Part shown: piece by piece, positions 1 through 64,000 of the stretch
How positions within the stretch are numbered: position 1 is the stretch's first letter
How the letters are laid out: each line of letters starts with the position of its first letter
Assembly: GCA_002999035.1 (NCBI GenBank)
Contig: CP027241.1
Span: 2,556,195-2,620,194, forward strand
Reading direction: 5' to 3'
From: Lachnospiraceae bacterium oral taxon 500
GTDB lineage: Bacteria; Bacillota; Clostridia; Lachnospirales; Vallitaleaceae
Length of the DNA stretch: 64,000 nt
Notes under the pieces: model-generated
Told to the model about the DNA's origin: nothing
Seen by the model: only the letters and a program-made list of their open reading frames with translations
Database searches by the model: none
Translations under genes and position numbers: made by a program

Positions 1-516
1 ATCCCGAAACAGATAGGTATGCTCAATATATAGTTGAAACTGGTTAATCTTATAATACGCCAGCCGATCAATCCATTGCTTGAGCCACTTTACTTTCGGA
101 ATCCGGCCGCGGGTCACATCCAAATAATGTCCGCGGTTTAACAGCTTCGGCGCATCCTCAATCCGCAGCCGGGGAAAATCCGCCCCGCACTGCGCCGTAA
201 TCTGCAAAATTGTCTGCATCCCATGCCAAAGCCCCTCGCTGCCGCCGGTTAAAACAATATTCTCTCCCCTGCTGTCGATGGTATAGGCCTGCCCCTTTTC
301 CTGTTCTAAAATCAACTTGATATCGCCCGCTTGACTTTTGCCTTTGGTTAAAAGCAGCGGAAAGCCTAAGTTTTTTCCTAATTTTTCCAAAAACAGCAAA
401 ACCTGCTGATTCAACAGCCTGCCGCCGGCTTTGTCCACCTGCACATAGCTCTCGTAACCGAGTATAAAGCTGCCTGCCTGCATCTCCAATTGCTGCGGTT
501 TCGGTATTAAATACAT
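1..516 (-). CDS. Glycoside hydrolase family 20 (beta-N-acetylhexosaminidase-like), N-terminal part
   Basis: Partial gene: the start lies inside the window (ATG at 516, preceded by AGAAAGGGGA) and the frame runs off the left edge after 172 codons. The translated end contains RIEDAPKLLNRGHYLDVTRG followed by RIPKVKWLKQWIDRLAYYKINQFQLYIEHTY, the entrance to the TIM barrel of GH20 enzymes; residues 1-115 fit the GH20b-type N-terminal domain. Known members remove terminal beta-linked N-acetylhexosamine from glycans or peptidoglycan fragments. No signal peptide is visible, so a cytoplasmic enzyme is likely. The catalytic Asp-Glu pair lies outside the window. It is followed upstream by a 155-bp gap with a long hairpin. 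Confidence 0.75.
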   Translation of the reverse strand, partial: MYLIPKPQQLEMQAGSFILGYESYVQVDKAGGRLLNQQVLLFLEKLGKNLGFPLLLTKGKSQAGDIKLILEQEKGQAYTIDSRGENIVLTGGSEGLWHGMQTILQITAQCGADFPRLRIEDAPKLLNRGHYLDVTRGRIPKVKWLKQWIDRLAYYKINQFQLYIEHTYLFRD

Positions 517-582
517 ATTTTCCCCTTTCTGATGCCGTTGAGCCCCTGCTTGCCCTAAAGTTTGCTAACAGTTCAGACAAAT

Positions 583-647
583 AGGGGCTTATAGTTGCTA
601 TGTCTTTGGAGAACAAGCTCTCCCCAGCATAGCAACCATAAGCCCCT
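583..647. repeat. Long imperfect hairpin
   Basis: Arms AGGGGCTTATAGTTGCTATG (583-602) and its near-complement (628-647) pair over 20 bp with one mismatch. The loop holds a second inverted repeat (ggagaacaagctctcc). It lies downstream of cheR and may act as a terminator-like structure, although no clean T-run follows it on either strand. Confidence 0.6.
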
Positions 648-671
648 GCTCTCTCATCGCTAAAATGAGAG

Positions 672-1472
672 TTACGCTTTGGCAAAAGTCGATTCGCCTT
701 CTTTTTTATAAAAGAAAGTCTGCTCGGAACTGAAATTAAACTTCTGATAACCGATAATCTGCTCAGTACTGCCGACAAACAGTACGCCGCCCGGCTTTAA
801 AGCCAAATTGAACTTATGATAAATTTCATCCTTAGCTTCATTGGTGAAATAAATCAGCACATTCCGGCATACAATCAAATCCATACCCTTCGGATAAGGA
901 TCCTTCAACAGATTATGCTGCTTAAAGGTCACGCATTTTTTAATTTCATCGGAAATCTTATACGATTTACCGACCACCTCCAAATACTTTGCCTTTAAAT
1001 CGGCCGGCACCCCGACAATGCTCTTGGGCGCATACAAGCCTACCTGTGCCTGCTCTAAAATCTGCTTATCAATGTCGGTCGCCAAAATACTGATTTGCTT
1101 GAGCGGTATAAACTTACTCATCAGCATCGCCAAAGAGTAAGGCTCATCGCCGGTCGAACAAGCCGCCGACCAAATCTTGATATTCTTGCTGCCCGCTTTT
1201 TGAAACAAATACGGCAAAACCTTCTCTTCCAGTATTTTCCACTGCGGCGGATTACGATAGAACTCGGAAACGTTGATGGTCATGTAGGTAACGAATTCTT
1301 CGTAAATCTCCCCTTTTAAGCGCAATGCTTTCACATAAGGTTCATAGCCATCATAATTATGCTTACTGATCAAAGCATCCAAACGTCTTTTCATCTGCTT
1401 TTCTTTATATGCAGACAAATCAATCGTTGATATTTTATAAACTTCTTCCTTAAACTTCTCATAATCCATCAT
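672..1472 (-). CDS. cheR: CheR-type protein-glutamate O-methyltransferase
   Basis: 266 residues, full length for CheR. The family uses S-adenosylmethionine to methylate glutamates of chemoreceptors. An N-terminal helical CheR_N region (1-60) is followed by FYRNPPQW (71-78), the SAM-binding WSAACSTGDEPYSLAM (101-116) and CRNVLIYF (202-209), all diagnostic. There is no C-terminal receptor-tethering pentapeptide. The start is double (MM); an AGGAG lies 10 nt upstream of 1472. It begins 18 nt after the S1 protein gene and is probably co-transcribed with it; no other chemotaxis gene is in the window, so its receptor partner is unknown. Confidence 0.92.
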   Translation of the reverse strand: MMDYEKFKEEVYKISTIDLSAYKEKQMKRRLDALISKHNYDGYEPYVKALRLKGEIYEEFVTYMTINVSEFYRNPPQWKILEEKVLPYLFQKAGSKNIKIWSAACSTGDEPYSLAMLMSKFIPLKQISILATDIDKQILEQAQVGLYAPKSIVGVPADLKAKYLEVVGKSYKISDEIKKCVTFKQHNLLKDPYPKGMDLIVCRNVLIYFTNEAKDEIYHKFNLALKPGGVLFVGSTEQIIGYQKFNFSSEQTFFYKKEGESTFAKA

Positions 1473-1490
1473 CCGTTTATCTCTCCTAGA

Positions 1491-2615
1491 CTATTCCGCA
1501 GATTCTTCCGCCGATGCCGCAGTATTTTCTGCCTGCTTAGCGGCCTCTTCCTTCTCCAGTTCCTTAACGGAAAGTGAAATCTTTTTATCTGCTAAGTTCA
1601 AATCGGTTACCTTGGCAGTTACCGTCTGGCCGACACTTAACACATCGGACGGCTTCTCCACATGCTTCATCGAAATCTGGGATACATGCAGTAAGGCATC
1701 AACACCCTTTTCCAATTCGACAAATGCACCGAAATCAGTCATTCTGGCCACCCGACCGCTGACCGTATTTCCGACCGCATATTTGACTTCGGCACCGTTC
1801 CACGGATTTTCATCATCAAACTTCATCGACAAGGAAACCTTTTGCTTATCTTTATCAATTTCCAAAATACGAACCTTGACTTCTTCACCAACCTTGACAA
1901 CATCCTTCGGCGACCGGATTCTGCCCCACGACAGTTCAGAAATATGAACCAAGCCGTCAATTCCGTTGATATTGACAAATGCGCCGTATTCGGTAATATT
2001 TTTTACAACACCGGTCATAACATCGCCGACATGGAGCTGATCAAATACCTCTTCCATCTTAGCGCTCTTTTCTTTTTCCAGCAGCATCCGGCGGTTACCG
2101 ATAATGCGGCTCTTTCTAAGATTGAATTCGGTAATGACAAAGGTAATTTCCTGATTCTTGAATTGATTGAGATTGGAAACATACTCATCGGAAATCAAGG
2201 AAGCCGGAATAAAGATTCTAACTTCATCAATAATTACCACTAAACCACCACTTAACACCAGATTGACCTTAGCAGTAACCTTTTCTCCCGATTTGTACAG
2301 TTCTTCCACCCGGCGATATCCTTCGTCCGCTTTCAATCTCTTATAGGTTAAAAGCACTTGGCCTTCTCCATCGTTAATACGCAGCACTTTAGCCCGGATC
2401 TCCTGTCCGACCTGTACTTCGTTGCGTAAATCAACTGACGGGAAATTGGAATATTCGCTCTTGGGAATAATTCCGTCGGATTTGCCTCCGATGTTCACAT
2501 AAATCTCGTCTTCTTTTACGGAAATTACGGTACCTGTGATGACTTCACCTCTCCGGATCTGCACCGAAAACTGGTCAAGCATCTCTTCAAAACTTTGATT
2601 TTCCATTTCTGACAT
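1491..2615 (-). CDS. rpsA: Four-domain S1 RNA-binding protein (ribosomal protein S1 homologue)
   Basis: 374 residues with four S1 OB-fold repeats at about 22-92, 108-177, 195-264 and 281-351. The third and fourth carry the canonical ending seen in GAFVNINGIDGLVHISELSW and in GAFVELEKGVDALLHVSQIS. The tail (352-374) is Glu/Ala rich and acidic. This matches the short S1 of Bacillota, which binds mRNA and ribosomes. In many Clostridia the protein is fused to or next to IspH; here it stands alone with CheR downstream. The ribosome site AGGAGG is 8 nt before ATG 2615, and a TTGCCA-17-TATGAT promoter lies upstream. Confidence 0.9.
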   Translation of the reverse strand: MSEMENQSFEEMLDQFSVQIRRGEVITGTVISVKEDEIYVNIGGKSDGIIPKSEYSNFPSVDLRNEVQVGQEIRAKVLRINDGEGQVLLTYKRLKADEGYRRVEELYKSGEKVTAKVNLVLSGGLVVIIDEVRIFIPASLISDEYVSNLNQFKNQEITFVITEFNLRKSRIIGNRRMLLEKEKSAKMEEVFDQLHVGDVMTGVVKNITEYGAFVNINGIDGLVHISELSWGRIRSPKDVVKVGEEVKVRILEIDKDKQKVSLSMKFDDENPWNGAEVKYAVGNTVSGRVARMTDFGAFVELEKGVDALLHVSQISMKHVEKPSDVLSVGQTVTAKVTDLNLADKKISLSVKELEKEEAAKQAENTAASAEESAE

Positions 2616-2693
2616 ATGAAATGACCTCCTAAAAATTTAAAATACTCCGACACCATTTGCCCTAATACAAGGGAAAATAGATGTCTAAGCTGT

Positions 2694-2722
2694 ATCATAA
2701 CACACTTTTTTCGACTTGGCAA
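2694..2722 (-). promoter_or_regulatory. Sigma-A-type promoter of rpsA-cheR
   Basis: On the minus strand TTGCCA (2717-2722) and TATGAT (2694-2699) are separated by 17 bp, about 80 bp upstream of the rpsA start. Confidence 0.7.
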
Positions 2723-2772
2723 TTGATTTGACTAAAATATTTCTATTTTTTTCAGTTTAGGCAAGCAGCTGG

Positions 2773-2825
2773 TTATGATTGATATACAACAAAGAGCCTG
2801 CGCTCCAGAGGCATATCAATCATAA
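2773..2825. repeat. Inverted repeat, 13-bp perfect arms
   Basis: TTATGATTGATAT (2773-2785) pairs with ATATCAATCATAA (2813-2825). It is preceded by GTTTAGGCAAGCAG, which resembles the ends of the AGTTCAGGCAAG palindromic family seen at 44427-44504. It is located between the hydrolase gene and the rpsA promoter. Confidence 0.5.
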
Positions 2826-2866
2826 TCGGCTATTCGCCGGACACCCGCACTTGGACAAGCGATTTG

Positions 2867-3796
2867 CTAAGCAATAACGTTTTTCTGCAAAAACGCTAAA
2901 ATTTTGGCAAAAACTTCCTCTTTCCCTTTTTCATGCAGTACTTCGTGACGCATTTGGTCATACAGCTTTAACTGTACACTCTTTATGCCCAGCTCCTTAT
3001 ACATCAAATACAACTCCATAATTCGCCGGCCGTTTTCATTTAAGGGATCGGCGCCGCCGGAAATAATTAAAATCGGCAGGTCTTTCCTGATTTGACGCAG
3101 CTGCTCCGGATGATACATCTGCAATACGTTTTCGGATAATTCATACAAAAAATTATTGGACACCTGGTAGCCACACATCGGATCCTGATCATATTTGCGT
3201 ACTTCCTCCAAATTGCTGCACACCCAGGCAAACGGAGAAAAATCATTTTCAAACTTTTTGTTATAATTATAAAAAGTGATATCATTGGCCAGCTTTGAAT
3301 TAAAATACTCGCCGGTCGCCAGCATAATCATTTTCAACAAAAGCCGACCGTAAAAAGCCTTCGGCCACGGCTGTTTTAAACTGCCGAGCAAAACCACGCC
3401 GTCAACGCTGTCACTGTACTTTTGAATAAACTTCTGAATAATCAGCGAGCCCATGCTGTGACCGATCAAAAATAGCGGCAGCCCCGGATACTCCCGGTGC
3501 AGCATATCGACATAATACTTTTGATCCATAATAATCCGGCGAAAACCGCCCTTTTCCAACGCGCCCAACCGGCCGTTTTTCAGTCCGGTCTGCCCCTGAC
3601 TGCGGTGATCACCGGCCGCCACCAAAAAGCCGTATCCATTTAAAAAGCGGGCAAACTCATCATAGCGCCGAACATGCTCAACCATACCGGTTAAAAACAA
3701 AACCACTCCCACCGCCGGTTTCTCCGGATGCCATATTCTGAAATAATTTTTTTGTTCGCCTTCCCGCTCAATCCACCGTTCTTCTGTCTTGATCAT
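2867..3796 (-). CDS. Alpha/beta hydrolase, monoacylglycerol lipase/lysophospholipase type
   Basis: 309 residues of the serine aminopeptidase S33/Hydrolase_4 family. The nucleophile elbow GHSMG gives Ser114; the other likely triad members are Asp250 (ISGGADP) and His284 (MRHEVLHE). HG-type oxyanion sequence near residue 36 and DHRSQGQTG (63-71) match the D-xRGxG signature of monoglyceride lipases. No signal peptide is visible, so it is probably cytosolic and acts on mono- or lysoacyl lipids, but the substrate is not deducible. GGAAGGAGATTAAA precedes ATG 3796. It starts 1 nt after the stop of the RNase G gene, so the two are probably one transcript. Confidence 0.85.
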   Translation of the reverse strand: MIKTEERWIEREGEQKNYFRIWHPEKPAVGVVLFLTGMVEHVRRYDEFARFLNGYGFLVAAGDHRSQGQTGLKNGRLGALEKGGFRRIIMDQKYYVDMLHREYPGLPLFLIGHSMGSLIIQKFIQKYSDSVDGVVLLGSLKQPWPKAFYGRLLLKMIMLATGEYFNSKLANDITFYNYNKKFENDFSPFAWVCSNLEEVRKYDQDPMCGYQVSNNFLYELSENVLQMYHPEQLRQIRKDLPILIISGGADPLNENGRRIMELYLMYKELGIKSVQLKLYDQMRHEVLHEKGKEEVFAKILAFLQKNVIA

Positions 3797-3797
3797 T

Positions 3798-4940
3798 TTA
3801 ATCTCCTTCCTCTATGTAACTTCGCCTTTGCTCCGCCCACACCGCTAAGCTGTCATATTTTTTCTTGCGGGTCAGCTCCATAATTCCTAATTTAGTCAAG
3901 TCATGCACCAGTGCCGGTACGGGATCGGCTGCCAGATGCGCCGCCATTTTCGCCAGCAGTTCCCGTTGATGCGCCGGCTCTTTCATATCAATAAAATCAA
4001 TTAAAATCATCCCGGATAAGTTCCGCAGCCGAATCTGCCGGGCCGCTTCTTTAGCCGCCTCCAAATTGGTTTTAAATACTGTTTTTTCATGCTCCTTGCC
4101 GCCCTTAGTTTTGCCGGTATTGACATCAATCACATTCATTGCTTCGGTTTTTTCCAGAATCAAATAGCCGCCGCCGGGCAGCCAGATTTTCTTTTTCTCC
4201 GCTTCTTTCAAAGCCCCCGCCAGGTCATGGCGCAAAGCATAATCCACTTCCCGATAATGCACCGCTAAAGATAGCCCATTTTGTTTGACATATGCCACCG
4301 CTTGATCAAAACTTGGCCGGTCATTGGTATAGACCTCGTCCACTTCTTTGCAGTTTTTTAAAATATCCAAATCTTCTCTGCCCCGCAAAATGCAAGGGCC
4401 TTTGCCGTATTTTGCCCTCTCCTCCAGCCGCTCTGCCTGCTCCTGCAATGCCTGCATTTCCTGCCACAGCGCCGTTTCCTCTTCGGTTCCGGAGCGAATG
4501 ATAAAGCCATAGCGCCGGTCTTTATCCCGTAAAAACTCCTCCAGCCCCTTTCTTTTAGCTCTTTCCATTTTTTGGCTGAAATAAAGTTTATTTTCACCCG
4601 ACAGCAAAACCGCAAACGAGCCTTCCAGAGAAAACTTCATAGTCAGCTTGGCCCCCTTTTGGCCGCTGCTGCTGCGCACCGCCTGCACCAAAATCGAATC
4701 GCCGCTTTTTATTTCCGCCGTCACATCCCGATATGGCAAAAAACCGATATTTTCTTCTCCGATATTGACAAAGGCCGAACTGATGGCATTTTTCTTCTCC
4801 TGTACTACTCCGATATAAATGTTTCCCTCGGCCGTTTCCGCCAGCATTGACTGCGGATAAAGGTCGTAAATATGGTCATAATCATCGACGGTATAATAGT
4901 ATAGCTGTTCCTGCCATTTGGCAATGTATAATTTCATCAT
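3798..4940 (-). CDS. rng: Ribonuclease G/E family endoribonuclease
   Basis: About 380 residues from the start chosen here (MMKLYIAKW at 4940 or 4937); an in-frame TTG extends it to 5057, but those 39 residues are not family-like. It carries an N-terminal S1 region, then the RNase E/G catalytic core: GGGYLILEKTEAMNVIDVNTGK, LRNLSGMILIDFIDM and LGIMELTRKKKYDSL. The Asp residues in DVNTG and IDFID are the Mg2+ ligands of the family. It is shorter than E. coli RNase G and lacks the CPxCxG zinc-link. It presumably processes rRNA or decays mRNA. The ribosome site before 4940 is weak (ACACGGTAACG), so the start is uncertain. Confidence 0.88.
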   Translation of the reverse strand: MMKLYIAKWQEQLYYYTVDDYDHIYDLYPQSMLAETAEGNIYIGVVQEKKNAISSAFVNIGEENIGFLPYRDVTAEIKSGDSILVQAVRSSSGQKGAKLTMKFSLEGSFAVLLSGENKLYFSQKMERAKRKGLEEFLRDKDRRYGFIIRSGTEEETALWQEMQALQEQAERLEERAKYGKGPCILRGREDLDILKNCKEVDEVYTNDRPSFDQAVAYVKQNGLSLAVHYREVDYALRHDLAGALKEAEKKKIWLPGGGYLILEKTEAMNVIDVNTGKTKGGKEHEKTVFKTNLEAAKEAARQIRLRNLSGMILIDFIDMKEPAHQRELLAKMAAHLAADPVPALVHDLTKLGIMELTRKKKYDSLAVWAEQRRSYIEEGD

Positions 4941-5073
4941 CGTTACCGTGTCCCATCTCTTTCGCATCGCTCTCGTACAGCCATCCGTTAAAAGCGCTTG
5001 TGCCTGGCTATATCCCGCTTTTTCCATCCGCTTGCAGCCAATGCAAGGTTTCACCAATCTTGTAAATAAGGAT

Positions 5074-5102
5074 AGTATACCATAGAAGTCCGTTTAAGAA
5101 AA
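5074..5102 (-). promoter_or_regulatory. Possible promoter of rng
   Basis: The minus strand has TATACT at 5074-5079 but only a weak -35 (TTTTCT, 5097-5102). If it is used, the rng leader is about 125 nt. The remaining sequence between the two divergent genes (4941-5365) holds this promoter, the comFB promoter and no coding sequence I can support. Confidence 0.35.
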
Positions 5103-5172
5103 GCCATTCCGAAAATTTGCCGGGAAAACCCGAAACCTTAAAACCCGATTTTAAGATTTTTTGGCAAAAACA

Positions 5173-5201
5173 TTGTATTTTTTTGTGTAAACTGTTATAA
5201 T
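5173..5201 (+). promoter_or_regulatory. Promoter of comFB-like gene
   Basis: TTGTAT (5173-5178), 17-bp spacer, TATAAT (5196-5201) with an extended -10 TG at 5193-5194. It is 165 bp upstream of the ATG. Confidence 0.65.
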
Positions 5202-5365
5202 TAGTTTAAGCTTCTTGAGATTAGGGGCGATTACAAAAGGTCTTGATCTATTTATGTGATTTAGCAGCTTTGAGTCCGGTTTTTCGAACTCAAACGGACA
5301 ATTTCCTTTCCGGTGAAAAACAGTTGATCATTGCCTTTGAACATTCATTTCTGAAGGGGGATTTT

Positions 5366-5656
5366 ATGCAAATTCATAATGTTATGGAAGATTTTGTCTT
5401 AGACATTTTAGACGACACCTTGAAAAGAATGCCGGATTTTTGCCAATGCGAACAATGCCGGATGGATGTGGCTGCTCTGATTTTAAATGACGTGAAACCT
5501 CATTATGTTGTCAGCGAAAAGGGCTATGCTTTTTCCAAAGCCAATCTTTTGTCCCGTCAGTTTAAAACCGATTTGACAGCCGAAGTCATCAAAGCCGTTA
5601 TGGTTGTTTCCGAAAATCCGCGTCACTCCAAAGAAGAAAGCGTAATAACCAAATAA
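5366..5656 (+). CDS. ComFB-family (late competence development) protein
   Basis: 96 residues. The start is ATG 5366 because GAAGGGGG sits 5 nt upstream; the open frame begins further upstream but is not family-like. Residues 4-20 (HNVMEDFVLDILDDTLK) and the Cys cluster CQCEQCRMDVAALILNDVKPHY (Cys26, Cys28, Cys31) match ComFB, a small metal-binding family; cyanobacterial members bind cyclic di-nucleotides. It stands alone on the plus strand with its own promoter, divergent from rng and convergent with enolase. Role here is unknown; comEA and comEC are elsewhere in the window. Confidence 0.75.
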   Translation: MQIHNVMEDFVLDILDDTLKRMPDFCQCEQCRMDVAALILNDVKPHYVVSEKGYAFSKANLLSRQFKTDLTAEVIKAVMVVSENPRHSKEESVITK

Positions 5657-5776
5657 ACTTTATATATTTACAGCAACAGTCAGTTAAGAAAAGCATACTT
5701 CCTCTTAATTGGCTGTTTTCTGTTAATCCTTATTCTATATGGGTCAAGCGCACTTCTGCTCTGCGCCGGCAAATAA

Positions 5777-5820
5777 AATATTGCCGGAAACTCTGATTTT
5801 TCAGGCTTTCCGGCAATATT
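5777..5820. terminator. Bidirectional terminator between comFB and eno
   Basis: Perfect 14-bp stem AATATTGCCGGAAA (5777-5790) with its complement (5807-5820) and a 16-nt loop. On the minus strand it is followed by TTTTATTT, so it mainly serves enolase. Confidence 0.8.
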
Positions 5821-5846
5821 CTTAAATTCTATGACTTATTTTCCGC

Positions 5847-7187
<1,341 letters not shown>

Positions 7188-7263
7188 TTAATCTCCTTTC
7201 AAAATGCTTTTGTGCACAATTTTTAAACCAGGCATACGCGACATCCATTTGCCTTTCCTTTAT

Positions 7264-7291
7264 AGTATACCTGATACTGTCAAAAAATCAA
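7264..7291 (-). promoter_or_regulatory. Promoter of eno
   Basis: On the minus strand TTGATT (7286-7291), 16-bp spacer, TATACT (7264-7269), about 80 bp before the enolase start. Confidence 0.65.
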
Positions 7292-7330
7292 GAATTTTCT
7301 TATAAAATTGTTACAGCCCGGACAAGCCAC

Positions 7331-8806
7331 TCACTGCGTTACCCGCTGAATGTTTTTGGCAAAGTTCTGATTGCCGGCAATGACCACGGCATAATTGAGG
7401 AATAACACATCATCAAAACCCTGTTCCACCGCATAGGCCGCAGCGTTTGCCTGAAAATGCCGGGGATCGATCACATGAATTTCCTTATAATGATTCATCA
7501 AAAACGGAATAAAGGCATTGCCGTAAGAATCCTTAAACACCAGGATTTTCCGGTCGGTGTCAACATTAGTCGTAATCACCGACAACGGCTCATCACCGCT
7601 TAAAAACACCAAATATTTATTCTTAAAACTCGGCTTGCCGTAGTTTTCATTGATGACATTCCAGTTCAGCACACCGCCCTTGGCCGTGTGAATTTGAAAG
7701 GTCGACTCCACTAACGGCATAAACACTTCAACCGTATCGGGGTTAGCCGCTATCTTGGCGCTTCGGGTCTTATCATACAAAGTGCCTAAAAATCCCGGGA
7801 ACTCCTTTTTTTCATACTTATCCAAGGTAACCGGTGAAAAGCCGGCCGTCTTTACAAAAGCCTCATACGCATAATACGCTCCTCTGGCCGTCCAGTGGTG
7901 ATCCGAGCGAAAATATAAATAATCCTGATAATGCGAAAGCAGTGAGCTTCTGGCATCAACCGGCGTAATCCGCGGACTGAAAAAGCTATTAATCAACTGA
8001 ATTGCTTCTTCCTGTGAGCTGCCCATTTCCCGGTATTTTTTATTAGGAATAAACTCAATATGACTGGGCGCTACCAGCGAAAAGACCCGCATCGATTCCG
8101 GCATTTTAGCGGCAAACTGGTTGATACTTTCCGCGTAAAACTGGCAGGACGCTGACCGGTAACCGAATATTTCATAAGCGGCATCTTTGAGCACCAAAAA
8201 GTTGCTCTTGACTTCGCCGGCCTCATTATCCTGGGTATCCTCAATGACCGTTTCCATATTCGGTGCTGCCTGCTCCGAAGCAGCAGCGGACGGCTTTGTT
8301 TCCTCCGGGTGCCGGGCCAGGTACTCGGCAATTTGCCGCCGGGCATAAAGCTTAACCCGATCGTTCAAATCACTGACGCTGCTGACCAGACCGGCCTGAG
8401 CGGCCATAGTTTCCGTTTCGGTCGTATCTGCGGACTTTTCGTTCTCGGCGGTAGAAGCTTCTTTCGGATCTTTCTCCTGTGCCTTATCCGGATCAGCCGC
8501 AAACTGATCGCCCGTTTTTAAAGTCAAGATCTCCGCTTCATCCTCACCGGCCATGCCCTTTAAGGCCATCAGCTTATCATTCAGACTGATCCAGCTATCC
8601 CGAAACATAAAACGGTCGGCATAAAAGGTTTCAATCCCGCTGAAAAAATCACCGTTTTTTAGAGCTTCCGTTGAAAATTCCGGGAACTTAGCCAGTGTCC
8701 TGTTCTCCGCCGCCGAAACCTCCGCTTTGTTATATAAAAACAAGTTCATAACGCCCATCGCCAAAAGACCTAATACAAATAATACAACATTTAATTTTTT
8801 AATCAT
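7331..8806 (-). CDS. DHHW-motif (AlgX/AlgJ-like) SGNH-type surface-polymer acetylation protein
   Basis: 491 residues from ATG 8806 (MIKKLNVV..., with AAGGA upstream); the frame extends 51 codons further but overlaps the MBOAT gene out of register. Residues 5-25 form a membrane anchor, then SAAENRTLAKFPEFS, the standard opening of DHHW proteins. Residues 100-200 are an acidic, low-complexity insertion (many E, T, A). The name-giving motif is DHHW at 302-305, and VFKDSYGNAFIPFL near the C-terminus supplies the likely nucleophile Ser. By analogy with AlgJ/AlgX it is an extracytoplasmic partner of an MBOAT acyltransferase, encoded just upstream (8836-10221), for O-acetylation of a cell-surface glycan. 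The glycan is not identifiable. Confidence 0.85.
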   Translation of the reverse strand: MIKKLNVVLFVLGLLAMGVMNLFLYNKAEVSAAENRTLAKFPEFSTEALKNGDFFSGIETFYADRFMFRDSWISLNDKLMALKGMAGEDEAEILTLKTGDQFAADPDKAQEKDPKEASTAENEKSADTTETETMAAQAGLVSSVSDLNDRVKLYARRQIAEYLARHPEETKPSAAASEQAAPNMETVIEDTQDNEAGEVKSNFLVLKDAAYEIFGYRSASCQFYAESINQFAAKMPESMRVFSLVAPSHIEFIPNKKYREMGSSQEEAIQLINSFFSPRITPVDARSSLLSHYQDYLYFRSDHHWTARGAYYAYEAFVKTAGFSPVTLDKYEKKEFPGFLGTLYDKTRSAKIAANPDTVEVFMPLVESTFQIHTAKGGVLNWNVINENYGKPSFKNKYLVFLSGDEPLSVITTNVDTDRKILVFKDSYGNAFIPFLMNHYKEIHVIDPRHFQANAAAYAVEQGFDDVLFLNYAVVIAGNQNFAKNIQRVTQ

Positions 8807-8835
8807 TTTCTTTTTTCCTTCTTTATTACTGCTGA

Positions 8836-10221
8836 TTAAAACCGAAAATATAAAAACGGATTGTAGGTCCGGCCGACCAGCATAGCTACCGATGCAAAGA
8901 AAAGCCCGCCGTTGAGAGCCAGCAAAAGCGGTGTTTCTCCCAGCCGCAGCCGCTTCCAAATAAACGCCAATAGCGGTGTGCAGGCAATCACTGCCAAAAT
9001 AATAAAATAAAGATTATTGGTAAACATAATCTCAAACTGCAGGTTCCAAACCGGAAGCCCCGCCAAACCAAACATTTGACGCAAATAACCAAGCCCGTCT
9101 TTTAACGATTCAAAATAGAAAAAGACCCAGCCAACCAAAGTAATGAATACACAGTAAATATGGCCGAAAACCCTCGGCATTTTCCGGCCGGATGTCCGCC
9201 CCAAAATCCGTTCCAGACCAATCAGCACGCCGTAATAAAGCCCCCAAACCACAAAGTTCCAGGAAGCGCCGTGCCACAGCCCCGTTAAGAACCAGACAAT
9301 AAACAAATTGCGAAAAACATGGCGACGGTTTCCACCTAACGGAATATACAGGTAATCGCGGAAAAACGAGCCCAGCGAAATATGCCAGCGCCGCCAAAAG
9401 TCCGTAGCTGAGGTTGAAACATAGGGGTAGTTAAAGTTTTCCTTATAGGTAAAACCAAACATCTTACCCATACCAATTGCCATATCCGAGTAACCGGAAA
9501 AATCAAAATAAATCTGAAAAGAAAAAAACAAAATCCCCAGCCATGAGCCCAACACCGACGCATTTTGGCCGCCGACCGTTAACAGGCCTTCGCCCAAGGC
9601 TCCGGCAGTATTGGCAATGATTACCTTTTTGGCCAAGCCCAAAATAAAGCGGTTGACACCGCTGCTGAAATCATCCAGCTTAAAGACCCGATTATCAATT
9701 TCATTGGCAATATCGACATAGCGGACAATCGGCCCGGCTACCAGTTGATGGAAGAGCGACACAAACAGCATGAACTTGGCAAAAGAATGCTGTGCCTTGG
9801 CCTCACCCCGGTAAACGTCAATCGTATAAGAAATCGTTTGAAAGGTATAAAAAGAAATCCCGATCGGCAGAGAAAAACCCTTATATTCAATCGGCAAACC
9901 TGTCAGCGCCGCAATCGTACCGGCAATCATGCCGGAATATTTAAATACCGCCAACAGTCCTAAGTTCAGCACCAAAGAACTCGCCACTGCTGCTTTTGCT
10001 TGCCACCGGCCGCGGTGGCTCTCAATAATCAAGCCATGAAAATAATCAATCGTGGCACTGAAAATCAATAAAGTAATCCAAACCGGCTCACCCCAAGCGT
10101 AAAAAATCAGGGAAGCAATAATCAGTACCCAATTTTTGGCACTGCGGGTCGGCATTTGATAATATACCAACAGGCACACCGGCAAAAATACAAATATAAA
10201 AAAAAGACTTGAAAATACCAT
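8836..10221 (-). CDS. MBOAT family O-acyltransferase (AlgI/DltB-like)
   Basis: 461 residues with about 10-12 hydrophobic segments. It carries the hallmark DFWRRWHISL (275-284) and the active-site His317 in LTGLWHGASWNFVVWG. AlgI-like proteins pass acetyl groups across the membrane to a periplasmic or surface SGNH partner. GCAGGAAGAGG precedes ATG 10221, and a TTGACA-17-TAAAAT promoter lies upstream. The DHHW gene starts 30 nt downstream, forming a compact two-gene module. No dltA, dltC or polysaccharide synthase is adjacent, so the acceptor polymer is unknown. Confidence 0.9.
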   Translation of the reverse strand: MVFSSLFFIFVFLPVCLLVYYQMPTRSAKNWVLIIASLIFYAWGEPVWITLLIFSATIDYFHGLIIESHRGRWQAKAAVASSLVLNLGLLAVFKYSGMIAGTIAALTGLPIEYKGFSLPIGISFYTFQTISYTIDVYRGEAKAQHSFAKFMLFVSLFHQLVAGPIVRYVDIANEIDNRVFKLDDFSSGVNRFILGLAKKVIIANTAGALGEGLLTVGGQNASVLGSWLGILFFSFQIYFDFSGYSDMAIGMGKMFGFTYKENFNYPYVSTSATDFWRRWHISLGSFFRDYLYIPLGGNRRHVFRNLFIVWFLTGLWHGASWNFVVWGLYYGVLIGLERILGRTSGRKMPRVFGHIYCVFITLVGWVFFYFESLKDGLGYLRQMFGLAGLPVWNLQFEIMFTNNLYFIILAVIACTPLLAFIWKRLRLGETPLLLALNGGLFFASVAMLVGRTYNPFLYFRF

Positions 10222-10297
10222 CGTTTCCTCTTCCTGCTAAGACAATTCTTGCGCCGTTTTACTGTAATCACCGCCCTCCGGCGGCGTTGCTTTCCCT

Positions 10298-10326
10298 ATT
10301 TTAGCCTATAAGAATTCGGCTGTCAA
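10298..10326 (-). promoter_or_regulatory. Promoter of the MBOAT-DHHW module
   Basis: TTGACA (10321-10326), exact 17-bp spacer, TAAAAT (10298-10303) on the minus strand, 77 bp upstream of the MBOAT start. Confidence 0.75.
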
Positions 10327-10386
10327 GTTAAAAAACAATGAGTACCAACAGCCAAAAAACCTTAAAAATCAGATAAATTTTTTCGC

Positions 10387-10415
10387 TTGCTATTTCCGTT
10401 CTTTTGCTTTATACT
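10387..10415 (+). promoter_or_regulatory. Promoter of the SLH-C39 gene
   Basis: TTGCTA (10387-10392), 17-bp spacer, TATACT (10410-10415). Transcription would begin near 10422. Confidence 0.65.
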
Positions 10416-10421
10416 GAATTT

Positions 10422-10540
10422 GTTCTTTGTACCGCTTTGTGCGGTTTTCCGTATCTTTCCCGGGAACAGGGCAGCCGGATAAAAGCGAAGGGCGGAGAGT
10501 TTCTAAAAACTATAAAATACATCTATTCTTAGGAGGTTTT
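10422..10540 (+). other. Structured 5' leader of the SLH-C39 gene, class unidentified
   Basis: About 120 nt between the predicted start of transcription and the ATG. It contains the hairpin ACCGCTTTGTGCGGT, a TCCCGGGA palindrome inside a TCCG...CGGA enclosure, and GCGAAGGGCGG. I compared it by eye with c-di-GMP-I, c-di-GMP-II and c-di-AMP (ydaO) riboswitch cores and found no convincing match. It could be a riboswitch, an sRNA target or an inert leader. Confidence 0.35.
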
Positions 10541-11722
10541 ATGAAAAAACTGCAAAAGCATATCGTAATCTGTCTGGTTTTCATCCTGACACTTAGTTTT
10601 ATCCAACCTGCGGACGCAACCGGTTATTCCAACTTTACAACGAAAAAAAGTTATTCTTCGTTTGCTGATGTCCCGGAAAATTCCTGGTTTTATTCCAGCG
10701 TCAAAGCTGCTTATGAATTGGGATTAATGAAAGGCAATTCCGCCACCGTCTTTAACCCGAACGGCAATCTGTCCGTAGCCGAAGCCGTTACTTTGGCAGT
10801 GCGTTTATATCAAACTTATAATGAGTACACCCCGACCGAACCTGCCCCGACCGGCCCTTGGTACCAAAGCTACATTGATTTTGCCGTCAGTTTCGGAATT
10901 TTAAACGGCTCTTATTTTTCCGATTATAATGCGCCCATTAACCGGACGGACTTTGCTTCTATTTACAGCGGAATCCTTTCGGCGAGCGATGAAGTCATCA
11001 ATCCAAATATTACGCTGTTAAATATTCCCGACGTTGACAGCGGTACTTTTGAAGCGGACAGCATTTTGCAAATGTATTCCTACGGTATCATGACGGGCGA
11101 TGATGCTATGCGCTTTTACCCGCAGTCAAACATCACCCGAGCTGAAGTTGCCGCTATCGCCTCGCGGATGGCAGTACCCTCACTCCGTAAAAAGCTGACT
11201 CCGGTTAACAATACTATCGCCGAAAAACATGTCAACCGTAACTACGAATGGTTTGTCGATCAAAATCAATCCGGCCCTTACAGCTACGAAAACTGCGGAC
11301 CGTCTGTTACTTCAATGATCCTGAAATGGTTCAGCGAAGCCAATAACGTCAGCGCCGAAACGCTTCGTTCCTGGATCCGGCCCAACGGCGGCTGGTGGTT
11401 CACCGACGATATTGAATCGGTTATGGACAGCTATCAGGTACCCTATGACCGGAAAAACTTTGACGCTATTTCTCAGTTGGTAGAATCCCTAAACAAAGAT
11501 CGGATTATCTTAGTCTGCCTGGACGGTTATTATCTGAGTGATGATTATACTTCTGTCGGTTCCGGACATTTTGTCATTATCAAAGGCTATGTCAACCAGA
11601 ACGGTGTGATCAGTTTTGAAACCTACAACCCGGACAGCCGCAAAGATTACTACTATCCGGCCGATAAAGTTTTCAAAGCCTGCCAGGAATGGTGGCCGTA
11701 TTACTACGAAATCGGTTATTAA
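10541..11722 (+). CDS. Secreted SLH-domain protein with C-terminal C39-like cysteine peptidase domain
   Basis: 393 residues; ATG 10541 follows TAGGAGG. Residues 1-27 are a signal peptide (FIQPADA). Three SLH-type repeats occupy about 41-90, 104-150 and 164-213 (for example FADVPENSWFYSSVKAAYELGLMKG, NITRAEVAAIASRM) and would anchor it to secondary cell-wall polymer. Residues 230-393 are a papain-like C39_2 domain: Cys252 in SYENCGPS, His343 in SGHFVIIKGY and Asn363 in ETYNPD form the likely triad. Expected to be an extracellular wall-attached peptidase, but the substrate is unknown. Single gene with its own promoter, leader and a strong terminator. Confidence 0.88.
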   Translation: MKKLQKHIVICLVFILTLSFIQPADATGYSNFTTKKSYSSFADVPENSWFYSSVKAAYELGLMKGNSATVFNPNGNLSVAEAVTLAVRLYQTYNEYTPTEPAPTGPWYQSYIDFAVSFGILNGSYFSDYNAPINRTDFASIYSGILSASDEVINPNITLLNIPDVDSGTFEADSILQMYSYGIMTGDDAMRFYPQSNITRAEVAAIASRMAVPSLRKKLTPVNNTIAEKHVNRNYEWFVDQNQSGPYSYENCGPSVTSMILKWFSEANNVSAETLRSWIRPNGGWWFTDDIESVMDSYQVPYDRKNFDAISQLVESLNKDRIILVCLDGYYLSDDYTSVGSGHFVIIKGYVNQNGVISFETYNPDSRKDYYYPADKVFKACQEWWPYYYEIGY

Positions 11723-11732
11723 AAGCCGAAAC

Positions 11733-11825
11733 GCTCCTGCTCAGCAAAATCGTCTTTTTAGACTTTCTGCGCACCCGGGCAGAAAGCGGAGCACTTCGAT
11801 CAGGAGTTGCATGGCCGGTTAAGTA
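11733..11825. repeat. Intergenic modular repeat (single copy)
   Basis: Contains the sequence gtctttttaga and one hairpin module (gcagaaagcggagcacttcg, then atcagg), both shared with the tandem 44-bp repeats at 14185, 17640 and 49817. It lies just downstream of the SLH-C39 gene. Confidence 0.5.
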
Positions 11826-11845
11826 AAAATTAAAAACGCATCTCA

Positions 11846-11882
11846 AAAAGGCGCTGCCTGGAAATCTCCGGCAGCGCCTTTT
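11846..11882. terminator. Bidirectional terminator between SLH-C39 and ackA
   Basis: Stem AAAAGGCGCTGCC (11846-11858) with GGCAGCGCCTTTT (11870-11882). The runs of A and T on both flanks allow function in both directions. Confidence 0.85.
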
Positions 11883-11937
11883 CATCTCTTTTTCTGTTTG
11901 CTTTTTCTGCTGTCTGCTTCTTCTTACCGCAAAAGCA

Positions 11938-13128
11938 CTATTTTCTGACCAAATCCAAAGTATCCCGGGCAATCATCAGTTCCTCATTGGTCGGAACCAC
12001 CCAAATCGCAACCTTAGAATCATCAGCCGAAATCAGGGCTTCGCTTCTGGTCTTATTTTTCTCCCGGTCTAATTTAATCCCGAAAAACTCCAAATCGCCC
12101 ACTAAGCGCTCTCTCATCTCCGCCGAGTTTTCACCGATTCCGCCGGCAAAGCAAATCGCGTCAACCCGGCCAAGCTCCGCCATATAGCCGCCCAAATACC
12201 GCTTGGTACGGTTGACAAACATTTCCAGCGCCAACTTAGCCCGCTCATTGCCCTCAGCCGCCGCATTTTCCAAATCTCTGGCATCGCTGCTTAAACCGGA
12301 AATACCCAAAAATCCGGACTTTTTATTCAGCATCTGGTTCATATCATTGGGCTGAATCCCTTCCTTTTCCATTAAAAAGGTCAGAACCGTCGGATCCAAA
12401 TCACCGCTGCGAGTGCCCATGACCAGACCCTCAAGCGGAGTCAGTCCCATGGAGGTATCCATGCATTTTCCGTTTTTAACCGCGGCCAGCGAAGAGCCGT
12501 TGCCCAGATGCACCGTGATGATATTTATCTCATCCTGCGGCTTTTTCAGCAGTTCAGCTGTCCGGCGAGTGATATACTTATGGCTGGTACCGTGAAAACC
12601 AAACTTGCGAATTCGGTATTTTTCATAGTATTCATACGGAATACCGTACATATAGCTGCTGGCCGGCATAGTCTGATGGAAAGAGGTATCAAACACCGCC
12701 ACATTCGGTTTGCCCGGAACCAATTCTTCACAGGCTTCAATACCCATCAGGTTAGCCGGATTGTGCAGCGGGCCAAACTTAACATATTCACGAATGACAT
12801 CTTTAACATGTCCGTCAATAATCGTCGAATCGGTCAATTCTTCGCCGCCGTGCAGCACCCGATGACCGATGGCATTAATCTCATCCAGCGAGGAAATCAA
12901 TCCCTTCTCGGGATCAAGTAAAGCGTCAAAGACATGCTTCATCGCCGCTTTATGATCCTTCATATTTTCTTCCACTACATACTTTTCCTCGCCAACCGTC
13001 TGCACCAATTTAGAACCGTCAATGGCAATCCGCTCAACCAGGCCCTTGCCCAAAACAGTTTCATTGGTCATGTCAAACAATTGATATTTCAGTGACGAAC
13101 TTCCGCAGTTAATAACTAATATCTTCAT
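11938..13128 (-). CDS. ackA: Acetate kinase
   Basis: 396 residues, typical length. It forms acetate and ATP from acetyl phosphate, the last step of acetogenic energy conservation. Signatures: VINCGSSSLKYQLFD at the N-terminus, GHRVLHGGEE, VFDTSFHQTMP, RKFGFHGTSHKY, HLGNGSSLAAVKNGKCMDTSMG and CFAGGIGENS. AAAGGAGAGAGGA precedes the ATG. It starts 12 nt after pta and shares its transcript. Confidence 0.98.
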   Translation of the reverse strand: MKILVINCGSSSLKYQLFDMTNETVLGKGLVERIAIDGSKLVQTVGEEKYVVEENMKDHKAAMKHVFDALLDPEKGLISSLDEINAIGHRVLHGGEELTDSTIIDGHVKDVIREYVKFGPLHNPANLMGIEACEELVPGKPNVAVFDTSFHQTMPASSYMYGIPYEYYEKYRIRKFGFHGTSHKYITRRTAELLKKPQDEINIITVHLGNGSSLAAVKNGKCMDTSMGLTPLEGLVMGTRSGDLDPTVLTFLMEKEGIQPNDMNQMLNKKSGFLGISGLSSDARDLENAAAEGNERAKLALEMFVNRTKRYLGGYMAELGRVDAICFAGGIGENSAEMRERLVGDLEFFGIKLDREKNKTRSEALISADDSKVAIWVVPTNEELMIARDTLDLVRK

Positions 13129-13140
13129 TCCTCTCTCCTT

Positions 13141-14148
13141 TTAAGCCTGTACCTTTTTATATTGCGCCTGAACAGCTGTAATCGCTACTACTCCGGTAAT
13201 ATCCTCAGCCGTTGCGCCTCGGGATAAATCATTAATCGGGGCAGCAATTCCCTGCGTAATCGGGCCGTATGCTTCCGCTTTCGCCAAATACTGCACCAAT
13301 TTGTAAGCAATATTGCCGGCGTCCAAATCCGGGAATACCAGTACATTGGCTTGACCCGCTACCTTGCTGCCCGGCGCTTTGCTCTGGCCGACTTTGGCAA
13401 TGATGGCTGCATCCGCCTGCAATTCGCCGTCAATTTGATACTGCGGATATTCTCTTTGCGCAATCTGAGTTGCCTCTACCACTTTATCGACATCCGGATG
13501 CGAGGCGCTGCCCTTGGTCGAGTGGCTGAGCATGGCAATCATCGGTTCTCCGCCAATCAGCATTTTAAAGCTTTCGGCCGAGCTGCCGGCAATGGAGGAT
13601 AATTCCTCGGCCGACGGGCTTTGATTCAATCCGCAGTCAGCAAACAGGAAAGTGCCGTTTACGCCCAAATCGCAGTTCGGAACGGAAATGATAAAGAAAC
13701 TGGACACAATCTTAACATTCGGCGCCGTTTTTAAAATCTGTAGCGACGGCCGCAGCACATTGGCGGTTGAGTTGACCGCTCCGGCCACCATACCGTCCGC
13801 ATCCTGCATTTTTACCATCATCACGCCCAAAAACAAGGGATCGGTCTGCAAAAGTTCTCTGGCCTTTTCCCGGGTCATACCTTTTTTCTCGCGCAAAGTA
13901 AATAATTTTTCGGTATAACTGTCTAACTTATCAAAACCTTGCGGATCCACAATCTCAACACCGTCAAGGTTTAAGTCTCCTGCTTTTTCCCGGATTTCTT
14001 TTTCGTTTCCAATTAAAATAACCTTCGCTATGCCTTCCTTCATCACCTGTTCGGCCGCAGTCAAGGTACGGATATCCATTGCCTCAGGCAAGACAATTGT
14101 CTGCAGGTCTTGTTTTGCCTTGTTTTTGATTCCATCAATAAAACTCAT
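13141..14148 (-). CDS. pta: Phosphate acetyltransferase
   Basis: 335 residues. It converts acetyl-CoA and phosphate to acetyl phosphate. Start is ATG 14148 (MSFIDGIK) with AAGGAGT 6 nt upstream; an in-frame TTG at 14154 is too close to that site. The stretches MVAGAVNSTANVLRPSLQIL, FADCGLNQSPSAEELSSIA, MLSHSTKGSASHPDVDKV, QADAAI and ANVLVFPDLDAGNIAYKLVQ are diagnostic for the PTA_PTB family short form, without the N-terminal DRTGG domain. Together with ackA it suggests fermentative acetate formation. Confidence 0.97.
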   Translation of the reverse strand: MSFIDGIKNKAKQDLQTIVLPEAMDIRTLTAAEQVMKEGIAKVILIGNEKEIREKAGDLNLDGVEIVDPQGFDKLDSYTEKLFTLREKKGMTREKARELLQTDPLFLGVMMVKMQDADGMVAGAVNSTANVLRPSLQILKTAPNVKIVSSFFIISVPNCDLGVNGTFLFADCGLNQSPSAEELSSIAGSSAESFKMLIGGEPMIAMLSHSTKGSASHPDVDKVVEATQIAQREYPQYQIDGELQADAAIIAKVGQSKAPGSKVAGQANVLVFPDLDAGNIAYKLVQYLAKAEAYGPITQGIAAPINDLSRGATAEDITGVVAITAVQAQYKKVQA

Positions 14149-14184
14149 TTGCAACTCCTTTCAAGCTCTCTGCTTTGCGTATAT

Positions 14185-14395
14185 TTACAGTTCAACTCTG
14201 GCCTGTTCGATGACCGCCCCAATCAAAAACTTCGTTTTTGGCCCGGACGGCAACCTGCCCCTAATCGAAGTGCTGCCCACTTCTGCCCGGACGAGCGGTC
14301 TGCCCCTGGTCGAAACGCTATGCGTTTCTGCCCGGGCGGGCAATCTGCCCAAAAAGACAGTTTTTCCAAATAGGGAAAAGTTGAACTCATATCTT
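14185..14395. repeat. Tandem 44-bp hairpin modules with inverted ends, inside the pta leader
   Basis: Bounded by CAGTTCAACTCTGG on the left and GGGAAAAGTTGAACT on the right. Three module copies are marked by gcccgg at 14241, 14285 and 14330 (period 44-45 bp); each has a short palindrome such as cgaaacgctatgcgtttc. It lies between the pta promoter and the pta start, so it would be transcribed as leader RNA. Short open frames across it are artefacts of the repeat. Confidence 0.7.
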
Positions 14396-14399
14396 TTTA

Positions 14400-14408
14400 A
14401 TTATAGCA
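14400..14408 (-). promoter_or_regulatory. Extended -10 promoter of pta-ackA
   Basis: The minus strand reads TGCTATAAT: perfect -10 at 14400-14405 with TG one base upstream. The -35 is poor. This gives a leader of about 245 nt that includes the repeat. Confidence 0.5.
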
Positions 14409-14542
14409 CAAAGTCTGTGGGAATAAAAGTTCCTTTTCGATTTTTTGTTTTTCCGCTTGGCAAAAAGTCTCCGGTTTACAGGCAATTTCCGAATCCTGCG
14501 TAAGAATAACCGCAGAATTTTCTCGCACTGATATCAAATTTA

Positions 14543-14551
14543 TGGTATTAT
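14543..14551 (+). promoter_or_regulatory. Possible extended -10 promoter for the GNAT remnant and tmcAL
   Basis: TGGTATTAT (14543-14551) resembles an extended -10; no clear -35. It is 39 bp upstream of the first start codon. Confidence 0.35.
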
Positions 14552-14589
14552 AACTATAAGTCCAAGCCAAAATGAAAGGAGGCGCTGTC

Positions 14590-14730
14590 ATGCTGTTTTT
14601 ACAAACCGAACGTTTATTGCTGCGAAATGTAGAAGAAAAAGATGCCGCCGTTATGTATGACTACCGAAACAATCCTATCTGCGCCCGGTATCAGCGCGGG
14701 GAATCCAAATCACAGAAAGGAAAATCATGA
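14590..14730 (+). pseudogene. N-terminal remnant of a GNAT acetyltransferase
   Basis: 46 codons from ATG 14590 with AAAGGAGG 7 nt upstream, ending at TGA 14730. The first 37 residues, LQTERLLLRNVEEKDAAVMY and then DYRNNPICARYQRGE, are the standard opening of RimJ/RimL-like N-acetyltransferases, which continue for about 130 more residues. Here the frame ends in SKSQKGKS and its stop overlaps the tmcAL start (ATGA). The acetyl-CoA-binding core is missing, so no activity is expected. Its last codons provide the tmcAL ribosome site (AAAGGAAAA), which suggests that a deletion fused the remnant to tmcAL and left it as a translated leader peptide. Confidence 0.7.
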
Positions 14731-15935
14731 AAACCGCTGCCATTATCGCTGAATATAACCCGTTTCATCTTGGTCATGCCTATCAGCTTTCTAAAATTAA
14801 AGCTGATTTTGTGATTGCCATTATGAGCGGCAACTTTGTGCAAAGAGGCGAGCCGGCAGTCTTTGATAAATGGCTGCGGGCAGAAGCAGCTCTATCGGGC
14901 GGCATTGATCTGGTACTGGAACTGCCGGTTTCCGCTGCCGCTGCCAGCGCCGAATACTTTGCCGCCGAAGCGGTTTTTCTCCTAGAGCAAAGTCAAGTTG
15001 TTGACGAGCTTTATTTTGGTGCGGAATGTCCTGATCTGCCGCCGCTGCAAGCCTTAGCCGAAATTCTGACCACCGAAAGCACCGATTTTTCGGCGGCTTT
15101 AAAAAGCAGCTTAAAAAACGGCCGTTCCTATGCCGCCGCCCGGCAGGAAGCAGTTGAAAGCCTGTTCCCCGATGCCGGTTACGGCCATATTCTCAAAGGT
15201 TCCAATAATATCCTGGCCATCGAATACTTAAAGGCACTGACAGCTTTCCGCAGCCAAATCACGCCGCATTTAATTCAAAGGCAGGGACAAAGCTATTTGG
15301 ACGAAAACTATCAGCCAAATACCTTTCTATCCGCCACCGCCATCCGCCGTCTGCTTCAGGCAAACGACCGGACCAAATTAAGCACCGCTCTGCCGGCTGC
15401 TTCTTTTCAACTGCTGCAAGCAGCCGAAGCACAAAAAAACGGACCGATTTTCCCAGAGGATATCTATCCGTTTGTTCAATTCTTATTAATTCAGCAGGAC
15501 TCAGCCGCTTTGCTCCGCCTGCGCGAGCAAAAGTCCGAACTCATAAACCGCCTGCTGGCTGCTTTGGACTTAGACTTGCCCTTTGCCGGCTATATCAGCG
15601 CCTGCCGCTCCCGCAACTTCCCGGCCGCCGCCGTTAAACGGGCGCTCCTGAATATTTTCTTAAATCAACGCCCACCCCTGCCGCCGACTGTGGAAAACAG
15701 CTATCTGCGGATTCTCGGCCTGCGCCGCTCAGCCGCGCCGCTGCTGCGCCGTTTACAGGAAGTTTCACGCCTGCCGGTAATTACCAATACCCGGCATGCC
15801 AAAAAACTACCCACCGCCGCTTTGGCCCGCTGGCAGAACGAACTGCGCTGCGACCGGCTTTATGCCCGGCTGACTGCCCAAAAATACGGCCGTCCGTTTC
15901 TGCCGCCGGAGCAAAGAAACCCGGTTATTATTTGA
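14727..15935 (+). CDS. tmcAL: tRNA(Met) cytidine acetate ligase
   Basis: 402 residues. Opening AAIIAEYNPFHLGHAYQLSK carries the nucleotidyltransferase HxGH-like HLGH motif; IMSGNFVQRGEPAVFDKW and ILKGSNNILAIEYLKAL are typical of TmcAL (YlbM/DUF795). The family activates acetate with ATP and forms N4-acetylcytidine at the wobble position of elongator tRNA-Met. It is translationally coupled to the upstream GNAT remnant by a 4-nt overlap. It is convergent with the following minus-strand genes, with only 12 bp between stops. Confidence 0.93.
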   Translation: MKTAAIIAEYNPFHLGHAYQLSKIKADFVIAIMSGNFVQRGEPAVFDKWLRAEAALSGGIDLVLELPVSAAAASAEYFAAEAVFLLEQSQVVDELYFGAECPDLPPLQALAEILTTESTDFSAALKSSLKNGRSYAAARQEAVESLFPDAGYGHILKGSNNILAIEYLKALTAFRSQITPHLIQRQGQSYLDENYQPNTFLSATAIRRLLQANDRTKLSTALPAASFQLLQAAEAQKNGPIFPEDIYPFVQFLLIQQDSAALLRLREQKSELINRLLAALDLDLPFAGYISACRSRNFPAAAVKRALLNIFLNQRPPLPPTVENSYLRILGLRRSAAPLLRRLQEVSRLPVITNTRHAKKLPTAALARWQNELRCDRLYARLTAQKYGRPFLPPEQRNPVII

Positions 15936-15947
15936 CATCAGCACTCT

Positions 15948-16451
15948 CTATTCCTTTAAGGCCTCTCGGTTTTCTTCAATAATATCTAATTGGCCGACCA
16001 AGGTTTTTTCAAACTTGGAATAATCGGCATTGGCCTGATTGAGCAGCGCTGTAATCGTTTTCTGCGCTTTTTCCAAGAGCTCATCGGTATAGCGGTAAGC
16101 CTCACGGCGAATTTCTTCACTTTGCTTGTATGCTTTATCCAAAATTGCCTCAGCCTTGGCCTGTGCCTGGCGGGTAATCTCATGCTCGTCAACCAGTGCT
16201 TTCGCCCGGTTAACCGCTTCTTCTTCTATTTCAGCCAGCTTTTCTTTGGCAATCGACATCATATGCTCCCGGTCATCAATAATCGCATTGGCTCTTTTGA
16301 TTTCCTCGGGCAGCGCCAGCCGGATTTGGGTGATAAACTCATCCATCACATCGCTCCGCACCACTACTTTATTGGACTGAAACGGCAAGGCATTGCTGTC
16401 ATTTACATACACTTCCATATCATCGATAATATCAAACACTTTGCTGTTCAT
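15948..16451 (-). CDS. Coiled-coil protein next to coaD, function unknown
   Basis: 167 residues, mostly predicted helix. Residues 55-150 are rich in E, K, A, R with heptad character, like F-type ATPase subunit b or DivIVA-type proteins. The N-terminus MNSKVFDIIDDMEVYVNDS is a short non-coiled head. No membrane segment is visible. The gene overlaps the coaD 3' end by 20 nt, so it is translationally linked to coaD. Similar coiled-coil genes follow coaD in other Clostridia, where they are annotated only as ATPase-like or hypothetical. Confidence 0.7.
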   Translation of the reverse strand: MNSKVFDIIDDMEVYVNDSNALPFQSNKVVVRSDVMDEFITQIRLALPEEIKRANAIIDDREHMMSIAKEKLAEIEEEAVNRAKALVDEHEITRQAQAKAEAILDKAYKQSEEIRREAYRYTDELLEKAQKTITALLNQANADYSKFEKTLVGQLDIIEENREALKE

Positions 16452-16932
16452 TCTTTACTCCCATCTTTCTTAATACCGCCTGTTTGGATAGTTCCGGCAC
16501 CATATCGCCAATTTCTCCGCCAAAGAAAGCCGCTTCTTTCACAAAAGTAGAACTGATAAAGGAATATTTGGCGTTAGACACCAAAAACACGGTTTCTGTC
16601 TGCGGACTGAGCAGGCTGTTGCCCTGCGCCAGCTGCAATTCATACTCAAAATCAGACACCGCCCGAAAGCCCCGAATAATGGCATCCGCATTTTCCCTTT
16701 CGACAAAACGAACCAATAATCCGGTGAAAAATTCCACTCTCACATTCGGCATATCCTTGGTCAGTGCCTTTAACAATTCATTTCTTTCTTCCAAGCTTAA
16801 TAATGATTTTTTATGCGGATTAACTGCCACGGCGACAATCAACTCATCGACCAGTTTAGATGCTCTGGCAATAATATCCATATGTCCGTAAGTCGGCGGA
16901 TCAAAACTGCCGGCATACACTGCTTTTTTCAT
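16432..16932 (-). CDS. coaD: Pantetheine-phosphate adenylyltransferase
   Basis: 166 residues, full length. It makes dephospho-CoA from 4'-phosphopantetheine and ATP. AVYAGSFDPPTYGHMDII contains the HxGH motif (TYGH), and NPHKKSLLSLEER, IIRGFRAVSDFEYELQLA and the C-terminal ISSTFVKE (ISSTxVR equivalent) are diagnostic. It lies 91 bp downstream of rsmD, the usual order in Bacillota (rsmD-coaD). Confidence 0.97.
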   Translation of the reverse strand: MKKAVYAGSFDPPTYGHMDIIARASKLVDELIVAVAVNPHKKSLLSLEERNELLKALTKDMPNVRVEFFTGLLVRFVERENADAIIRGFRAVSDFEYELQLAQGNSLLSPQTETVFLVSNAKYSFISSTFVKEAAFFGGEIGDMVPELSKQAVLRKMGVKNEQQSV

Positions 16933-17023
16933 ATTATTTCCTCGTTCCGTCCCTCAATAAACCTAAATAATCTGCCGCCAAAAACATCGTTTGCCTTATT
17001 CGGACAACCGTTTCTTTACCGGC

Positions 17024-17587
17024 TTAAACATTAAAGCGCATAAATATATATTGATTGGTTTTAAACTTTTTATATTTCTCGGTTTTTATTGTATCATATT
17101 TCTCTAAAAAAGAAAAGTCAAAACCGCTCTTTGTTTCGGCAATAATCAAAGCATCCTCGGCCAGCAATTTTTTTTCGGTCAAAGCTTCGATTGCCCGCCG
17201 GTACAAATCCTCCTCCTGATAGGGCGGATCCAAAAAAACAAGATCCAGCTTTACACCGGCGCCCCTGATTTTTTCCAAGCCCCCTAAAAAATCACCCGCC
17301 AAAACCTGTGCCTTCTCTTCCAGCTTAGTTCTCCGCAAATTATCCTTGATTACCTCAACTGTCGCTTTGTTTTTCTCGCAAAAATAAGCGCAGCGTGCTC
17401 CCCGGCTGAGTGCTTCAATCCCCAGCGCTCCGCTGCCGGCAAAGACATCTAATACCGTTCGCTCATAAATTTCCGCCTGAATCATATTAAACAGCGTTTC
17501 CTTCAAGCGGTCAACCGTCGGTCTGACCTGATCGCCTTTCGGCGCTTTCAGCGGAATTCCTCTGGCCGCTCCTGCCACTACTCTCAT
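17024..17587 (-). CDS. rsmD: 16S rRNA (guanine(966)-N(2))-methyltransferase
   Basis: 187 residues. MRVVAGAARGIPLKAPKG, RPTVDRLKETLFNMIQ, LDVFAGSGALGIEALSRGA (SAM-binding) and the catalytic LVFLDPPYQEE (DPPY) are all present. It methylates G966 of 16S rRNA during 30S assembly. It precedes coaD, as in most Bacillota. Confidence 0.96.
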   Translation of the reverse strand: MRVVAGAARGIPLKAPKGDQVRPTVDRLKETLFNMIQAEIYERTVLDVFAGSGALGIEALSRGARCAYFCEKNKATVEVIKDNLRRTKLEEKAQVLAGDFLGGLEKIRGAGVKLDLVFLDPPYQEEDLYRRAIEALTEKKLLAEDALIIAETKSGFDFSFLEKYDTIKTEKYKKFKTNQYIFMRFNV

Positions 17588-17639
17588 TATGTACTCCTTA
17601 CTCTCAATTTTCCCCTGATTGCAAGCTCCGTTTTCTGCC

Positions 17640-17775
17640 GGATGGGCGGTCGGCCCCTAATTGAAGCAACTCGCGCTTCTGCCCGGGCGGGCGATCTGCC
17701 CTGATCGAAGCACTCCGCGCTTCTGCCCAGGCGGGCAGTCGGCCCTGTCGAAAGTTCTGCTTCCTGCACACAAAT
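17640..17775. repeat. Tandem 44-bp hairpin modules between recG and rsmD
   Basis: gcgcttctgccc recurs at 17673 and 17717 (exact period 44 bp), each after a gaagc...gcgcttc palindrome; a degenerate third copy follows. Same module as at 14185-14395 and 49817-49956. No coding potential is supported. Confidence 0.65.
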
Positions 17776-17821
17776 ACTTGATTTGTCTCAAAAGCCTGCC
17801 CCACCGAATATAGGGAAATTA

Positions 17822-19846
17822 TTATATCGACAAAATCTCCCGGCTGCCGCCGTAATACAACTCCAGCATTTGCCGGCGCTCAGCGGAATCGCCGATTTCC
17901 GCAGCCGCCTGCGAAACCATCTCCAGCACCGGCAAATCCTGATACAAATCCGCCAGCTGCAGCAACGGCAAGCCATGCTGCTTGACGCCAAACGCATCGC
18001 CCGGCCCTCTCATCTTCAAATCATACTCGGCAATCTCAAAGCCTGACTGATGCGCCGCTACAAACTCCAACTTTTCCCGAATCGCCGAATCCTTAGCATC
18101 CGATAAAAAAATGCAATAGCTTTGCCGATTGCCGCGCCCGACCCGGCCCCTTAACTGATGAAGCTGCGCCAGTCCAAAACGCTCCGCGTTTTCAACCAGC
18201 ATCACGGTCGCCCGCGGTACATTGACTCCGACCTCCACCACGGTCGTTGAAATCAAAATATCCGTTTCCCCAGCGGCAAAAGCCCTCATAATTTCTTCTT
18301 TTTCCGGCTGGCCGCCGTATAAATACGCAATCCGCAGCTGCGGATATTTCTTTTGCAGGGCCTGCGCGTAACTGATGACTCCGGTCAGCGCCAACTCCTC
18401 ATTGTCCTCAACCGCCGGACAAATAATATATGCCGCCGCGCCACTCCTGATTTCCTTTTCCATAAACCGGTAAATCTTGTCGCGGGCGCTGCCGCTTCTT
18501 AAAAAGGACTGCACCGGTATGCGCCCGGTCGGCATACTTTTAATCACGGAAATATCCATATCCTGATATAAAATCAGAGCCAAAGTTCGGGGAATCGGCG
18601 TAGCGCTCATCACCAGAATATGCGGCAGCTTTTCCCGAACGCCTTTTCGGCTTAAGTTCTCCCGCTGCATCACCCCAAAACGATGCTGCTCATCGGTGAT
18701 GACCAAACCTAAATTGCGGTAAATCGCCTTTTCCTGAATCAAAGCATGCGTGCCGATAATAAAATGCGCCTGACCGCTCTCCATTTGCTCATAAGTTTCT
18801 TTTTTTTCTTTGGCCTTGGCCGAGCCCAAAAGCAGTACTGTTTTTATGCCAAGCGGCGCCAACCTTCTTTCCGCTTCCTGAAAATGCTGCACCGCCAGCA
18901 CCTCCGTCGGCGCCATCAGCGCAGCCTGATAGCCGTTTTCAATCATCATGGCCGCTGCCGCAAATGCTACCGCCGTTTTGCCGCTGCCCACGTCACCCTG
19001 CACCAGCCGAACCATCCGCCGCTGGCTGCGCAAATCATTTTCAATAGCGGCAATTGTTTCCGCCTGATCCGCCGTCAGGGCAAACGGCAGGCCGGCAATC
19101 AGACGCTCGGCCAGTGCCCCTGACCGCAGCGGGAAATCATTTGGCTGCTCCCGGTCAGCTTTTGCCATCCCGGCCCGAAAAAAATAAAACTCATCAAAAA
19201 CCAGCCGTTTACGGGCAGCTTCCGCCTCCGCCTTGGTTTTTGGAAAATGCAGCTTTTGGTAGCTTTCCCATAAAGGCAAAAGTCCGTATTTTTCCCGCAC
19301 CGCCGCTTCGATATAATCTTTGACCGGCTGTTCATCCGCCGGCAGCGATAAAATCTGCTTTAAATACTGCTTCCATTTCTTTTCGCTGATGCCTTTGCGG
19401 ACAGGGTATCTGGCGGAAAGGGGAAAAGCCGCCAGCTCCGTCAGTTCCTCCTCGGTAACCACTGCCGGATTAATCAGCTGCCATTCTGCTTTCTGCCGAT
19501 GCGGCCGGCCCCGTAAAATCAAAACCCGGCCCGGCAACATCACTTTCGCCAGATAAGGCTGCCGGAAATAGGTCACCCGCAGCCGCTGCCCCGACTCATC
19601 GGCCGCATAAAAACTAAGCGCCGTCAGCTTGCCGAAGTATTGAAACTTGGGCTGAGAAACGATTTTCAGGCGCAAATAATTTTCTTCCTTTTCCTGAATT
19701 CCGGCGATATCGGTTACACCGCTAAAAAAATCATAACCCTTAGGATAGCAGGTCAGCAAATCATAAAAAGTCAAAATGCCCATGCTTTGCAGCAGTTTTT
19801 CCGTCTTGGCGCCGACTCCTTTTAATTCTCTGACTGCTTTTTGCAT
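17822..19846 (-). CDS. recG: ATP-dependent DNA helicase RecG
   Basis: 674 residues, full length. The N-terminal wedge domain with HhH-like LKGVGAKTEKLLQSMGILTFYDLLTCYP is followed by the helicase core: LVQGDVGSGKT (Walker A), DEQHRFG (Walker B box), VMSATPIPRTLAL, STTVVEVGVNVPRATVMLVENAERFGLAQLHQLRGRVGRG and the C-terminal MRGPGDAFGVKQHG. It remodels stalled replication forks and branched DNA. The gap to rsmD carries repeats, and that to fakA carries repeats and a terminator. Confidence 0.97.
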   Translation of the reverse strand: MQKAVRELKGVGAKTEKLLQSMGILTFYDLLTCYPKGYDFFSGVTDIAGIQEKEENYLRLKIVSQPKFQYFGKLTALSFYAADESGQRLRVTYFRQPYLAKVMLPGRVLILRGRPHRQKAEWQLINPAVVTEEELTELAAFPLSARYPVRKGISEKKWKQYLKQILSLPADEQPVKDYIEAAVREKYGLLPLWESYQKLHFPKTKAEAEAARKRLVFDEFYFFRAGMAKADREQPNDFPLRSGALAERLIAGLPFALTADQAETIAAIENDLRSQRRMVRLVQGDVGSGKTAVAFAAAAMMIENGYQAALMAPTEVLAVQHFQEAERRLAPLGIKTVLLLGSAKAKEKKETYEQMESGQAHFIIGTHALIQEKAIYRNLGLVITDEQHRFGVMQRENLSRKGVREKLPHILVMSATPIPRTLALILYQDMDISVIKSMPTGRIPVQSFLRSGSARDKIYRFMEKEIRSGAAAYIICPAVEDNEELALTGVISYAQALQKKYPQLRIAYLYGGQPEKEEIMRAFAAGETDILISTTVVEVGVNVPRATVMLVENAERFGLAQLHQLRGRVGRGNRQSYCIFLSDAKDSAIREKLEFVAAHQSGFEIAEYDLKMRGPGDAFGVKQHGLPLLQLADLYQDLPVLEMVSQAAAEIGDSAERRQMLELYYGGSREILSI

Positions 19847-19890
19847 TTCTGCCTCCGCTTCCTTTAACTGTTAAAACTCGCTGCTTGCTT

Positions 19891-20181
19891 TCTCAACTTT
19901 CCCGCACTGAATCCACAGGCTCAGCCGCTGTCAATATACCTGATTTTTAAAAACTCCGCTTTCCCATGTCTGATAAAACCAGTTTTTTAGGCAGATTGCT
20001 CGTCCGGACAGGAGCACGGCTTCATTCAGCGCCAGTTACCCGCTTGGACAAAAGCGCAGCTTCATTCAGTGCCGCTTGCTCACCTGAACAAAAGCACGTC
20101 TTCATTCAAAGCCAGGTGCTCGCCCAGACAAAAGTACAGCCTCATTCAGTGCCGCAATTCAAGCCTGAGAAAGTTGAGTTA
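19891..20181. repeat. Repeat element with AACTCAACTTTC-type ends and an internal 4 x 40-bp array
   Basis: TCTCAACTTTCCC at 19891 and GAGAAAGTTGAGTT at 20167-20180 form inverted ends. TTTCCCATGTCTGATAAAAC and AGTTTTTTAGGCAG (about 19961-19994) match the left end of the element at 32525. It fills most of the 487-bp gap between recG and fakA; I see no gene there. Confidence 0.65.
19997..20156. repeat. Four tandem 40-bp units
   Basis: Units begin at 19997, 20037, 20077 and 20117 with exact 40-bp spacing; the shared block is (t/c)TCATTCA at 20021, 20061, 20101 and 20141, preceded by gacaaaagcacag-like sequence. There are no unique spacers, so it is not a CRISPR array. Confidence 0.85.
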
Positions 20182-20218
20182 AAAGGCAAGCTTTTTCTGT
20201 TTCTTGAAAAAGCTTGCC
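20181..20218 (-). terminator. Terminator of the asp23-fakA operon
   Basis: GGCAAGCTTTTTC (20185-20197) pairs perfectly with GAAAAAGCTTGCC (20206-20218). On the minus strand the stem is followed by TTTT. Confidence 0.8.
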
Positions 20219-20333
20219 TGAACTGAAATCATTTTTAATTTTCCGGTCGCTCATCCGCTAACCGCCGCTCCCGCAGCAGCACTCCGACCGCCGGATGTCA
20301 GTCACCAGTCAGCCCTTCCTTCCGTCATAAGCT

Positions 20334-22022
20334 CTATTCCACGGAAATAAGGTAATAATATAAGGGCTGGCCGCCAAACTGAACGGCCACATCCGCCGCC
20401 GGATATTTTCCCCGGAGCAACTCCGCCGCCTGTTCTGCCGCTTCCGACTGTACGTCTTCGCCGTAATAAAGAGTGATGATTTCACTGTCCTCATCTACCA
20501 GCGCCGCTGCCAGCTCCTCAACCGCCGTATCAACATCCCCGGCTACCGCCAAAATTTTGCTTTCATCCAAAGCAATAATATCGCCGGTTTTAATTGTTTT
20601 GCCTTCAAACTGCGTATCTCTGACTGCATAGGTGACCTGACCGGATTTAATCGCTGCCATTGCTTCAAGCATTGTTTCCTTATTTTCTTCCGGCGCCGCC
20701 CCTTCCTCAAAAGCAATCAAGGCACCAATTCCCTGCGGAACAGTCTTGGACGGAATGACAACCACCTTTCTGTCCTTAACCAAATGAACTGCCTGTTCGG
20801 CCGCTAAGATAATATTTTTGTTGTTGGGAAATAAAAACACCGTATCGGCATTAATTTTTTCAATGGCCTGCACAAAGTCCTCGGTGCTGGGATTCATCGT
20901 TTGACCGCCGGTAATGACCACGTCAACCCCCAAATCCTTAAATACATTCTCAATTCCCTGACCGGCTGAAACCGCTACAAAGCCGTTTTCTTTTTTCTCC
21001 ATCGGCCGCTCCGGCTTGGCTTTGGCTTCCGCCTGCTGCGAGGCAATTTCATGTCCATGCTTAATCAGCTGCTCGGTGTGCTGAATCCGCATATTTTCAA
21101 TTTTTAAATTGGATAAATAGCCAAGCGTCAAAGCCTTTTGCAGGGCCAGACCCGGATTTTCGGTATGAACATGAATCTTAATCAAATCATCATCGCAAAC
21201 CGCCACAATCGAATCACCGATGGTTTCCAAATAACCTTTCAGCGCTTCGGAATCCTTTTCATTGTCCGCACCCTCTTTCGTGTTAATGATAAACTCGGTG
21301 CAATAGCCAAACTCAATCGAATCCGCTGCCTCCTGAAAAACATGGTTGAACTCTTTTTTTCCGCTGCCGGCTGCCTGCTCACCAAAATCAAAGCTGACCT
21401 CACCACCACCGGCCAATGCCTTATAGGCACCCTCTAAAATATAGCAAAGACCCTGTCCGCCGGCATCCACTACGCCCGCTTCTTTCAGCACCGGCAATTG
21501 GTTCGGCGTGTTTTCCAGCGCTTTTTGAGCATGCTCTAAAATCTTGGGAAAGTTCTCTAAAATATCATTATCTTCCAAAGCTAACTCTGCCGCCTTATTG
21601 GCCATTTCCTTGGCTACCGTCAAAATCGTACCTTCCTTTGGTTTCATTACTGCTTTGTAAGCGGTTTCCACTCCACGGTTTAAAGCCCCCGCGATAATCA
21701 TTGCATCCAACTCCCGGTACTGCTCAATCCCTTTGGCAAAGCCCCGCAGCAGCTGTGATAAAATCACCCCGGAATTGCCTCTGGCACCACGCAGCGAACC
21801 GGAAGAAATCGCCTTGGCAATTGCCTTCATATCGCCGTTTTCAAGCTGCTCCACTTCCCGAGCCGCTGACAGAATTGTCATCGTCATGTTGGTTCCGGTA
21901 TCACCGTCCGGTACCGGGAAAACATTTAGCTCGTTTACATATTCCTTTTTTATTTCCAATAGTTTCGCACCCGCCAGGAACATCTTCCGGAAGGTCTTTG
22001 CATCAATTTTTTGAACTTTCAT
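20334..22022 (-). CDS. fakA: Fatty acid kinase catalytic subunit FakA-like (DAK domain, YloV)
   Basis: 562 residues from ATG 22022 (MKVQKIDAKTF), which has AGGAGG 5 nt upstream; the frame is open 11 codons further but lacks a ribosome site. The Dak phosphatase-like nucleotide-binding domain shows NVFPVPDGDTGTNMTMTI and GARGNSGVILSQLLRG (metal-binding Asp residues), and the C-terminal region is DegV/FakB-interacting. It phosphorylates FakB-bound fatty acids for phospholipid synthesis. A FakB gene is not in this window. It begins 13 nt after asp23, the conserved yloU-yloV order. Confidence 0.93.
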   Translation of the reverse strand: MKVQKIDAKTFRKMFLAGAKLLEIKKEYVNELNVFPVPDGDTGTNMTMTILSAAREVEQLENGDMKAIAKAISSGSLRGARGNSGVILSQLLRGFAKGIEQYRELDAMIIAGALNRGVETAYKAVMKPKEGTILTVAKEMANKAAELALEDNDILENFPKILEHAQKALENTPNQLPVLKEAGVVDAGGQGLCYILEGAYKALAGGGEVSFDFGEQAAGSGKKEFNHVFQEAADSIEFGYCTEFIINTKEGADNEKDSEALKGYLETIGDSIVAVCDDDLIKIHVHTENPGLALQKALTLGYLSNLKIENMRIQHTEQLIKHGHEIASQQAEAKAKPERPMEKKENGFVAVSAGQGIENVFKDLGVDVVITGGQTMNPSTEDFVQAIEKINADTVFLFPNNKNIILAAEQAVHLVKDRKVVVIPSKTVPQGIGALIAFEEGAAPEENKETMLEAMAAIKSGQVTYAVRDTQFEGKTIKTGDIIALDESKILAVAGDVDTAVEELAAALVDEDSEIITLYYGEDVQSEAAEQAAELLRGKYPAADVAVQFGGQPLYYYLISVE

Positions 22023-22035
22023 TCCATCCTCCTGC

Positions 22036-22392
22036 TTACTCATCAACCCGGACACCTTCTACAAAAACATTGATCCGCTTTACTTTCATGCCGGAAAATG
22101 TTTCCAGTTTATATTTAACCGTACTGATCAGATTTTCGGTCACCGCCCGAATATTAACGCCGTATTCAATAATGATATGAAAATCAATGCACAACTCATT
22201 ATCTTCAACCATAACATTGACACCCCTAGTCAGCGCCGTCCGGCTCAGCATTTTTACAATCCCGTCTTTGAGACTGACCATCGCCATGCCGACAATGCCG
22301 TACAACTCGATCGCCGATAAGCCCGCCATCTGGGCAATAACCTTGGTATCAACCACGACCGAGCCCAGTTCCGTTGTATATCTCATGCTCAT
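22036..22392 (-). CDS. Asp23/Gls24 family envelope stress protein (YloU-like)
   Basis: 118 residues. TELGSVVVDTKVIAQMAGLSAIELYGIVGM, RGVNVMVEDNELCIDFHIIIEYGVNI and KVKRINVFVEGVRV cover the whole Asp23 domain. Family members sit at the membrane or are linked to cell-envelope homeostasis and fatty acid metabolism. GGAGGTAATT precedes the ATG at 22392. A TTGACA-16-GATAAT promoter drives it together with fakA. Confidence 0.92.
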   Translation of the reverse strand: MSMRYTTELGSVVVDTKVIAQMAGLSAIELYGIVGMAMVSLKDGIVKMLSRTALTRGVNVMVEDNELCIDFHIIIEYGVNIRAVTENLISTVKYKLETFSGMKVKRINVFVEGVRVDE

Positions 22393-22474
22393 AATTACCT
22401 CCTCGTCCTGTTTCCTGTAAACTATAAAGAAAGCTCCTCTGCTTTTTCAGCGTAAACAGAAAGCTCTTCCTTAA

Positions 22475-22502
22475 ATTATCTGCATTTTTCCGCACCTGTC
22501 AA
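22475..22502 (-). promoter_or_regulatory. Promoter of asp23-fakA
   Basis: TTGACA (22497-22502), 16-bp spacer, GATAAT (22475-22480) on the minus strand, 83 bp before the asp23 start. Confidence 0.7.
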
Positions 22503-22618
22503 ACCGTTTTTTAACCGGCCATACCCTGCGCAGAAACATGAAACTCCTTAACATGGAAAATTGATTTATTATTTTATATAGTATATCATAAATCAAACAC
22601 CAGCGCCAGAAAAAAATA

Positions 22619-23644
22619 TTATGCTTTGATTCGCTCCCAAATCAAAGTCACTACCTCGTCAATACTTTTATCGGAAGTGTCAATCTCAAATGCGTCCGCC
22701 GCCTTGCGCAGAGGTGATTCCTGCCGGTTCCGGTCACGCTCGTCCCTCTCTTTAATCTCCGCGATAATGGTTTCCAGTTCCGCGGTTTGTCCTTTTTCCT
22801 GCAATTCCCGGCAGCGCCTTTGCCCGCGCACTTCCGCCGAAGCTGTTAAAAATATTTTATGTTCGGCCTCCGGCAGCACAACCGTGCCGATATCCCGGCC
22901 ATCCATCACCACTGACTGACTGTCCGCAATCTGCTGCTGCAGCCGCACCATCGCCTGCCGGACTTCCCGGATTGTACTGATCTTAGAGGCTCGTTCACCG
23001 ACCTCCTGCGTCCGCAGCTGTTCACTGACATCTTCATCCTGTAAATAAAGGCGCTGAACACCATCCTCGTATTTCAAAATAATCGGCGCATTTTCCGCTA
23101 ACTCCGTTAATTCCTGCCGATAGGCCTCCACATCGCTGTCTTTTTCCAAAACAAGACCCCGGCGCAGCGATAAAAGCCCAACCGCCCGGTACATCGCACC
23201 GGTATCAACATAAACAATCCCCAGCCTCCCGGCCAGTTCTCTGGCAATTGTACTTTTACCCGCCCCCGACGGCCCGTCAATTGCAATTTTCATGGTTTGG
23301 TTCCCCCAATCCGGTCGTAAATCTTTTGCTTCCTCTAAATACACATGATAGGGTCTGCGCTTCATCTCGGCCAATAACAAAACCCGGATGCACCGCCTAA
23401 GACTGCCCTCTACTTCCATCTCAGTATAACAAGCCAGTGCCGTCTGTGTCAATCCCAGATTTCTGGCTGCTCCGGCCGGATACGCTGCCGTCAGGTCTTT
23501 GGTTGCCGAAAAAAAGACAGCTACGATTTCTTCTTCAGTCAACAGGTTTCTGACCATAATTTCTGTCAGCAGCTTTTCAGTTTGACCGAGAATCTCCGCT
23601 GCCGTATTTTCTTTTACCGTAATCGCCCCGCGAATGGCTTTCAT
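22619..23644 (-). CDS. Fusion of AroH-type chorismate mutase with (d)CMP kinase
   Basis: 341 residues in one uninterrupted frame. Residues 1-115 are an AroH-class chorismate mutase: MKAIRGAITVKENT, CYTEMEVEGSLRRCIRVLL and HVYLEEAKDLRPD. The residues known as catalytic in the B. subtilis enzyme are present at equivalent positions: Arg5, Cys72, Glu75, Arg87 and Tyr102. Residues 118-341 are a complete CMP kinase, with P-loop DGPSGAGKST (123-132), YVDTGAMYRAVG and VVMDGRDIGTVVLPEA. The kinase makes CDP/dCDP; the mutase makes prephenate for Phe/Tyr. A GGGGGA lies before internal Met118, so a separate kinase could also be translated. It overlaps the upstream oxidoreductase gene by 4 nt (ATGA). Confidence 0.93.
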   Translation of the reverse strand: MKAIRGAITVKENTAAEILGQTEKLLTEIMVRNLLTEEEIVAVFFSATKDLTAAYPAGAARNLGLTQTALACYTEMEVEGSLRRCIRVLLLAEMKRRPYHVYLEEAKDLRPDWGNQTMKIAIDGPSGAGKSTIARELAGRLGIVYVDTGAMYRAVGLLSLRRGLVLEKDSDVEAYRQELTELAENAPIILKYEDGVQRLYLQDEDVSEQLRTQEVGERASKISTIREVRQAMVRLQQQIADSQSVVMDGRDIGTVVLPEAEHKIFLTASAEVRGQRRCRELQEKGQTAELETIIAEIKERDERDRNRQESPLRKAADAFEIDTSDKSIDEVVTLIWERIKA

Positions 23645-24921
23645 TTCTTCTCCTTATCCGGGCAGGGCTGAATCCCCGCCAAATATCCGGTTGAAAATGC
23701 AATCTGCAAATTAAAGCCGCCGGTTAAGGCGTCCACATCAATCATTTCTCCGACTAAATACAGCCCTTTGACAAGCTTACTTTCCATTGTTTTCGGATTG
23801 ATTTCCTTAACCCGCACACCGCCGCGGGTAATGATTGCTTCGGTAAAATCCCGCGTTCCCTTAATTTCAAACTCCAGTCCTTTTAAACCGGCTGCCATGG
23901 CCTGTCTTTCTTTTTTGCTGATTTGAGCCGCCGGCTTCTCCGCCGCCAGCCCGCAGCGCTGAAAGAAAAGCAGGAGCAGCTTATGCGGCAGGAGCGAAGC
24001 CCATGCCGTTTCTACGGCTTGATCCGGCTGCGCCGCCAGCTCTCTGACGAGCCTGTCCTCCAACATTTCAGGACTAAGCGCCGGCTTAAGGTCAATCACC
24101 CCCTTGACTGCGGCCGGCCGTTTCGGCAAATAACTGGATGCCGACAGCGCCAAGGCACCACCCAAACCAAAAGGTGTAAATTGAATTTCTCCTTGACCGG
24201 AAAAAAGCAGCTTTTTACCCTCCACCAGCCGAAAACCGATATTTTTTAAAAGCAGGGGCGCAGCTGCTGCAAAATCCCGTTCCGCAGTTTCCAACGGCAC
24301 CAGTCCCGGTACCGTTTCTTCCATACTATGCCCGGCCTGCGCCGCCAGCCGGTAGCCGTCACCGGTCGAGCCGGTCGCCGGATAGGCCAATCCGCCGGCC
24401 GCCAAGATCACCCGCCCGGCCAAAATACTTTCACCACTGCTTAAACGAACTCCGACAACCCGTCTTTCCTCGGCATTTTCTGCCATCATCAGCTCCCTGA
24501 CTATTTCCTTTTTACGGACAGTCACGCCACCAATCGACAGCTGTTTTTCCAAAGTTTTCAGGATATCGCTTGACTTATCCGAGCGGGAAAAAACCCGCCC
24601 GCCTCTTTCTGCTTTCAGCGGACAGCCGGCCTGCTCAAAAAAAGCCATCAACTGATGACTGGACAGGGCATGCAGCGCCCCGTAAAGGAATTTGGCATTC
24701 GTTGGTATATTTTCCAATATTTCACTGGTATCGGCCAGATTGGTCAAATTGCATCGTCCCTTGCCGGTAAGATATAGCTTTTTTCCGATTTTTTCATTTT
24801 TCTCCAGTAAAAGTACGTGCTGACCCTGTCCGGCGGCGGCGATTGCCGCCATACAACCGGCGGCACCGGCTCCCACTACCAGCGTATCCCAATCCCAGCT
24901 ATACTCATTTCTTTTTTCCAT
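23641..24921 (-). CDS. NAD(P)/FAD-dependent oxidoreductase, HI0933/BaiN family
   Basis: 426 residues. It has the FAD dinucleotide-binding VVGAGAAGCMAAIAAAGQG and LLLEKNEKIGKKLYLTGKGRCNLTN, AERGGRVFSRSDKSSDIL, VILAAGGLAYPATGSTGDGY and the C-terminal GLYLVGEMIDVDALTGGFNLQIAFSTGYLAG, all characteristic of HI0933-like flavoproteins. One clostridial member (BaiN) reduces bile-acid intermediates, but most are uncharacterised, so no substrate is assigned. It lies between murR (17-nt overlap) and the aroH-cmk fusion (4-nt overlap), so all three are translationally coupled. Confidence 0.9.
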   Translation of the reverse strand: MEKRNEYSWDWDTLVVGAGAAGCMAAIAAAGQGQHVLLLEKNEKIGKKLYLTGKGRCNLTNLADTSEILENIPTNAKFLYGALHALSSHQLMAFFEQAGCPLKAERGGRVFSRSDKSSDILKTLEKQLSIGGVTVRKKEIVRELMMAENAEERRVVGVRLSSGESILAGRVILAAGGLAYPATGSTGDGYRLAAQAGHSMEETVPGLVPLETAERDFAAAAPLLLKNIGFRLVEGKKLLFSGQGEIQFTPFGLGGALALSASSYLPKRPAAVKGVIDLKPALSPEMLEDRLVRELAAQPDQAVETAWASLLPHKLLLLFFQRCGLAAEKPAAQISKKERQAMAAGLKGLEFEIKGTRDFTEAIITRGGVRVKEINPKTMESKLVKGLYLVGEMIDVDALTGGFNLQIAFSTGYLAGIQPCPDKEKK

Positions 24922-25825
24922 ACCGATTTCCTTTTAAATATCCGGACGTCAGGTTATTTGACCCCAAATCTTCATACACCTGATATTCCTGCCAAATATT
25001 TTCCAACTGCTCCAAACTGTCAATAATCCTGTTTTTTCGCTTTAACGACATTGCCACGATAATAGCATTAACCACACTCATCGGCGCAACCAGTGAATCC
25101 ACAATCGAAGCCATTTCCGTACTGGCAAACAGCGCCACATCAGCAAACACCATCCCCGGTGACTGATCGCAGTCGGTCAGGAGAATCACTTTTGCCTTTT
25201 GAGACTTGGCAAAAGACAGCGCATGCAATGTCCGCTTGGAATAACGCGGAAAGGTAATGCCAATCATCACGTCATCTTCATTGATTCGCCTTAAGTTTTC
25301 AAATATTTCGGTACTGCTGTTGCTGTTGATAACTTTAACATTATCAAACATCAGATTAAAATAAAAGCCCAAAAAATTAGCCAACGCCGCACTGGCCCTG
25401 ACACCGACAATATAACATCTTCTGGCATCCAAAAGATACTGAATAGCCTGATTAAAATGGTCTTCCTGCATTTCATCCAGGGTTTGTTTGATTCTTTCCC
25501 GGTCAATGGTCAGAACATGCTTTAACACACTGCCGGCTTCAATCTGGTCTTCAATCACTTCCACCCGCTGCATCGAGGTCATCTTGGTTCTGGCGATTTC
25601 TTCCAGCGCTCTTTGCAGCTTAGGATAGCCTTCATAACCCAATTCGTTGGCAAAGCGCACCACCGTTGATTCGCTGACGCCAACCACCTGACCGAGCTTA
25701 GCCGCCGTCAGGTAAACTGCCTTATCATAATGCTGAGAAATATAACTGGCCAACAGCTTCTGTCCCTTGCTCAATTCGGGAAACTTTTCCCGAATTCTGG
25801 ACAAAATATCATTTTCTCTTAACAT
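24905..25825 (-). CDS. MurR/RpiR family transcriptional regulator
   Basis: 306 residues from ATG 25825 (MLRENDILSRIREKF); an upstream in-frame extension of 53 residues is compositionally unlike the family. The N-terminal HTH_6 domain includes LTAAKLGQVVGVSESTVVRFANELGYEGYPKLQRAL (about 38-73). The C-terminal SIS sugar-phosphate-binding domain spans about 120-250 (CYIVGVRASAALANFLGFYF, DVMIGITFPRYSKRTLHAL). Members sense phosphosugars. It is the first gene of a coupled operon with the flavoprotein and aroH-cmk, and its ligand is not evident. Confidence 0.9.
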   Translation of the reverse strand: MLRENDILSRIREKFPELSKGQKLLASYISQHYDKAVYLTAAKLGQVVGVSESTVVRFANELGYEGYPKLQRALEEIARTKMTSMQRVEVIEDQIEAGSVLKHVLTIDRERIKQTLDEMQEDHFNQAIQYLLDARRCYIVGVRASAALANFLGFYFNLMFDNVKVINSNSSTEIFENLRRINEDDVMIGITFPRYSKRTLHALSFAKSQKAKVILLTDCDQSPGMVFADVALFASTEMASIVDSLVAPMSVVNAIIVAMSLKRKNRIIDSLEQLENIWQEYQVYEDLGSNNLTSGYLKGNRYGKKK

Positions 25826-25980
25826 TTCCTTTTCGCCTTTCTGCTTGCTTTCCGATTTTTGCTTGAAATAAGCCAAGCTGCAAACAGAAAAACCATTTTT
25901 CTCGTTTGCCCTGCCGAATCCGCGCTGCGCCAGCTGTCCCTGCCGCTTGCCGCAAAATGAATTACTCAAGCAAAAATTAT

Positions 25981-26676
25981 TCATTTTTTATTATATCGCA
26001 CTTTCTTTCTTATTTCAACAGCTATTTGTTTTCGCTTATTTTTCATTTGTTTCTGCTTGTTTTCTATTGCTGACAGTTTCTTTTGAATCAGTCCTTCATA
26101 TCTTTCCAACAATTTTTTTGCAAGAAAAAGAAAAAGGAACATCATCGCTATGATTACCACCGAACGCAGCGGATTTTTCATAAAGTCGGAAACATTGTAG
26201 CCGATCACGCTTAACAGCAAAATCATCACTGCTTTTCCGGCAACGACCGCCAGCGAAAACTCCCGTTTTCTAATCTCTGATAGAGCGGCCAAAACCGAAA
26301 TGACAATCGAAGGTGTAAACGGAAACGAAAACAGTACAATCAACGGAAATGCGCCCTTGCCTTGAATCCATTTTTGAAACCTTTCATATTCCTTTTGCCG
26401 GTGCAGCCACGGAATCAGCCGTTTGGCCCCCAGCTTTTTAACCAGCAGATAAACCAATATCGTACCGATGCAAGTGCCGATATAGGACAGCAAATATCCC
26501 AGCCAAAAGCCAAACCCCATAATATTGACCGTGACCAGTGCCGCCAAAGGCAACGGCGGAAAAAAGGCCTCAATCATGGCCAGCAAAATGCCCGCCAGAA
26601 ACCGAAACGGCCCCAAACCATCCATCAGTTTCATCCAAAACTCCGGTTGGCTGATTAGCTGAATCCACTGCCACAT
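25981..26676 (-). CDS. TVP38/TMEM64 (VTT-domain) membrane protein
   Basis: 231 residues with about five hydrophobic segments. PPLPLAALVTVNIMGFGFWLGYLLSYIGTCIGTILVYLLVKKLGAKRL (40-87) and FSFPFTPSIVISVLAALSEI (117-136) match the VTT/DedA-like fold of the YqeD/YdjX group. The C-terminal 35 residues are very Lys/Arg rich and cytoplasmic. DedA and TVP38 relatives move lipids or support membrane homeostasis; the exact role is unknown. It lies 155 bp upstream of murR and may or may not share its transcript. Confidence 0.78.
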   Translation of the reverse strand: MWQWIQLISQPEFWMKLMDGLGPFRFLAGILLAMIEAFFPPLPLAALVTVNIMGFGFWLGYLLSYIGTCIGTILVYLLVKKLGAKRLIPWLHRQKEYERFQKWIQGKGAFPLIVLFSFPFTPSIVISVLAALSEIRKREFSLAVVAGKAVMILLLSVIGYNVSDFMKNPLRSVVIIAMMFLFLFLAKKLLERYEGLIQKKLSAIENKQKQMKNKRKQIAVEIRKKVRYNKK

Positions 26677-26793
26677 AATTTTTCTCCTTTTCCCAATTTT
26701 TAAAGCTTCCGGCAGCAGTATACCATAATTTCCACACTTTCTCCAGATTTCTCCGCTAACTGTAATTTTTTTAATTCGTTTCTAATTTTTGAA

Positions 26794-26802
26794 CCCCCCC
26801 CC
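26794..26802 (+). other. Run of nine C residues in an intergenic gap
   Basis: A C9 homopolymer about 40 bp upstream of the -35 region of the SMI1-like gene. It is outside any coding sequence and too far from the promoter elements to be an obvious phase switch. Confidence 0.5.
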
Positions 26803-26835
26803 AGGTTTTAGCTCTTTATCCCGGAAAACTCTCTA

Positions 26836-26864
26836 TTTCCACGCTCTCGGAATTGTGGTAAAAT
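26836..26864 (+). promoter_or_regulatory. Promoter of the SMI1-like gene
   Basis: TTTCCA (26836-26841), 17-bp spacer, TAAAAT (26859-26864) with TG just upstream. Transcription would begin about 20 nt before the ribosome site. Confidence 0.55.
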
Positions 26865-26892
26865 AGAAAAAGGATAATGCGAGGTGATAGAG

Positions 26893-27648
26893 ATGGATAA
26901 GTTGGAGTTATTTTCAAAGTGCTTAAATTTAGCTGAGGGCAGAGAAAATCCTGAGAGTTGGTGGGATTGGTGGAACGAACACGAATCCGAAGTGGAAAAA
27001 CTATTGAACCACGGCGAGTTTTTGAAGTTAAAACCCCGGTCGCATGGATTTTCTTGGGTACCAGTATTTGGTAGCCAAAAGGGAGCCATCGCTATTCTGG
27101 AGAAGAACGGAATAGCGTTTGAAATCAGTAATCTCTATCAAGAACGGTATCTGGAGGAATTGGACGCTTACTGTAAGGAACAGAAACGAGTACAACGAGA
27201 AAAGCAAAAGAAATTCAAGACACAGCACCCCGAATGGTTTACTCGATACCCTAAGTTCTCAAAAATGTTGGCAAAAGTCTTGGACTCCTCTGATGAAATA
27301 AAATCTGCTGCAACTGCAGAGAAGATTGTAGAGATAGAAAAGAAATTAGGATTTATTCTCCCAACGCAGGTTCGGGACTTTTTTCTCATAACTGAGGGCG
27401 TTAATGTATCTACAGGTTTGAGTATCAACTTGTCCCAGCTCTTTAACCTAACTATTCACGAGGAGCATTATTGTGTACTAGGTGAATTTTGGAAAGAGGC
27501 TGACGGAGATTTACTCCTACTCCGCCCCGGCGAAGAAACTGTTTGGTACTATGCCCATGAGCAAGACAAAGTAAAATTTTTGCGGAATACCATGTATGAA
27601 TTGTTAGAAAAAGAGTTAGTGAATTATCTGCGAGAAAGTTCCTTGTAA
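26893..27648 (+). CDS. SMI1/KNR4-like protein, possible immunity or scaffold protein
   Basis: 251 residues from ATG 26893; GCGAGGTGAT is the ribosome site. Residues 140-230 hold EKIVEIEKKLGFILPTQVRDFFLITEGVNV and the following ILPxxYxxF-like segment, typical of the SMI1/KNR4 fold common in polymorphic-toxin immunity proteins. The N-terminal 120 residues are charged, with WWDWWNEHE (26-34) and SWVPVFGSQKGAIAILE (56-72), and resemble the companion half seen in such proteins. It is a solitary plus-strand gene with its own promoter and AT-richer than its neighbours; no toxin gene is adjacent. Assignment of immunity function is an inference. Confidence 0.6.
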   Translation: MDKLELFSKCLNLAEGRENPESWWDWWNEHESEVEKLLNHGEFLKLKPRSHGFSWVPVFGSQKGAIAILEKNGIAFEISNLYQERYLEELDAYCKEQKRVQREKQKKFKTQHPEWFTRYPKFSKMLAKVLDSSDEIKSAATAEKIVEIEKKLGFILPTQVRDFFLITEGVNVSTGLSINLSQLFNLTIHEEHYCVLGEFWKEADGDLLLLRPGEETVWYYAHEQDKVKFLRNTMYELLEKELVNYLRESSL

Positions 27649-27747
27649 ACTGACCTAATGCACATGCCAAAACAGAAAAAGCCGATGCGGACTTTCTCTG
27701 TAAGCGAATTTATTCTCTTTTCCTGGGTTTATTCTCTTTTCCTTTGT

Positions 27748-28242
27748 TTATTCTTTTTTCAGCTTTCTAATGACCTCAAAATACTTTTGGCTGATCTGCT
27801 GTATGGCCGGAATCCGATCGGCCAGCTGGCGGCCGTTTAAAAAATGATACAGCTTTCCTTTCCGAGCAGTATTTGCCCGAATCTCAACCGTAATCGTCCG
27901 CAGCGGCATATACTGCATCATAACCCGGCCATTTCCATTTTCTTCCATTATAATATCCGCTGGCTGCGGATAAATCATTCGCCGGTTTAGCTCCGCCGCC
28001 AGCCCCCTTGCCCAGTCCGAATCTCCCGCGGTCAGGCAGCTGTCTGCCCAATCCTGCGCCGTAACCGACAACGTATAGGTATCATAAATCATAATTCCCA
28101 GCCGAATAATGAGCAGCACCGCAAAAATACAAATCGGAAACACCAATGCGCTCTCAATCGTAACTGAGCCCCGCCGCTTATTTTTCAGGCAATTGCTTTT
28201 TATTATTTGAGGGCTTTTCTGTTTTTTTATCCTGCTCTTCAT
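27748..28242 (-). CDS. TadE-like pseudopilin-type membrane protein
   Basis: 164 residues from ATG 28242 (MKSRIKKQKS). A basic head ends in RRGSVTIESALVFPICIFAVLLIIRLGIMIYDTY, the processed TadE-type N-terminal helix (about residues 24-57), where a prepilin peptidase would cut ahead of the helix. The remainder is an extracytoplasmic domain with no recognised motif. It starts just after the stop of the preceding TadE-like gene, whose last codons contain its ribosome site. Part of a three-gene set with DUF5702. No pilus ATPase or secretin is in the window. Confidence 0.72.
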   Translation of the reverse strand: MKSRIKKQKSPQIIKSNCLKNKRRGSVTIESALVFPICIFAVLLIIRLGIMIYDTYTLSVTAQDWADSCLTAGDSDWARGLAAELNRRMIYPQPADIIMEENGNGRVMMQYMPLRTITVEIRANTARKGKLYHFLNGRQLADRIPAIQQISQKYFEVIRKLKKE

Positions 28243-28244
28243 GT

Positions 28245-29270
28245 TCACTGGCCCGCCTCCTTTTTCTGGCAGTGTTTGCACTGGCTCAAGCCTCTTTGTT
28301 CCGCTTCTGATAGAGAGATTTCTGTAACCTGATGATTGACCTGACTGCATTCTTTCTTTGCATGATAAATACTCGATGTATCAGTTTTATACACAATATC
28401 CGAAAAAATCCAGCCCTTCTTTTGACAGCTCTTACATTCCTTACAGTTATGGAGCTTATCTTTGCTAAACTCATACACCGGCGAATAAATGGAGATGCAG
28501 TACCGGTCGGTATGATAGCGCGCCCCCTTTGCGGTGATATACACCATCGGCTCTTCTTCCGATTCCTCCTCGTCCTCTTCTTTTTTCTGATATTTTTCTC
28601 CGTCATAGCGCCGGATATTGCCGATATAGCTTTCAATATAAACCGGCTGGCGAATTTCCGCCTGTTTTAAAAAAGACAGCCGTAAAGGAAAATCATAAAG
28701 ATAGCGAACATAAAAGCTGGATGCCTTAAAATCATATAAATACCGGCCAAATCCGATACTCAGCCGCTCCGGCTGAAAACCGGAGGTGCCGATTAGCTGC
28801 CGGCAAACTTTTTGCTTCAAATAATGATCAAAGAAAACCCGGCTGACATAAACCGTAGCTTCGCTTTTGGCAATCCCCGGCAATTCTTGCGGCAACTTAC
28901 CGATTTTTTCAGCCATATTACCGGACAACTCAGCCATTTCCCGAAAATCGGCAAGTAAATCCCCGGCAGCCGGCGAATAGAAGTCAATCGGCTTTTGCAC
29001 CAATTCGCCCGCTTTTTTCTCCATTTTCAAAATATCCTCGGTCTTTAAACTCTGCCGCTGATAGCTATGATGCGCCAAGAGCTCTGACAATTCCAAATGA
29101 TACAGCAAATACGAATCATAGGCAAAATCCACCGCCGCTTCCGCCGCCGCCCGGCTCAGCCGGTAGTCCATATGCAGATAACTCATCAGGCTGTACAGCA
29201 CCATCATAGTATAAAACACAATTGGCACCACAATCGCCGCCTCAATCGTCACTGATGCCTTGTATTTCAC
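28245..29270 (-). CDS. TadE-like protein with a C-terminal Cys/His double motif
   Basis: 341 residues, GTG start at 29270 behind GGGGGGATATTA. The N-terminus MKYKASVTIEAAIVVPIVFYTMMVLYSLMSYL is a TadE-type helix. The C-terminal 110 residues contain two related units: YITAKGARYHTDRYC followed by CKECKSC, and IYHAKKECSQV followed by CKHC. These resemble small zinc-binding knuckles of the YHxxxC...CxxC type seen in secreted Ada-like modules. An acidic linker (EEDEEESEEEP) separates the parts. The GTG shares one base with the stop of the DUF5702 gene. Probably a surface-exposed minor pilin-like component. Confidence 0.72.
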   Translation of the reverse strand: MKYKASVTIEAAIVVPIVFYTMMVLYSLMSYLHMDYRLSRAAAEAAVDFAYDSYLLYHLELSELLAHHSYQRQSLKTEDILKMEKKAGELVQKPIDFYSPAAGDLLADFREMAELSGNMAEKIGKLPQELPGIAKSEATVYVSRVFFDHYLKQKVCRQLIGTSGFQPERLSIGFGRYLYDFKASSFYVRYLYDFPLRLSFLKQAEIRQPVYIESYIGNIRRYDGEKYQKKEEDEEESEEEPMVYITAKGARYHTDRYCISIYSPVYEFSKDKLHNCKECKSCQKKGWIFSDIVYKTDTSSIYHAKKECSQVNHQVTEISLSEAEQRGLSQCKHCQKKEAGQ

Positions 29271-32215
29271 TAATATCCCCCCTCTGTCCGGACTTCAATC
29301 CGGTACTTATCTTCCAGCCATGTGCCAAAGTGCCCCGTTTTTCCAAAGGGCAGAAAAATCGGCTGATAATCGGCAGCAGAATGGAGTTCAAAACGCCGTT
29401 CGCAGTCCAGCAGATAAAAGTCCGGTACGGTTTGCTGCTGATTTTGCTGAATCAAATCCAGCGCCCGCAGCCATTTCACATCCGCCGGTACAAAATCCGC
29501 CAATAAAAACAAACGCAGATAATCCACATAATTCATGCCGATATAATCCCGCCAGTCTTTTGTCCCGCTTTGTCCTTCCGCTTTCGGCCTGACCGGTTTC
29601 AGCTTTTGGTCAATCTTTTGCTTTAACAGCTCTTTCTGCTGTTTGATGGTGTCCTTGCCCAATTTATTAAATTCCGTGCCCAATTCGCTTAATTTTTCTT
29701 TAATGGCGGTTTTGCCCTTGTTTTCCGTTTCCCGCAGCACTTTTTCAATTTCTGCCTCTGCCTCCGCAATCGCTTTTTCCGCTGCTTCTACTTTCTTGGT
29801 ATAGTTTTCTTCTATTTCTTGTCCTGCCTGCTCTATCGGCTGAAAGGCTTTTTCGATAATGGCTTTGGCCTGCGCCGGACTAAGCCCCATTTCAGTCAGC
29901 TCCCGCTCGGCCTTTTCCTTACCGGCCGCATAACCCTGTAATTTTTGCCTGACCGCGCTTTCCACACTTTGCCGAATGGAGCGATCCAGCGCCTGAACCT
30001 CGGCATTTAATTCTTCCGCTTGCTCGGCTGTCCGGTTTTCTAAGTAATAACTCAAATCGCCGGTCAAACTGCCCGCCAGTGCATTGAGATTATCCTGAAA
30101 CACTTCCGTTCCCTTTTTCAGCGCTTTTTCAGCCGTTTCCGCCAAAGCCTCCACCACTTCTAAGGCCACTCCGGACAAAGCCCCCTGCAAAGACGTGTAC
30201 CAAGTGGCAGCCGTTTTAACCAGCGGTACGCGCTTACCGCGAAAGAGCATAAAGATATCCGCCCCGGTTTCCAGCGCCGCCCATAAACCGACAATCACTC
30301 CGGTTACAATCAGCGTTCCCGCGCCCAAGCTCCACCAGCCGGCAATCGCTGCCGCCAGCGAGTTCACCGTTGCCATCTTGACCGGATCCGAAATTAGAGC
30401 AATCACATTAAACAGAAGGCGGACACCAAATAAAACGGCAATCATCGCCGCCTGATTGGTCGTTTCCGTCCCGCCAAAGAGCAAATATTCCAGTTCTCCC
30501 CGCCGGGCGTGGTCGCTCCTGGCATAGCCGGAAATTGCCAATTCATCCTCCGGCTGCAAGGCAAAATGAGAAAATACCATAAAGTAGTATTCATTGACAA
30601 TAAACTTTTCCGAAAGCTCCCGAAAAGCCTGCTCTGCCTGCTGCAAAAGCCCCTGCGTAATAACAATATCCCTTGTTTTAACCGCAGCCGCCAGCTCCGA
30701 GGGCAAGCGATTGGTATTCAGGATTTTTTCCCGATCCAAAAACAGCGCCTCCGCCAGTTGATTTTCCGCCGTCTGTCCAATCGCCTGCTGCTTCTGCTCC
30801 AAACTATCGGCATCCTCACCGTTTTCGGTTTCCCGGTAATTTTGATACGACAGCGGAAAATAAAAATATGCAGCCGCCCGGCCGGTTAAGAGCGTTTCCC
30901 CAGCCGCTTTCCAGTCCTCCCATGCCGTATCATCCCATTCCCGGTCGGCGCTCTTGGCGCTTTTATAGGCTGCCAGCAGGCTTTGCCCCTTGGCATAAAA
31001 GCTTTTTAAATCCTTTAAAATCGCTAAAAAAGCCTCTTTTTCCGCCGCTAGTTTTTCCTGCAAATACTTAAAATTGCCAATCCGGCTGACACTGTTAGCC
31101 GGGTCGCACTGCCACAACAGCTGCTCTATTTCATGGCGCAGGCTGTTTTTCACCGTGCCGCTTAAATCAGCCTGCTCCAGTTCCTGTAAAAAGGCTTTCA
31201 TCGCCGGAACCTGGCTTTCGTAATTATCGGCAATTTCCGCCGCCATTCGCTCCGCGTTGCGGTAGGCATCCGCCAAATCATCATCCGGCTGCAAAAGCTC
31301 AGTCAACTCCCGCTTTCTTTCGGCCAGCTCGTTATTTAACTCCATTTGGCGACTGCCCTGCTCCATTGGATCCAGTTCCGGGTCAAGCGGCAGATAATCG
31401 TCAATGATTCCCCGACTGTCATCCGCCCAGTTTTCAATCTCTCGGCGCAAATCTTCGGCATTTGTTTGCCGAGCCAGCATTTCCGTCTTTAACCGCTCCG
31501 GCAAATCACCGCGGTCGGCGATTTCCGCTTCCTTTTGGGCCTGCATTTCGGAATTGACATTAAAAAAATTGACCCCGCTTCCGCTGATTCTCGCCGCCTG
31601 CGTTTTAGCGTCAATGTCCGCCCCGTCCAAATACCGGTACAACTTTTTCAGCTGGCGATCGCTTTCCTTAAAGCTTTTTAAAATCTTATCCTTTTGGGTC
31701 AGCCATTCTTCCGCTTTAGCGCTCTTTTGCCAAACTTTCAGCTTTTCCAGCCACGGCTCAAGAGCGATAAACGGCAGCTTATCTTTGGCATAAAGAATGG
31801 CTTCGGCCCTGGCTGCCATCAACTGCTGATAGTCCATCTCCACTTTAGTCTTTTTAAGGCTCGTTTCCTGGGCTTCAAAAAATGGAAAATGATAGTACTC
31901 CCGCCAATTTTGGCCGCTTAATAAGTCCTGAAAATAAAGGCTGGCCGTTTCCTGATGCCAAAAAGTTTTGGCCGTCCGTTCCAAAGTCAGGTTACTGCCG
32001 GCCAGTGCCTCATGATAAAAAAGCAGGCCGTATTCCTCCATAATATCAGCAATATAATCCGCCTTTAAATTATGGAGCGCGACCCGCCCCAAGGTTTCCT
32101 GCTTGGCATAAAGATATTGCAGCCGATAAGCCTCCGTCAGCCCCAGGGCAAAGGTAACCAAGCTTAAATAGACAATGCTCATAAAAAAAGTAATACTGCC
32201 TCTGCTTTTTTTCAT
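29270..32215 (-). CDS. DUF5702-type large surface/pilus-associated protein
   Basis: 981 residues. N-terminal RGSITFFMSIVYLSLVTFALGLTEAYRLQ (about 5-33) is a pilin-like hydrophobic helix as in TadG/DUF5702 proteins. Long coiled-coil tracts rich in E, K, Q and A cover about 200-420 and 760-900. A hydrophobic stretch at about 605-660 (MIAVLFGVRLLFNVIALISD, then AAAIAGWWSLGAGTLIVTGVIVGLWAALETG) is a membrane hairpin. The tail from about 905 (YIGMNYVDYLRLFLLADFV) is the recognisable DUF5702 end. First gene of the operon with two TadE-like genes; function unknown, a membrane-spanning scaffold of an appendage is a guess. Confidence 0.72.
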   Translation of the reverse strand: MKKSRGSITFFMSIVYLSLVTFALGLTEAYRLQYLYAKQETLGRVALHNLKADYIADIMEEYGLLFYHEALAGSNLTLERTAKTFWHQETASLYFQDLLSGQNWREYYHFPFFEAQETSLKKTKVEMDYQQLMAARAEAILYAKDKLPFIALEPWLEKLKVWQKSAKAEEWLTQKDKILKSFKESDRQLKKLYRYLDGADIDAKTQAARISGSGVNFFNVNSEMQAQKEAEIADRGDLPERLKTEMLARQTNAEDLRREIENWADDSRGIIDDYLPLDPELDPMEQGSRQMELNNELAERKRELTELLQPDDDLADAYRNAERMAAEIADNYESQVPAMKAFLQELEQADLSGTVKNSLRHEIEQLLWQCDPANSVSRIGNFKYLQEKLAAEKEAFLAILKDLKSFYAKGQSLLAAYKSAKSADREWDDTAWEDWKAAGETLLTGRAAAYFYFPLSYQNYRETENGEDADSLEQKQQAIGQTAENQLAEALFLDREKILNTNRLPSELAAAVKTRDIVITQGLLQQAEQAFRELSEKFIVNEYYFMVFSHFALQPEDELAISGYARSDHARRGELEYLLFGGTETTNQAAMIAVLFGVRLLFNVIALISDPVKMATVNSLAAAIAGWWSLGAGTLIVTGVIVGLWAALETGADIFMLFRGKRVPLVKTAATWYTSLQGALSGVALEVVEALAETAEKALKKGTEVFQDNLNALAGSLTGDLSYYLENRTAEQAEELNAEVQALDRSIRQSVESAVRQKLQGYAAGKEKAERELTEMGLSPAQAKAIIEKAFQPIEQAGQEIEENYTKKVEAAEKAIAEAEAEIEKVLRETENKGKTAIKEKLSELGTEFNKLGKDTIKQQKELLKQKIDQKLKPVRPKAEGQSGTKDWRDYIGMNYVDYLRLFLLADFVPADVKWLRALDLIQQNQQQTVPDFYLLDCERRFELHSAADYQPIFLPFGKTGHFGTWLEDKYRIEVRTEGGY

Positions 32216-32269
32216 TTTCTTCTCCGTTCCGCATACTGCCTGCTTTTGCTTTGCCTGCCTTCTGCTTTT

Positions 32270-32315
32270 ATCCTATCAAATCCGGTCGCAAAAGTCGTCC
32301 GCAAATTGTGGAATT
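32270..32315 (-). promoter_or_regulatory. Promoter region of the DUF5702-TadE operon, with the box shared with comEA
   Basis: Minus strand: TTCCACAATTTGCGGACGAC (32294-32313) and, 18 nt after GACGAC (32294-32299), TAGGAT (32270-32275) as a possible -10. The 25-bp stretch 32291-32315 matches 55208-55232 upstream of comEA at 23 positions, and the distance to the -10 is the same. Confidence 0.55.
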
Positions 32316-32353
32316 TAGTTAGAGAATGATTAGAAAATGATTTGGGTTTGATT

Positions 32354-32400
32354 AAAAAATGCCGGTACGAATTGAAGTTTATTCCATCCGCACCGGCATT
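32354..32400 (-). terminator. Terminator of the 32731-33093 gene
   Basis: ATGCCGGT (32359-32366) pairs with ACCGGCAT (32392-32399); on the minus strand the stem is followed by TTTTTTAATC. Confidence 0.7.
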
Positions 32401-32524
32401 AAAAAGTTTGAACTATTCTATTTTTTCTGTACTCTCATCAAAAAAGCATTATTCGTTGCCCGCTTCGATTATTGTTTCGCCAAAAAATAAAATTCAAAAC
32501 CTGCGTCTTGAATTTTATTTTACT

Positions 32525-32722
32525 AACTCAACTTTTCCATGTTCGACAGAACAGTCTTTTTTAGGCTCGTTGCATGGCAGGAACGAAATGCGATTTGCGA
32601 AGCAAATCGCGAGAGTGAGTCCATGCAGACCGCCCGCCCGAGCAGAAACGCAAAGCGTTTCGATCATGGCACCCGCTCTCTGAGCGGGATAGAGCTAAAA
32701 AAGACTATAGGAAAGTTGAGTT
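32525..32722. repeat. MITE-like repeat element with inverted ends and nested palindromes
   Basis: Ends AACTCAACTTTTCC (32525-32538) and GGAAAGTTGAGTT (32710-32722) are inverted repeats; just inside, CAGTCTTTTTTAG and CTAAAAAAGACT mirror each other. Inside, TGCATGG/CCATGCA encloses GCGATTTGC/GCAAATCGC (32590-32610), and a GCAGAAACGC...GCGTTTC module follows. It fills most of the 515-bp gap 32216-32730; the rest is the DUF5702 promoter and a terminator. Confidence 0.75.
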
Positions 32723-32730
32723 ACAAACCT

Positions 32731-33093
32731 TTATTTTCTCCCCTTAATATATCTCTTCTTATTAACAAAGGCCTCCATTTCTTCTTCCCTCTTTTTATCA
32801 GCCAGTCTTTCTTCGGGGGTTTTGACATGAAGCTTAATGGTTTCCACCGGAATATCGGTTTCTTTAAAGGAATCCATATAGCTTTTTGTTGTCCGCCAAA
32901 CCAAATAGACAACAAGTGCCGCCGTAACCACCGCCACAATAATATAAAAAGCAATCTGCGTCGGCGTCAGTGCTCGCAGCTCAAACCAGGAAATAGTGGG
33001 CTTTGGCTCTTCTTCCGCCGCCGCTGCCGCCGCATTTGCATAAACCATTCCCTTTTGCCCCAAACTCCGCATCAAATCAAAAAAATGCCGCAT
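32731..33093 (-). CDS. Small single-pass membrane protein, unknown function
   Basis: 120 residues; ATG 33093 follows GGGAGGACGG. Residues 1-45 include an Ala-rich stretch followed by a short acidic one (AAAAAAEEEPKP). Residues 46-68 (IAFYIIVAVVTAALVVYLVWRTT) are one membrane segment, and the remaining 50 residues are basic/acidic and cytoplasmic (EERLADKKREEEMEAFVNKK). I do not recognise a family. It lies upstream of the DUF5702 operon on the same strand, but a terminator and a repeat separate them. Confidence 0.55.
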   Translation of the reverse strand: MRHFFDLMRSLGQKGMVYANAAAAAAEEEPKPTISWFELRALTPTQIAFYIIVAVVTAALVVYLVWRTTKSYMDSFKETDIPVETIKLHVKTPEERLADKKREEEMEAFVNKKRYIKGRK

Positions 33094-33229
33094 TTTCCGT
33101 CCTCCCGATTCCTATTATCAACTTAAAAAAATCACTGCCGCAAGAACCCACTGCCATTGCAGCGGCTCTGTCCCAACTCAGCTGCATTTCAACCATTCAA
33201 GTATAAATATCTGTTTGCCTGAACTATAA

Positions 33230-33274
33230 ACAAAAAACCGCCATGAATAATGTTCTGCATTAATCACAGCGGTT
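33230..33274 (-). terminator. Terminator of the tRNA-Ser pair
   Basis: Imperfect 17-bp stem between 33236-33252 and 33258-33274 (14 of 17 paired, AACCGC closing end), followed on the minus strand by TTTTTT. Confidence 0.75.
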
Positions 33275-33278
33275 AGCA

Positions 33279-33366
33279 CGGAGAAGGAGGGATTTGAACC
33301 CTCGCACCGCGTTAACGATCTACTCCCTTTCCAGGGGAGCCCCTTCAGCCGCTTGGGTACTTCTCC
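33279..33366 (-). tRNA. tRNA-Ser (GGA)
   Basis: 88 nt. Acceptor stem GGAGAAG/CTTCTCC, D-arm CCCAAGCGGCTGAAGGG, anticodon stem CTCCC/GGGAG around loop CTGGAAA (anticodon GGA), long class II variable arm, T-arm GAGGGTTCAAATCCCTC. CCA is not encoded. Confidence 0.95.
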
Positions 33367-33375
33367 AGATTAAAA

Positions 33376-33461
33376 CGGAGAGGAAGGGATTTGAACCCCC
33401 GGCTCCTTTCGGAGTCACTAGTTTTCAAGACTAGCTCCTTAAGCCACTCGGACACCTCTCC
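33376..33461 (-). tRNA. tRNA-Ser (TGA)
   Basis: 86 nt. Acceptor stem GGAGAGG/CCTCTCC, anticodon stem CTAGT/ACTAG around loop CTTGAAA (anticodon UGA), long variable arm, T-arm GGGGGTTCAAATCCCTT. CCA is not encoded. It is 9 nt from the next tRNA-Ser and probably in the same transcript. Confidence 0.95.
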
Positions 33462-33485
33462 ATACTTGTTTACAAGCACTAATGT

Positions 33486-33514
33486 AGGATATCATAAAGC
33501 GCCCTGCCTGTCAA
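33486..33514 (-). promoter_or_regulatory. Promoter of the tRNA-Ser pair
   Basis: TTGACA (33509-33514), 17-bp spacer, TATCCT (33486-33491) on the minus strand, 24 bp upstream of the first tRNA. Confidence 0.7.
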
Positions 33515-33592
33515 GCATTTTTTTACCGCTGCTAACATTCCTATTTCCGTTCGGCCAATATACAAAAGCTACCGGCTTACGCCGTACTATCC

Positions 33593-34273
33593 TCATTTTT
33601 CGTCATTATAGATCCCGTAAGCCCGGCTGACTTCCTGAATAAAAATAATACCATGGCCCGGTTTATCAATCTCCAGATTCTTCCGAATCGACTCGACGAT
33701 ATTTTCCACTGCCTCTTTGACCGACAAAATCAGCACAACCTCTTTTTCCGGTTCAATTTCCATGTTAAACAGTTTCATCGTTTCATTCACGCCCGATCCC
33801 CTGGCATTAATAATCGTTCCGCCTCTGGAACCGGCAGCCTTGGCAGCGTCAATTACCTCCTCAGCCTTGCCTCTGTTTACGATCGTCGTAATCAATTGAT
33901 ACATTGTCCTGTCTTCCCTTTCTTGATTCTCTGCTTGCGTCGCCGTCTGGCTGTTTCCTATAATCGCCCGCATCGGTGTGGAAAAAGCAATTCCCTTGTT
34001 TGGTTTTTCAAAATGAAAATCCCGGGCCAGCTTAGTCATAACTTCCTCGGCCGTCCGGCTGTCCGTTCCCATCAATACCATTTCTTTTCTTTCATCATAC
34101 AGCGAAAAAAAGTTCAAAATTGCGTTCTGAACCGTTCCCTTTGCCGGCAGAATCGTACCGCCCTGCAGCCCATAGTCCCTGGCCTTATGCATAAACTTAC
34201 TGCCCAGTCCGTAACCAACCACCGCATAAATCAATTCAAAACCGGATGTGTGCTCAAAGCCCGCCATACTCAT
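33593..34273 (-). CDS. Tandem PII-like signalling protein
   Basis: 226 residues with two PII (GlnB-like) ferredoxin folds in one chain: about 10-108 (ELIYAVVGYGLGSKFMHKARDYGLQGGTILPAKGT) and 122-222 (YQLITTIVNRGKAEEVIDAAKAAGSRGGTIINARGSG). The GG-T-I-x-A-RG turn of each matches the PII core; the Tyr of the T-loop modification site is absent. The start overlaps the DUF1538 gene stop by 4 nt (ATGA). It probably senses nucleotides or metabolites and controls the membrane partner encoded upstream in the same transcript. Confidence 0.85.
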   Translation of the reverse strand: MSMAGFEHTSGFELIYAVVGYGLGSKFMHKARDYGLQGGTILPAKGTVQNAILNFFSLYDERKEMVLMGTDSRTAEEVMTKLARDFHFEKPNKGIAFSTPMRAIIGNSQTATQAENQEREDRTMYQLITTIVNRGKAEEVIDAAKAAGSRGGTIINARGSGVNETMKLFNMEIEPEKEVVLILSVKEAVENIVESIRKNLEIDKPGHGIIFIQEVSRAYGIYNDEK

Positions 34274-35736
34274 TTCTCCACTTCTTTTGTTTTCATTTTA
34301 AATACCAATCCCAAAAGCTGCAAGGTAATAATCGGCATCGTCGCCACCATTGCAATCATCCCGAAACCGTCCGTCAAGAGATCCGCGCCCTCAAAAGACT
34401 GGGCCGCTCCCTGAATAAAGGCCAAAATAAAGGTGGCCGTCATCGGGCCGGTCGCCACGCCGCCCGCATCAAAAGCAATACCGACAAACAGCTTGGGTGT
34501 CAGAAACATCAGCCCGATGCAAAGGATATAACTGGGCAGCAAATAATGCCATAACTGCACGCCCGGCACCAAAATCCGAATCACCGACAGCGCCACCGCC
34601 AGTCCGACACCCACTGCCAGGGAAAACAGCACTGCTTTACGATTGACATAACCGCTGGTCACGTCCTCAATTTGATGGGTCAAAACATACACCGCCGGCT
34701 CGGCTAAAATAGTCGCCACCCCCAAAACCAGGCCAATCACAATAATATATCCTTTATTTTCCAGCAAAGCCAGGCGATTGCCGATACTGGCGCCGACGTT
34801 CATAAAACCGCCATTGACACCGAGCATAAACACAAAAAGCCCGACAAAGCCAAATAAAAATCCGGTTAAAAGCTTACGCAGCTCTCTTTTGGATAAGCGG
34901 AACGATACTTTCTGCAAAAACAGCAAAACAACAAATAAAGGCAAAACCGCCATGATGCTTTCCTGAAAATACGTTCCGATCAATTCACTAAAGGGCTGAA
35001 TTTGCAGGATATCCGATTCGCCATCGCCGGTAAACTCACCCGACCTGCCAAAAAGGCTGAGCAGCATCACACCCAAAATCGCTCCGGTTGAAGCAATCGC
35101 CACCAAGCCAAAACTGTCTTTTTCCGAAGCCTTACTATCCTTTTTTAATTTGGAAATACCAACCGACAGCGATAAAATAAAAGGAACCGCCAAAATACCG
35201 GTGGTTGAACCGGAAGAATCAAAAGCAATTGCTAAAAACTCTTTGGATACAAAAAAAGATAAGCCAAAAATAATAAGATATATGACTAACAAAACCTGAT
35301 ACAAGGGAATATTATAAAAAATCCGCAAAAAGCCAAATGCCAGCAATACCGCCAGCCCCACCGATACCACCACCAGCAGGCTCCAGCTCGAAATCTGGCC
35401 GCCGGTAACCAGGTTTACCTGATTGGCCAGCACCATTAGTCCCGGCTCGGCAATCGAAATAAAAAAGCCCAAAATCAATCCGGCAATCAAAACAATCCAT
35501 AGCTTATTCGTCTTTGCCAGCGCCAGACCGGTCAAACTGCCCAGAGGCGTAATTCCAATCTCAACACCAATCAGAAACAGCGCCAAGCCCAAAGTAATCA
35601 ACACACAGCCGATTAAAAAGCGAACCAGCAAAGTCCCGCCCAGGGGAGTCAGGGTAAAATTAAGAATCAAGACCAGCACAATAATCGGTAAAACCGATGA
35701 CAGTACCTCTTTTAATTTAGAAACAATCAGATTCAA
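34270..35736 (-). CDS. DUF1538 family multi-pass membrane protein
   Basis: 488 residues built from two homologous halves. Each holds GxxLxLxGVEIGITPLG-like and AEPGLMVLANQV / AEPAVYVLTHQI motifs followed by long hydrophobic segments (at least ten). A second conserved AFDSSGSTTGILAVPF / AFDAGGVATGPMTATF pair sits near the end of each half. DUF1538 pairs from a Halomonas species have been reported to act as a sodium/proton antiporter; here both halves are one protein. The overlapping PII gene makes a regulated transporter likely. The substrate is not shown by the sequence. Confidence 0.82.
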   Translation of the reverse strand: MNLIVSKLKEVLSSVLPIIVLVLILNFTLTPLGGTLLVRFLIGCVLITLGLALFLIGVEIGITPLGSLTGLALAKTNKLWIVLIAGLILGFFISIAEPGLMVLANQVNLVTGGQISSWSLLVVVSVGLAVLLAFGFLRIFYNIPLYQVLLVIYLIIFGLSFFVSKEFLAIAFDSSGSTTGILAVPFILSLSVGISKLKKDSKASEKDSFGLVAIASTGAILGVMLLSLFGRSGEFTGDGESDILQIQPFSELIGTYFQESIMAVLPLFVVLLFLQKVSFRLSKRELRKLLTGFLFGFVGLFVFMLGVNGGFMNVGASIGNRLALLENKGYIIVIGLVLGVATILAEPAVYVLTHQIEDVTSGYVNRKAVLFSLAVGVGLAVALSVIRILVPGVQLWHYLLPSYILCIGLMFLTPKLFVGIAFDAGGVATGPMTATFILAFIQGAAQSFEGADLLTDGFGMIAMVATMPIITLQLLGLVFKMKTKEVEK

Positions 35737-35854
35737 TCCATCCTTCCTTTCCGGCCTCTTAATTTCCCGCTGCTTTTCCCATAAACGCGTTTATCTTTAA
35801 ACTTCATCCGCTAAAAACCTTTATCCGAGCGGTTAATGTCAAAATCCACATCCG

Positions 35855-36871
35855 TCATCCCAGCTTCAACCCCGGCACGGCATTCAAATTCAGCCGGGCA
35901 AAGTTTCCTTTTAAATATTCATGATAAGCCGCCACTCCAATCATGGCCGCATTATCGGTACAATATATGGGGGACGGCACATGAAAAAAATACCCCCGCT
36001 CCTGACACGCTTTTTCCATTCCCGCACGCAACCTAGAATTGGCCGCTACTCCGCCGGCCAAAGCAATTTTCTTTAAGCCGTAACACTCCGCTGCCTGCAT
36101 GGTTTTCTCAATCACTACATCCGTAACCGCCTTTTGAAAGGAAGCCGCCAAATCCTCCCGACAAACCGTTTCGCCACGCTGCTCCGCCCGGTGCAGATAA
36201 TTAATCACCGCCGATTTAACGCCGCTGAAGCTGAAGTCATAACTGCCTTCGATATGCGCCTTAGGAAAAACGATAGCATCTTCATTCCCCTGTTTGGCCG
36301 CCTGATCAATTTTCGGTCCGCCCGGATAGCCCAGTCCCACTTGCCGGGCAATTTTATCAAAGGCCTCACCGATGGCATCATCTCTGGTTCTGCCTAAAAT
36401 CGTGTACTTACCGTAATCTTCGGTTTTAACCAAATGCGTATGTCCGCCCGAAACAATCAGGCACAAAAACGGCGGTTCCAGCCTTGGTTCTTCAATATAA
36501 TTGGCGGCAATATGTCCGCTGATATGATGCACCGGCACCAGCGGCAGATTCAGGGCATAAGCCAAAGCTTTGGCCTCGGCCACACCGACCAGCAGCGCTC
36601 CTACCAGCCCCGGACCATAAGTAACGGCAATGGCCGACAAATCTTCAAATCCGCAATCGGCCTGCGCCATTGCTTCACTGATTACCTGATCAATTTTCTC
36701 AATATGCATCCGGGAAGCCAGTTCCGGCACCACGCCGCCAAACCGCTGATGGGAAGCAATCTGAGAAGAAATAATATTAGAAAGGATTTCCCGACCGTTT
36801 GCCACCACTGCCGCCGAGGTTTCGTCGCAGGAGGTTTCAATCGCCAAAATCCTTATTTTTTCTTGTTCCAT
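35855..36871 (-). CDS. tsaD: tRNA N6-adenosine threonylcarbamoyltransferase
   Basis: 338 residues. [63 protein letters not shown] and the late [13 protein letters not shown] are the TsaD ASKHA-fold signatures, with the HxxxH-type metal ligands in HHISGH. With TsaB, TsaC and TsaE it makes t6A at position 37 of ANN-decoding tRNAs. TsaB is encoded at 41004-41708. Confidence 0.97.
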
Positions 36872-36895
36872 AACAACCTTTCTGCAATTTTCTTT

Positions 36896-37504
36896 TTATT
36901 CCGTCACCAAAAACTCTTCACCCTTGGCCCAACCGGCAATTTTCCATTGCTTTTGATCATCCTCGTACAAAAGATAATCAATATAATAATTATTGCCTCT
37001 GACATTGGTATAAAATACCACGCTCACTCTGACTGTCTGCCGGGCAATTCCGTCATATTTTACCTTTTCCATATTGTAAGGCGCCAAGGCTTTAAAATCA
37101 ACAACCTTTATTTTCTGATTCTTCTGCCGCTCCGTTTCCATCCACACCTTCAGTTGCTGGTCTGTTTCTTCGTTTCTTTCCAGCAATTCCGGTGAAAACT
37201 GACTGCGCTGCAGCTTAACCAGTTCATCCAGTTCTTTTCTTTTCAGCTCTTTGCTGTAAGTCAGCTTTAAAATCAGCGAATTGAGTGCTATCACCTGATC
37301 CGGTGATTTGGCTGCCAGCTTTAAAATCCTTTGTCTTTCCTCGATATTTTTATTATCGAGTAACTCTATGACCTTGGCCTCATTCAGAACATTTGTTTCC
37401 GCAGCCGGTTTTGACTCCTGCTTTTTTTCCTGAAAAGCATAAATTCCGTACAAAGCTCCCCCCAGTGCTGCTATCAACAAAATCACAACCATCCATTTCT
37501 TCAT
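36896..37504 (-). CDS. Membrane-anchored protein of unknown function
   Basis: 202 residues. Residues 4-23 form an N-terminal membrane anchor (WMVVILLIAALGGALYGIYA). A charged helical region (40-130) with NIEERQRILKL and ELKRKELDELVKLQ is followed by a compact C-terminal beta-rich part (VRVSVVFYTNVRGNNYYIDYLL, WKIAGWAKGEEFLV) that resembles NTF2-like or DUF6715-type extracytoplasmic domains. It lies between rnz and tsaD on the same strand. I do not recognise a specific function. Confidence 0.6.
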   Translation of the reverse strand: MKKWMVVILLIAALGGALYGIYAFQEKKQESKPAAETNVLNEAKVIELLDNKNIEERQRILKLAAKSPDQVIALNSLILKLTYSKELKRKELDELVKLQRSQFSPELLERNEETDQQLKVWMETERQKNQKIKVVDFKALAPYNMEKVKYDGIARQTVRVSVVFYTNVRGNNYYIDYLLYEDDQKQWKIAGWAKGEEFLVTE

Positions 37505-37635
37505 GACGAAATCACCTCAAACATTAATTATCATTTCTATCTAAACACCCTGCTTTGCCTGCGGAAACACCATCGGTTTCCGCTTTTCCCTAAAACTAAA
37601 CTCCTATTTTGTCCGTCAATGCAAGAAATATCAGT

Positions 37636-38541
37636 CTATTCAAAAGTTAAAGTCATTGTTTCCCGATCCCTGGGAATGACTGTATTTTTAAAGATTGCTT
37701 TTGCCACCGGCAGCTGCTCTTTCGGGTAAATCAGCGACGGGCTGAAATGCGTCAGCCACAGCTTTTTCACTCCGGCCTTTTTGGCCAAAGTCGCCGCCTC
37801 TTCAAAAGTCATATGCTTATAGGCAACCGCATTCGTATTTTCCAGCTTGTCCGCATACATTCCTTCGCAAATAAATAAATCGGAGCCCTTCGCTTCTTCC
37901 TCAATCGACAAAGTCGGCCGGGTGTCAGTGCAATACGTCACATGCAGCCCTTTTCGCTCCTCACCCAAAACCATATCCGGCGTAAACCGCCGTCCTTCCC
38001 ATTCGATCGTATCACCTTTTTGCAGCTTTGACCAGAAACGAATCGGAATATCCAGCGCTTTGGCATTCTCGGCGTTAAATCTCCCCTGCCGGTCAATATG
38101 CAGGGCATAGCCGTAGCAATTGACCCGATGATTGACATGAAATGCCCGGATCCGATAGCCTTTCCGGCTAATTTCTTCCCGGTCTTCCTTAACCTCATGA
38201 AATTGAATGGCAAAAGGCAGCTGCGGCACAATAACCCGCAGCGCATTCACCACTTTTTCCAACCCCTTTGGTCCAATCATCAACAGCGGTTCGGTTCGCT
38301 CTGAATTGGCCATAGCCAGGAGCAGGCCGGGCAGGCCGCTGATGTGGTCGGCATGAAAGTGCGTAATACAGATTATATCAATCTGTTTATAGCCCCAGCC
38401 CTGCTCCTTTAATGTGATTTGCGTTCCTTCCCCGCAGTCAATTAAAAGATTGCTGCCGTTATGTCTGGCAATCAGCGAAGTCAGCCACCGATAAGGCAAT
38501 GGCATCATTCCGCCGGTTCCCAGCAAACAAATATCTAACAT
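37636..38541 (-). CDS. rnz: Ribonuclease Z
   Basis: 301 residues of the metallo-beta-lactamase fold. Zn ligands are in THFHADH (His61, His63, Asp65, His66), with SNLLIDCGEGTQ before it and YCTDTRP and LTHFSPSLI after it. It removes 3' trailers from tRNA precursors, relevant because the two tRNA-Ser genes here lack an encoded CCA. The stop of the transketolase gene is 14 nt upstream of its start, so rimI-tkt-rnz is probably one transcript. Confidence 0.95.
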   Translation of the reverse strand: MLDICLLGTGGMMPLPYRWLTSLIARHNGSNLLIDCGEGTQITLKEQGWGYKQIDIICITHFHADHISGLPGLLLAMANSERTEPLLMIGPKGLEKVVNALRVIVPQLPFAIQFHEVKEDREEISRKGYRIRAFHVNHRVNCYGYALHIDRQGRFNAENAKALDIPIRFWSKLQKGDTIEWEGRRFTPDMVLGEERKGLHVTYCTDTRPTLSIEEEAKGSDLFICEGMYADKLENTNAVAYKHMTFEEAATLAKKAGVKKLWLTHFSPSLIYPKEQLPVAKAIFKNTVIPRDRETMTLTFE

Positions 38542-38554
38542 TCGGTTCCTCTTT

Positions 38555-40540
38555 CTATTTTAACATCTCTTTTACCTGGCGAACTGCGTTTTCCGGCGTA
38601 AAGCCAAACTCCCGAAAAGCAATCTCAGCCGGACCGGAAGCACCGAAGCCTTCCATAGCAATCATTCGGCCGGAGAAGCCCAGATACTTGTGCCAGCCAA
38701 AGCTGCTGCCCGCTTCCATCGCCAACCGTACCGTCACCTCCGGCGGCATGACCTTGGCCTTATATTCTGCCGGCTGTTTTTCAAAGAGTTCAAAGCTGGG
38801 CATACTGATAACTCTGGCCGCAATGCCGTCCGCCTTTAACATCGCCTGTGCTTTCATCATCGGCTCTACTTCTGAACCGCTGGCCATCAGTAATACATCC
38901 GGCACGGCTTTTTCGCAGTCCGACAAAATATAGGCACCCTTTAAGGCTTCTTTCCCACTGCCGGCATAATTCGGCAAGTTTTGCCGGGTCAAAACCAACG
39001 CAACCGGTGTTTGCTGCGAATGCATAGCCGCATACCAACCGGCCGCCGTTTCCTTCGCATCCGCCGGACGGAAAGTAATAACATTCGGCATGCTGCGCAG
39101 CGATGCCAACTGCTCTACCGGCTGATGCGTCGGGCCGTCTTCGCCGACACCGATGCTGTCATGCGTTAAAACATAAACCGGTGCAATATTCATCAGCGCC
39201 GCCAGCCGAATCATCGGCTTCATATAATCGCTGAACACAAAGAAGGTCGCTCCATAGGCCTTAAAGCCACCGTGCAGCTCCAAGCCGTTCAAAATACCGG
39301 CCATCGCCAGTTCGCGCACACCAAAATGCAGATTCCGGCCGGTATAATCCTGCTTACCGAAATCCCCTTGGCCTTTCATATACGTTTTGGTTGACGGCGC
39401 CAAATCTGCCGAGCCGCCAAATAAAACCGGCGTTTTGGCGGCAATCCGCTGAATCACTTCACCGGACAGATTCCGGGTGGCATTCGGCTTATCGGCAAAA
39501 CTCCAAAAATCCGGTTCGTCCATAAAAGCCAAATTCAGTTTGCCGGACAGTCGCTTTGACAGTTCTTCAGCCAACTCCGGATACGCCTTTTCATAAGCAG
39601 CCCAAGCCGCGTTCCATTCCGCTTCTGCCTGCTCCCCTTTTTGCAGAACTTCTTTGGCATAGGCATAAACATCCGCATCCACAAAAAAGTCTTTCTCTGC
39701 CGGCAAGCCTAAGTTTTCTTTCATTGCTCTGACATTATCTGCCCCCAGCGGCGCACCATGCGACTCTTCACTGCCCTGCAAAGCCGGACAGCCATAGCCG
39801 ATCATGGTATGCGTTACAATCAAACTAGGTCTGGTCAAATCTGCCTTCGCCTCAGCAATTGCTTTTTCAATCGCCGTCACATCATTGCCGTCGGCCACGT
39901 CAAGCACCTGCCAATGATAAGCAGCAAAGCGCTCGGCCACATCTTCAGTAAAAGCAATCTCGGTGCTGCCTTCAATTGTAATCCGATTGGAATCATACAC
40001 CACAATCAGTTTTCCCAATCCCAGACTTCCGGCTAAAGAAGCCGCTTCCGAGCTGATGCCTTCCATCAGACAGCCGTCACCGCACAGGGCATAGGTATAA
40101 TGATCAACCGGCTTATATTCTTCCCGGTTATACTTGGCCGCTAAATGCGCTTCGCCCATTGCCATCCCAACCGCCATTGCAAAGCCCGCACCCAATGGGC
40201 CGGTCGTGGCTTCCACCCCGGTAGTGTGGCCATATTCGGGATGTCCCGGTGTCAGCGATCCCCATTGCCGGAACGCCTGCAAGTCTTCCAGCTTCAAACC
40301 GTAGTCAAAGACATGCAGCAAAGAATAAAGCAATGCCGAACCATGACCGGCCGATAAAATAAAACGATCCCGGTTATACCACCCGGCATGATGCGGGTTA
40401 TGCTTCATCGCTTTGGCCCACAGCGTAAACGCAGCCGGCGCTGCACCCAGCGGAAGTCCGGGATGTCCGGAATTGGCTTTTTGTACCGTATCTGCGGATA
40501 AGCCGCGCAAGGTATTGATTACTTTTTGTTCAATATTCAT
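38555..40540 (-). CDS. tkt: Transketolase
   Basis: 661 residues from ATG 40540 (MNIEQKVINTLRGL), which has AAAGGAGGA upstream; an earlier in-frame start has no ribosome site. ThDP-binding CGDGCLMEGISSEAASLAGSLGLGKLIVVYDSN, the catalytic-site HGSALLYSLLH and GPLGAGFAMAVGMA, and the C-terminal half DSIGVGEDGPTHQPVEQLASLRSMP are all canonical. It moves two-carbon units in the non-oxidative pentose phosphate pathway. The start overlaps the rimI stop by 4 nt. Confidence 0.97.
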   Translation of the reverse strand: MNIEQKVINTLRGLSADTVQKANSGHPGLPLGAAPAAFTLWAKAMKHNPHHAGWYNRDRFILSAGHGSALLYSLLHVFDYGLKLEDLQAFRQWGSLTPGHPEYGHTTGVEATTGPLGAGFAMAVGMAMGEAHLAAKYNREEYKPVDHYTYALCGDGCLMEGISSEAASLAGSLGLGKLIVVYDSNRITIEGSTEIAFTEDVAERFAAYHWQVLDVADGNDVTAIEKAIAEAKADLTRPSLIVTHTMIGYGCPALQGSEESHGAPLGADNVRAMKENLGLPAEKDFFVDADVYAYAKEVLQKGEQAEAEWNAAWAAYEKAYPELAEELSKRLSGKLNLAFMDEPDFWSFADKPNATRNLSGEVIQRIAAKTPVLFGGSADLAPSTKTYMKGQGDFGKQDYTGRNLHFGVRELAMAGILNGLELHGGFKAYGATFFVFSDYMKPMIRLAALMNIAPVYVLTHDSIGVGEDGPTHQPVEQLASLRSMPNVITFRPADAKETAAGWYAAMHSQQTPVALVLTRQNLPNYAGSGKEALKGAYILSDCEKAVPDVLLMASGSEVEPMMKAQAMLKADGIAARVISMPSFELFEKQPAEYKAKVMPPEVTVRLAMEAGSSFGWHKYLGFSGRMIAMEGFGASGPAEIAFREFGFTPENAVRQVKEMLK

Positions 40541-40992
40541 TGGGTTTCCTCCTTTTTTATTTCCGCCCACATGATTAAAGCATCTTCCGCCGGCTTTCGA
40601 TAATAATCCTTACGCATACCGGCAATTTGAAAACCATTTTTTTGATACACGGCAATCGCCGCCGCATTACTTTTTCTGACCTCCAAAGTCATAGCTGTTA
40701 TGCCCATTTGTCCGGCCTTTTCTTTTAAAAAAGCAACCAATTTTTGTCCCCGTCCCTGCCCCCGGGCTGACTGGCTGAACGCAATATTGGTAATGTTTCC
40801 ATCGGTCAGGATTTTCCAAAATCCGGCATAACCCATCGGCTCGTTATCTTCTGTCCAGACATAATAAAAGGTATCAGGGTTATTCAACTCATTTTCAAAG
40901 GCAGCCGCACTCCACGGCAAAGAAAAACTTCCTTTTTCGATCCTCAGCACGGCTTCTATGTCGGATAAACACATTTCTCTGATTTCTTCCAT
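40537..40992 (-). CDS. rimI: Ribosomal protein S18-alanine N-acetyltransferase
   Basis: 151 residues of the GNAT fold. FSLPWSAAAFENELNNPDTFYYV is the RimI substrate region, FSQSARGQGRGQKLVAFL is the acetyl-CoA-binding motif A (R/QxxGxG), and LEVRKSNAAAIAVYQKNGFQIAGMRKDYY completes motif B. It sits 11 nt after tsaB, as in many Bacillota, and overlaps tkt by 4 nt. Confidence 0.93.
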   Translation of the reverse strand: MEEIREMCLSDIEAVLRIEKGSFSLPWSAAAFENELNNPDTFYYVWTEDNEPMGYAGFWKILTDGNITNIAFSQSARGQGRGQKLVAFLKEKAGQMGITAMTLEVRKSNAAAIAVYQKNGFQIAGMRKDYYRKPAEDALIMWAEIKKEETQ

Positions 40993-41003
40993 TTTACTCG
41001 CCT

Positions 41004-41708
41004 TTATTCACCGCATTCTCTTTCCGCCTGCGTCTTTTTCAAATAGACCGGTACAAGCTGGCTGCCGGCAATACCATCTCCGGCCCGCAGCTTTTGTTCG
41101 CCCAAAAGAGCAATACTGGCTGCTGACAACTGATGCCGCCGTCTGTCCGGAATAAAAAGAGACTGCGGCTCCAACTGCGTTTTCAATTCCTGTTCAAACT
41201 GAAAAAAACCGTCCCCTGCGACTGCAACTGCCTGACCCGATGCCTGCACCTCTTTGATTCGGGCAATCACTTCCGTAAGCAGCAAAACCTGCGGCGCTTC
41301 CCTCTCGGTCAGCCGTCCCGCTTCGGCCTGATACTGCGCATAATACAGTTCCTGACTTCTGGCAAACAACAGCGTAAAAATCCGTCCCTGAAAATCAGCC
41401 AGATTATTGGCCAGTCCTTCTAAGGCTGATACCGGCACAACCGGTTTTCCCGAGGGCAAAGCCAAACCCTTGGCCGTAGCAATCCCAATTCGCAAGCCGG
41501 TATAAGAGCCGGGGCCTGCCGAAACCGCAATCGCGTCAATCTCTGCCAGCGTAAGGCCTCCCAAGGTCAGCATACTGTCCAGCAAAGGCAAAAAAGTTTG
41601 AGAATGTGTCAGCCCTACATTTAATGTAAATTCTGCTGCTATTTTCCCATCCTCGGCAATCGCCAGACTTGCCGCCTGACCGGAGCTTTCCAAACCCAAT
41701 ATTTTCAT
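41004..41708 (-). CDS. tsaB: tRNA threonylcarbamoyladenosine biosynthesis protein TsaB
   Basis: 234 residues. ILGLESSGQAASLAI, FLPLLDSMLTLGGLTLAEIDAIAVSAGPGSYTGLRIG and PVVPVSALEGLANN are typical. It is the non-catalytic partner that dimerises with TsaD. TsaE is not upstream in the window. The C-terminus ends KTQAERECGE just before rimI. Confidence 0.95.
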   Translation of the reverse strand: MKILGLESSGQAASLAIAEDGKIAAEFTLNVGLTHSQTFLPLLDSMLTLGGLTLAEIDAIAVSAGPGSYTGLRIGIATAKGLALPSGKPVVPVSALEGLANNLADFQGRIFTLLFARSQELYYAQYQAEAGRLTEREAPQVLLLTEVIARIKEVQASGQAVAVAGDGFFQFEQELKTQLEPQSLFIPDRRRHQLSAASIALLGEQKLRAGDGIAGSQLVPVYLKKTQAERECGE

Positions 41709-41896
41709 TTTCTTATCCTTTACTGCTCATTCATTCCGCTGCCGGCCTGTTTTTCAACCGGTGGAAACATTATCTTTTCTGCTTAAACTGTCAAATGTTT
41801 TCTTTTCCCAGTATAACATATTCTTTCAAATTTATCCAGCCTAATCTTGCTTAACGCCCACACTCATAATTCGCTGAAAGCAAATGATAGGTGCAA

Positions 41897-41908
41897 CTTG
41901 CCTGAACT
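41897..41908. repeat. Half-element of the AGTTCAGGCAAG palindromic family
   Basis: CTTGCCTGAACT equals one arm of the repeat at 44427-44504, and the sequence before it (ATAATTCGCTGAAAGC) resembles the interior of that element. The left arm is not recognisable. Confidence 0.4.
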
Positions 41909-41928
41909 ATAATTACAGCGGATATTTC

Positions 41929-42423
41929 CTAAAACAATTCCTTGGCTAAGCTTTTGCATATTTCCGCCATTCTCAGCATATCTTCTTCTGGGCACATTTC
42001 ACTTAGATCATATTCCAGCGGATGCATGCCAAAATCTGCCAATCCGTTTTTAATGATATCCTCTTCTTCGGGCGTACTAACAAGACGAATAATCACTGGT
42101 TTCAAATCATCTCCCAGCAATTCATTTAAATCAACACTTCCGCTTTTTCTGCATTCCAGCAAAATCGCTGCCAAATCGGTAATGATATCGATTGGATAAT
42201 AAAGTTCAGCATAATATTCCTCATTCTCCTTATTTTTCAAAGTTACTGTAATGGGATTATCATGCCGCCTGAAATTACCGTTTAACTTATGTAAGCCTAA
42301 ATCCGAAAATATTTCTGCCAAAGAGATTGTTTCCTGCCGTTTATCCATAAGATATGCCGCCAACGTCAGACTGTCGTCACTATCGCCAATATAATTATTC
42401 CAGTACTTATTTTCAATATACAT
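41929..42423 (-). CDS. Acidic cytoplasmic protein, possible immunity protein
   Basis: 164 residues, no membrane segment or signal peptide, strongly acidic (predominance of D and E, for example DLSEMCPEEDMLRMAEIC). The opening MYIENKYWNNYIGDSDDSLTLAAYL and the overall size and charge resemble proteins annotated as immunity or SUKH-like. I do not recognise a definite family. AT-richer than the flanks. Neighbours are an HD hydrolase and a lipoprotein, none of them a toxin, so immunity is only a guess. Confidence 0.5.
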   Translation of the reverse strand: MYIENKYWNNYIGDSDDSLTLAAYLMDKRQETISLAEIFSDLGLHKLNGNFRRHDNPITVTLKNKENEEYYAELYYPIDIITDLAAILLECRKSGSVDLNELLGDDLKPVIIRLVSTPEEEDIIKNGLADFGMHPLEYDLSEMCPEEDMLRMAEICKSLAKELF

Positions 42424-42493
42424 CGGTATGGTTTCCTTTCTATTCTTTTGTCAAATTTTCTTATCCCTATGCCGGTGTCCCCCAAGTCCCATC

Positions 42494-43138
42494 CTAACTT
42501 TCACCCTGCCATTCGCACATAAATTCTTTAAGGAAATCTTTCATAAAAGCTTCTCTTTCTGCGGCCAACCGCTTGCCGCTATTTGTGTTCATCAGTTCTT
42601 TCAGTTGAAACAGCTTTTCATAAAAATGATTAATCGTAGTCGAATTTGATTTACGATATTCTTCCTTACTCATATTGAAATTGGGAGAAATCCCCGGATC
42701 ATGCATTACCCGATGATGATTTCCTCCAAAAGCAAATGCTCTGGCAATACCGATTGCCCCAAGGGCATCCAGACGATCTGCATCCTGAACACATTTTCCT
42801 TCAATCGTACTTGGAAATATTGATTGGCCGGCAAATGAAATTTCATCAATAATTATACAAACCCTATTTATCATTTTATCCTCAAGGCTCACTTGATGCA
42901 TAAAGCGGACTGCATTCTCCTTTTTTTCATGGGTATTCGGCGACAGCTTAATATCATCAACATCATGCAGCAAAGCTGCCAGTTGTACAACAAAGATATC
43001 TGCCTGTTCTTCTGCCGCCAATCTTTTCGCCATCTTTAGTACCCGCATCGTATGCCAATAATCATGCCCGCTGAACTCCTTGGAAAATAACTCTCTCACA
43101 TATTCTTTTGCTCTGCTGATAATTTCATGTTCCAACAT
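42494..43138 (-). CDS. HD-domain phosphohydrolase
   Basis: 214 residues. HDYWHTMRVLKMAKRL (25-40, first His), LLHDVDDIK (HD pair at about 57-58) and QDADRLDALGAIGIARAFAFGG (metal ligand Asp) form the HD superfamily site of the YedJ-like group. These hydrolyse phosphate esters, often of nucleotides, but the substrate here is unknown. It stands between two uncharacterised low-GC genes and seems independent of them. Confidence 0.82.
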   Translation of the reverse strand: MLEHEIISRAKEYVRELFSKEFSGHDYWHTMRVLKMAKRLAAEEQADIFVVQLAALLHDVDDIKLSPNTHEKKENAVRFMHQVSLEDKMINRVCIIIDEISFAGQSIFPSTIEGKCVQDADRLDALGAIGIARAFAFGGNHHRVMHDPGISPNFNMSKEEYRKSNSTTINHFYEKLFQLKELMNTNSGKRLAAEREAFMKDFLKEFMCEWQGES

Positions 43139-43243
43139 ATTCTCACCCCGCTAAATATAGCCTTTCTTAAATTTGAGGCTCCACCTGTTTTTATCCTAAA
43201 TTGGTGAGGTACCCTCCCAAACAGAAGAGAAAAGAGGACTCCC

Positions 43244-44281
43244 TTATAATCGAATGATTAATTGCATTACTATCGGCGGATCCACCCGGTTTTGATTTTG
43301 GGGATAATCCGTATAAATCAGCAGCGGCTGCTTACTGATGTATTCTCTTAATTTTTGATGAAGTGCCGGCATCTTTGAGATAATCTCTTGTTCTGTTTTC
43401 CATTCTATATATCGTCTTAAAAAGAACCCATTTAAACAATCTCCGGCAATTTTTTCCAATCCTTCCACTGCCAAGAATTGGGAATCATCATAATCCGATT
43501 TAGGAAATGTCCAGGCTGCATATTCGCATGCATCTTGATACAGGGTATCGGAAATTATTTTTTTTGAACCGACATCACTTTTTGAAGTCAGTAAATGAAA
43601 TCGTATCTCCGGGTAATCAATTAACACAATTTCAATTTCTTTGTCATCCTCCTCGGATTCCGGCTCTATAAAAATATAACTTTTTTCTCCATATTTTGCG
43701 TCTAAATATGCTGATATACTCTCATCGTCTAGGTCCCCCCATTCCGCAATCTTAAGTTTTTCGGAATCCGAAAAAACAACCGCCGGCTCATTAAAAGCTA
43801 CACTAACCACCGTATCATCTACAATTTGTGCATAGTTGTCCCGCATATCCCTGCAAAATTCCTCAAACTTAGCGGTCAGAGCAACGATATCCTCTTCATT
43901 CCTGATATCCCACTCTATTCTCATCGTTCCCGTTTCATAGTTTATTTTTTCCATTTCATCCGCCGTAAAATGCTTTGGCGCTACCAAATTTCCTACTTTT
44001 TCCATCCTGTTATCGGTAAACTTATACTGCGGTACCGGCACCACAGAGCCGGGGCCTATTTTTTCGGTCACGGTATATTTAATATCCGGATATCTCTGCA
44101 AGCTTATTTCCCAATTTTTGGAATCCATTTGTTTGACCTCAACTTCCCCCTCCCCATAACTCTTTTCCAGCCGTTTCTTAATACTTTCGGTGGTCAGCGG
44201 TTCTCCGTCGATCAAATGGCAGCCCGAACAAAAAATAATGATCAGAAAGCATACGATCAAAAACTTATAAAAAAGCTCCAT
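43244..44281 (-). CDS. Lipoprotein of unknown function
   Basis: 345 residues. Residues 5-20 are hydrophobic and end in a lipobox-like FCSGC, so Cys21 would be lipidated. The mature part has two related halves starting ITLRDYPDIKYTVTEK-like (about 55-75) and IVLIDYPEIRFHLLTS (about 219-234), suggesting an internal duplication of an all-beta/alpha module. No enzymatic motif is visible. It probably faces the outside of the membrane. No convincing database family comes to mind. Confidence 0.6.
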   Translation of the reverse strand: MELFYKFLIVCFLIIIFCSGCHLIDGEPLTTESIKKRLEKSYGEGEVEVKQMDSKNWEISLQRYPDIKYTVTEKIGPGSVVPVPQYKFTDNRMEKVGNLVAPKHFTADEMEKINYETGTMRIEWDIRNEEDIVALTAKFEEFCRDMRDNYAQIVDDTVVSVAFNEPAVVFSDSEKLKIAEWGDLDDESISAYLDAKYGEKSYIFIEPESEEDDKEIEIVLIDYPEIRFHLLTSKSDVGSKKIISDTLYQDACEYAAWTFPKSDYDDSQFLAVEGLEKIAGDCLNGFFLRRYIEWKTEQEIISKMPALHQKLREYISKQPLLIYTDYPQNQNRVDPPIVMQLIIRL

Positions 44282-44426
44282 TTTTTCTCCCTTCTGTTTT
44301 TACTATCTATTTCTTCCGTCTTTTTTGATAGCTATGCCCATAGTCACCGGCATAATAAGCCGCTTTTCGCTCCGGTACTCGGCACGAAGATTATATCACA
44401 AATATACTTTATGTTCAATTTGTACC

Positions 44427-44504
44427 AGTTCAGGCAAGCAGATATACATGCTTGATGGGCCGCGATTCGCTGAAGGCGAATTATGAGCACGACTTGCCTG
44501 AACT
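44427..44504. repeat. 78-bp palindromic element with 12-bp perfect ends
   Basis: AGTTCAGGCAAG (44427-44438) and CTTGCCTGAACT (44493-44504). The middle holds ATTCGC/GCGAAT (44465-44481). Related half-sites occur at 41897 and, with other sequence, near 2765, 20210 and 33216. The 443-bp gap 44282-44724 otherwise holds only the rlmH promoter and leader. Confidence 0.7.
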
Positions 44505-44549
44505 TTAATTTTAACCGTTTTCGCTATATTTATTTATAACCATTTCCTA

Positions 44550-44578
44550 ATTGCATTCCCCATAAATTTCTGATATGA
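44550..44578 (+). promoter_or_regulatory. Promoter of the rlmH-like gene
   Basis: TTGCAT (44550-44555), 17-bp spacer, TATGAT (44573-44578). The leader is about 140 nt and contains an ATCAAAAG/CTTTTGAT pair enclosing a GCCGG(ct)gaCCGGC hairpin. Confidence 0.7.
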
Positions 44579-44724
44579 TGAGAAAATGTAAGTATCAAAA
44601 GTATGAAACTCCAAGCCGGCTGACCGGCAAAAGAATTTCTCCTCTTTTGATCTGCTCAAAACAAAAAAACGCCGCTTTTTAAAGAAATATAAGCAGGCGG
44701 AAAAGCTGTTGCTTTGAGGTGCTT

Positions 44725-45123
44725 ATGAACATTATTTGTATTTCACCGCTGAAAAAACTGGACAGCCCCTATGCTGAGGCAGTTAGGGAATATGAAAAAA
44801 GGTTGGGCCGCTACTGCAAGATCAAACTTTTTTCGACCAAATCCGCTCCGCCGTGGTCACCGGCGGCCGAGATTCTGACCATTACCAGCGGCCTTGCCGG
44901 CGCACCGATGCTCTCGTCCGAAGAGTTTGCCGCCCGGCTTGCACAGTATGGGCTTAACGGCCAAACGCGGCTTCATTTTATCTTAGCGGATGGCCCGGCC
45001 GTTTCAGAAAACTGTCTTTCCCTCAGCCACGCCCAGCTATCGCAGCCGCTTTTAACCGTGCTTTTATATGAACAAATTTACCGAGCTTTCCGCATCATTC
45101 ACCGGCACAGCTATCATAAATAA
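44725..45123 (+). CDS. Shortened, divergent RlmH-like methyltransferase
   Basis: 132 residues from ATG 44725 (GAGGTGCTT upstream); normal RlmH has about 159. The N-terminal MNIICISPLKKLDSPYAEAVREYEKRLGRY and the C-terminal LLYEQIYRAFRIIHRHSYHK follow the family, which methylates pseudouridine 1915 of 23S rRNA. But the SAM-binding loop, normally a GGxxG-type sequence, reads FILADGPAVS, and a central stretch is about 25 residues shorter. Activity is doubtful; it may be a paralogue or a decaying copy. Followed closely by the permease gene with which it is likely co-transcribed. Confidence 0.68.
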   Translation: MNIICISPLKKLDSPYAEAVREYEKRLGRYCKIKLFSTKSAPPWSPAAEILTITSGLAGAPMLSSEEFAARLAQYGLNGQTRLHFILADGPAVSENCLSLSHAQLSQPLLTVLLYEQIYRAFRIIHRHSYHK

Positions 45124-45137
45124 AAATAGGAGATTTT

Positions 45138-46364
45138 ATGAAAATAAAATGGAATGAAAAATATACCACTGTTTCCGTTTATGTCGTAATCGTCTTTGTG
45201 ATCTGTTACGGCATTTACAAAATTACCGACAACATCTCGGTCAATCAGAAAATTTACACCACTATCGTCAGTGCATTGGTGCCTTTTTTTATTGCCTTTT
45301 TGCTTTCCTATTTTCTCTATCCGTTGGTGGATTTAATTGAAAGCAAGTTTATAGGCGGCATACACAGTCAAAAATTGAAACGCTTTATTTCTATTTTTAT
45401 TTCCTACCTGACCGTGATCGGCTTTTCCATTCTGCTGCTGTCCTTTGTTATTCCCCAAATTTTTCAAAGCATCCGCGATGTCAGCCGGCTGGTTCAGCGC
45501 TTTAACAGCTATGTTCCGGAAATAGAAAAAATGCTGCAATCGCAGCACATTCGTATCTTCAATACTTCCTTTTACCTTGACATGACCTTTTTCAACCGTT
45601 ATTTCAGCAACGCTTTAAATATTAAAGAAGCAATCAATTCCATTTCCGATTTGCTTACCGGCTTAGTTCCCACTTTGATTAATTTTTTATCCCATTTTGC
45701 CGCCGGCTTTTTAAATGTGCTTTTGGGAATGATTTTGGCTGTTTATCTTCTGGCCGGCAAAGAAAAACTGGGAGCTGCTTCCAAACGCTTCGTCCGTTCG
45801 CTTTTTTCCCAGAAAAATGCTGAAAACCTTTTGGAAATCATGGCCGACAGCCACAGTATTTTCAATGGCTTTATTATCGGCAGCCTGATTGACGCTTTAA
45901 TTATCGGTATGCTTACCTTTCTGGCCATGCTGATTCTGCGAATTGACTATGCCCTGCTGATCAGTATTATCGTCGGCGTAACCAATATCATTCCTTACTT
46001 CGGCCCGATCATCGGCGGTGTCGTCGGTTTTATCCTGCTGATTTTTGTAAGCCCCGTCAAAGCCTTGATTTTTGCCGGTCTGATTTTAATAATTCAGCAG
46101 TTTGACGGCAATTTCTTAAAGCCCAAAATTTTCGGCCAATCGGTTGGTTTGGGGCCGATTTCGGTTATTTTTTCCATTTTCTTATTCGGCAAATTATTTG
46201 GCTTTGTCGGTATGTTCCTTGGCGTTCCGATTTTTACCATTTTCAAAAATATCATTGATCGTTATTTAAATAAGCAGTACCAGAAAAAATATCCGAACGG
46301 CTGCCCGGAAAGCCAAGCCGCTGCACATGAAAATTTGCCCTATGATATCCACAATAAAAAGTAG
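45138..46364 (+). CDS. AI-2E family permease (YdiK/TqsA-like)
   Basis: 408 residues with eight hydrophobic segments, four before and four after a soluble stretch at about 80-180. LGMILAVYLLAGKEKLGAASKRF and GVTNIIPYFGPIIGGVVGFIL and ILIIQQFDGNFLKPKIFGQSVGLGPI are signatures. Family proteins are proposed to export autoinducer-2, others move ions; function here is open. AGGAG precedes ATG 45138, 14 bp after the RlmH-like gene. Confidence 0.9.
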   Translation: MKIKWNEKYTTVSVYVVIVFVICYGIYKITDNISVNQKIYTTIVSALVPFFIAFLLSYFLYPLVDLIESKFIGGIHSQKLKRFISIFISYLTVIGFSILLLSFVIPQIFQSIRDVSRLVQRFNSYVPEIEKMLQSQHIRIFNTSFYLDMTFFNRYFSNALNIKEAINSISDLLTGLVPTLINFLSHFAAGFLNVLLGMILAVYLLAGKEKLGAASKRFVRSLFSQKNAENLLEIMADSHSIFNGFIIGSLIDALIIGMLTFLAMLILRIDYALLISIIVGVTNIIPYFGPIIGGVVGFILLIFVSPVKALIFAGLILIIQQFDGNFLKPKIFGQSVGLGPISVIFSIFLFGKLFGFVGMFLGVPIFTIFKNIIDRYLNKQYQKKYPNGCPESQAAAHENLPYDIHNKK

Positions 46365-46420
46365 TCTGACCTACACAGCTTTTCCCTGTCAATAGGCTTC
46401 ACACTTCTGCCTGGGCAACA

Positions 46421-47404
46421 TCATTTTCCGGCACTGACAATCAGGAGGGCAATACCGATTTCGAGATCGGTTCTGCCTGTTTTATAGTCCCATTCCAGCT
46501 GCACCAGTTCCCGGATGAAATGATCCAGTTCCTCCGGCTGAAACAGCTTGGCCTGCGCCGTTAATTTATTTAAGACAAAGGGCGGAACGCCCAGCAGCTT
46601 GGTCATTTCTGCCGCCGGTGTGCGTCTGGCCAGCAGCAGCTTGGTTTGGCTGATTTGCCGAATCTGACGGCCAATCATAAATAAAATCCCGGTCACCGAT
46701 TCCCTGTTTTGCAGCATAACCTGATAATTTTCCAGCGCCGCCTGCCGATCCTTTCGCCCCAACGCGTCCGTCAACTGAAAAATCTTGGATTCCAGCCGCT
46801 CCGGTACTAAAGCCGTAACCATTTCATCCGTCACAACTTCCGTAGCCAGCGCCGCCAGCTTCTCGCATTCATTTAATAATCCCGTCAGCTCCATACCGGC
46901 TCTTTGCAGCAGAAGCCTTGCCGTACCGGTTTTAATCCGCAGCTGATAGCGATAAAACCATTTACCCAGATACTGAATCAGCTGCTCTTCCGTCAGATAA
47001 TCCTGCTCCTCCACACAGCCGCCGGTTTGAAACAGCTTAAACAACTTTTTTCGCTTATCAACTGACGTTTCTTTAATGATCAAAACCGTACTCTCCGGCA
47101 GTTTTTCTATTTTTTCAGTCAGCAGTTCCAACGCCGCCTTATCCTTATATTCAAAAATACCCGTATTTTTTAAAACCACTACCCGGTACTCAGCCATAAA
47201 CGGCAGCGTTTCGCATTTATTTACCAATTCAAACACATCCTTGGGCAGACTTTCCAGCACCTCTAAGTTTAAATCCGCCTCTCCCTCGCGCAGATAAGTG
47301 TGAATGATTTTTTCCATATTTTTTTCCAGCAAATACTGCTCCGGCCCATACAGCAGAAAAAGCCGTTTTTTATCCGTCAAAGCCTTATCCAACTCTTTAC
47401 TCAT
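46421..47404 (-). CDS. holA: DNA polymerase III delta subunit
   Basis: 327 residues from ATG 47404 with AGGTGAT 5 nt upstream; a TTG just before it is less well placed. LFLLYGPEQYLLEKNMEKII (DnaX-like AAA+ opening without Walker A), DLNLEVL, RVVVLKN and the C-terminal three-helix collar (RQISQTKLLLARRTPAAEMTKLLGVPPFVLNKL) are standard. It opens the beta clamp. It overlaps comEC by 8 nt, a conserved order in Bacillota. Confidence 0.94.
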   Translation of the reverse strand: MSKELDKALTDKKRLFLLYGPEQYLLEKNMEKIIHTYLREGEADLNLEVLESLPKDVFELVNKCETLPFMAEYRVVVLKNTGIFEYKDKAALELLTEKIEKLPESTVLIIKETSVDKRKKLFKLFQTGGCVEEQDYLTEEQLIQYLGKWFYRYQLRIKTGTARLLLQRAGMELTGLLNECEKLAALATEVVTDEMVTALVPERLESKIFQLTDALGRKDRQAALENYQVMLQNRESVTGILFMIGRQIRQISQTKLLLARRTPAAEMTKLLGVPPFVLNKLTAQAKLFQPEELDHFIRELVQLEWDYKTGRTDLEIGIALLIVSAGK

Positions 47405-49664
47405 CAATGATCACCTCTCCGTTTCGGGAAAAATGCAGAAAAATTGCGCCATCCCAAGCCGTTACCCGACTTTGTGTCCCCCGTTCCGCCAACTCCTGCA
47501 TCAACAGCGGTGAGGGATGTCCGTACCTATTATACAGGCCGCAGGAAATGATTGCAAGCTTTGGTTTGGTCATTGCTAAAAACTCCGGACTGCTGGAATA
47601 TTTGGAACCGTGATGCGCTGTTTTTAAAACGGTAATTTCATTCAGCATTCCTCTTTCCAAAAGAAGCGTTTCCACCTCTCGGCCAATATCGCCGGTAAAT
47701 AAAGTTTTACTGCCGCAATACTCCATTTCCGCCACCAAGGAAAAGTCATTGCTCGCCCAAATCATTTCTTCCGCCTCCGGGTAAAGAAATTGAAAGCCCA
47801 AATCCGCTATCTCAATCCGGTCTCCCGTTTGCCAATATACAACCGGTATCTGATATTTTGCAGCTAATTTCAGCAACTGATAATAACTCTCTCTCACCTT
47901 TATCAATTCTTCATTTTCCAAATTGCCCCCATCCAGCTGCCGGTAGCTTTCGGCAATGCCGATGCTGCCGACCGGATAAGCCGCCAGCAAATTTTCCAAA
48001 CCACCGGCATGATCCTTGTCCAAATGCGACAGCAAAATCATATCAATCCTGTATTTTCCCCGGTACTGCAAATAAGTAACCGTACTTTTATTGGCTGTCA
48101 GTCCGGTATCAATCACCAGCGTTTTATTCCGGTACTCTATCACCATTGATTCGGCCTGCCCGACATTAAGCATCCCCAGCTGCGGCTGCCAGGTGTAGGG
48201 AATAAAAATAATCACTGCAAACAGCAGTCCCCACAGCAATTTTTTTCGGCGGCTGAGCAAAGCTGCTAAAATAATCGCATAAAATAAGGCTATCTCCCCC
48301 GGCCGCATTGCTCGAATGGGAACTTCACTAAACGGAAGCCCGGCTAACAGCGCCGCCGCCCTCATTGCCGCCTGCGCCGCATAATAACCGCTGCCCGCCA
48401 TAATTTGCGCTGCTGCCGTAGAAAACCAGCTAAACAGCAAAGCCACGCTGCCAATCCCCAGAAAATAAGAAATGGCCGGGATGATCCATAAGTTAGCCAA
48501 CACCGCCGACAACGAAAAATGATGAAAAAACAAGCTGGAAACCGGCAACAAAGCCACCTGAATAATCACGGTCAAACCAATCATCCGGACATATTTGGGC
48601 TTATCGGCCAGCAAAAACGGATGCAGAAACAAAATCGCACCAACACTGATAAAAGACAGCAAAAAACCAATATCATAAATATAAAAAGGATTATAAAGCA
48701 GCAGTAAAAGCAAAGTCAATAAATACGCTGTTTTCGGCTCTTTTGCCCGGTTAAAAAAATATGAGCCCTGTAAAATTCCAAACATCAGCACCGCCCGGAC
48801 GGTCGAAGCCTGACTGCCGGTAAAACCCGTGAAAAAGAGCAGCACCGTCATGATAATGCCAAATTGAACCGCATACGGCAACGGCAATTTTTTTAAGGCC
48901 AAATTGAGCAGCAATGCCAATAGCCCAACATGCAGGCCCGATACCGCCAGCACATGACTGATACCGGTTTTCTTGAAGTTTTCCGTTAATTCCTGATCCA
49001 GCCCGCTCCGATCACCGGCAAACAGGCTTAAAAACAGCCCCTTTTCTTTTTCCGGCAAATAACAGCTGCTTTGCCGGTCAGCCCATTCCCGAAAGCGCTG
49101 TATCAGGTTTGGCCGGAAGACTTTTCTATCCTTGATTTCCGCCTTTTTCAGCTGATAATATATATTTTTTCCCTTAAAATAGCTTTTTTGATCCCATTCG
49201 CCCGGATTTTTAGGCGGCGCCAAAGCAGACAGCTTGCCCGCTACCGTAATCTGACTATTTACTTGAACTTTTTCGGAAGAATAAAATTGAAACTTAAGAT
49301 GGGATGGAAAGAAATCCGCCTGTCCAAAGGCAATTTTCTCTGCTTGAATATAATACTCGTAACCTTTTGCCCGCTCTCTTTGAAAAACGACCCGGCCGCT
49401 GATCCGGCAACTTTGCCCTAAATATGCGTCCAGGCTTCGGCTCTGCTGCTCAAAGATATAATACCGGATCCCAAAACCAAGCAGACAAAGCAGCAGCAAA
49501 ATAATTATTTTTTGCTTTGCGCGAACCCGCTGCCACCAGCCCGATTGCCTATCGTTAGCCGATACTTCCTCGGGCGGCGCTCCCTCCTTTTGAAGCCATG
49601 ACCGCTCATCCGGCACCGCCTGAGCCGCTGCCCGGCTGCTTGCTCTCGGCCGCATATCATCCAT
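47397..49664 (-). CDS. comEC: DNA internalization competence protein ComEC/Rec2
   Basis: 755 residues, full length. A membrane segment at about 52-71 is followed by the DUF4131 soluble region (80-200), the competence transmembrane core (GISHVLAVSGLHVGLLALLL and GSQASTVRAVLMFGILQGSYFF) and a C-terminal metallo-beta-lactamase-like domain (about 490-755: MLNVGQAESMVIEYRNKTLVIDTG, LLSHLDKDHAGG, GDIGREVE, LKTAHHGSKYSSS). It forms the DNA-uptake channel. The N-terminal 40 residues are an unusual hydrophilic extension (RPRASSRAAAQAVPDERSW). GGGGGAT is the ribosome site. Complete motifs suggest it is functional. Confidence 0.96.
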   Translation of the reverse strand: MDDMRPRASSRAAAQAVPDERSWLQKEGAPPEEVSANDRQSGWWQRVRAKQKIIILLLLCLLGFGIRYYIFEQQSRSLDAYLGQSCRISGRVVFQRERAKGYEYYIQAEKIAFGQADFFPSHLKFQFYSSEKVQVNSQITVAGKLSALAPPKNPGEWDQKSYFKGKNIYYQLKKAEIKDRKVFRPNLIQRFREWADRQSSCYLPEKEKGLFLSLFAGDRSGLDQELTENFKKTGISHVLAVSGLHVGLLALLLNLALKKLPLPYAVQFGIIMTVLLFFTGFTGSQASTVRAVLMFGILQGSYFFNRAKEPKTAYLLTLLLLLLYNPFYIYDIGFLLSFISVGAILFLHPFLLADKPKYVRMIGLTVIIQVALLPVSSLFFHHFSLSAVLANLWIIPAISYFLGIGSVALLFSWFSTAAAQIMAGSGYYAAQAAMRAAALLAGLPFSEVPIRAMRPGEIALFYAIILAALLSRRKKLLWGLLFAVIIFIPYTWQPQLGMLNVGQAESMVIEYRNKTLVIDTGLTANKSTVTYLQYRGKYRIDMILLSHLDKDHAGGLENLLAAYPVGSIGIAESYRQLDGGNLENEELIKVRESYYQLLKLAAKYQIPVVYWQTGDRIEIADLGFQFLYPEAEEMIWASNDFSLVAEMEYCGSKTLFTGDIGREVETLLLERGMLNEITVLKTAHHGSKYSSSPEFLAMTKPKLAIISCGLYNRYGHPSPLLMQELAERGTQSRVTAWDGAIFLHFSRNGEVIIDE

Positions 49665-49816
49665 TTTGCTAATCCCCCTTCGTCAACGTCGCCTCTCCCC
49701 TTTGGCAAACTACGATTCCCGACTTTCCATATTTGTAAAAGTACCTTCTGACCGGGAGCTTGCAAGTATCTTATTTCTGTTCGCGGCAGCGCAAATAAAA
49801 ATCCTCTTTCTTACAT

Positions 49817-49956
49817 TCTCAACTTCTTCATGTTCGCCAGAACATTCTTTTTTAGGTAGGTCGCTCGCCCAGCCAGAAACGCGGAGCGTTTCGACTAGGG
49901 CAAGATTGCCGCCCGGACAGAAATGCACAGCACTTTGATCAGAGGAAACTTGAGTT
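49817..49956. repeat. MITE-like element with two 44-bp modules
   Basis: Ends TCTCAACTTCTTC (49817-49829) and GGAAACTTGAGTT (49944-49956). CAGAAAC at 49874 and CAGAAAT at 49918 mark two modules exactly 44 bp apart. The right end overlaps the 3' end of the GerMN gene by 2 bp. Confidence 0.7.
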
Positions 49957-50914
49957 ACAATGACTCAGTATATACTAAGTTCTTTCGAAACAGCATTTTC
50001 AGTACCAGCGTTTCATTATATTTTTCGGGATTTTCGCCATTGATTAAAAATTGAACATACTCCACTTTCTCCAGTGATGCTAAACTGTTGACAATAGAAT
50101 AAATCAGGAAAAACTTATTCGCTCCCATTTCCGCATAAGCCTTGACAAAATCCTGATCAAAATCCACATAACAAACTCCGCTGCGGATTCGGACATCATT
50201 CACCGTGATATTCCCATCCAGAAGACTCTCCAATTCCGGCTCTGCCGGATTTTTCTGCAAAGCGGTAAGCAAAGCCTGACCCCTGCTCTCATAAACCGGC
50301 CGGCTGACATTTTGCCTGACAGCCGTCAGCTTACCCCTTTGTTCATCAAAAAAATACAGTGTTTCCGTTTCGGTAATTATCTGCTCCGTACTGTCGGCAA
50401 AAGACAAATAAGCGTCCCCGACCTTGCGCTCAAACGCCAAATGTCGGTCAAGCGATGACAAAGGCACCCCTTCTTCATAAAGATAAATCCTATCCAATCC
50501 GGAAAATCCGGAAAAGGTATGAACCAGTGCCGCTTCGCATAAGCCCTTCTGCAAATCCGGCATTTTCGCATAGCCCTGCTTAAAATTAATCTCAACTGCC
50601 GTTTCGTTTTGCCGCAAAATGCTGTAATACTCAATTTCCGGCGAAAACACAGTCGGCAACCCTCTTTCCGGAAAGCCCGCCAAAAGAAGCCGCATTGCCC
50701 TTTCTAAATTTTCCGGTGTCGCCTCATTTGAAATATCTGTCGGCACCGCCCGCCAATTGCCCGCTTCATCCGGCAAAAAAATCAAAATGCCCTTGCCCAC
50801 CTGACTTTGCTTCAATAAATACCAGACCGCTGCTGCCGTTACAAGCAGTAATAAACCTGTCAATATTTTTCTCTTCATCTTTATATCTGCTTTCTGAAAA
50901 AACTTTCTTCCCAA
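49955..50914 (-). CDS. GerMN-domain membrane protein
   Basis: 319 residues from TTG 50914 (AGAGGGAAGCGGAA upstream), or 307 from ATG 50878, whose ribosome site is weaker. Residues 14-34 (RKILTGLLLLVTAAAVWYLL) are a signal anchor or signal peptide. Two GerMN-like units occupy about 75-165 and 205-305 (LERAMRLLLAGFPERGLP, VYESRGQALLTALQKNPAEPELESLLDGNITVNDVRI, YVDFDQDFV, LASLEKVEYVQFLINGE). GerM proteins act in spore cortex and germination in endospore formers; others are lipoproteins. It follows the sensor kinase with 24 bp between. Confidence 0.82.
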   Translation of the reverse strand: MGRKFFQKADIKMKRKILTGLLLLVTAAAVWYLLKQSQVGKGILIFLPDEAGNWRAVPTDISNEATPENLERAMRLLLAGFPERGLPTVFSPEIEYYSILRQNETAVEINFKQGYAKMPDLQKGLCEAALVHTFSGFSGLDRIYLYEEGVPLSSLDRHLAFERKVGDAYLSFADSTEQIITETETLYFFDEQRGKLTAVRQNVSRPVYESRGQALLTALQKNPAEPELESLLDGNITVNDVRIRSGVCYVDFDQDFVKAYAEMGANKFFLIYSIVNSLASLEKVEYVQFLINGENPEKYNETLVLKMLFRKNLVYTESL

Positions 50915-50938
50915 TTCCGCTTCCCTCTTGTTAAGAAT

Positions 50939-52336
50939 TTATTTTCTGTATTTTAACGGCAAAGTAATCGTAAACACCGAACCTTGGCCAATCTCGCTGC
51001 GGCACTGAATATTGCCCTGATGCAGCAAAACCGCCTGCCTGGCAATCGCAAGCCCCAAACCGGTACCGCCGGTTTCCCTCGACCTGGCCTTATCGACCCG
51101 GTAAAAGCGATCAAAAATATGATATATTTCTTCCTCGGTAATCCCTATCCCCGTATCTATAATTTCAACGGTAAAGTTTTTCAAATCGCTGTCTAATTTG
51201 GCATGAATCACACCGTTTTCCTGATTGTATTTAATCGCATTTTCCACCAAATTACTGAACGCTAAAGTAATCTGAATCTCATCCAGTTCCGCCTGAATCT
51301 CCCGGCTACTTTCAAAAAACATCTGAATTCCCTTTTTATCAGCCAGCGGCTTTAAGCGTTTCATCACCGTTTCCAGCAGTTCATTCACTGAAATTTCCTT
51401 AATGTTAAGGGCAGTTGATTGATTGCCCATTTTTGACAGAGTCAGCAAATCATTGATAATCCGGTTTTCCCGCTCCACCTCATTACTGATATCCTGCAAA
51501 AACTCCTGATACAGCTCTTCTTCGATATTGCTTTGCCCCAGCAACGAATCGCTCAACACCTTGATCGAACTCAGCGGCGTTTTCAGTTCATGGCTGACAT
51601 TGGCCACAAACTGCTTATGATTTTCCTCAATATCCTTTAAATTGCGAATCATATGATTCGCCGCGCTAATGATTTCATCAACCTCCTTGGCCCGCTCATC
51701 ACCCTTGATCTCATCAAAATTACCGTCCTTAATCCGGTTCAGTTGCCTGGTCAGCTCAGTAAACGGCTTAGTAATAAAACCGGACAACCAAAAGCTTGCC
51801 ATCAAAATCAAAAAAATCACCGAAACAATCACGCCCAAACCGGCATATATCATCATCCGCAGTGTTGCCATCACCTCACGGTTAGAAGCCATCACCACCA
51901 CTACACCCTGAATCACATCGCTGTCAATACCCTTAGCCGGCAAGACCACCATCCGCACTTCCCTTTGCTTGGCATAGGCATAGGACAGCTTTCCGTTCAA
52001 AGCCTGAATCACCTCCGGCACCGCATAAAGCTTTCCCCGATCAATATCCTCAGTATCATAAATCACACTGGCCTGACGGTTCAAAATTAAAACCCGATGA
52101 CTCACTTCCGCAAAAACCGACAATTTCTCCAGTTCATAATAATAACGGTTAAAAAAGTTCTGCGCCGCCAACTCACCCGCAATCATGTTGGACTCCATCG
52201 CCATCTTCCGCTCCAGTTCCCGATTATAATTATTATAAACCAAAAAAGCCATGATAAAAGTAACCGTCAAGATTCCGATCACGCCGATTGATACAAAAGC
52301 AATATTCAATTGATTCTGTATACTTCTCTTCTTCAT
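50939..52336 (-). CDS. Sensor histidine kinase (PhoR/WalK-like)
   Basis: 465 residues from ATG 52336 with GGGAGAAGC upstream; an earlier in-frame start lacks a site. TM1 about 11-35, extracytoplasmic sensor 40-160, TM2 163-187, HAMP 188-240, then the H-box FVANVSHELKTPLSS with phospho-acceptor His249, N-box VENAIKYNQENG, D/F-box DTGIGITEEEIYHIFDRFYR and G-box GGTGLGLAI. Its cognate regulator lies at 53883-54581 but is separated by the ORF6N gene. GerMN protein follows and may be a target or partner. Confidence 0.95.
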   Translation of the reverse strand: MKKRSIQNQLNIAFVSIGVIGILTVTFIMAFLVYNNYNRELERKMAMESNMIAGELAAQNFFNRYYYELEKLSVFAEVSHRVLILNRQASVIYDTEDIDRGKLYAVPEVIQALNGKLSYAYAKQREVRMVVLPAKGIDSDVIQGVVVVMASNREVMATLRMMIYAGLGVIVSVIFLILMASFWLSGFITKPFTELTRQLNRIKDGNFDEIKGDERAKEVDEIISAANHMIRNLKDIEENHKQFVANVSHELKTPLSSIKVLSDSLLGQSNIEEELYQEFLQDISNEVERENRIINDLLTLSKMGNQSTALNIKEISVNELLETVMKRLKPLADKKGIQMFFESSREIQAELDEIQITLAFSNLVENAIKYNQENGVIHAKLDSDLKNFTVEIIDTGIGITEEEIYHIFDRFYRVDKARSRETGGTGLGLAIARQAVLLHQGNIQCRSEIGQGSVFTITLPLKYRK

Positions 52337-52449
52337 GCTTCTCCCATTACCCAATCCCGTGGTTTTCAAAACAAAATATTCCGCTATCTATTCCTCTTAA
52401 CACCCACTGAGCGTAGGCTTTAAACAAATCTATATTCGAGTTTTTCCAT

Positions 52450-52632
52450 TCCTCTCATCTCTACGCCATCCCAAAACCATCCCCTACCGCAACATAAACT
52501 CATAACATCCCTTTATCAAAGAAACATTTTCCCCTTCTTCTCATTTCTCACCCAGCCGGAGCGCAATATTTTGACACGCTGTTCAACTGTTCGAAATTTG
52601 AACAAGTGTCAAAATATTGCGCGACCGGGTTT
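52450..52632. repeat. Direct repeat copy 1 with a 17-bp hairpin
   Basis: About 183 bp, about 85 % identical by eye to 53704-53884. Its right half is a perfect 17-bp inverted repeat GCGCAATATTTTGACAC (52561-52577) with 52606-52622. The rest (52337-52449) of the 301-bp gap upstream of the sensor gene holds nothing recognisable. Confidence 0.8.
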
Positions 52633-52637
52633 TAATT

Positions 52638-53696
52638 CTATTTTAACCTCAACACCGAATTTTTCAAAAGCCTGTTTATGAGATCCGTATAGATAATTTG
52701 GTCAACTACTTCCGATACCGTTGTGACTCTTTCCCCGGCATCCTTAGACGACGCTCCGCAATGATATATCCGCTGATTCCCTGTATTCCAGTCGATAATA
52801 ATATACCTGTCATGAAACTCCCCGCCGGATTTCTGAAACTTAATCTTTCTCTGCGGATACTCCCGGCAAAAATCTTGATATTCAAGCGCATGAAGTCCCT
52901 TGCCAATGTTGTCACTGAAAATAATGATTTCTACCGATGATGATATATCCTTTAACAATACCAAGGTCTTAACCCCAATGTAGTTATCGACAATATAAAT
53001 ACTCTTTTGCGCTGTATCATAAATCTCTTTATAAACAAGATTTGCTTCCATCAACTGTCCGTTTAAAAGCAAAAATCCTCTTTTTACCTGCGGATTACTA
53101 AAGTCAAGAATCACTTCCGATAAGTCAGACTTTTGAACAACATTCCCTAAAGTGTCAATCACCTCTGCCACCTTATCTTCCACATTCATCAAATCTCGCC
53201 TTAAGTCCTGTATTTCAGCAACATTACTTGTTATCTGCATTGACAGCTGCAAAAACTCCCTTTGCCCAATCAAACCTTGATTTTCTACAATGTAGTCTTT
53301 CATTTGCTTGAATGTACGAATCAGTGCCTTACTCTGCTTGACTGCAAGTTCACCTTTAAGAACCGTCATCAGCATATAGATCCCGGCTTCAGTGAAAACA
53401 AAAGGCATGTATCTTCTACCGCCGGAACCCAGTTCTGATTTTGAGGTCAAATTTTTTGACCTCAAAAATTCCCATTCATCTTTTGTGAGTTGGAACCTGA
53501 AATCGTCGTCAAATTTCTCAATATTATTCTTAACTTGCTGATTAAAAACCTTCGTTTCATATCCATAAATCTCTGCAAGCTCAAAGTCCAGCATGACCTT
53601 CTGTCCCCTGACTACATAAATCTTTTTCGCAAGAAATTCTTGATTTACAAGCATTACCTCATCTTTTTTATCAATTTCGTCTGCCAAACCCTTCAC
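52638..53696 (-). CDS. ORF6N DNA-binding domain fused to a PLD-like C-terminal domain
   Basis: 352 residues; start GTG 53696 chosen because AGGAG is 6 nt upstream (TTG at 53702 overlaps that site). ORF6N region about 18-110: IYVVRGQKVMLDFELAEIYGYETKVFNQQVKNN, then FRFQLTKDEW and MPFVFTEAGIYML. This DNA-binding fold comes from phage antirepressors. Residues 215-345 look like a phospholipase D-like module (SIYIVDNYIGVKTLVLL, then EFHDRYIIIDW, then IYHCGASSKDAGERV), His and Asp at a position like an HKD motif. Role unknown. It interrupts the kinase/regulator pair, is AT-richer than them and is framed by direct repeats. Confidence 0.82.
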   Translation of the reverse strand: MKGLADEIDKKDEVMLVNQEFLAKKIYVVRGQKVMLDFELAEIYGYETKVFNQQVKNNIEKFDDDFRFQLTKDEWEFLRSKNLTSKSELGSGGRRYMPFVFTEAGIYMLMTVLKGELAVKQSKALIRTFKQMKDYIVENQGLIGQREFLQLSMQITSNVAEIQDLRRDLMNVEDKVAEVIDTLGNVVQKSDLSEVILDFSNPQVKRGFLLLNGQLMEANLVYKEIYDTAQKSIYIVDNYIGVKTLVLLKDISSSVEIIIFSDNIGKGLHALEYQDFCREYPQRKIKFQKSGGEFHDRYIIIDWNTGNQRIYHCGASSKDAGERVTTVSEVVDQIIYTDLINRLLKNSVLRLK

Positions 53697-53703
53697 CCCC
53701 AAC

Positions 53704-53884
53704 TCCTCTCATCTCTACGCCACCCCAAAACCATCCCCCGCCGCAACATAAATTCATAACATCCCTTTATCAGAGGAGCTTTTCCCCATCTTCTCTTTTT
53801 TCCCCAGCCGGAGTGCAATATTTTGACACGCAATTCAACTGTCCGAAATTTGAACAAGTGTCAAACTATTTCGCGACCGGGTTT
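53704..53884. repeat. Direct repeat copy 2
   Basis: About 181 bp, matches 52450-52632. The stop of the response-regulator gene lies in its last two bases and the ribosome site of the ORF6N gene (AGGAG) lies at its first bases. The hairpin arms here are less perfect (TGCAATATTTTGACAC). Confidence 0.8.
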
Positions 53885-54581
53885 AAAGCAGCGAAAAGTA
53901 ATACCCTATCCCCCACTTCGTCATAATATACTCCGGCTCTCCCGGCGTCCGCTCAATCTTCTCTCGCAAACGGCGAATATGAACATCCACCGTCCGCACA
54001 TCGCCCGGATAATCATAGCCCCAAACAATACTCAACAAATTCTCACGACTGTAAACCTTATTCGGATTCCGCATCAGATGCTCCAGCAAGTCAAACTCCT
54101 TAACCGTTAAAACAATCTCCCGCCCGTCCATAAAAACCTGCCGACTCTCCGGCCGCAAGGACAAAAGACCAGCCGCAAGCGTCATATCCTCCTGCTCCCG
54201 CCGCTGTGCCGCCGCTGCTTCGTTCCGGCGCAAAATCGCCTTCATTCGCGCCTTCACCTCCAAAATATTAAAAGGCTTGGTAATATAATCATCCGCACCA
54301 TACTCCAAACCCAAAATCTTATCCATATCATCGCCCTTGGCGGTCAACATCATTACCGGCGTCATGCTCCTCTCCCTAATCTGACGCAGCACCTCCATAC
54401 CATCCTTGCCCGGCAGCATCACATCCAAAATAATCAAATCATAACCATTTTTTCCCGCCTGCTCCAAAGCCATTTCGCCATCAAAAGCCGTATCCACCAA
54501 GTAGCCGTCCTGCTCCAGGCTAAACTTCAAACCCTTGACAATCAGCTTCTCATCATCCACCACTAAAATCCTTTTCGCCAC
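53883..54581 (-). CDS. OmpR/PhoB-family response regulator
   Basis: 232 residues. The receiver has DD acid pocket (VVDDE), phospho-acceptor Asp53 in LIILDVMLPGKDG, Thr in MLTAKGDD and Lys in YITKPF. The winged-helix C-terminus shows LTVKEFDLLEHLMRNPNKVYSRENLLSIVWGYDYPGDVRTVDVHIRRLREKI. It is highly similar in architecture to PhoP/WalR regulators. Upstream is comEA (18-bp gap); downstream lies the repeat, then the ORF6N gene, then the kinase. Confidence 0.96.
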   Translation of the reverse strand: MAKRILVVDDEKLIVKGLKFSLEQDGYLVDTAFDGEMALEQAGKNGYDLIILDVMLPGKDGMEVLRQIRERSMTPVMMLTAKGDDMDKILGLEYGADDYITKPFNILEVKARMKAILRRNEAAAAQRREQEDMTLAAGLLSLRPESRQVFMDGREIVLTVKEFDLLEHLMRNPNKVYSRENLLSIVWGYDYPGDVRTVDVHIRRLREKIERTPGEPEYIMTKWGIGYYFSLL

Positions 54582-54599
54582 GGCCGCTCCCTCCTCTCG

Positions 54600-55166
54600 C
54601 TAATCCGACACCACAATCTGATCCTTAATCTTCTGAAAAGCCTTACTCTTAATCCCCTTAATCCGCATAATATCCTCAATCCTGCGAAAAGCTCCCCGCT
54701 CCTGCCGATCTCTTATAATCAACTCCGCCTTCTTCTCCCCAATCCCCTTTAATGTCATCAATTCCGCCTTACCGGCCGTATTGATATTAACCTTTTTTCC
54801 CTCGCCATTATCCTCTATCCCTGTTTCCTTTGCCGCATCCTTCCCCCATGGCTCAGTCACTAAATCCTTTTCACTGCAAGCCGTGGCGTCCCGATTCTCC
54901 GGCTGCCCGCTGCCCGGCCGAACATCCTGCTTCTGATCACCCTCGTTTCCTGGCTTCACGCCTTGAGAATTAAGCTGATTCGGCTGAGAATCCATATTCT
55001 CCTGTTGGCCCAGTTCTTTAGAAGCTACTCCGTTCTCCGCCTCCTCTTGGCTCTGAGACACACTCTTAATCACAATCTGATTAGAACGCAGCATAGTAAA
55101 ATAAACAATCCCACCCGCCACAATCAAAAAAGACAGCAAAAAATACTTATAAATCCGATTCCTCAT
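54600..55166 (-). CDS. comEA: ComEA-family competence protein
   Basis: 188 residues. Residues 7-25 are a membrane anchor. A long hydrophilic linker (30-122, rich in Q, E, G, N) leads to the helix-hairpin-helix DNA-binding domain VNINTAGKAELMTLKGIGEKKAELIIRDRQERGAFRRIEDIMRIKGIKSKAFQKI (125-180). It binds incoming DNA outside the membrane and passes it to ComEC. GGAGGTGGCTT precedes the ATG. It seems to be the first gene of the regulator-kinase transcript. Confidence 0.93.
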   Translation of the reverse strand: MRNRIYKYFLLSFLIVAGGIVYFTMLRSNQIVIKSVSQSQEEAENGVASKELGQQENMDSQPNQLNSQGVKPGNEGDQKQDVRPGSGQPENRDATACSEKDLVTEPWGKDAAKETGIEDNGEGKKVNINTAGKAELMTLKGIGEKKAELIIRDRQERGAFRRIEDIMRIKGIKSKAFQKIKDQIVVSD

Positions 55167-55186
55167 AAGCCACCTCCGACTCCCTC

Positions 55187-55232
55187 AGTATATCCCTTTT
55201 TCTGAAAAAAGTCGTCCGCAATTTGTGGAATC
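55187..55232 (-). promoter_or_regulatory. Promoter region of comEA, with the box shared with the DUF5702 operon
   Basis: Minus strand: TTCCACAAATTGCGGACGAC (55211-55230); 18 nt after GACGAC (55211-55216) comes TATACT (55187-55192). The same box and spacing occur at 32270-32315. Confidence 0.55.
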
Positions 55233-55321
55233 CGATTAAAATTTGATGAGAAACGTAAATAAATTTTGAACAAGTATCAAGATATCATACACACAAATTC
55301 TAAACCTTTACCTAAGCCAGA

Positions 55322-55402
55322 GCGTGTTCTTTCTGCACGCAGCTCAACTGTCCGAAGCGTCCGCAGGACGCAAGTTTTGAACAAGTGCTGAAAGAACACG
55401 CG
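55322..55402. repeat. Hairpin related to the direct repeats at 52.5 and 53.8 kb
   Basis: GCGTGTTCTTTC (55322-55333) pairs with GAAAGAACACGC (55391-55402). The core CTCAACTGTCCGAA and TTGAACAAGTG is the same as inside the repeats at 52450 and 53704. Confidence 0.65.
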
Positions 55403-55409
55403 ACTAGCA

Positions 55410-55509
55410 CTCAACTTCCCCATAATCGAAGTGCTGTGCACTTCTGCCTGACGGGTTGTCTGTCTAAAAAAGACCGTTCTATTTTTGCAAAACATGGGAA
55501 AGTTGAGTT
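55410..55509. repeat. MITE-like repeat, 100 bp
   Basis: Ends ACTCAACTTCCCC (55410-55422) and GGGAAAGTTGAGTT (55496-55509), with one module CGAAGTGCTGTGCACTTCTGCC and the block CTAAAAAAGACCGTTCT. With the hairpin at 55322 it fills the 353-bp gap upstream of the flippase gene. Confidence 0.65.
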
Positions 55510-55519
55510 GTAAACCCAA

Positions 55520-57136
55520 CTATATCATCCTCTTCGCCAGCCCGGCCAGCCGCCCGCCAAAAGGCATCTCCTGCAATTCTTCTACCGAAACCACCCGTAA
55601 GCGAATAATCAAAACAAAATAAGCCGCCATCGCCACCAAAATTGCCAGCAAAGTTGCCGCCGCATTACCTAAAGCCCCATTCGGCAGAAAAATGTCAGCA
55701 ATCAAATAAGTCAAAAACGTCAAGCCGCCCATCAAAATGGAAGCCGCCGCCGGCCGGCCAAAAAGCCCGGCATAATTAAGCTGCATCTTTGACCGGCGCA
55801 CAACCGCCGATAAATTAAAATACGCTGATGCCGCCGAAAACACAATATTGGCATAAGCCGCTCCATACAAGTTCAAATTAAAAGCATAAAACACCAAAAA
55901 ATTAAACGCCACCTTAATCGCTATCGCCTTTAAAGCCGAGCGGACAGGAATCCCCACATGCCCCATGCCCTGCAGCAAGCCAACCGACAAAGTAGACACA
56001 CTGAAAAATAGAACCGTCACCGCGCCAATCCTTAAAATATCCGTCGTCACCTGCGCAAACTCATCCATCTTAAACAAAAGCTTTAAAATCGGCCCTGCCA
56101 GCACAAAAATCCCAACACTGGCCGGCATGGCAATCAGGACCGAACTCTTCAGTGCCGTACTAACCCGCTCCAGCATAGCCTGACGGTCAGCCAGCGCCGC
56201 CGCCGCCGAAATGCTCGGAATACTCGCCGCTGCCAAAGCCGAAGCAATTGCAATCGGCATGGTAATAATCAAAGTATATTTCCCGCTTAAAATCCCATTT
56301 AAAACCGCAATCTCGGTATGCGAATAATTATGAAAAAATAAAGCCCGGGAAAACATCATATCGTCAATAATAGTTGAAATATTAAAAGTCGCCGTCCCGA
56401 TTACAATCGGAATACTGGTCATTAAAATCGTCCGCCAAAGCCCCGGCAGTTGACCCAGTGTCAACGAATTTTGAGCCGTTACCGCCTTCGGCATCCGTCC
56501 ACGGTAAAGCCCGTACAAAAACAGTAAAAAGAAAAGCCCCATCAAAGCGCCGATTCCGGTTCCGATCGTACCGCCGGCAGCGGCCAGTTCCGCTCCCCCT
56601 TTTTTTATCAGCCACAACGGCAGCAAAATACTGAAAGTCGCGTTAAAAATCTGCTCAATAACCTGACTGACCGCCGTCGGCACCATGGTATTCATTCCCT
56701 GAAAATATCCCCGGAACGAGGACATCACCGCAAAAATCAAAAGCGACGGCGCCAAACACTTAATCGCCGTCTCCGCACCCGGAACATGAATAAAGTTGGC
56801 ATACGGAGCGGCAATATAAAATAAAGCAGCAGAAAAAAAGGCACTGATTAAGATATTCAGCCAAATGGAAGCCTTGAAAATCAAATGTGCTTCTTTTCTC
56901 TGCCGTAACGCCAGCTTGCCGGAAACAATCCGGGAAATTGCCGTCGGCATGCCATAACTGGAAACGATCAATAAATAAGTATAAATATTAAAGGCATTGT
57001 TATAATAGCCGTTCCCCTCATTTCCCAAAATATTAGTCATCGGAATCCGGTAAAGTACCCCGATGATTCGTACCAAAAGAGAGGCAGCCGCCAAAACAGC
57101 ACCTTGTTTGGCAATATGTATCGCTTTTTTGTCCAT
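55520..57136 (-). CDS. MOP-superfamily flippase (SpoVB/YtgP/MurJ-like polysaccharide biosynthesis protein)
   Basis: 538 residues with about 14 membrane segments. AKQGAVLAAASLLVRIIGVLYRIPMTNILGNEGNGYYNNAFNIYTY is the usual opening; FRGYFQGMNTMVPTAVSQVIEQIFNATFSI and GLLQGMGHVGIPVRSALKAIAIKVAFNF are typical of the SpoVB/YtgP clade. Members flip lipid-linked sugar precursors such as lipid II. It is separated from neighbours by repeats upstream and about 118 bp downstream of DUF3048; no other wall gene is adjacent. Confidence 0.9.
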   Translation of the reverse strand: MDKKAIHIAKQGAVLAAASLLVRIIGVLYRIPMTNILGNEGNGYYNNAFNIYTYLLIVSSYGMPTAISRIVSGKLALRQRKEAHLIFKASIWLNILISAFFSAALFYIAAPYANFIHVPGAETAIKCLAPSLLIFAVMSSFRGYFQGMNTMVPTAVSQVIEQIFNATFSILLPLWLIKKGGAELAAAGGTIGTGIGALMGLFFLLFLYGLYRGRMPKAVTAQNSLTLGQLPGLWRTILMTSIPIVIGTATFNISTIIDDMMFSRALFFHNYSHTEIAVLNGILSGKYTLIITMPIAIASALAAASIPSISAAAALADRQAMLERVSTALKSSVLIAMPASVGIFVLAGPILKLLFKMDEFAQVTTDILRIGAVTVLFFSVSTLSVGLLQGMGHVGIPVRSALKAIAIKVAFNFLVFYAFNLNLYGAAYANIVFSAASAYFNLSAVVRRSKMQLNYAGLFGRPAAASILMGGLTFLTYLIADIFLPNGALGNAAATLLAILVAMAAYFVLIIRLRVVSVEELQEMPFGGRLAGLAKRMI

Positions 57137-57254
57137 GATGTCCTCTTAAATGCTGTAATTACTTTCTCAGCTTCTCATGCTCCTCAAGCCGTCCGCGCTG
57201 CTTTACCGACAGCCCGGACGACAAATCCTTCAATCAAACCGCCTGTCTTTTTTG

Positions 57255-58415
57255 CTATTCTTCGCTCATCTCTACCAGATCAAGCCGTCCGGACGGATAA
57301 ACAGCAATCCAAGTTTTACCCGGATTAAGCAAAATCTCCTGGCCCTTTTCATCATAATAATGCGTCGTTTTAACATGCGATTCTTTTTTCCAGGTAATCG
57401 GTACCATCTTGCCGCGGGTAAAGAAATAACCCTTGCCCTCGCCAAGCAGCTTCATATCGACCCGGCCGGCATCGTCGCCCTTGATGTTCCAAACATCAAC
57501 AATCTGCAGAATAATATTAGTAAAACGCAATTGATTGCCGGTTTCCACATCAATATGCGGTTTGCCGAACTGAAAACGCAGATACTCTTTTTTCTCCTCA
57601 TCATAGGTAAAATAAGGTGTGTCAATATAGGAAAACGGCAGCTTTAAGGTATGAATCGTCTTACCCGCCGGCAGCAGAATTTCTTCATCCTGAGAAAAAT
57701 GCAGCTTCGTTCCGGTTTCCGGATTCGGTTCCTTCCGGTAATTTTGCTTTTCCCAGCCGATCATTACCCGGTCGTAGCTGGTATAAGTACTATGCGGTCG
57801 TTTCCGGTTAGGATCCAAATAAAAGGCAATATTGCTTAAATAACTGATGGAGTTGATATCCGAAATTTTAAGTTCCTTAATCGCCACCTCTCCCTGTGGT
57901 GACTGACCGGCATGCAGATAAATTGCGTCATGATCAAGTGCAAAATCCAGAAAATAATGACGGCAACTCCGCACCGGCCCGATTTTTTCATTATCAAATT
58001 CATGAAAAAGCGCAAATAAACGGGTAATTCCGCCCTCAGCCAAGGTTTCGTAAATCACCTCCGCCGACTCAATCCCCGACTGCGGCAGGGCATGCTCAAT
58101 ATTGCTGATCATAATCCCCACCGACCGGCGGTTCCTCAGGTCTTCCTGCATCGTCAGTCCGGATAAAGGACTTTTCGGCTTCCGCTTCTCCTCTTCCGCC
58201 AGCCGCTTTTTCTCCTCCTCCTCTTTTCTTTTTTCTTCGGCTATTCTGGCTTCCTCGGCCTGTCTTTGCTTTTCCTGCTCTTCCCTTTCCTGCTTCAGCT
58301 TTTCCTCGGCCGCCGCCTGCTTCTCCTCAAAGGTCGGCTCCTTTTTGCCGCAACTGGCTGCTGCTGCCGCCAGTATAATGCATAAACATGCCAACAGAAT
58401 CCTTTGATATTTCAT
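57255..58415 (-). CDS. DUF3048 (YerB-like) lipoprotein
   Basis: 386 residues. Lipobox LAAAAASC gives a lipidated Cys22. Residues 28-78 are a Glu/Lys/Arg coiled coil, then two DUF3048 domains (RSVGIMISNIEHALPQSGIESAEVIYETLAEGGITRLFALFHEF and the C-terminal IDTPYFTYDEEKKEYLRFQFGKPHID, GKMVPITWKKESHVKTTHYYDEKGQEILLNPGKTWIAVY). Function of YerB is unknown; it is extracytoplasmic. RBS precedes the ATG, which lies 16 bp after ybeY. Confidence 0.92.
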   Translation of the reverse strand: MKYQRILLACLCIILAAAAASCGKKEPTFEEKQAAAEEKLKQEREEQEKQRQAEEARIAEEKRKEEEEKKRLAEEEKRKPKSPLSGLTMQEDLRNRRSVGIMISNIEHALPQSGIESAEVIYETLAEGGITRLFALFHEFDNEKIGPVRSCRHYFLDFALDHDAIYLHAGQSPQGEVAIKELKISDINSISYLSNIAFYLDPNRKRPHSTYTSYDRVMIGWEKQNYRKEPNPETGTKLHFSQDEEILLPAGKTIHTLKLPFSYIDTPYFTYDEEKKEYLRFQFGKPHIDVETGNQLRFTNIILQIVDVWNIKGDDAGRVDMKLLGEGKGYFFTRGKMVPITWKKESHVKTTHYYDEKGQEILLNPGKTWIAVYPSGRLDLVEMSEE

Positions 58416-58431
58416 TTTCTCCCCCTTTGGT

Positions 58432-58923
58432 TTAACGGTTAATATTCATTTCCTTCAGCATTTCTTCCTGGCGGCCAAACATCTCCGCCTCTTCCTCCGC
58501 CGTCATATGATCATAGCCGACCAAATGCAGGAGGCTATGCACAATTAAAAACGCAACCTCCCTCTCTAAACTATGCCCATATTCCGCCGCCTGCTCCTCG
58601 GCTTTCGCAAAACATAAAATAATATCACCCAAAAAGATATTCCCGGTTTCCGGATTTAAGGCACTGACATCGGCCTGAGAAAAGGCCGCTTCCTCCATTG
58701 GGCTTTCAAAGAAAAGCATAGGAAAAGACAACACATCCGTTACACTGTCAATCTCTCTTTGCTCGGCATTCAACTCCCGGATTTCCTCCGGCGTGACAAT
58801 ATTGAGGCAGATATCAACCGCCGCCGGCAAGGCCAGCAAAGCAACTGCCCGTTCCGCTGTCCGGGCAGCAAACTCCGCCATTTCCCTATTCATTAATTCA
58901 TTCATGTCATAAAATTCAATCAT
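58432..58923 (-). CDS. ybeY: Endoribonuclease YbeY
   Basis: 163 residues. NIVTPEEIRELNAEQREIDSVTDVLSFPM and the zinc-site HSLLHLVGYDHMTAEEEAEMF (HxxxHxxxxxH) are diagnostic. It processes rRNA 3' ends. Its start is 1 nt after the stop of the PgpH-like gene, in the conserved phoH-pgpH-ybeY order. Confidence 0.96.
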   Translation of the reverse strand: MIEFYDMNELMNREMAEFAARTAERAVALLALPAAVDICLNIVTPEEIRELNAEQREIDSVTDVLSFPMLFFESPMEEAAFSQADVSALNPETGNIFLGDIILCFAKAEEQAAEYGHSLEREVAFLIVHSLLHLVGYDHMTAEEEAEMFGRQEEMLKEMNINR

Positions 58924-60477
58924 TTATATTCTCCCATAACTGATTCGCTCATGATAAAGCCCCCGGTAAACCGCCACAAAAGAAGCCTTCGTCCGGTCAA
59001 ACTCTTTAAAAGACAAGCCCGATTCAATCAGTTGATTTTCCATCACTAACTGCGCCGTCACCTGATCAATTATCTGCTCAATCCGCTCCAGATTCCGCTC
59101 TGCTTCCGGCAAACTCTTAATCGTTGCCTCTGCGACATCAGCCATCATCACAATCGCCGCTTCCTTGCTTTGCGGCTTCGGCCCCGGATAGCGGTAAGCT
59201 TCAAGCGGAACTTCCGCTCCTCCGCTTTGACTTAACGCCTTTTGATAAAAATAAATTACCAACCGGTCACCATGATGCTCCCGAATAAAGGCTGTAACCG
59301 CTTTCGGCAAGCGAATCTTTTTAGCCATCCGCAGCCCTTCCTCAACATGACCGATAATGATGGCGGCGCTTTCCTGCGGCGGCAGAAAATCATGCGGATT
59401 TTCACCGGCCTGATTTTCAATAAAATAATTCGGATTTTTTAATTTGCCGATATCATGATACATCGCGCCGGTTCTGACCAGCAACGCATCAAGCTTTAAG
59501 TCAATTGCCGCCTTTTCCGCTAAATTAGCCACCATTAAACTGTGATGATATGTTCCCGGCGCTTCCCGCAACAATTGCTGCAGCACCTCATTATTGGTAT
59601 TGGCCAATTCCATCAGTTTATTGGGCGTAACTACGTCAAAAGCCGATTCCCACAAAGGAAGGCTTCCCATTAAGAAAATCACCGAAACCAAGCTGTTAAT
59701 CATGCCGTAAACTAAGTTCAGCCACACAAACCCCTGGATGTTACCGGTTCTGGCCAAATGTCCGAACAGCACCAGCAGCCCAAACGCCGCCATACTGGCC
59801 AGTGCGATATAAATAACATTTTTCCGCTGCCGAATATAGGGTAAAAGCTGATGACTCAACAGAATCATGCTTAAAAAAATCAAAATATCCACCCAATCCA
59901 GTTCTCCGGTCGCCGCCACCAGCAGCACCGCCCCAAAACCATACATCAGCGCAATATCCTGAGCAAACACCGTCGCCGTCAGCATAATAACCAACAAAAG
60001 CGGCATCAGATAAGGCAAAGGCCCGACCAGATACATTGACGGCACAATGCCGACCAGCAAAAAGCAAGCTAAGAGAATTACGTTTTTCAGCTCCGTAATT
60101 TTATCCCGTTGAAAAAAGTAAAAATAGCTGGTCAAAAGCCCGGACAGCAGCAACAAAAAAACCAGTTTAAAGCCGACAATCACAAAGTTCTGAGAGTTCT
60201 GCAAAATCGTAAAAGCGCCGTTCAGGGAAATGATCAAAAAAGTCAGCGCCATTACTAATGTGTGAACAAATTCTTTATTTTTGGCTTTATCCGGCTGTTT
60301 CACAAAAGCAGCCGCCCTTTCTTCCTCCGGTAGTTCCTCCGTTTCTGCCGCTTCTGCTGCTTCCGCCGTTTCCTCTATTTCTGTCATTTCCGCTGTCTGC
60401 GGTACGGGCGGCATGATGTCCGCCGCGGTTTCCGGCTGCTCCGGCCGAATGATATTTTCATCCTGCTTTTTATCCAT
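58924..60477 (-). CDS. PgpH-like HD-domain cyclic-di-AMP phosphodiesterase lacking the large extracellular domain
   Basis: 517 residues; PgpH is normally near 700. An acidic Ala/Glu head (1-65) leads to TM1 (about 72-93); the next hydrophobic segment follows almost at once (98-120), so the 7TMR-HDED extracellular domain is absent. About seven segments run to 275, then the HD phosphodiesterase domain: GTYHHSLMVANLAEKAA (His311/312), MYHDIGKL (His341-Asp342), FLPPQESAAIIIGHVEEG and FIREHHGDR. In other Bacillota such enzymes degrade c-di-AMP; the assignment rests on HD sequence and the phoH-ybeY neighbourhood. Confidence 0.9.
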   Translation of the reverse strand: MDKKQDENIIRPEQPETAADIMPPVPQTAEMTEIEETAEAAEAAETEELPEEERAAAFVKQPDKAKNKEFVHTLVMALTFLIISLNGAFTILQNSQNFVIVGFKLVFLLLLSGLLTSYFYFFQRDKITELKNVILLACFLLVGIVPSMYLVGPLPYLMPLLLVIMLTATVFAQDIALMYGFGAVLLVAATGELDWVDILIFLSMILLSHQLLPYIRQRKNVIYIALASMAAFGLLVLFGHLARTGNIQGFVWLNLVYGMINSLVSVIFLMGSLPLWESAFDVVTPNKLMELANTNNEVLQQLLREAPGTYHHSLMVANLAEKAAIDLKLDALLVRTGAMYHDIGKLKNPNYFIENQAGENPHDFLPPQESAAIIIGHVEEGLRMAKKIRLPKAVTAFIREHHGDRLVIYFYQKALSQSGGAEVPLEAYRYPGPKPQSKEAAIVMMADVAEATIKSLPEAERNLERIEQIIDQVTAQLVMENQLIESGLSFKEFDRTKASFVAVYRGLYHERISYGRI

Positions 60478-60670
60478 GTTTTCTCCTTTCTCGGTTTATC
60501 TCCATTCCTGTCTTTCGTCTGCTCTGCCACTCGTCCCGCCTGCCGCCAATTTTAAGCACTCTGCTGTACCAACTTAAAGCGACTCCATCCGGAAAGAGGG
60601 CGTTTCACTGCTCAAAAGCCGCACTATCAGGTTTATCCGGTTTCAATCACTCTGCCGCTTACTGTCTCCC

Positions 60671-61675
60671 TCATTGATGCATACGGCGGCCGGCCGATTT
60701 ATATCTGTCCGGTTTACTATGATTTTTTTTGTTTTCTTCTTTTTCATAGGCATTGATAATCTTCTGCACCAGCGGATGGCGGACAACGTCTTTGGACGTC
60801 AGCCGGCAAATTCCAACCTCATCAATATTTTTTAAAATTTTCATGGCCGATTCCAGTCCCGATTCCTTATCAAAGGGCAAATCCTTCTGCGTGATGTCAC
60901 CGGTGATAATCGCCTTGGAGCCGAAGCCAATTCGGGTTAAAAACATCTTCATCTGCGCCGGCGTTGTATTTTGCGCTTCATCCAGCACAATATAGGCATT
61001 GTCCAGTGTTCTGCCCCGCATATAAGCCAGCGGCGCTACTTCAATCAAGCCCTTTTCCATATTTTTCAAAAAACTCTCCGCCCCCATAATCTCATACAGA
61101 GCGTCATATAGCGGCCTTAAATAAGGGTCTACCTTCGATTGCAGGTCGCCCGGCAAAAACCCCAGCTTCTCGCCCGCTTCAATCGCCGGCCGGGTCAAAA
61201 TAATCCGGCTGACCTCATTATTTTTAAAAGCCGTAATCGCCTTAGCCATAGCAATATAAGTTTTACCCGTACCGGCCGGCCCCACGCCGAACACAATCAT
61301 ATATTTATTCAGCATATCCAGATATTGCTTTTGACCAAAGGTTTTGGGTCGGATATATTTGCCTCTGGTAGTAACGCAAATAAAATCGTCATACAAAGAA
61401 GAAACGCTCTCACCGGTTGATTCCTTGGCCATGGTAATCGCATAGTCCACATTCTGCTCCTCCAGCGCCTTTTGCTTTTTGGTCAAATCCAGCAGCTGGT
61501 CAATCACATTCCCTGCCATCTTAACGTTTTTTTCATCGCCCATGATTTTAACCTGCCCATCCCGATTAGTGATAAATACATCCAGATTCTTTTCAATTTT
61601 CTTTATATTATTATCATACTCTCCGAATAAAATCGGCAGCATATCGGATTCCGCTACAATTTTTTCTTCCGCCAT
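60671..61675 (-). CDS. PhoH-family ATPase
   Basis: 334 residues. VFGVGPAGTGKTYIAMAKAI (Walker A, 132-139), ILTRPAIEAGEKLGFLPGDLQSKVDPYLRPLYDAL, YIVLDEAQNTTPAQMKMFLTRIGFGSKAIITGD (Walker B and motif III) are PhoH signatures, and the N-terminus has a KH-like segment (40-65). PhoH works with YbeY in rRNA quality control. Located 193 bp upstream of the PgpH-like gene. Confidence 0.95.
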   Translation of the reverse strand: MAEEKIVAESDMLPILFGEYDNNIKKIEKNLDVFITNRDGQVKIMGDEKNVKMAGNVIDQLLDLTKKQKALEEQNVDYAITMAKESTGESVSSLYDDFICVTTRGKYIRPKTFGQKQYLDMLNKYMIVFGVGPAGTGKTYIAMAKAITAFKNNEVSRIILTRPAIEAGEKLGFLPGDLQSKVDPYLRPLYDALYEIMGAESFLKNMEKGLIEVAPLAYMRGRTLDNAYIVLDEAQNTTPAQMKMFLTRIGFGSKAIITGDITQKDLPFDKESGLESAMKILKNIDEVGICRLTSKDVVRHPLVQKIINAYEKEENKKNHSKPDRYKSAGRRMHQ

Positions 61676-61830
61676 TCCACTCCTCCGTTCCTTATCTTCC
61701 GGTTTCTCTGGTTTGATAGCTCAAGTTTTCCCTGTCAAAAGCTTCTTTTTTCTGCCCGGTGAAAAAATGCCGGCTTTTCCGTAAATGCCAGGCATCAAAG
61801 CACTGCGTGTTTTTGTACCGGTCAGCCGTA

Positions 61831-62661
61831 TCAGCTCTTGGGGTTTAAAAGTTCAATATCCATACTGCCGGAACGAAATCCAGCCACATCTAAGGTTAAA
61901 TAAACAAAGCCCAACTCCGCTGCTTTGGCTAGGGCTTCCTCCCGTCTGGCCAAAAAGCAGGCAAACTCCTCCGGCAGCAACTCCACCCGCAAAATCGGCT
62001 GATGAAAGCGAACCCGTATCTGACTAAGACCAAAGCCGCGCAAAAATTCCTCTAACTCCGCCAAGCGACCAATCACCGCCTCATCCAAAAAATCTCCATA
62101 GGGAAACCGGGTTGCATAGCAAGATCCCGACGGCTTATCCGCCAAAAACAGCCCTAATTCTTTGGCATAGGCCCTGATCTCGGCTTTGGTCAGACCACAC
62201 TCAGCCAGGGGGCTTTTTACCCCCAGCTCCTCCAAAGCCTTCTTGCCCGGGCGGTAAACCTTCAAATCATCGGCATTGGTGCCGTCAATGATATGCCCGT
62301 AGTTTTCGGCTTGAGCCAGCTCCAAAACCCGCTGAAACAAGTTCTTTTTGCACAAATAGCAGCGATCCTGCGGATTATGCCGAATGGAATCCGGAATTTG
62401 CACTCCGGGCCGAACCAAACGATGCCTCAGCTGATACATGGCGCAAAGCCTGCCGGCGGTTTCCGTTTCTTCGGCCGGATATAAAACCGTCTGAAAAGTG
62501 ACTGCTAAAAATCGCTCCCTGTCCCCTTCCGGCAGCCCGCCGACGCAGGCCAGCAGCAAAGCGCTGTCTACGCCGCCGGATAAGGCCAAAATCAAGCCTT
62601 CTTTTAAATACGCCGCTAAAACGGCTGTTAATTTTTCTTTCTTAGCTGCAATATCCTTCAA
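61831..62661 (-). CDS. larE: ATP-dependent sacrificial sulfur transferase LarE
   Basis: 276 residues. The PP-loop LILALSGGVDSALLLA (23-38) binds ATP; Cys181 in KPSGSCYATRFPYG occupies the position of the sacrificial cysteine (Cys176 in the Lactiplantibacillus plantarum enzyme). Cys101 and Cys104 form a CxxC that may bind a cluster in some LarE types. LarE donates sulfur for the nickel-pincer nucleotide cofactor of lactate racemase. It lies 3 bp downstream of larC. Confidence 0.93.
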   Translation of the reverse strand: MKDIAAKKEKLTAVLAAYLKEGLILALSGGVDSALLLACVGGLPEGDRERFLAVTFQTVLYPAEETETAGRLCAMYQLRHRLVRPGVQIPDSIRHNPQDRCYLCKKNLFQRVLELAQAENYGHIIDGTNADDLKVYRPGKKALEELGVKSPLAECGLTKAEIRAYAKELGLFLADKPSGSCYATRFPYGDFLDEAVIGRLAELEEFLRGFGLSQIRVRFHQPILRVELLPEEFACFLARREEALAKAAELGFVYLTLDVAGFRSGSMDIELLNPKS

Positions 62662-62664
62662 TTT

Positions 62665-64000
62665 CTACTCCTGCTCATTCAAGTTCGTTTGGCTTTCCTT
62701 CTGCCGGCGGATAGATTCAAACACCGAAAAAGAAATCTCGTTTAAAACCTCCTGTAAGGTCTTGTTTTGCTTTAAAGCAATCCGCTTAATATCCTCATAC
62801 TCATAGGAAATTTTTTGCGTATTTTGCCACTGGGCAATCTTAACCTGATACGTCTCCCCGCCTAAGCTGCTTTCCAGATTTTGCCGCTCCATTTCCCGGC
62901 GCGGGCAAAGCATATGGCGAAAGCCCAAGGTCGAAGTATGCTTAAAAATCAATTCGCTGAAGTAATCCAAATCCGCCGGATTCAGTAAAATCGTAACCGC
63001 GGTGGCCGGGCGATTTTTTTTCATAAAAATCGGCTGATAATAAATATCCTTTGCCCCTTCGGCTAACATCAGCTCCATAAAAAAGCCCAATTCTTCTCCG
63101 GTCATATCATCCACCTGAAACCGAAGTTCCAGCACCTCCGATTCCAGTCCGGCCGCCGCGCCTGCTTTTTCCAGCAGGGAAGTTCTGACTACATTGGGAA
63201 TGACCTGATCTCTCTTGCCGGCGCCATAACCGGTGGCCGTCAGCAGCCCCTCCGGCATCGGGCCATATTCGCTGACCAGCGCCGCCAAAATTGCTGCTCC
63301 GGTCGGCGTCAGCAGTTCCCCCTTAATTTCCGTCTGATAATAGGGAATACCTGCTTCTTTTAATATTTCCAAAGTTGCCGGTGCCGGCAGTGGCATCAGG
63401 CCATGCGCACAGCGCACAAAGCCCGTTCCTACCGCTACCCGGCTGGCAGCTGCCTTTTCAATTCCCAGACAATCCACACAAATTGCTGCCCCGACAATAT
63501 CGACAATGGAATCAATCGCTCCCACCTCATGAAAATGAACTTCATTTAAGGGCTTGCCATGAACCCTGCTTTCTGCTCTGGCCACAAAACCAAAAACTTT
63601 TTTAGCCAGCTCCTGTACCCGCAGTGACAAATCACTTTTTTCAATAATCTGGTGAATATCCGCTAAGTTTCGGTGGATATGGGTATGTTCATGAGTATGG
63701 CTGCCCTCTTCATGATGATGGTCGTGGTCATGATGGTGATCATGGTCATGGTAGTGGTCATGATCATGATAATGGTCATGGTCGTGATGGTGATCATGGT
63801 CATGATGATACTCATGCTCATGATGGTGGTCATGACTTTCCTTTTTTAAAATAACATCCACATAGGTGGCAGCAATCCCGTTTTTATCCATGGTCGATAC
63901 TTCCAGTGCAAATTCATCATCCAAACGAAGCTTACTCAGTTCCCGCTTCAAATAATCAAGCTCTACGCCCAGTTCCAACATAGCCGCCAAAAACATATTG
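62665..64000 (-). CDS. larC: Nickel-pincer cofactor nickel-insertion protein LarC, N-terminus cut off at the edge
   Basis: At least 443 residues, frame open to the right edge; the first visible residues (MFLAAMLELG) correspond to GDMFLAALLDLG-type sequence a little after the true start. LarC1 and LarC2 parts are in one frame, unlike the frameshifted larC of L. plantarum. A His/Asp-rich segment (about residues 56-100, DNA 63685-63838) probably binds Ni2+; VHFHEVGAIDSIVDIVGAAICVDCLGIE, LLTPTGAAILAALV and FQVDDMTGEELGFFMELML follow. larB and larA are not seen; they may be beyond the edge. Confidence 0.93.
   Translation of the reverse strand, partial: NMFLAAMLELGVELDYLKRELSKLRLDDEFALEVSTMDKNGIAATYVDVILKKESHDHHHEHEYHHDHDHHHDHDHYHDHDHYHDHDHHHDHDHHHEEGSHTHEHTHIHRNLADIHQIIEKSDLSLRVQELAKKVFGFVARAESRVHGKPLNEVHFHEVGAIDSIVDIVGAAICVDCLGIEKAAASRVAVGTGFVRCAHGLMPLPAPATLEILKEAGIPYYQTEIKGELLTPTGAAILAALVSEYGPMPEGLLTATGYGAGKRDQVIPNVVRTSLLEKAGAAAGLESEVLELRFQVDDMTGEELGFFMELMLAEGAKDIYYQPIFMKKNRPATAVTILLNPADLDYFSELIFKHTSTLGFRHMLCPRREMERQNLESSLGGETYQVKIAQWQNTQKISYEYEDIKRIALKQNKTLQEVLNEISFSVFESIRRQKESQTNLNEQE

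Follow-up and report, generated by a model that had tools for sequence, protein, structure and literature searches.

The regulator-kinase locus and its inserted gene

The window, a 64,000-nucleotide stretch of the genome of Lachnospiraceae bacterium oral taxon 500, contains on its minus strand a gene for an OmpR-type response regulator (positions 53883 to 54581; Pfam domains Response_reg and Trans_reg_C) and one for a sensor histidine kinase (50939 to 52336; HisKA and HATPase_c, with HAMP just under its cut-off). Between them, on the same strand, lies a gene (52638 to 53702), recognized with Pfam and PADLOC, whose product has an ORF6N domain (residues 26 to 114; E = 3.8e-33) and a PLD-like C terminus with the motif HDRYIIID (residues 297 to 304).

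We found this gene to be framed by two direct copies of a repeat, one on the regulator side (53704 to 53887) and one on the kinase side, 3' of the ORF6N stop (52450 to 52635), both on the minus strand. We confirmed that this pair around an intact ORF6N gene between regulator and kinase is real: the copies are 89.8% identical over 186 aligned columns, and their self-match scored 243 bits versus at most 33.7 bits when this 6-kb stretch was shuffled 50 times under a Markov model. Each copy consists of a hairpin (53806 to 53881 and 52554 to 52629, respectively) and a tail of about 100 nt, the hairpins folding at -28.0 kcal/mol on the regulator side and -45.5 kcal/mol on the kinase side. An approximately 180-bp sequence with a hairpin on each side of the gene had been noted in the first-pass annotation, and this description stands. 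The annotation also had the regulator-side copy overlapping the regulator stop and supplying the ribosome site of the ORF6N gene. The stop (53883) indeed falls inside this copy, which ends in GAGAGGA; by eye, we placed the GAGAGGAG at its end as the ribosome site, and the likely start of the gene, also located by eye, is an in-frame GTG, the third codon, 3' of this GAGAGGAG. The copies frame the gene tightly, with 1 base ahead of the listed start and 2 bases past the stop. An Rfam scan of window positions 45000 to 60000 gave nothing above the gathering score, the only match being to a microRNA (27.8 bits against a gathering score of 60).

We then looked at the regulator and kinase genes in relatives. 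As the first-pass annotation had supposed, they normally adjoin: this is the case in all 21 other family genomes that we compared, none of which has the ORF6N gene in the gap. The gap measures -11 to 34 nt in 20 of the 21 genomes (34 nt in G002) and 271 nt, again without the ORF6N gene, in one congener. Both congeners, G001 and G002, carry orthologues of the kinase (82% and 78% identical) and of the regulator (79%), with regulator and kinase adjoining. Because the two genes adjoin in relatives, this comparison shows the ORF6N gene to be an insertion at their junction, as read from gene order. Both two-component genes are intact after the insertion, which also agrees with the earlier claim, and the locus offers a clean case of a defense-candidate gene inside a conserved two-component operon that remains unbroken. 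With a difference of 10% between the two repeat copies, the event seems not to be a recent one, and the copies do not reveal the order of its steps.

The ORF6N-PLD gene and its relatives

The ORF6N protein matched the PADLOC profile PDC-S05 (E = 4.9e-109), residues 12 to 347 of 354 aligning with profile positions 5 to 302 of 306. The GC content of the gene is 38.6%, versus 46.5% for the window. The genome has a second copy of the gene, 77% identical (dN 0.14, dS 1.59), which follows serine recombinases and also has an AbiE-like pair next to it. Because this copy follows serine recombinases, the ORF6N gene is probably mobile cargo. Another relative was found in a MobA/MobL-serine recombinase contig; mobile elements carry genes related to ORF6N-PLD, as does a type I restriction locus. 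The first-pass reading of a cargo gene, perhaps a defense or regulatory module of phage origin, gains from these relatives on mobile elements and from the candidate-defense profile family of the gene, PDC-S05.

PLD-fold nucleases carry the motif H-x-K/R-x4-D, followed by G-x-S. The motif HDR-x4-D...GAS-KD was invariant in all eight aligned homologues; Pfam gave no PLD match for the C terminus. The predicted structure of the protein was poor (mean pLDDT, 44.2), with residues ∼221 to 347 better (mostly 50 to 78), and Foldseek returned, for this low-confidence model, weak matches to the PLD-fold proteins TrmBL2 (E = 6.2e-4; rmsd, 12.8), Zucchini (1.1e-3), and NucT (7.2e-3). We call the C terminus PLD-like on the basis of the invariant motif and these weak matches. 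The N-terminal part matched seven anti-repressor and one regulator PHROG families, and a Pfam match to Phage_pRha was under its cut-off. No match was found by phmmer against the PDB, and NCBIfam gave a single partial match, far under its cut-off. Just five records of the phage collection, all unannotated, matched the protein, covering at most 71% of it, and 6 of the 69 matching records of the plasmid collection covered at least 80%. A literature search on ORF6N returned, by title, no paper about this protein.

A hairpin family in intergenic gaps

The hairpin is not restricted to the repeat pair. A third member, of a long type with an inner GCGTCC-TGC-GGACGC stem, lies at 55315 to 55408 on the minus strand, between flippase-like and ComEA-like genes. 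Scoring of 150 of 368 first-look candidates revealed at least nine full-length copies (at least 74 bits) in the genome. A CM was built from eight copies; the three hairpins of the window, which scored 96.6 (kinase side), 85.0 (regulator side), and 84.3 bits (third hairpin), are themselves among the eight. The nine copies are located in seven gaps. Each gap separates co-directional genes, whose orientation every copy shares, and in six of the seven gaps the hairpin, or a broken hairpin ahead of it, begins 0 to 30 nt past a stop codon. As several copies are local duplicates, the nine do not represent nine independent events.

The hairpins measure 76 nt, or 94 nt in the long type, and have a conserved loop and base and a changing stem; the base is an inverted repeat, and the tail lies outside it. 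In eight of the nine copies, 14 of 28 stem pairs changed on both sides and 93.7% of cells were paired, a level reached in 0 of 500 shuffles and compared with at most 41.4% in slid versions; because the sequences were picked as hairpins and are related, this covariation shows that pairing was kept and not why. In one case, a 143-nt hairpin-tail unit is nested within the 3' arm of another hairpin. Rejoining the flanks of the nested unit restored the outer hairpin (-36.4 kcal/mol versus -14.1 kcal/mol for the left part alone), and this nesting argues that hairpin units insert by themselves. Dispersed copies together with evidence of insertion (nine copies in seven gaps and the 143-nt nested unit) are a MITE-like trait. 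The hairpin has thus spread in the genome on its own, at the compared sites apparently beside genes that give no sign of having moved.

No common tail was found across the hairpins in a comparison of 12 tails. Six pairs reached z > 4, of which B2-B1end and B3-B4end were dropped for overlapping the same bases and A2-B1end for a common hairpin start; a hairpin remnant may have raised the score of B2-B3, and the similarities of A3-A4 and of c1-c2, the tails of the window pair, stand. The A3-A4 pair is located beside a ClC gene bracketed by hairpins (z = 8.5 against 300 mononucleotide shuffles), and these related tails of neighboring hairpins suggest that units are duplicated locally there. Given that the ∼100-bp tail of the window pair was found in that pair only and exceeds in length the ∼48-nt tail of the nested unit, it may not be the 186-bp unit that moves.

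With strict filters and 10 candidates scored per genome, settings under which weak copies could be missed, 391 further genomes sampled from the order yielded no hairpin, nor was it detected in the two congeners. The family is small and was seen in a single one of the species sampled, and its stems change in step around a fixed base and loop.

The first-pass annotation had the cargo gene moving together with one copy of the repeat, and held that cargo-free copies of the repeat in numerous unrelated intergenic gaps would speak against this. We found part of such a pattern. The hairpin occurs in five gaps besides those at ORF6N, next to genes for which no evidence of cargo was seen; at both sites compared with relatives, the neighboring genes appear ancestral. 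The flippase and ComEA genes are neighbors in G002 without a hairpin. ClC, which we had considered as cargo and rejected, lies between addA and hslO in G002 and adjoins hslO in G001, where just 159 nt of contig precede ClC and addA is out of view. Since ClC is ancestral, hairpins can bracket a resident gene. Joint movement is partly supported by these comparisons: the ORF6N gene was inserted and has mobile kin, but general co-travel of repeat and cargo is not supported, and no direct or inverted repeat of at least 24 nt surrounds the second ORF6N match in the genome (L045 6700-8800). The gene and its own repeat pair may still have moved jointly, as the ∼100-bp tail is confined to that pair.

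Proposed history and comparison with known systems

We propose that a lineage-specific, nonautonomous, REP/MITE-like hairpin element inserts or is copied, oriented with transcription, just past stop codons between co-directional genes. A first hairpin-tail unit would have come to lie between regulator and kinase, an ORF6N-PLD gene with kin on serine-recombinase mobile elements would have lodged at the junction, and the unit would have doubled, by second insertion, local duplication, or recombination, leaving one unit after the regulator and one after ORF6N, with the tail supplying the putative ORF6N ribosome site. By eye, no T-run follows either hairpin of the pair in the gene direction, the bases there being G/A rich, and the operon is for this reason probably readable through the hairpins; a terminator scan lists no site at them, covering loops of 3 to 8 only, so that such hairpins could be missed. 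Selection would have kept the ORF6N-PLD protein, probably for a role in defense or as a regulatory DNA-binding, nuclease-like protein. As a complete chain of events, we give this scenario an even chance of being right. If hairpins do move behind stops in a fixed orientation, they would make a compact system for questions of repeat spread and operon tolerance.

A composite mobile unit, in which the two direct 186-bp copies bracketing ORF6N moved with the gene as one block in the manner of TIME-COMP elements or mobile insertion cassettes, would account for the tight framing and for a tail exclusive to this pair, and PMC4133298 describes two direct miniature elements around non-transposition genes as a mobile unit. 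We nonetheless consider it unlikely: only one repeat-ORF6N-repeat block was found, the second ORF6N copy has no such repeats, the neighbors at two other hairpin sites are ancestral, and no target-site duplication was seen by eye at the inspected hairpin sites. Somewhat less probable is a Campbell-type single crossover between a circle with ORF6N and a hairpin-tail and a resident copy in the gap. It yields exactly the order regulator-repeat-gene-repeat-kinase, but no donor with a hairpin-tail beside ORF6N was found (the exact hairpin core had 0 matches in viral contigs, and the plasmid collection had no match to the repeat), and with the downstream repeat only 2 bases past the ORF6N stop, the circle would hold little beyond gene and repeat. 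We give the same low weight to a tandem duplication of the unit in the gap before ORF6N entered between the two; the related tails beside ClC would fit this order, but unless the border between the units is a target, it would be chance that the gene landed precisely there. It is very improbable that hairpin-tail units form a gene-capture system resembling integron cassettes with a different folded site, in which some enzyme would recognize single-stranded hairpins and set them past stops in one orientation, a hairpin pair bringing in or holding a cargo gene such as ORF6N-PLD in a housekeeping operon. An integron cassette proper, which the combination of gene and hairpin recalls, was rejected as a general rule in view of the ancestral neighbors (ClC; flippase-ComEA).

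Returning to the scenario that we propose, its components resemble several known systems. The ORF6N protein is like PDC-S05, a PADLOC candidate single-gene defense, in its nearly full-length profile match, but its gene is solitary between regulator and kinase and not in a defense locus. Its N-terminal part is like phage anti-repressors and pRha-type ORF6N regulators, from which its PLD-like C terminus sets it apart. The repeat pair recalls TIME-COMP2 (PMC4133298), in which two direct copies of a small noncoding element frame non-transposition genes; it differs in that neither Tn3-type inverted ends nor 5-bp target duplications were seen here and no second location of the block was found.

The closest likeness of the hairpins is to REP/BIME repeats and bacterial MITEs, described in PMC2817692 and PMC3733652 as short, palindromic, noncoding intergenic repeats with stems kept by complementary changes. 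Our hairpins are likewise intergenic, noncoding, partly clustered, and species limited, with preserved stems. In contrast to REPs, they show by eye no GTAG/CGTC tag at their ends, which read GGCCAGTCGC / GCTCTGGCG or CCCGGTCGC / GCTCCGGC, and no intact RAYT-type gene was found: Y1_Tnp, the sole transposase family searched, gave two partial matches (3004k and 672k, one with a stop), both away from the hairpins, and a lost or foreign RAYT enzyme is a possible mover. Compared with REP/BIME families as these sources present them, the family is small (about a dozen copies versus more than 100), and its members, 76 to 94 nt long, combine a conserved loop and base with a changing stem and occur in one orientation only.

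A gene between a response regulator and its sensor kinase

The genome that holds the window (G000) is a single contig of 3.2 Mb, in which the minus strand reads, in order, a ComEA-like gene, an OmpR-type response regulator, the ORF6N gene, and a sensor kinase. The kinase is present in 22/22 genomes covered for the family (MAG locus L030 and the contig of the congener G002, identical in length and coordinates, being entered once). The regulator adjoins it in the other 21, of which 20 have a gap of -11 to 34 nt and the congener G001 has one of 271 nt, again free of an ORF6N gene. Judged from gene order, the ORF6N gene of the window is an insertion, and the first-pass annotation was right to describe it as leaving both two-component partners intact. 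The G001 gap (L044:6010-6284) harbors a different structured repeat of ~200 nt, from a large multi-hairpin family distinct from the hairpins of the window, with 59 matching sites in G001 (where 40 of 151 candidates were scored), 10 in G002, and 1 in G000 (801785). In two species of the genus, then, unrelated repeats have come into this gap.

We also confirmed the annotated layout of gene, repeats, and flanking kinase and regulator. A 186-bp sequence occurs twice in direct orientation with 89.8% identity, between ORF6N and the kinase (copy 1, 52450-52635) and between the regulator and ORF6N (copy 2, 53704-53887); its self-match scored 243 bits, versus at most 33.7 bits in 50 Markov shuffles of the region. 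The regulator stop codon lies within copy 2, which closes with GAGAGGA(G) at a spacing that, by eye, fits an in-frame GTG of ORF6N. A second, 77%-identical copy of the gene in G000 has an ATG start that we aligned by eye to an isoleucine codon here, so the start of the window gene was apparently provided by new upstream sequence. The 113 nt separating copy 1 from the kinase (52337-52449) open with an ATG after the GAGAGGA of the repeat, contain a 9-codon reading frame, and had no convincing match elsewhere among the fetched loci; they are a possible remnant.

A family of hairpins that occurs apart from the ORF6N gene

A covariance model built from eight hairpin copies returned 16 rows in G000: 9 full-length matches, 8 of which are the model's own sequences, 3 hits antisense to these hairpins, and 4 that are partial or degenerate. 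Run on the window plus six fetched loci, it recovered those 9 again, along with 9 antisense rows and 4 partial ones (22 rows in all). The nine hairpins occupy seven gaps (addA-ClC, ClC-hslO, O-antigen-ligase-like gene to sugar transferase, fmt-rsmB, flippase-ComEA, regulator-ORF6N, and ORF6N-kinase; genes without a domain scan were named from their translations). All nine are in gene orientation, and neighbors in the same gap may be duplicates. The first hairpin or half-hairpin begins 0 to 30 nt past the stop codon in 6/7 gaps and 111 nt past it in the flippase gap, with another palindrome intervening. A separate ~98-nt palindrome (55410-55507; CTCAACTTTCCCAT ... ATGGGGAAGTTGAG) adjoins the third hairpin of the window (55315-55408), and a fragment downstream of that hairpin (55262-55293; TTTGAACAAGTATCAAGATATC) looks like one half of the core.

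The stem varies in a coordinated fashion: 14/28 stem pairs were altered on both sides, a value reached by 0/500 shuffles, and slid structures were at most 41.4% paired. One of five covariation measures, further pair types, was ordinary (142/500 shuffles). This result shows that pairing was kept, not why, since the sequences were selected as hairpins and are related.

The ClC channel gene (L026:8000-10560) has hairpin arrays on both sides, with one hairpin nested in another. In the ClC-hslO gap, a 143-nt unit (94-nt hairpin and ~48-nt tail) breaks the 3' arm of another hairpin, and its flanks, when joined, fold back into a hairpin shaped like others of the family. Upstream of ClC, a hairpin is truncated where the next one starts; its missing arm was sought and not found. 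This ClC lacks the C-terminal TrkA_C domain of its G002 orthologue, and the array starts at its stop codon. Tails are similar between neighboring hairpins only, so local duplication of units also seems to occur. The window pair, a hairpin with its tail present twice, the tail being found nowhere else in G000, fits such a duplication.

The ORF6N-PLD gene and its relatives

The inserted gene matched ORF6N in Pfam and, over nearly the whole length of the protein, PDC-S05 in PADLOC, a candidate defense gene (PMC12988326). PHROGs matches to the N-terminal part were chiefly anti-repressors, H-D-R-x4-D and GAS-KD are common to eight homologues in the C-terminal part, and a weak structure model resembles TrmB/PLD-fold proteins. 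The gene is AT-rich (GC 38.6% versus 46.5% for the window). Most of the changes separating it from the second G000 copy are synonymous (dN, 0.14; dS, 1.59).

That second copy has serine recombinase genes upstream, followed by an AbiEi-like gene (Pfam score just under the cutoff) and AbiEii; the region (L045:7191-10054) is a possible defense-bearing integrative element. A G001 copy split in two by inserted sequence (L047:5582-7668) has a serine recombinase ~4 kb upstream, with methyltransferase-like genes, read from translations, in between. A 47 to 49% relative in an IMG/VR contig has a MobA/MobL relaxase on one side and replication genes, by reading of translations, on the other; a serine recombinase is located further along. 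A 61% relative sits two genes past a tyrosine recombinase in a 15.9-kb Bacteroides plasmid record, and a Treponema plasmid carries a 41% relative within a type I restriction locus. No recombinase was recognized in the listed stretch around the copy on G001 contig 105, where ribosomal-protein and other chromosomal genes surround it, and none is annotated near a Butyrivibrio plasmid copy. On these profile matches and genomic contexts, ORF6N-PLD is probably mobile cargo and a candidate defense gene. Another ORF6N-PLD gene, on G001 contig C105, has a member of the G001 repeat family ~430 nt beyond its 3' end (7303-7411 and 7844-8827).

Joint movement and known repeat kinds

The first-pass annotation proposed that the gene and one repeat copy moved together. 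Such travel is possible for the window pair; it is not the general behavior of the repeat, as ClC occupies the same position in relatives without any hairpin match, and a hairpin-flanked gene therefore need not be cargo. REP tests of the hairpins were negative for both the tag and the RAYT criterion. Among known kinds, the hairpins come closest to REP/MITE repeats (PMC2817692, PMC3733652), and the arrangement of two copies around genes comes closest to TIME-COMP (PMC4133298).
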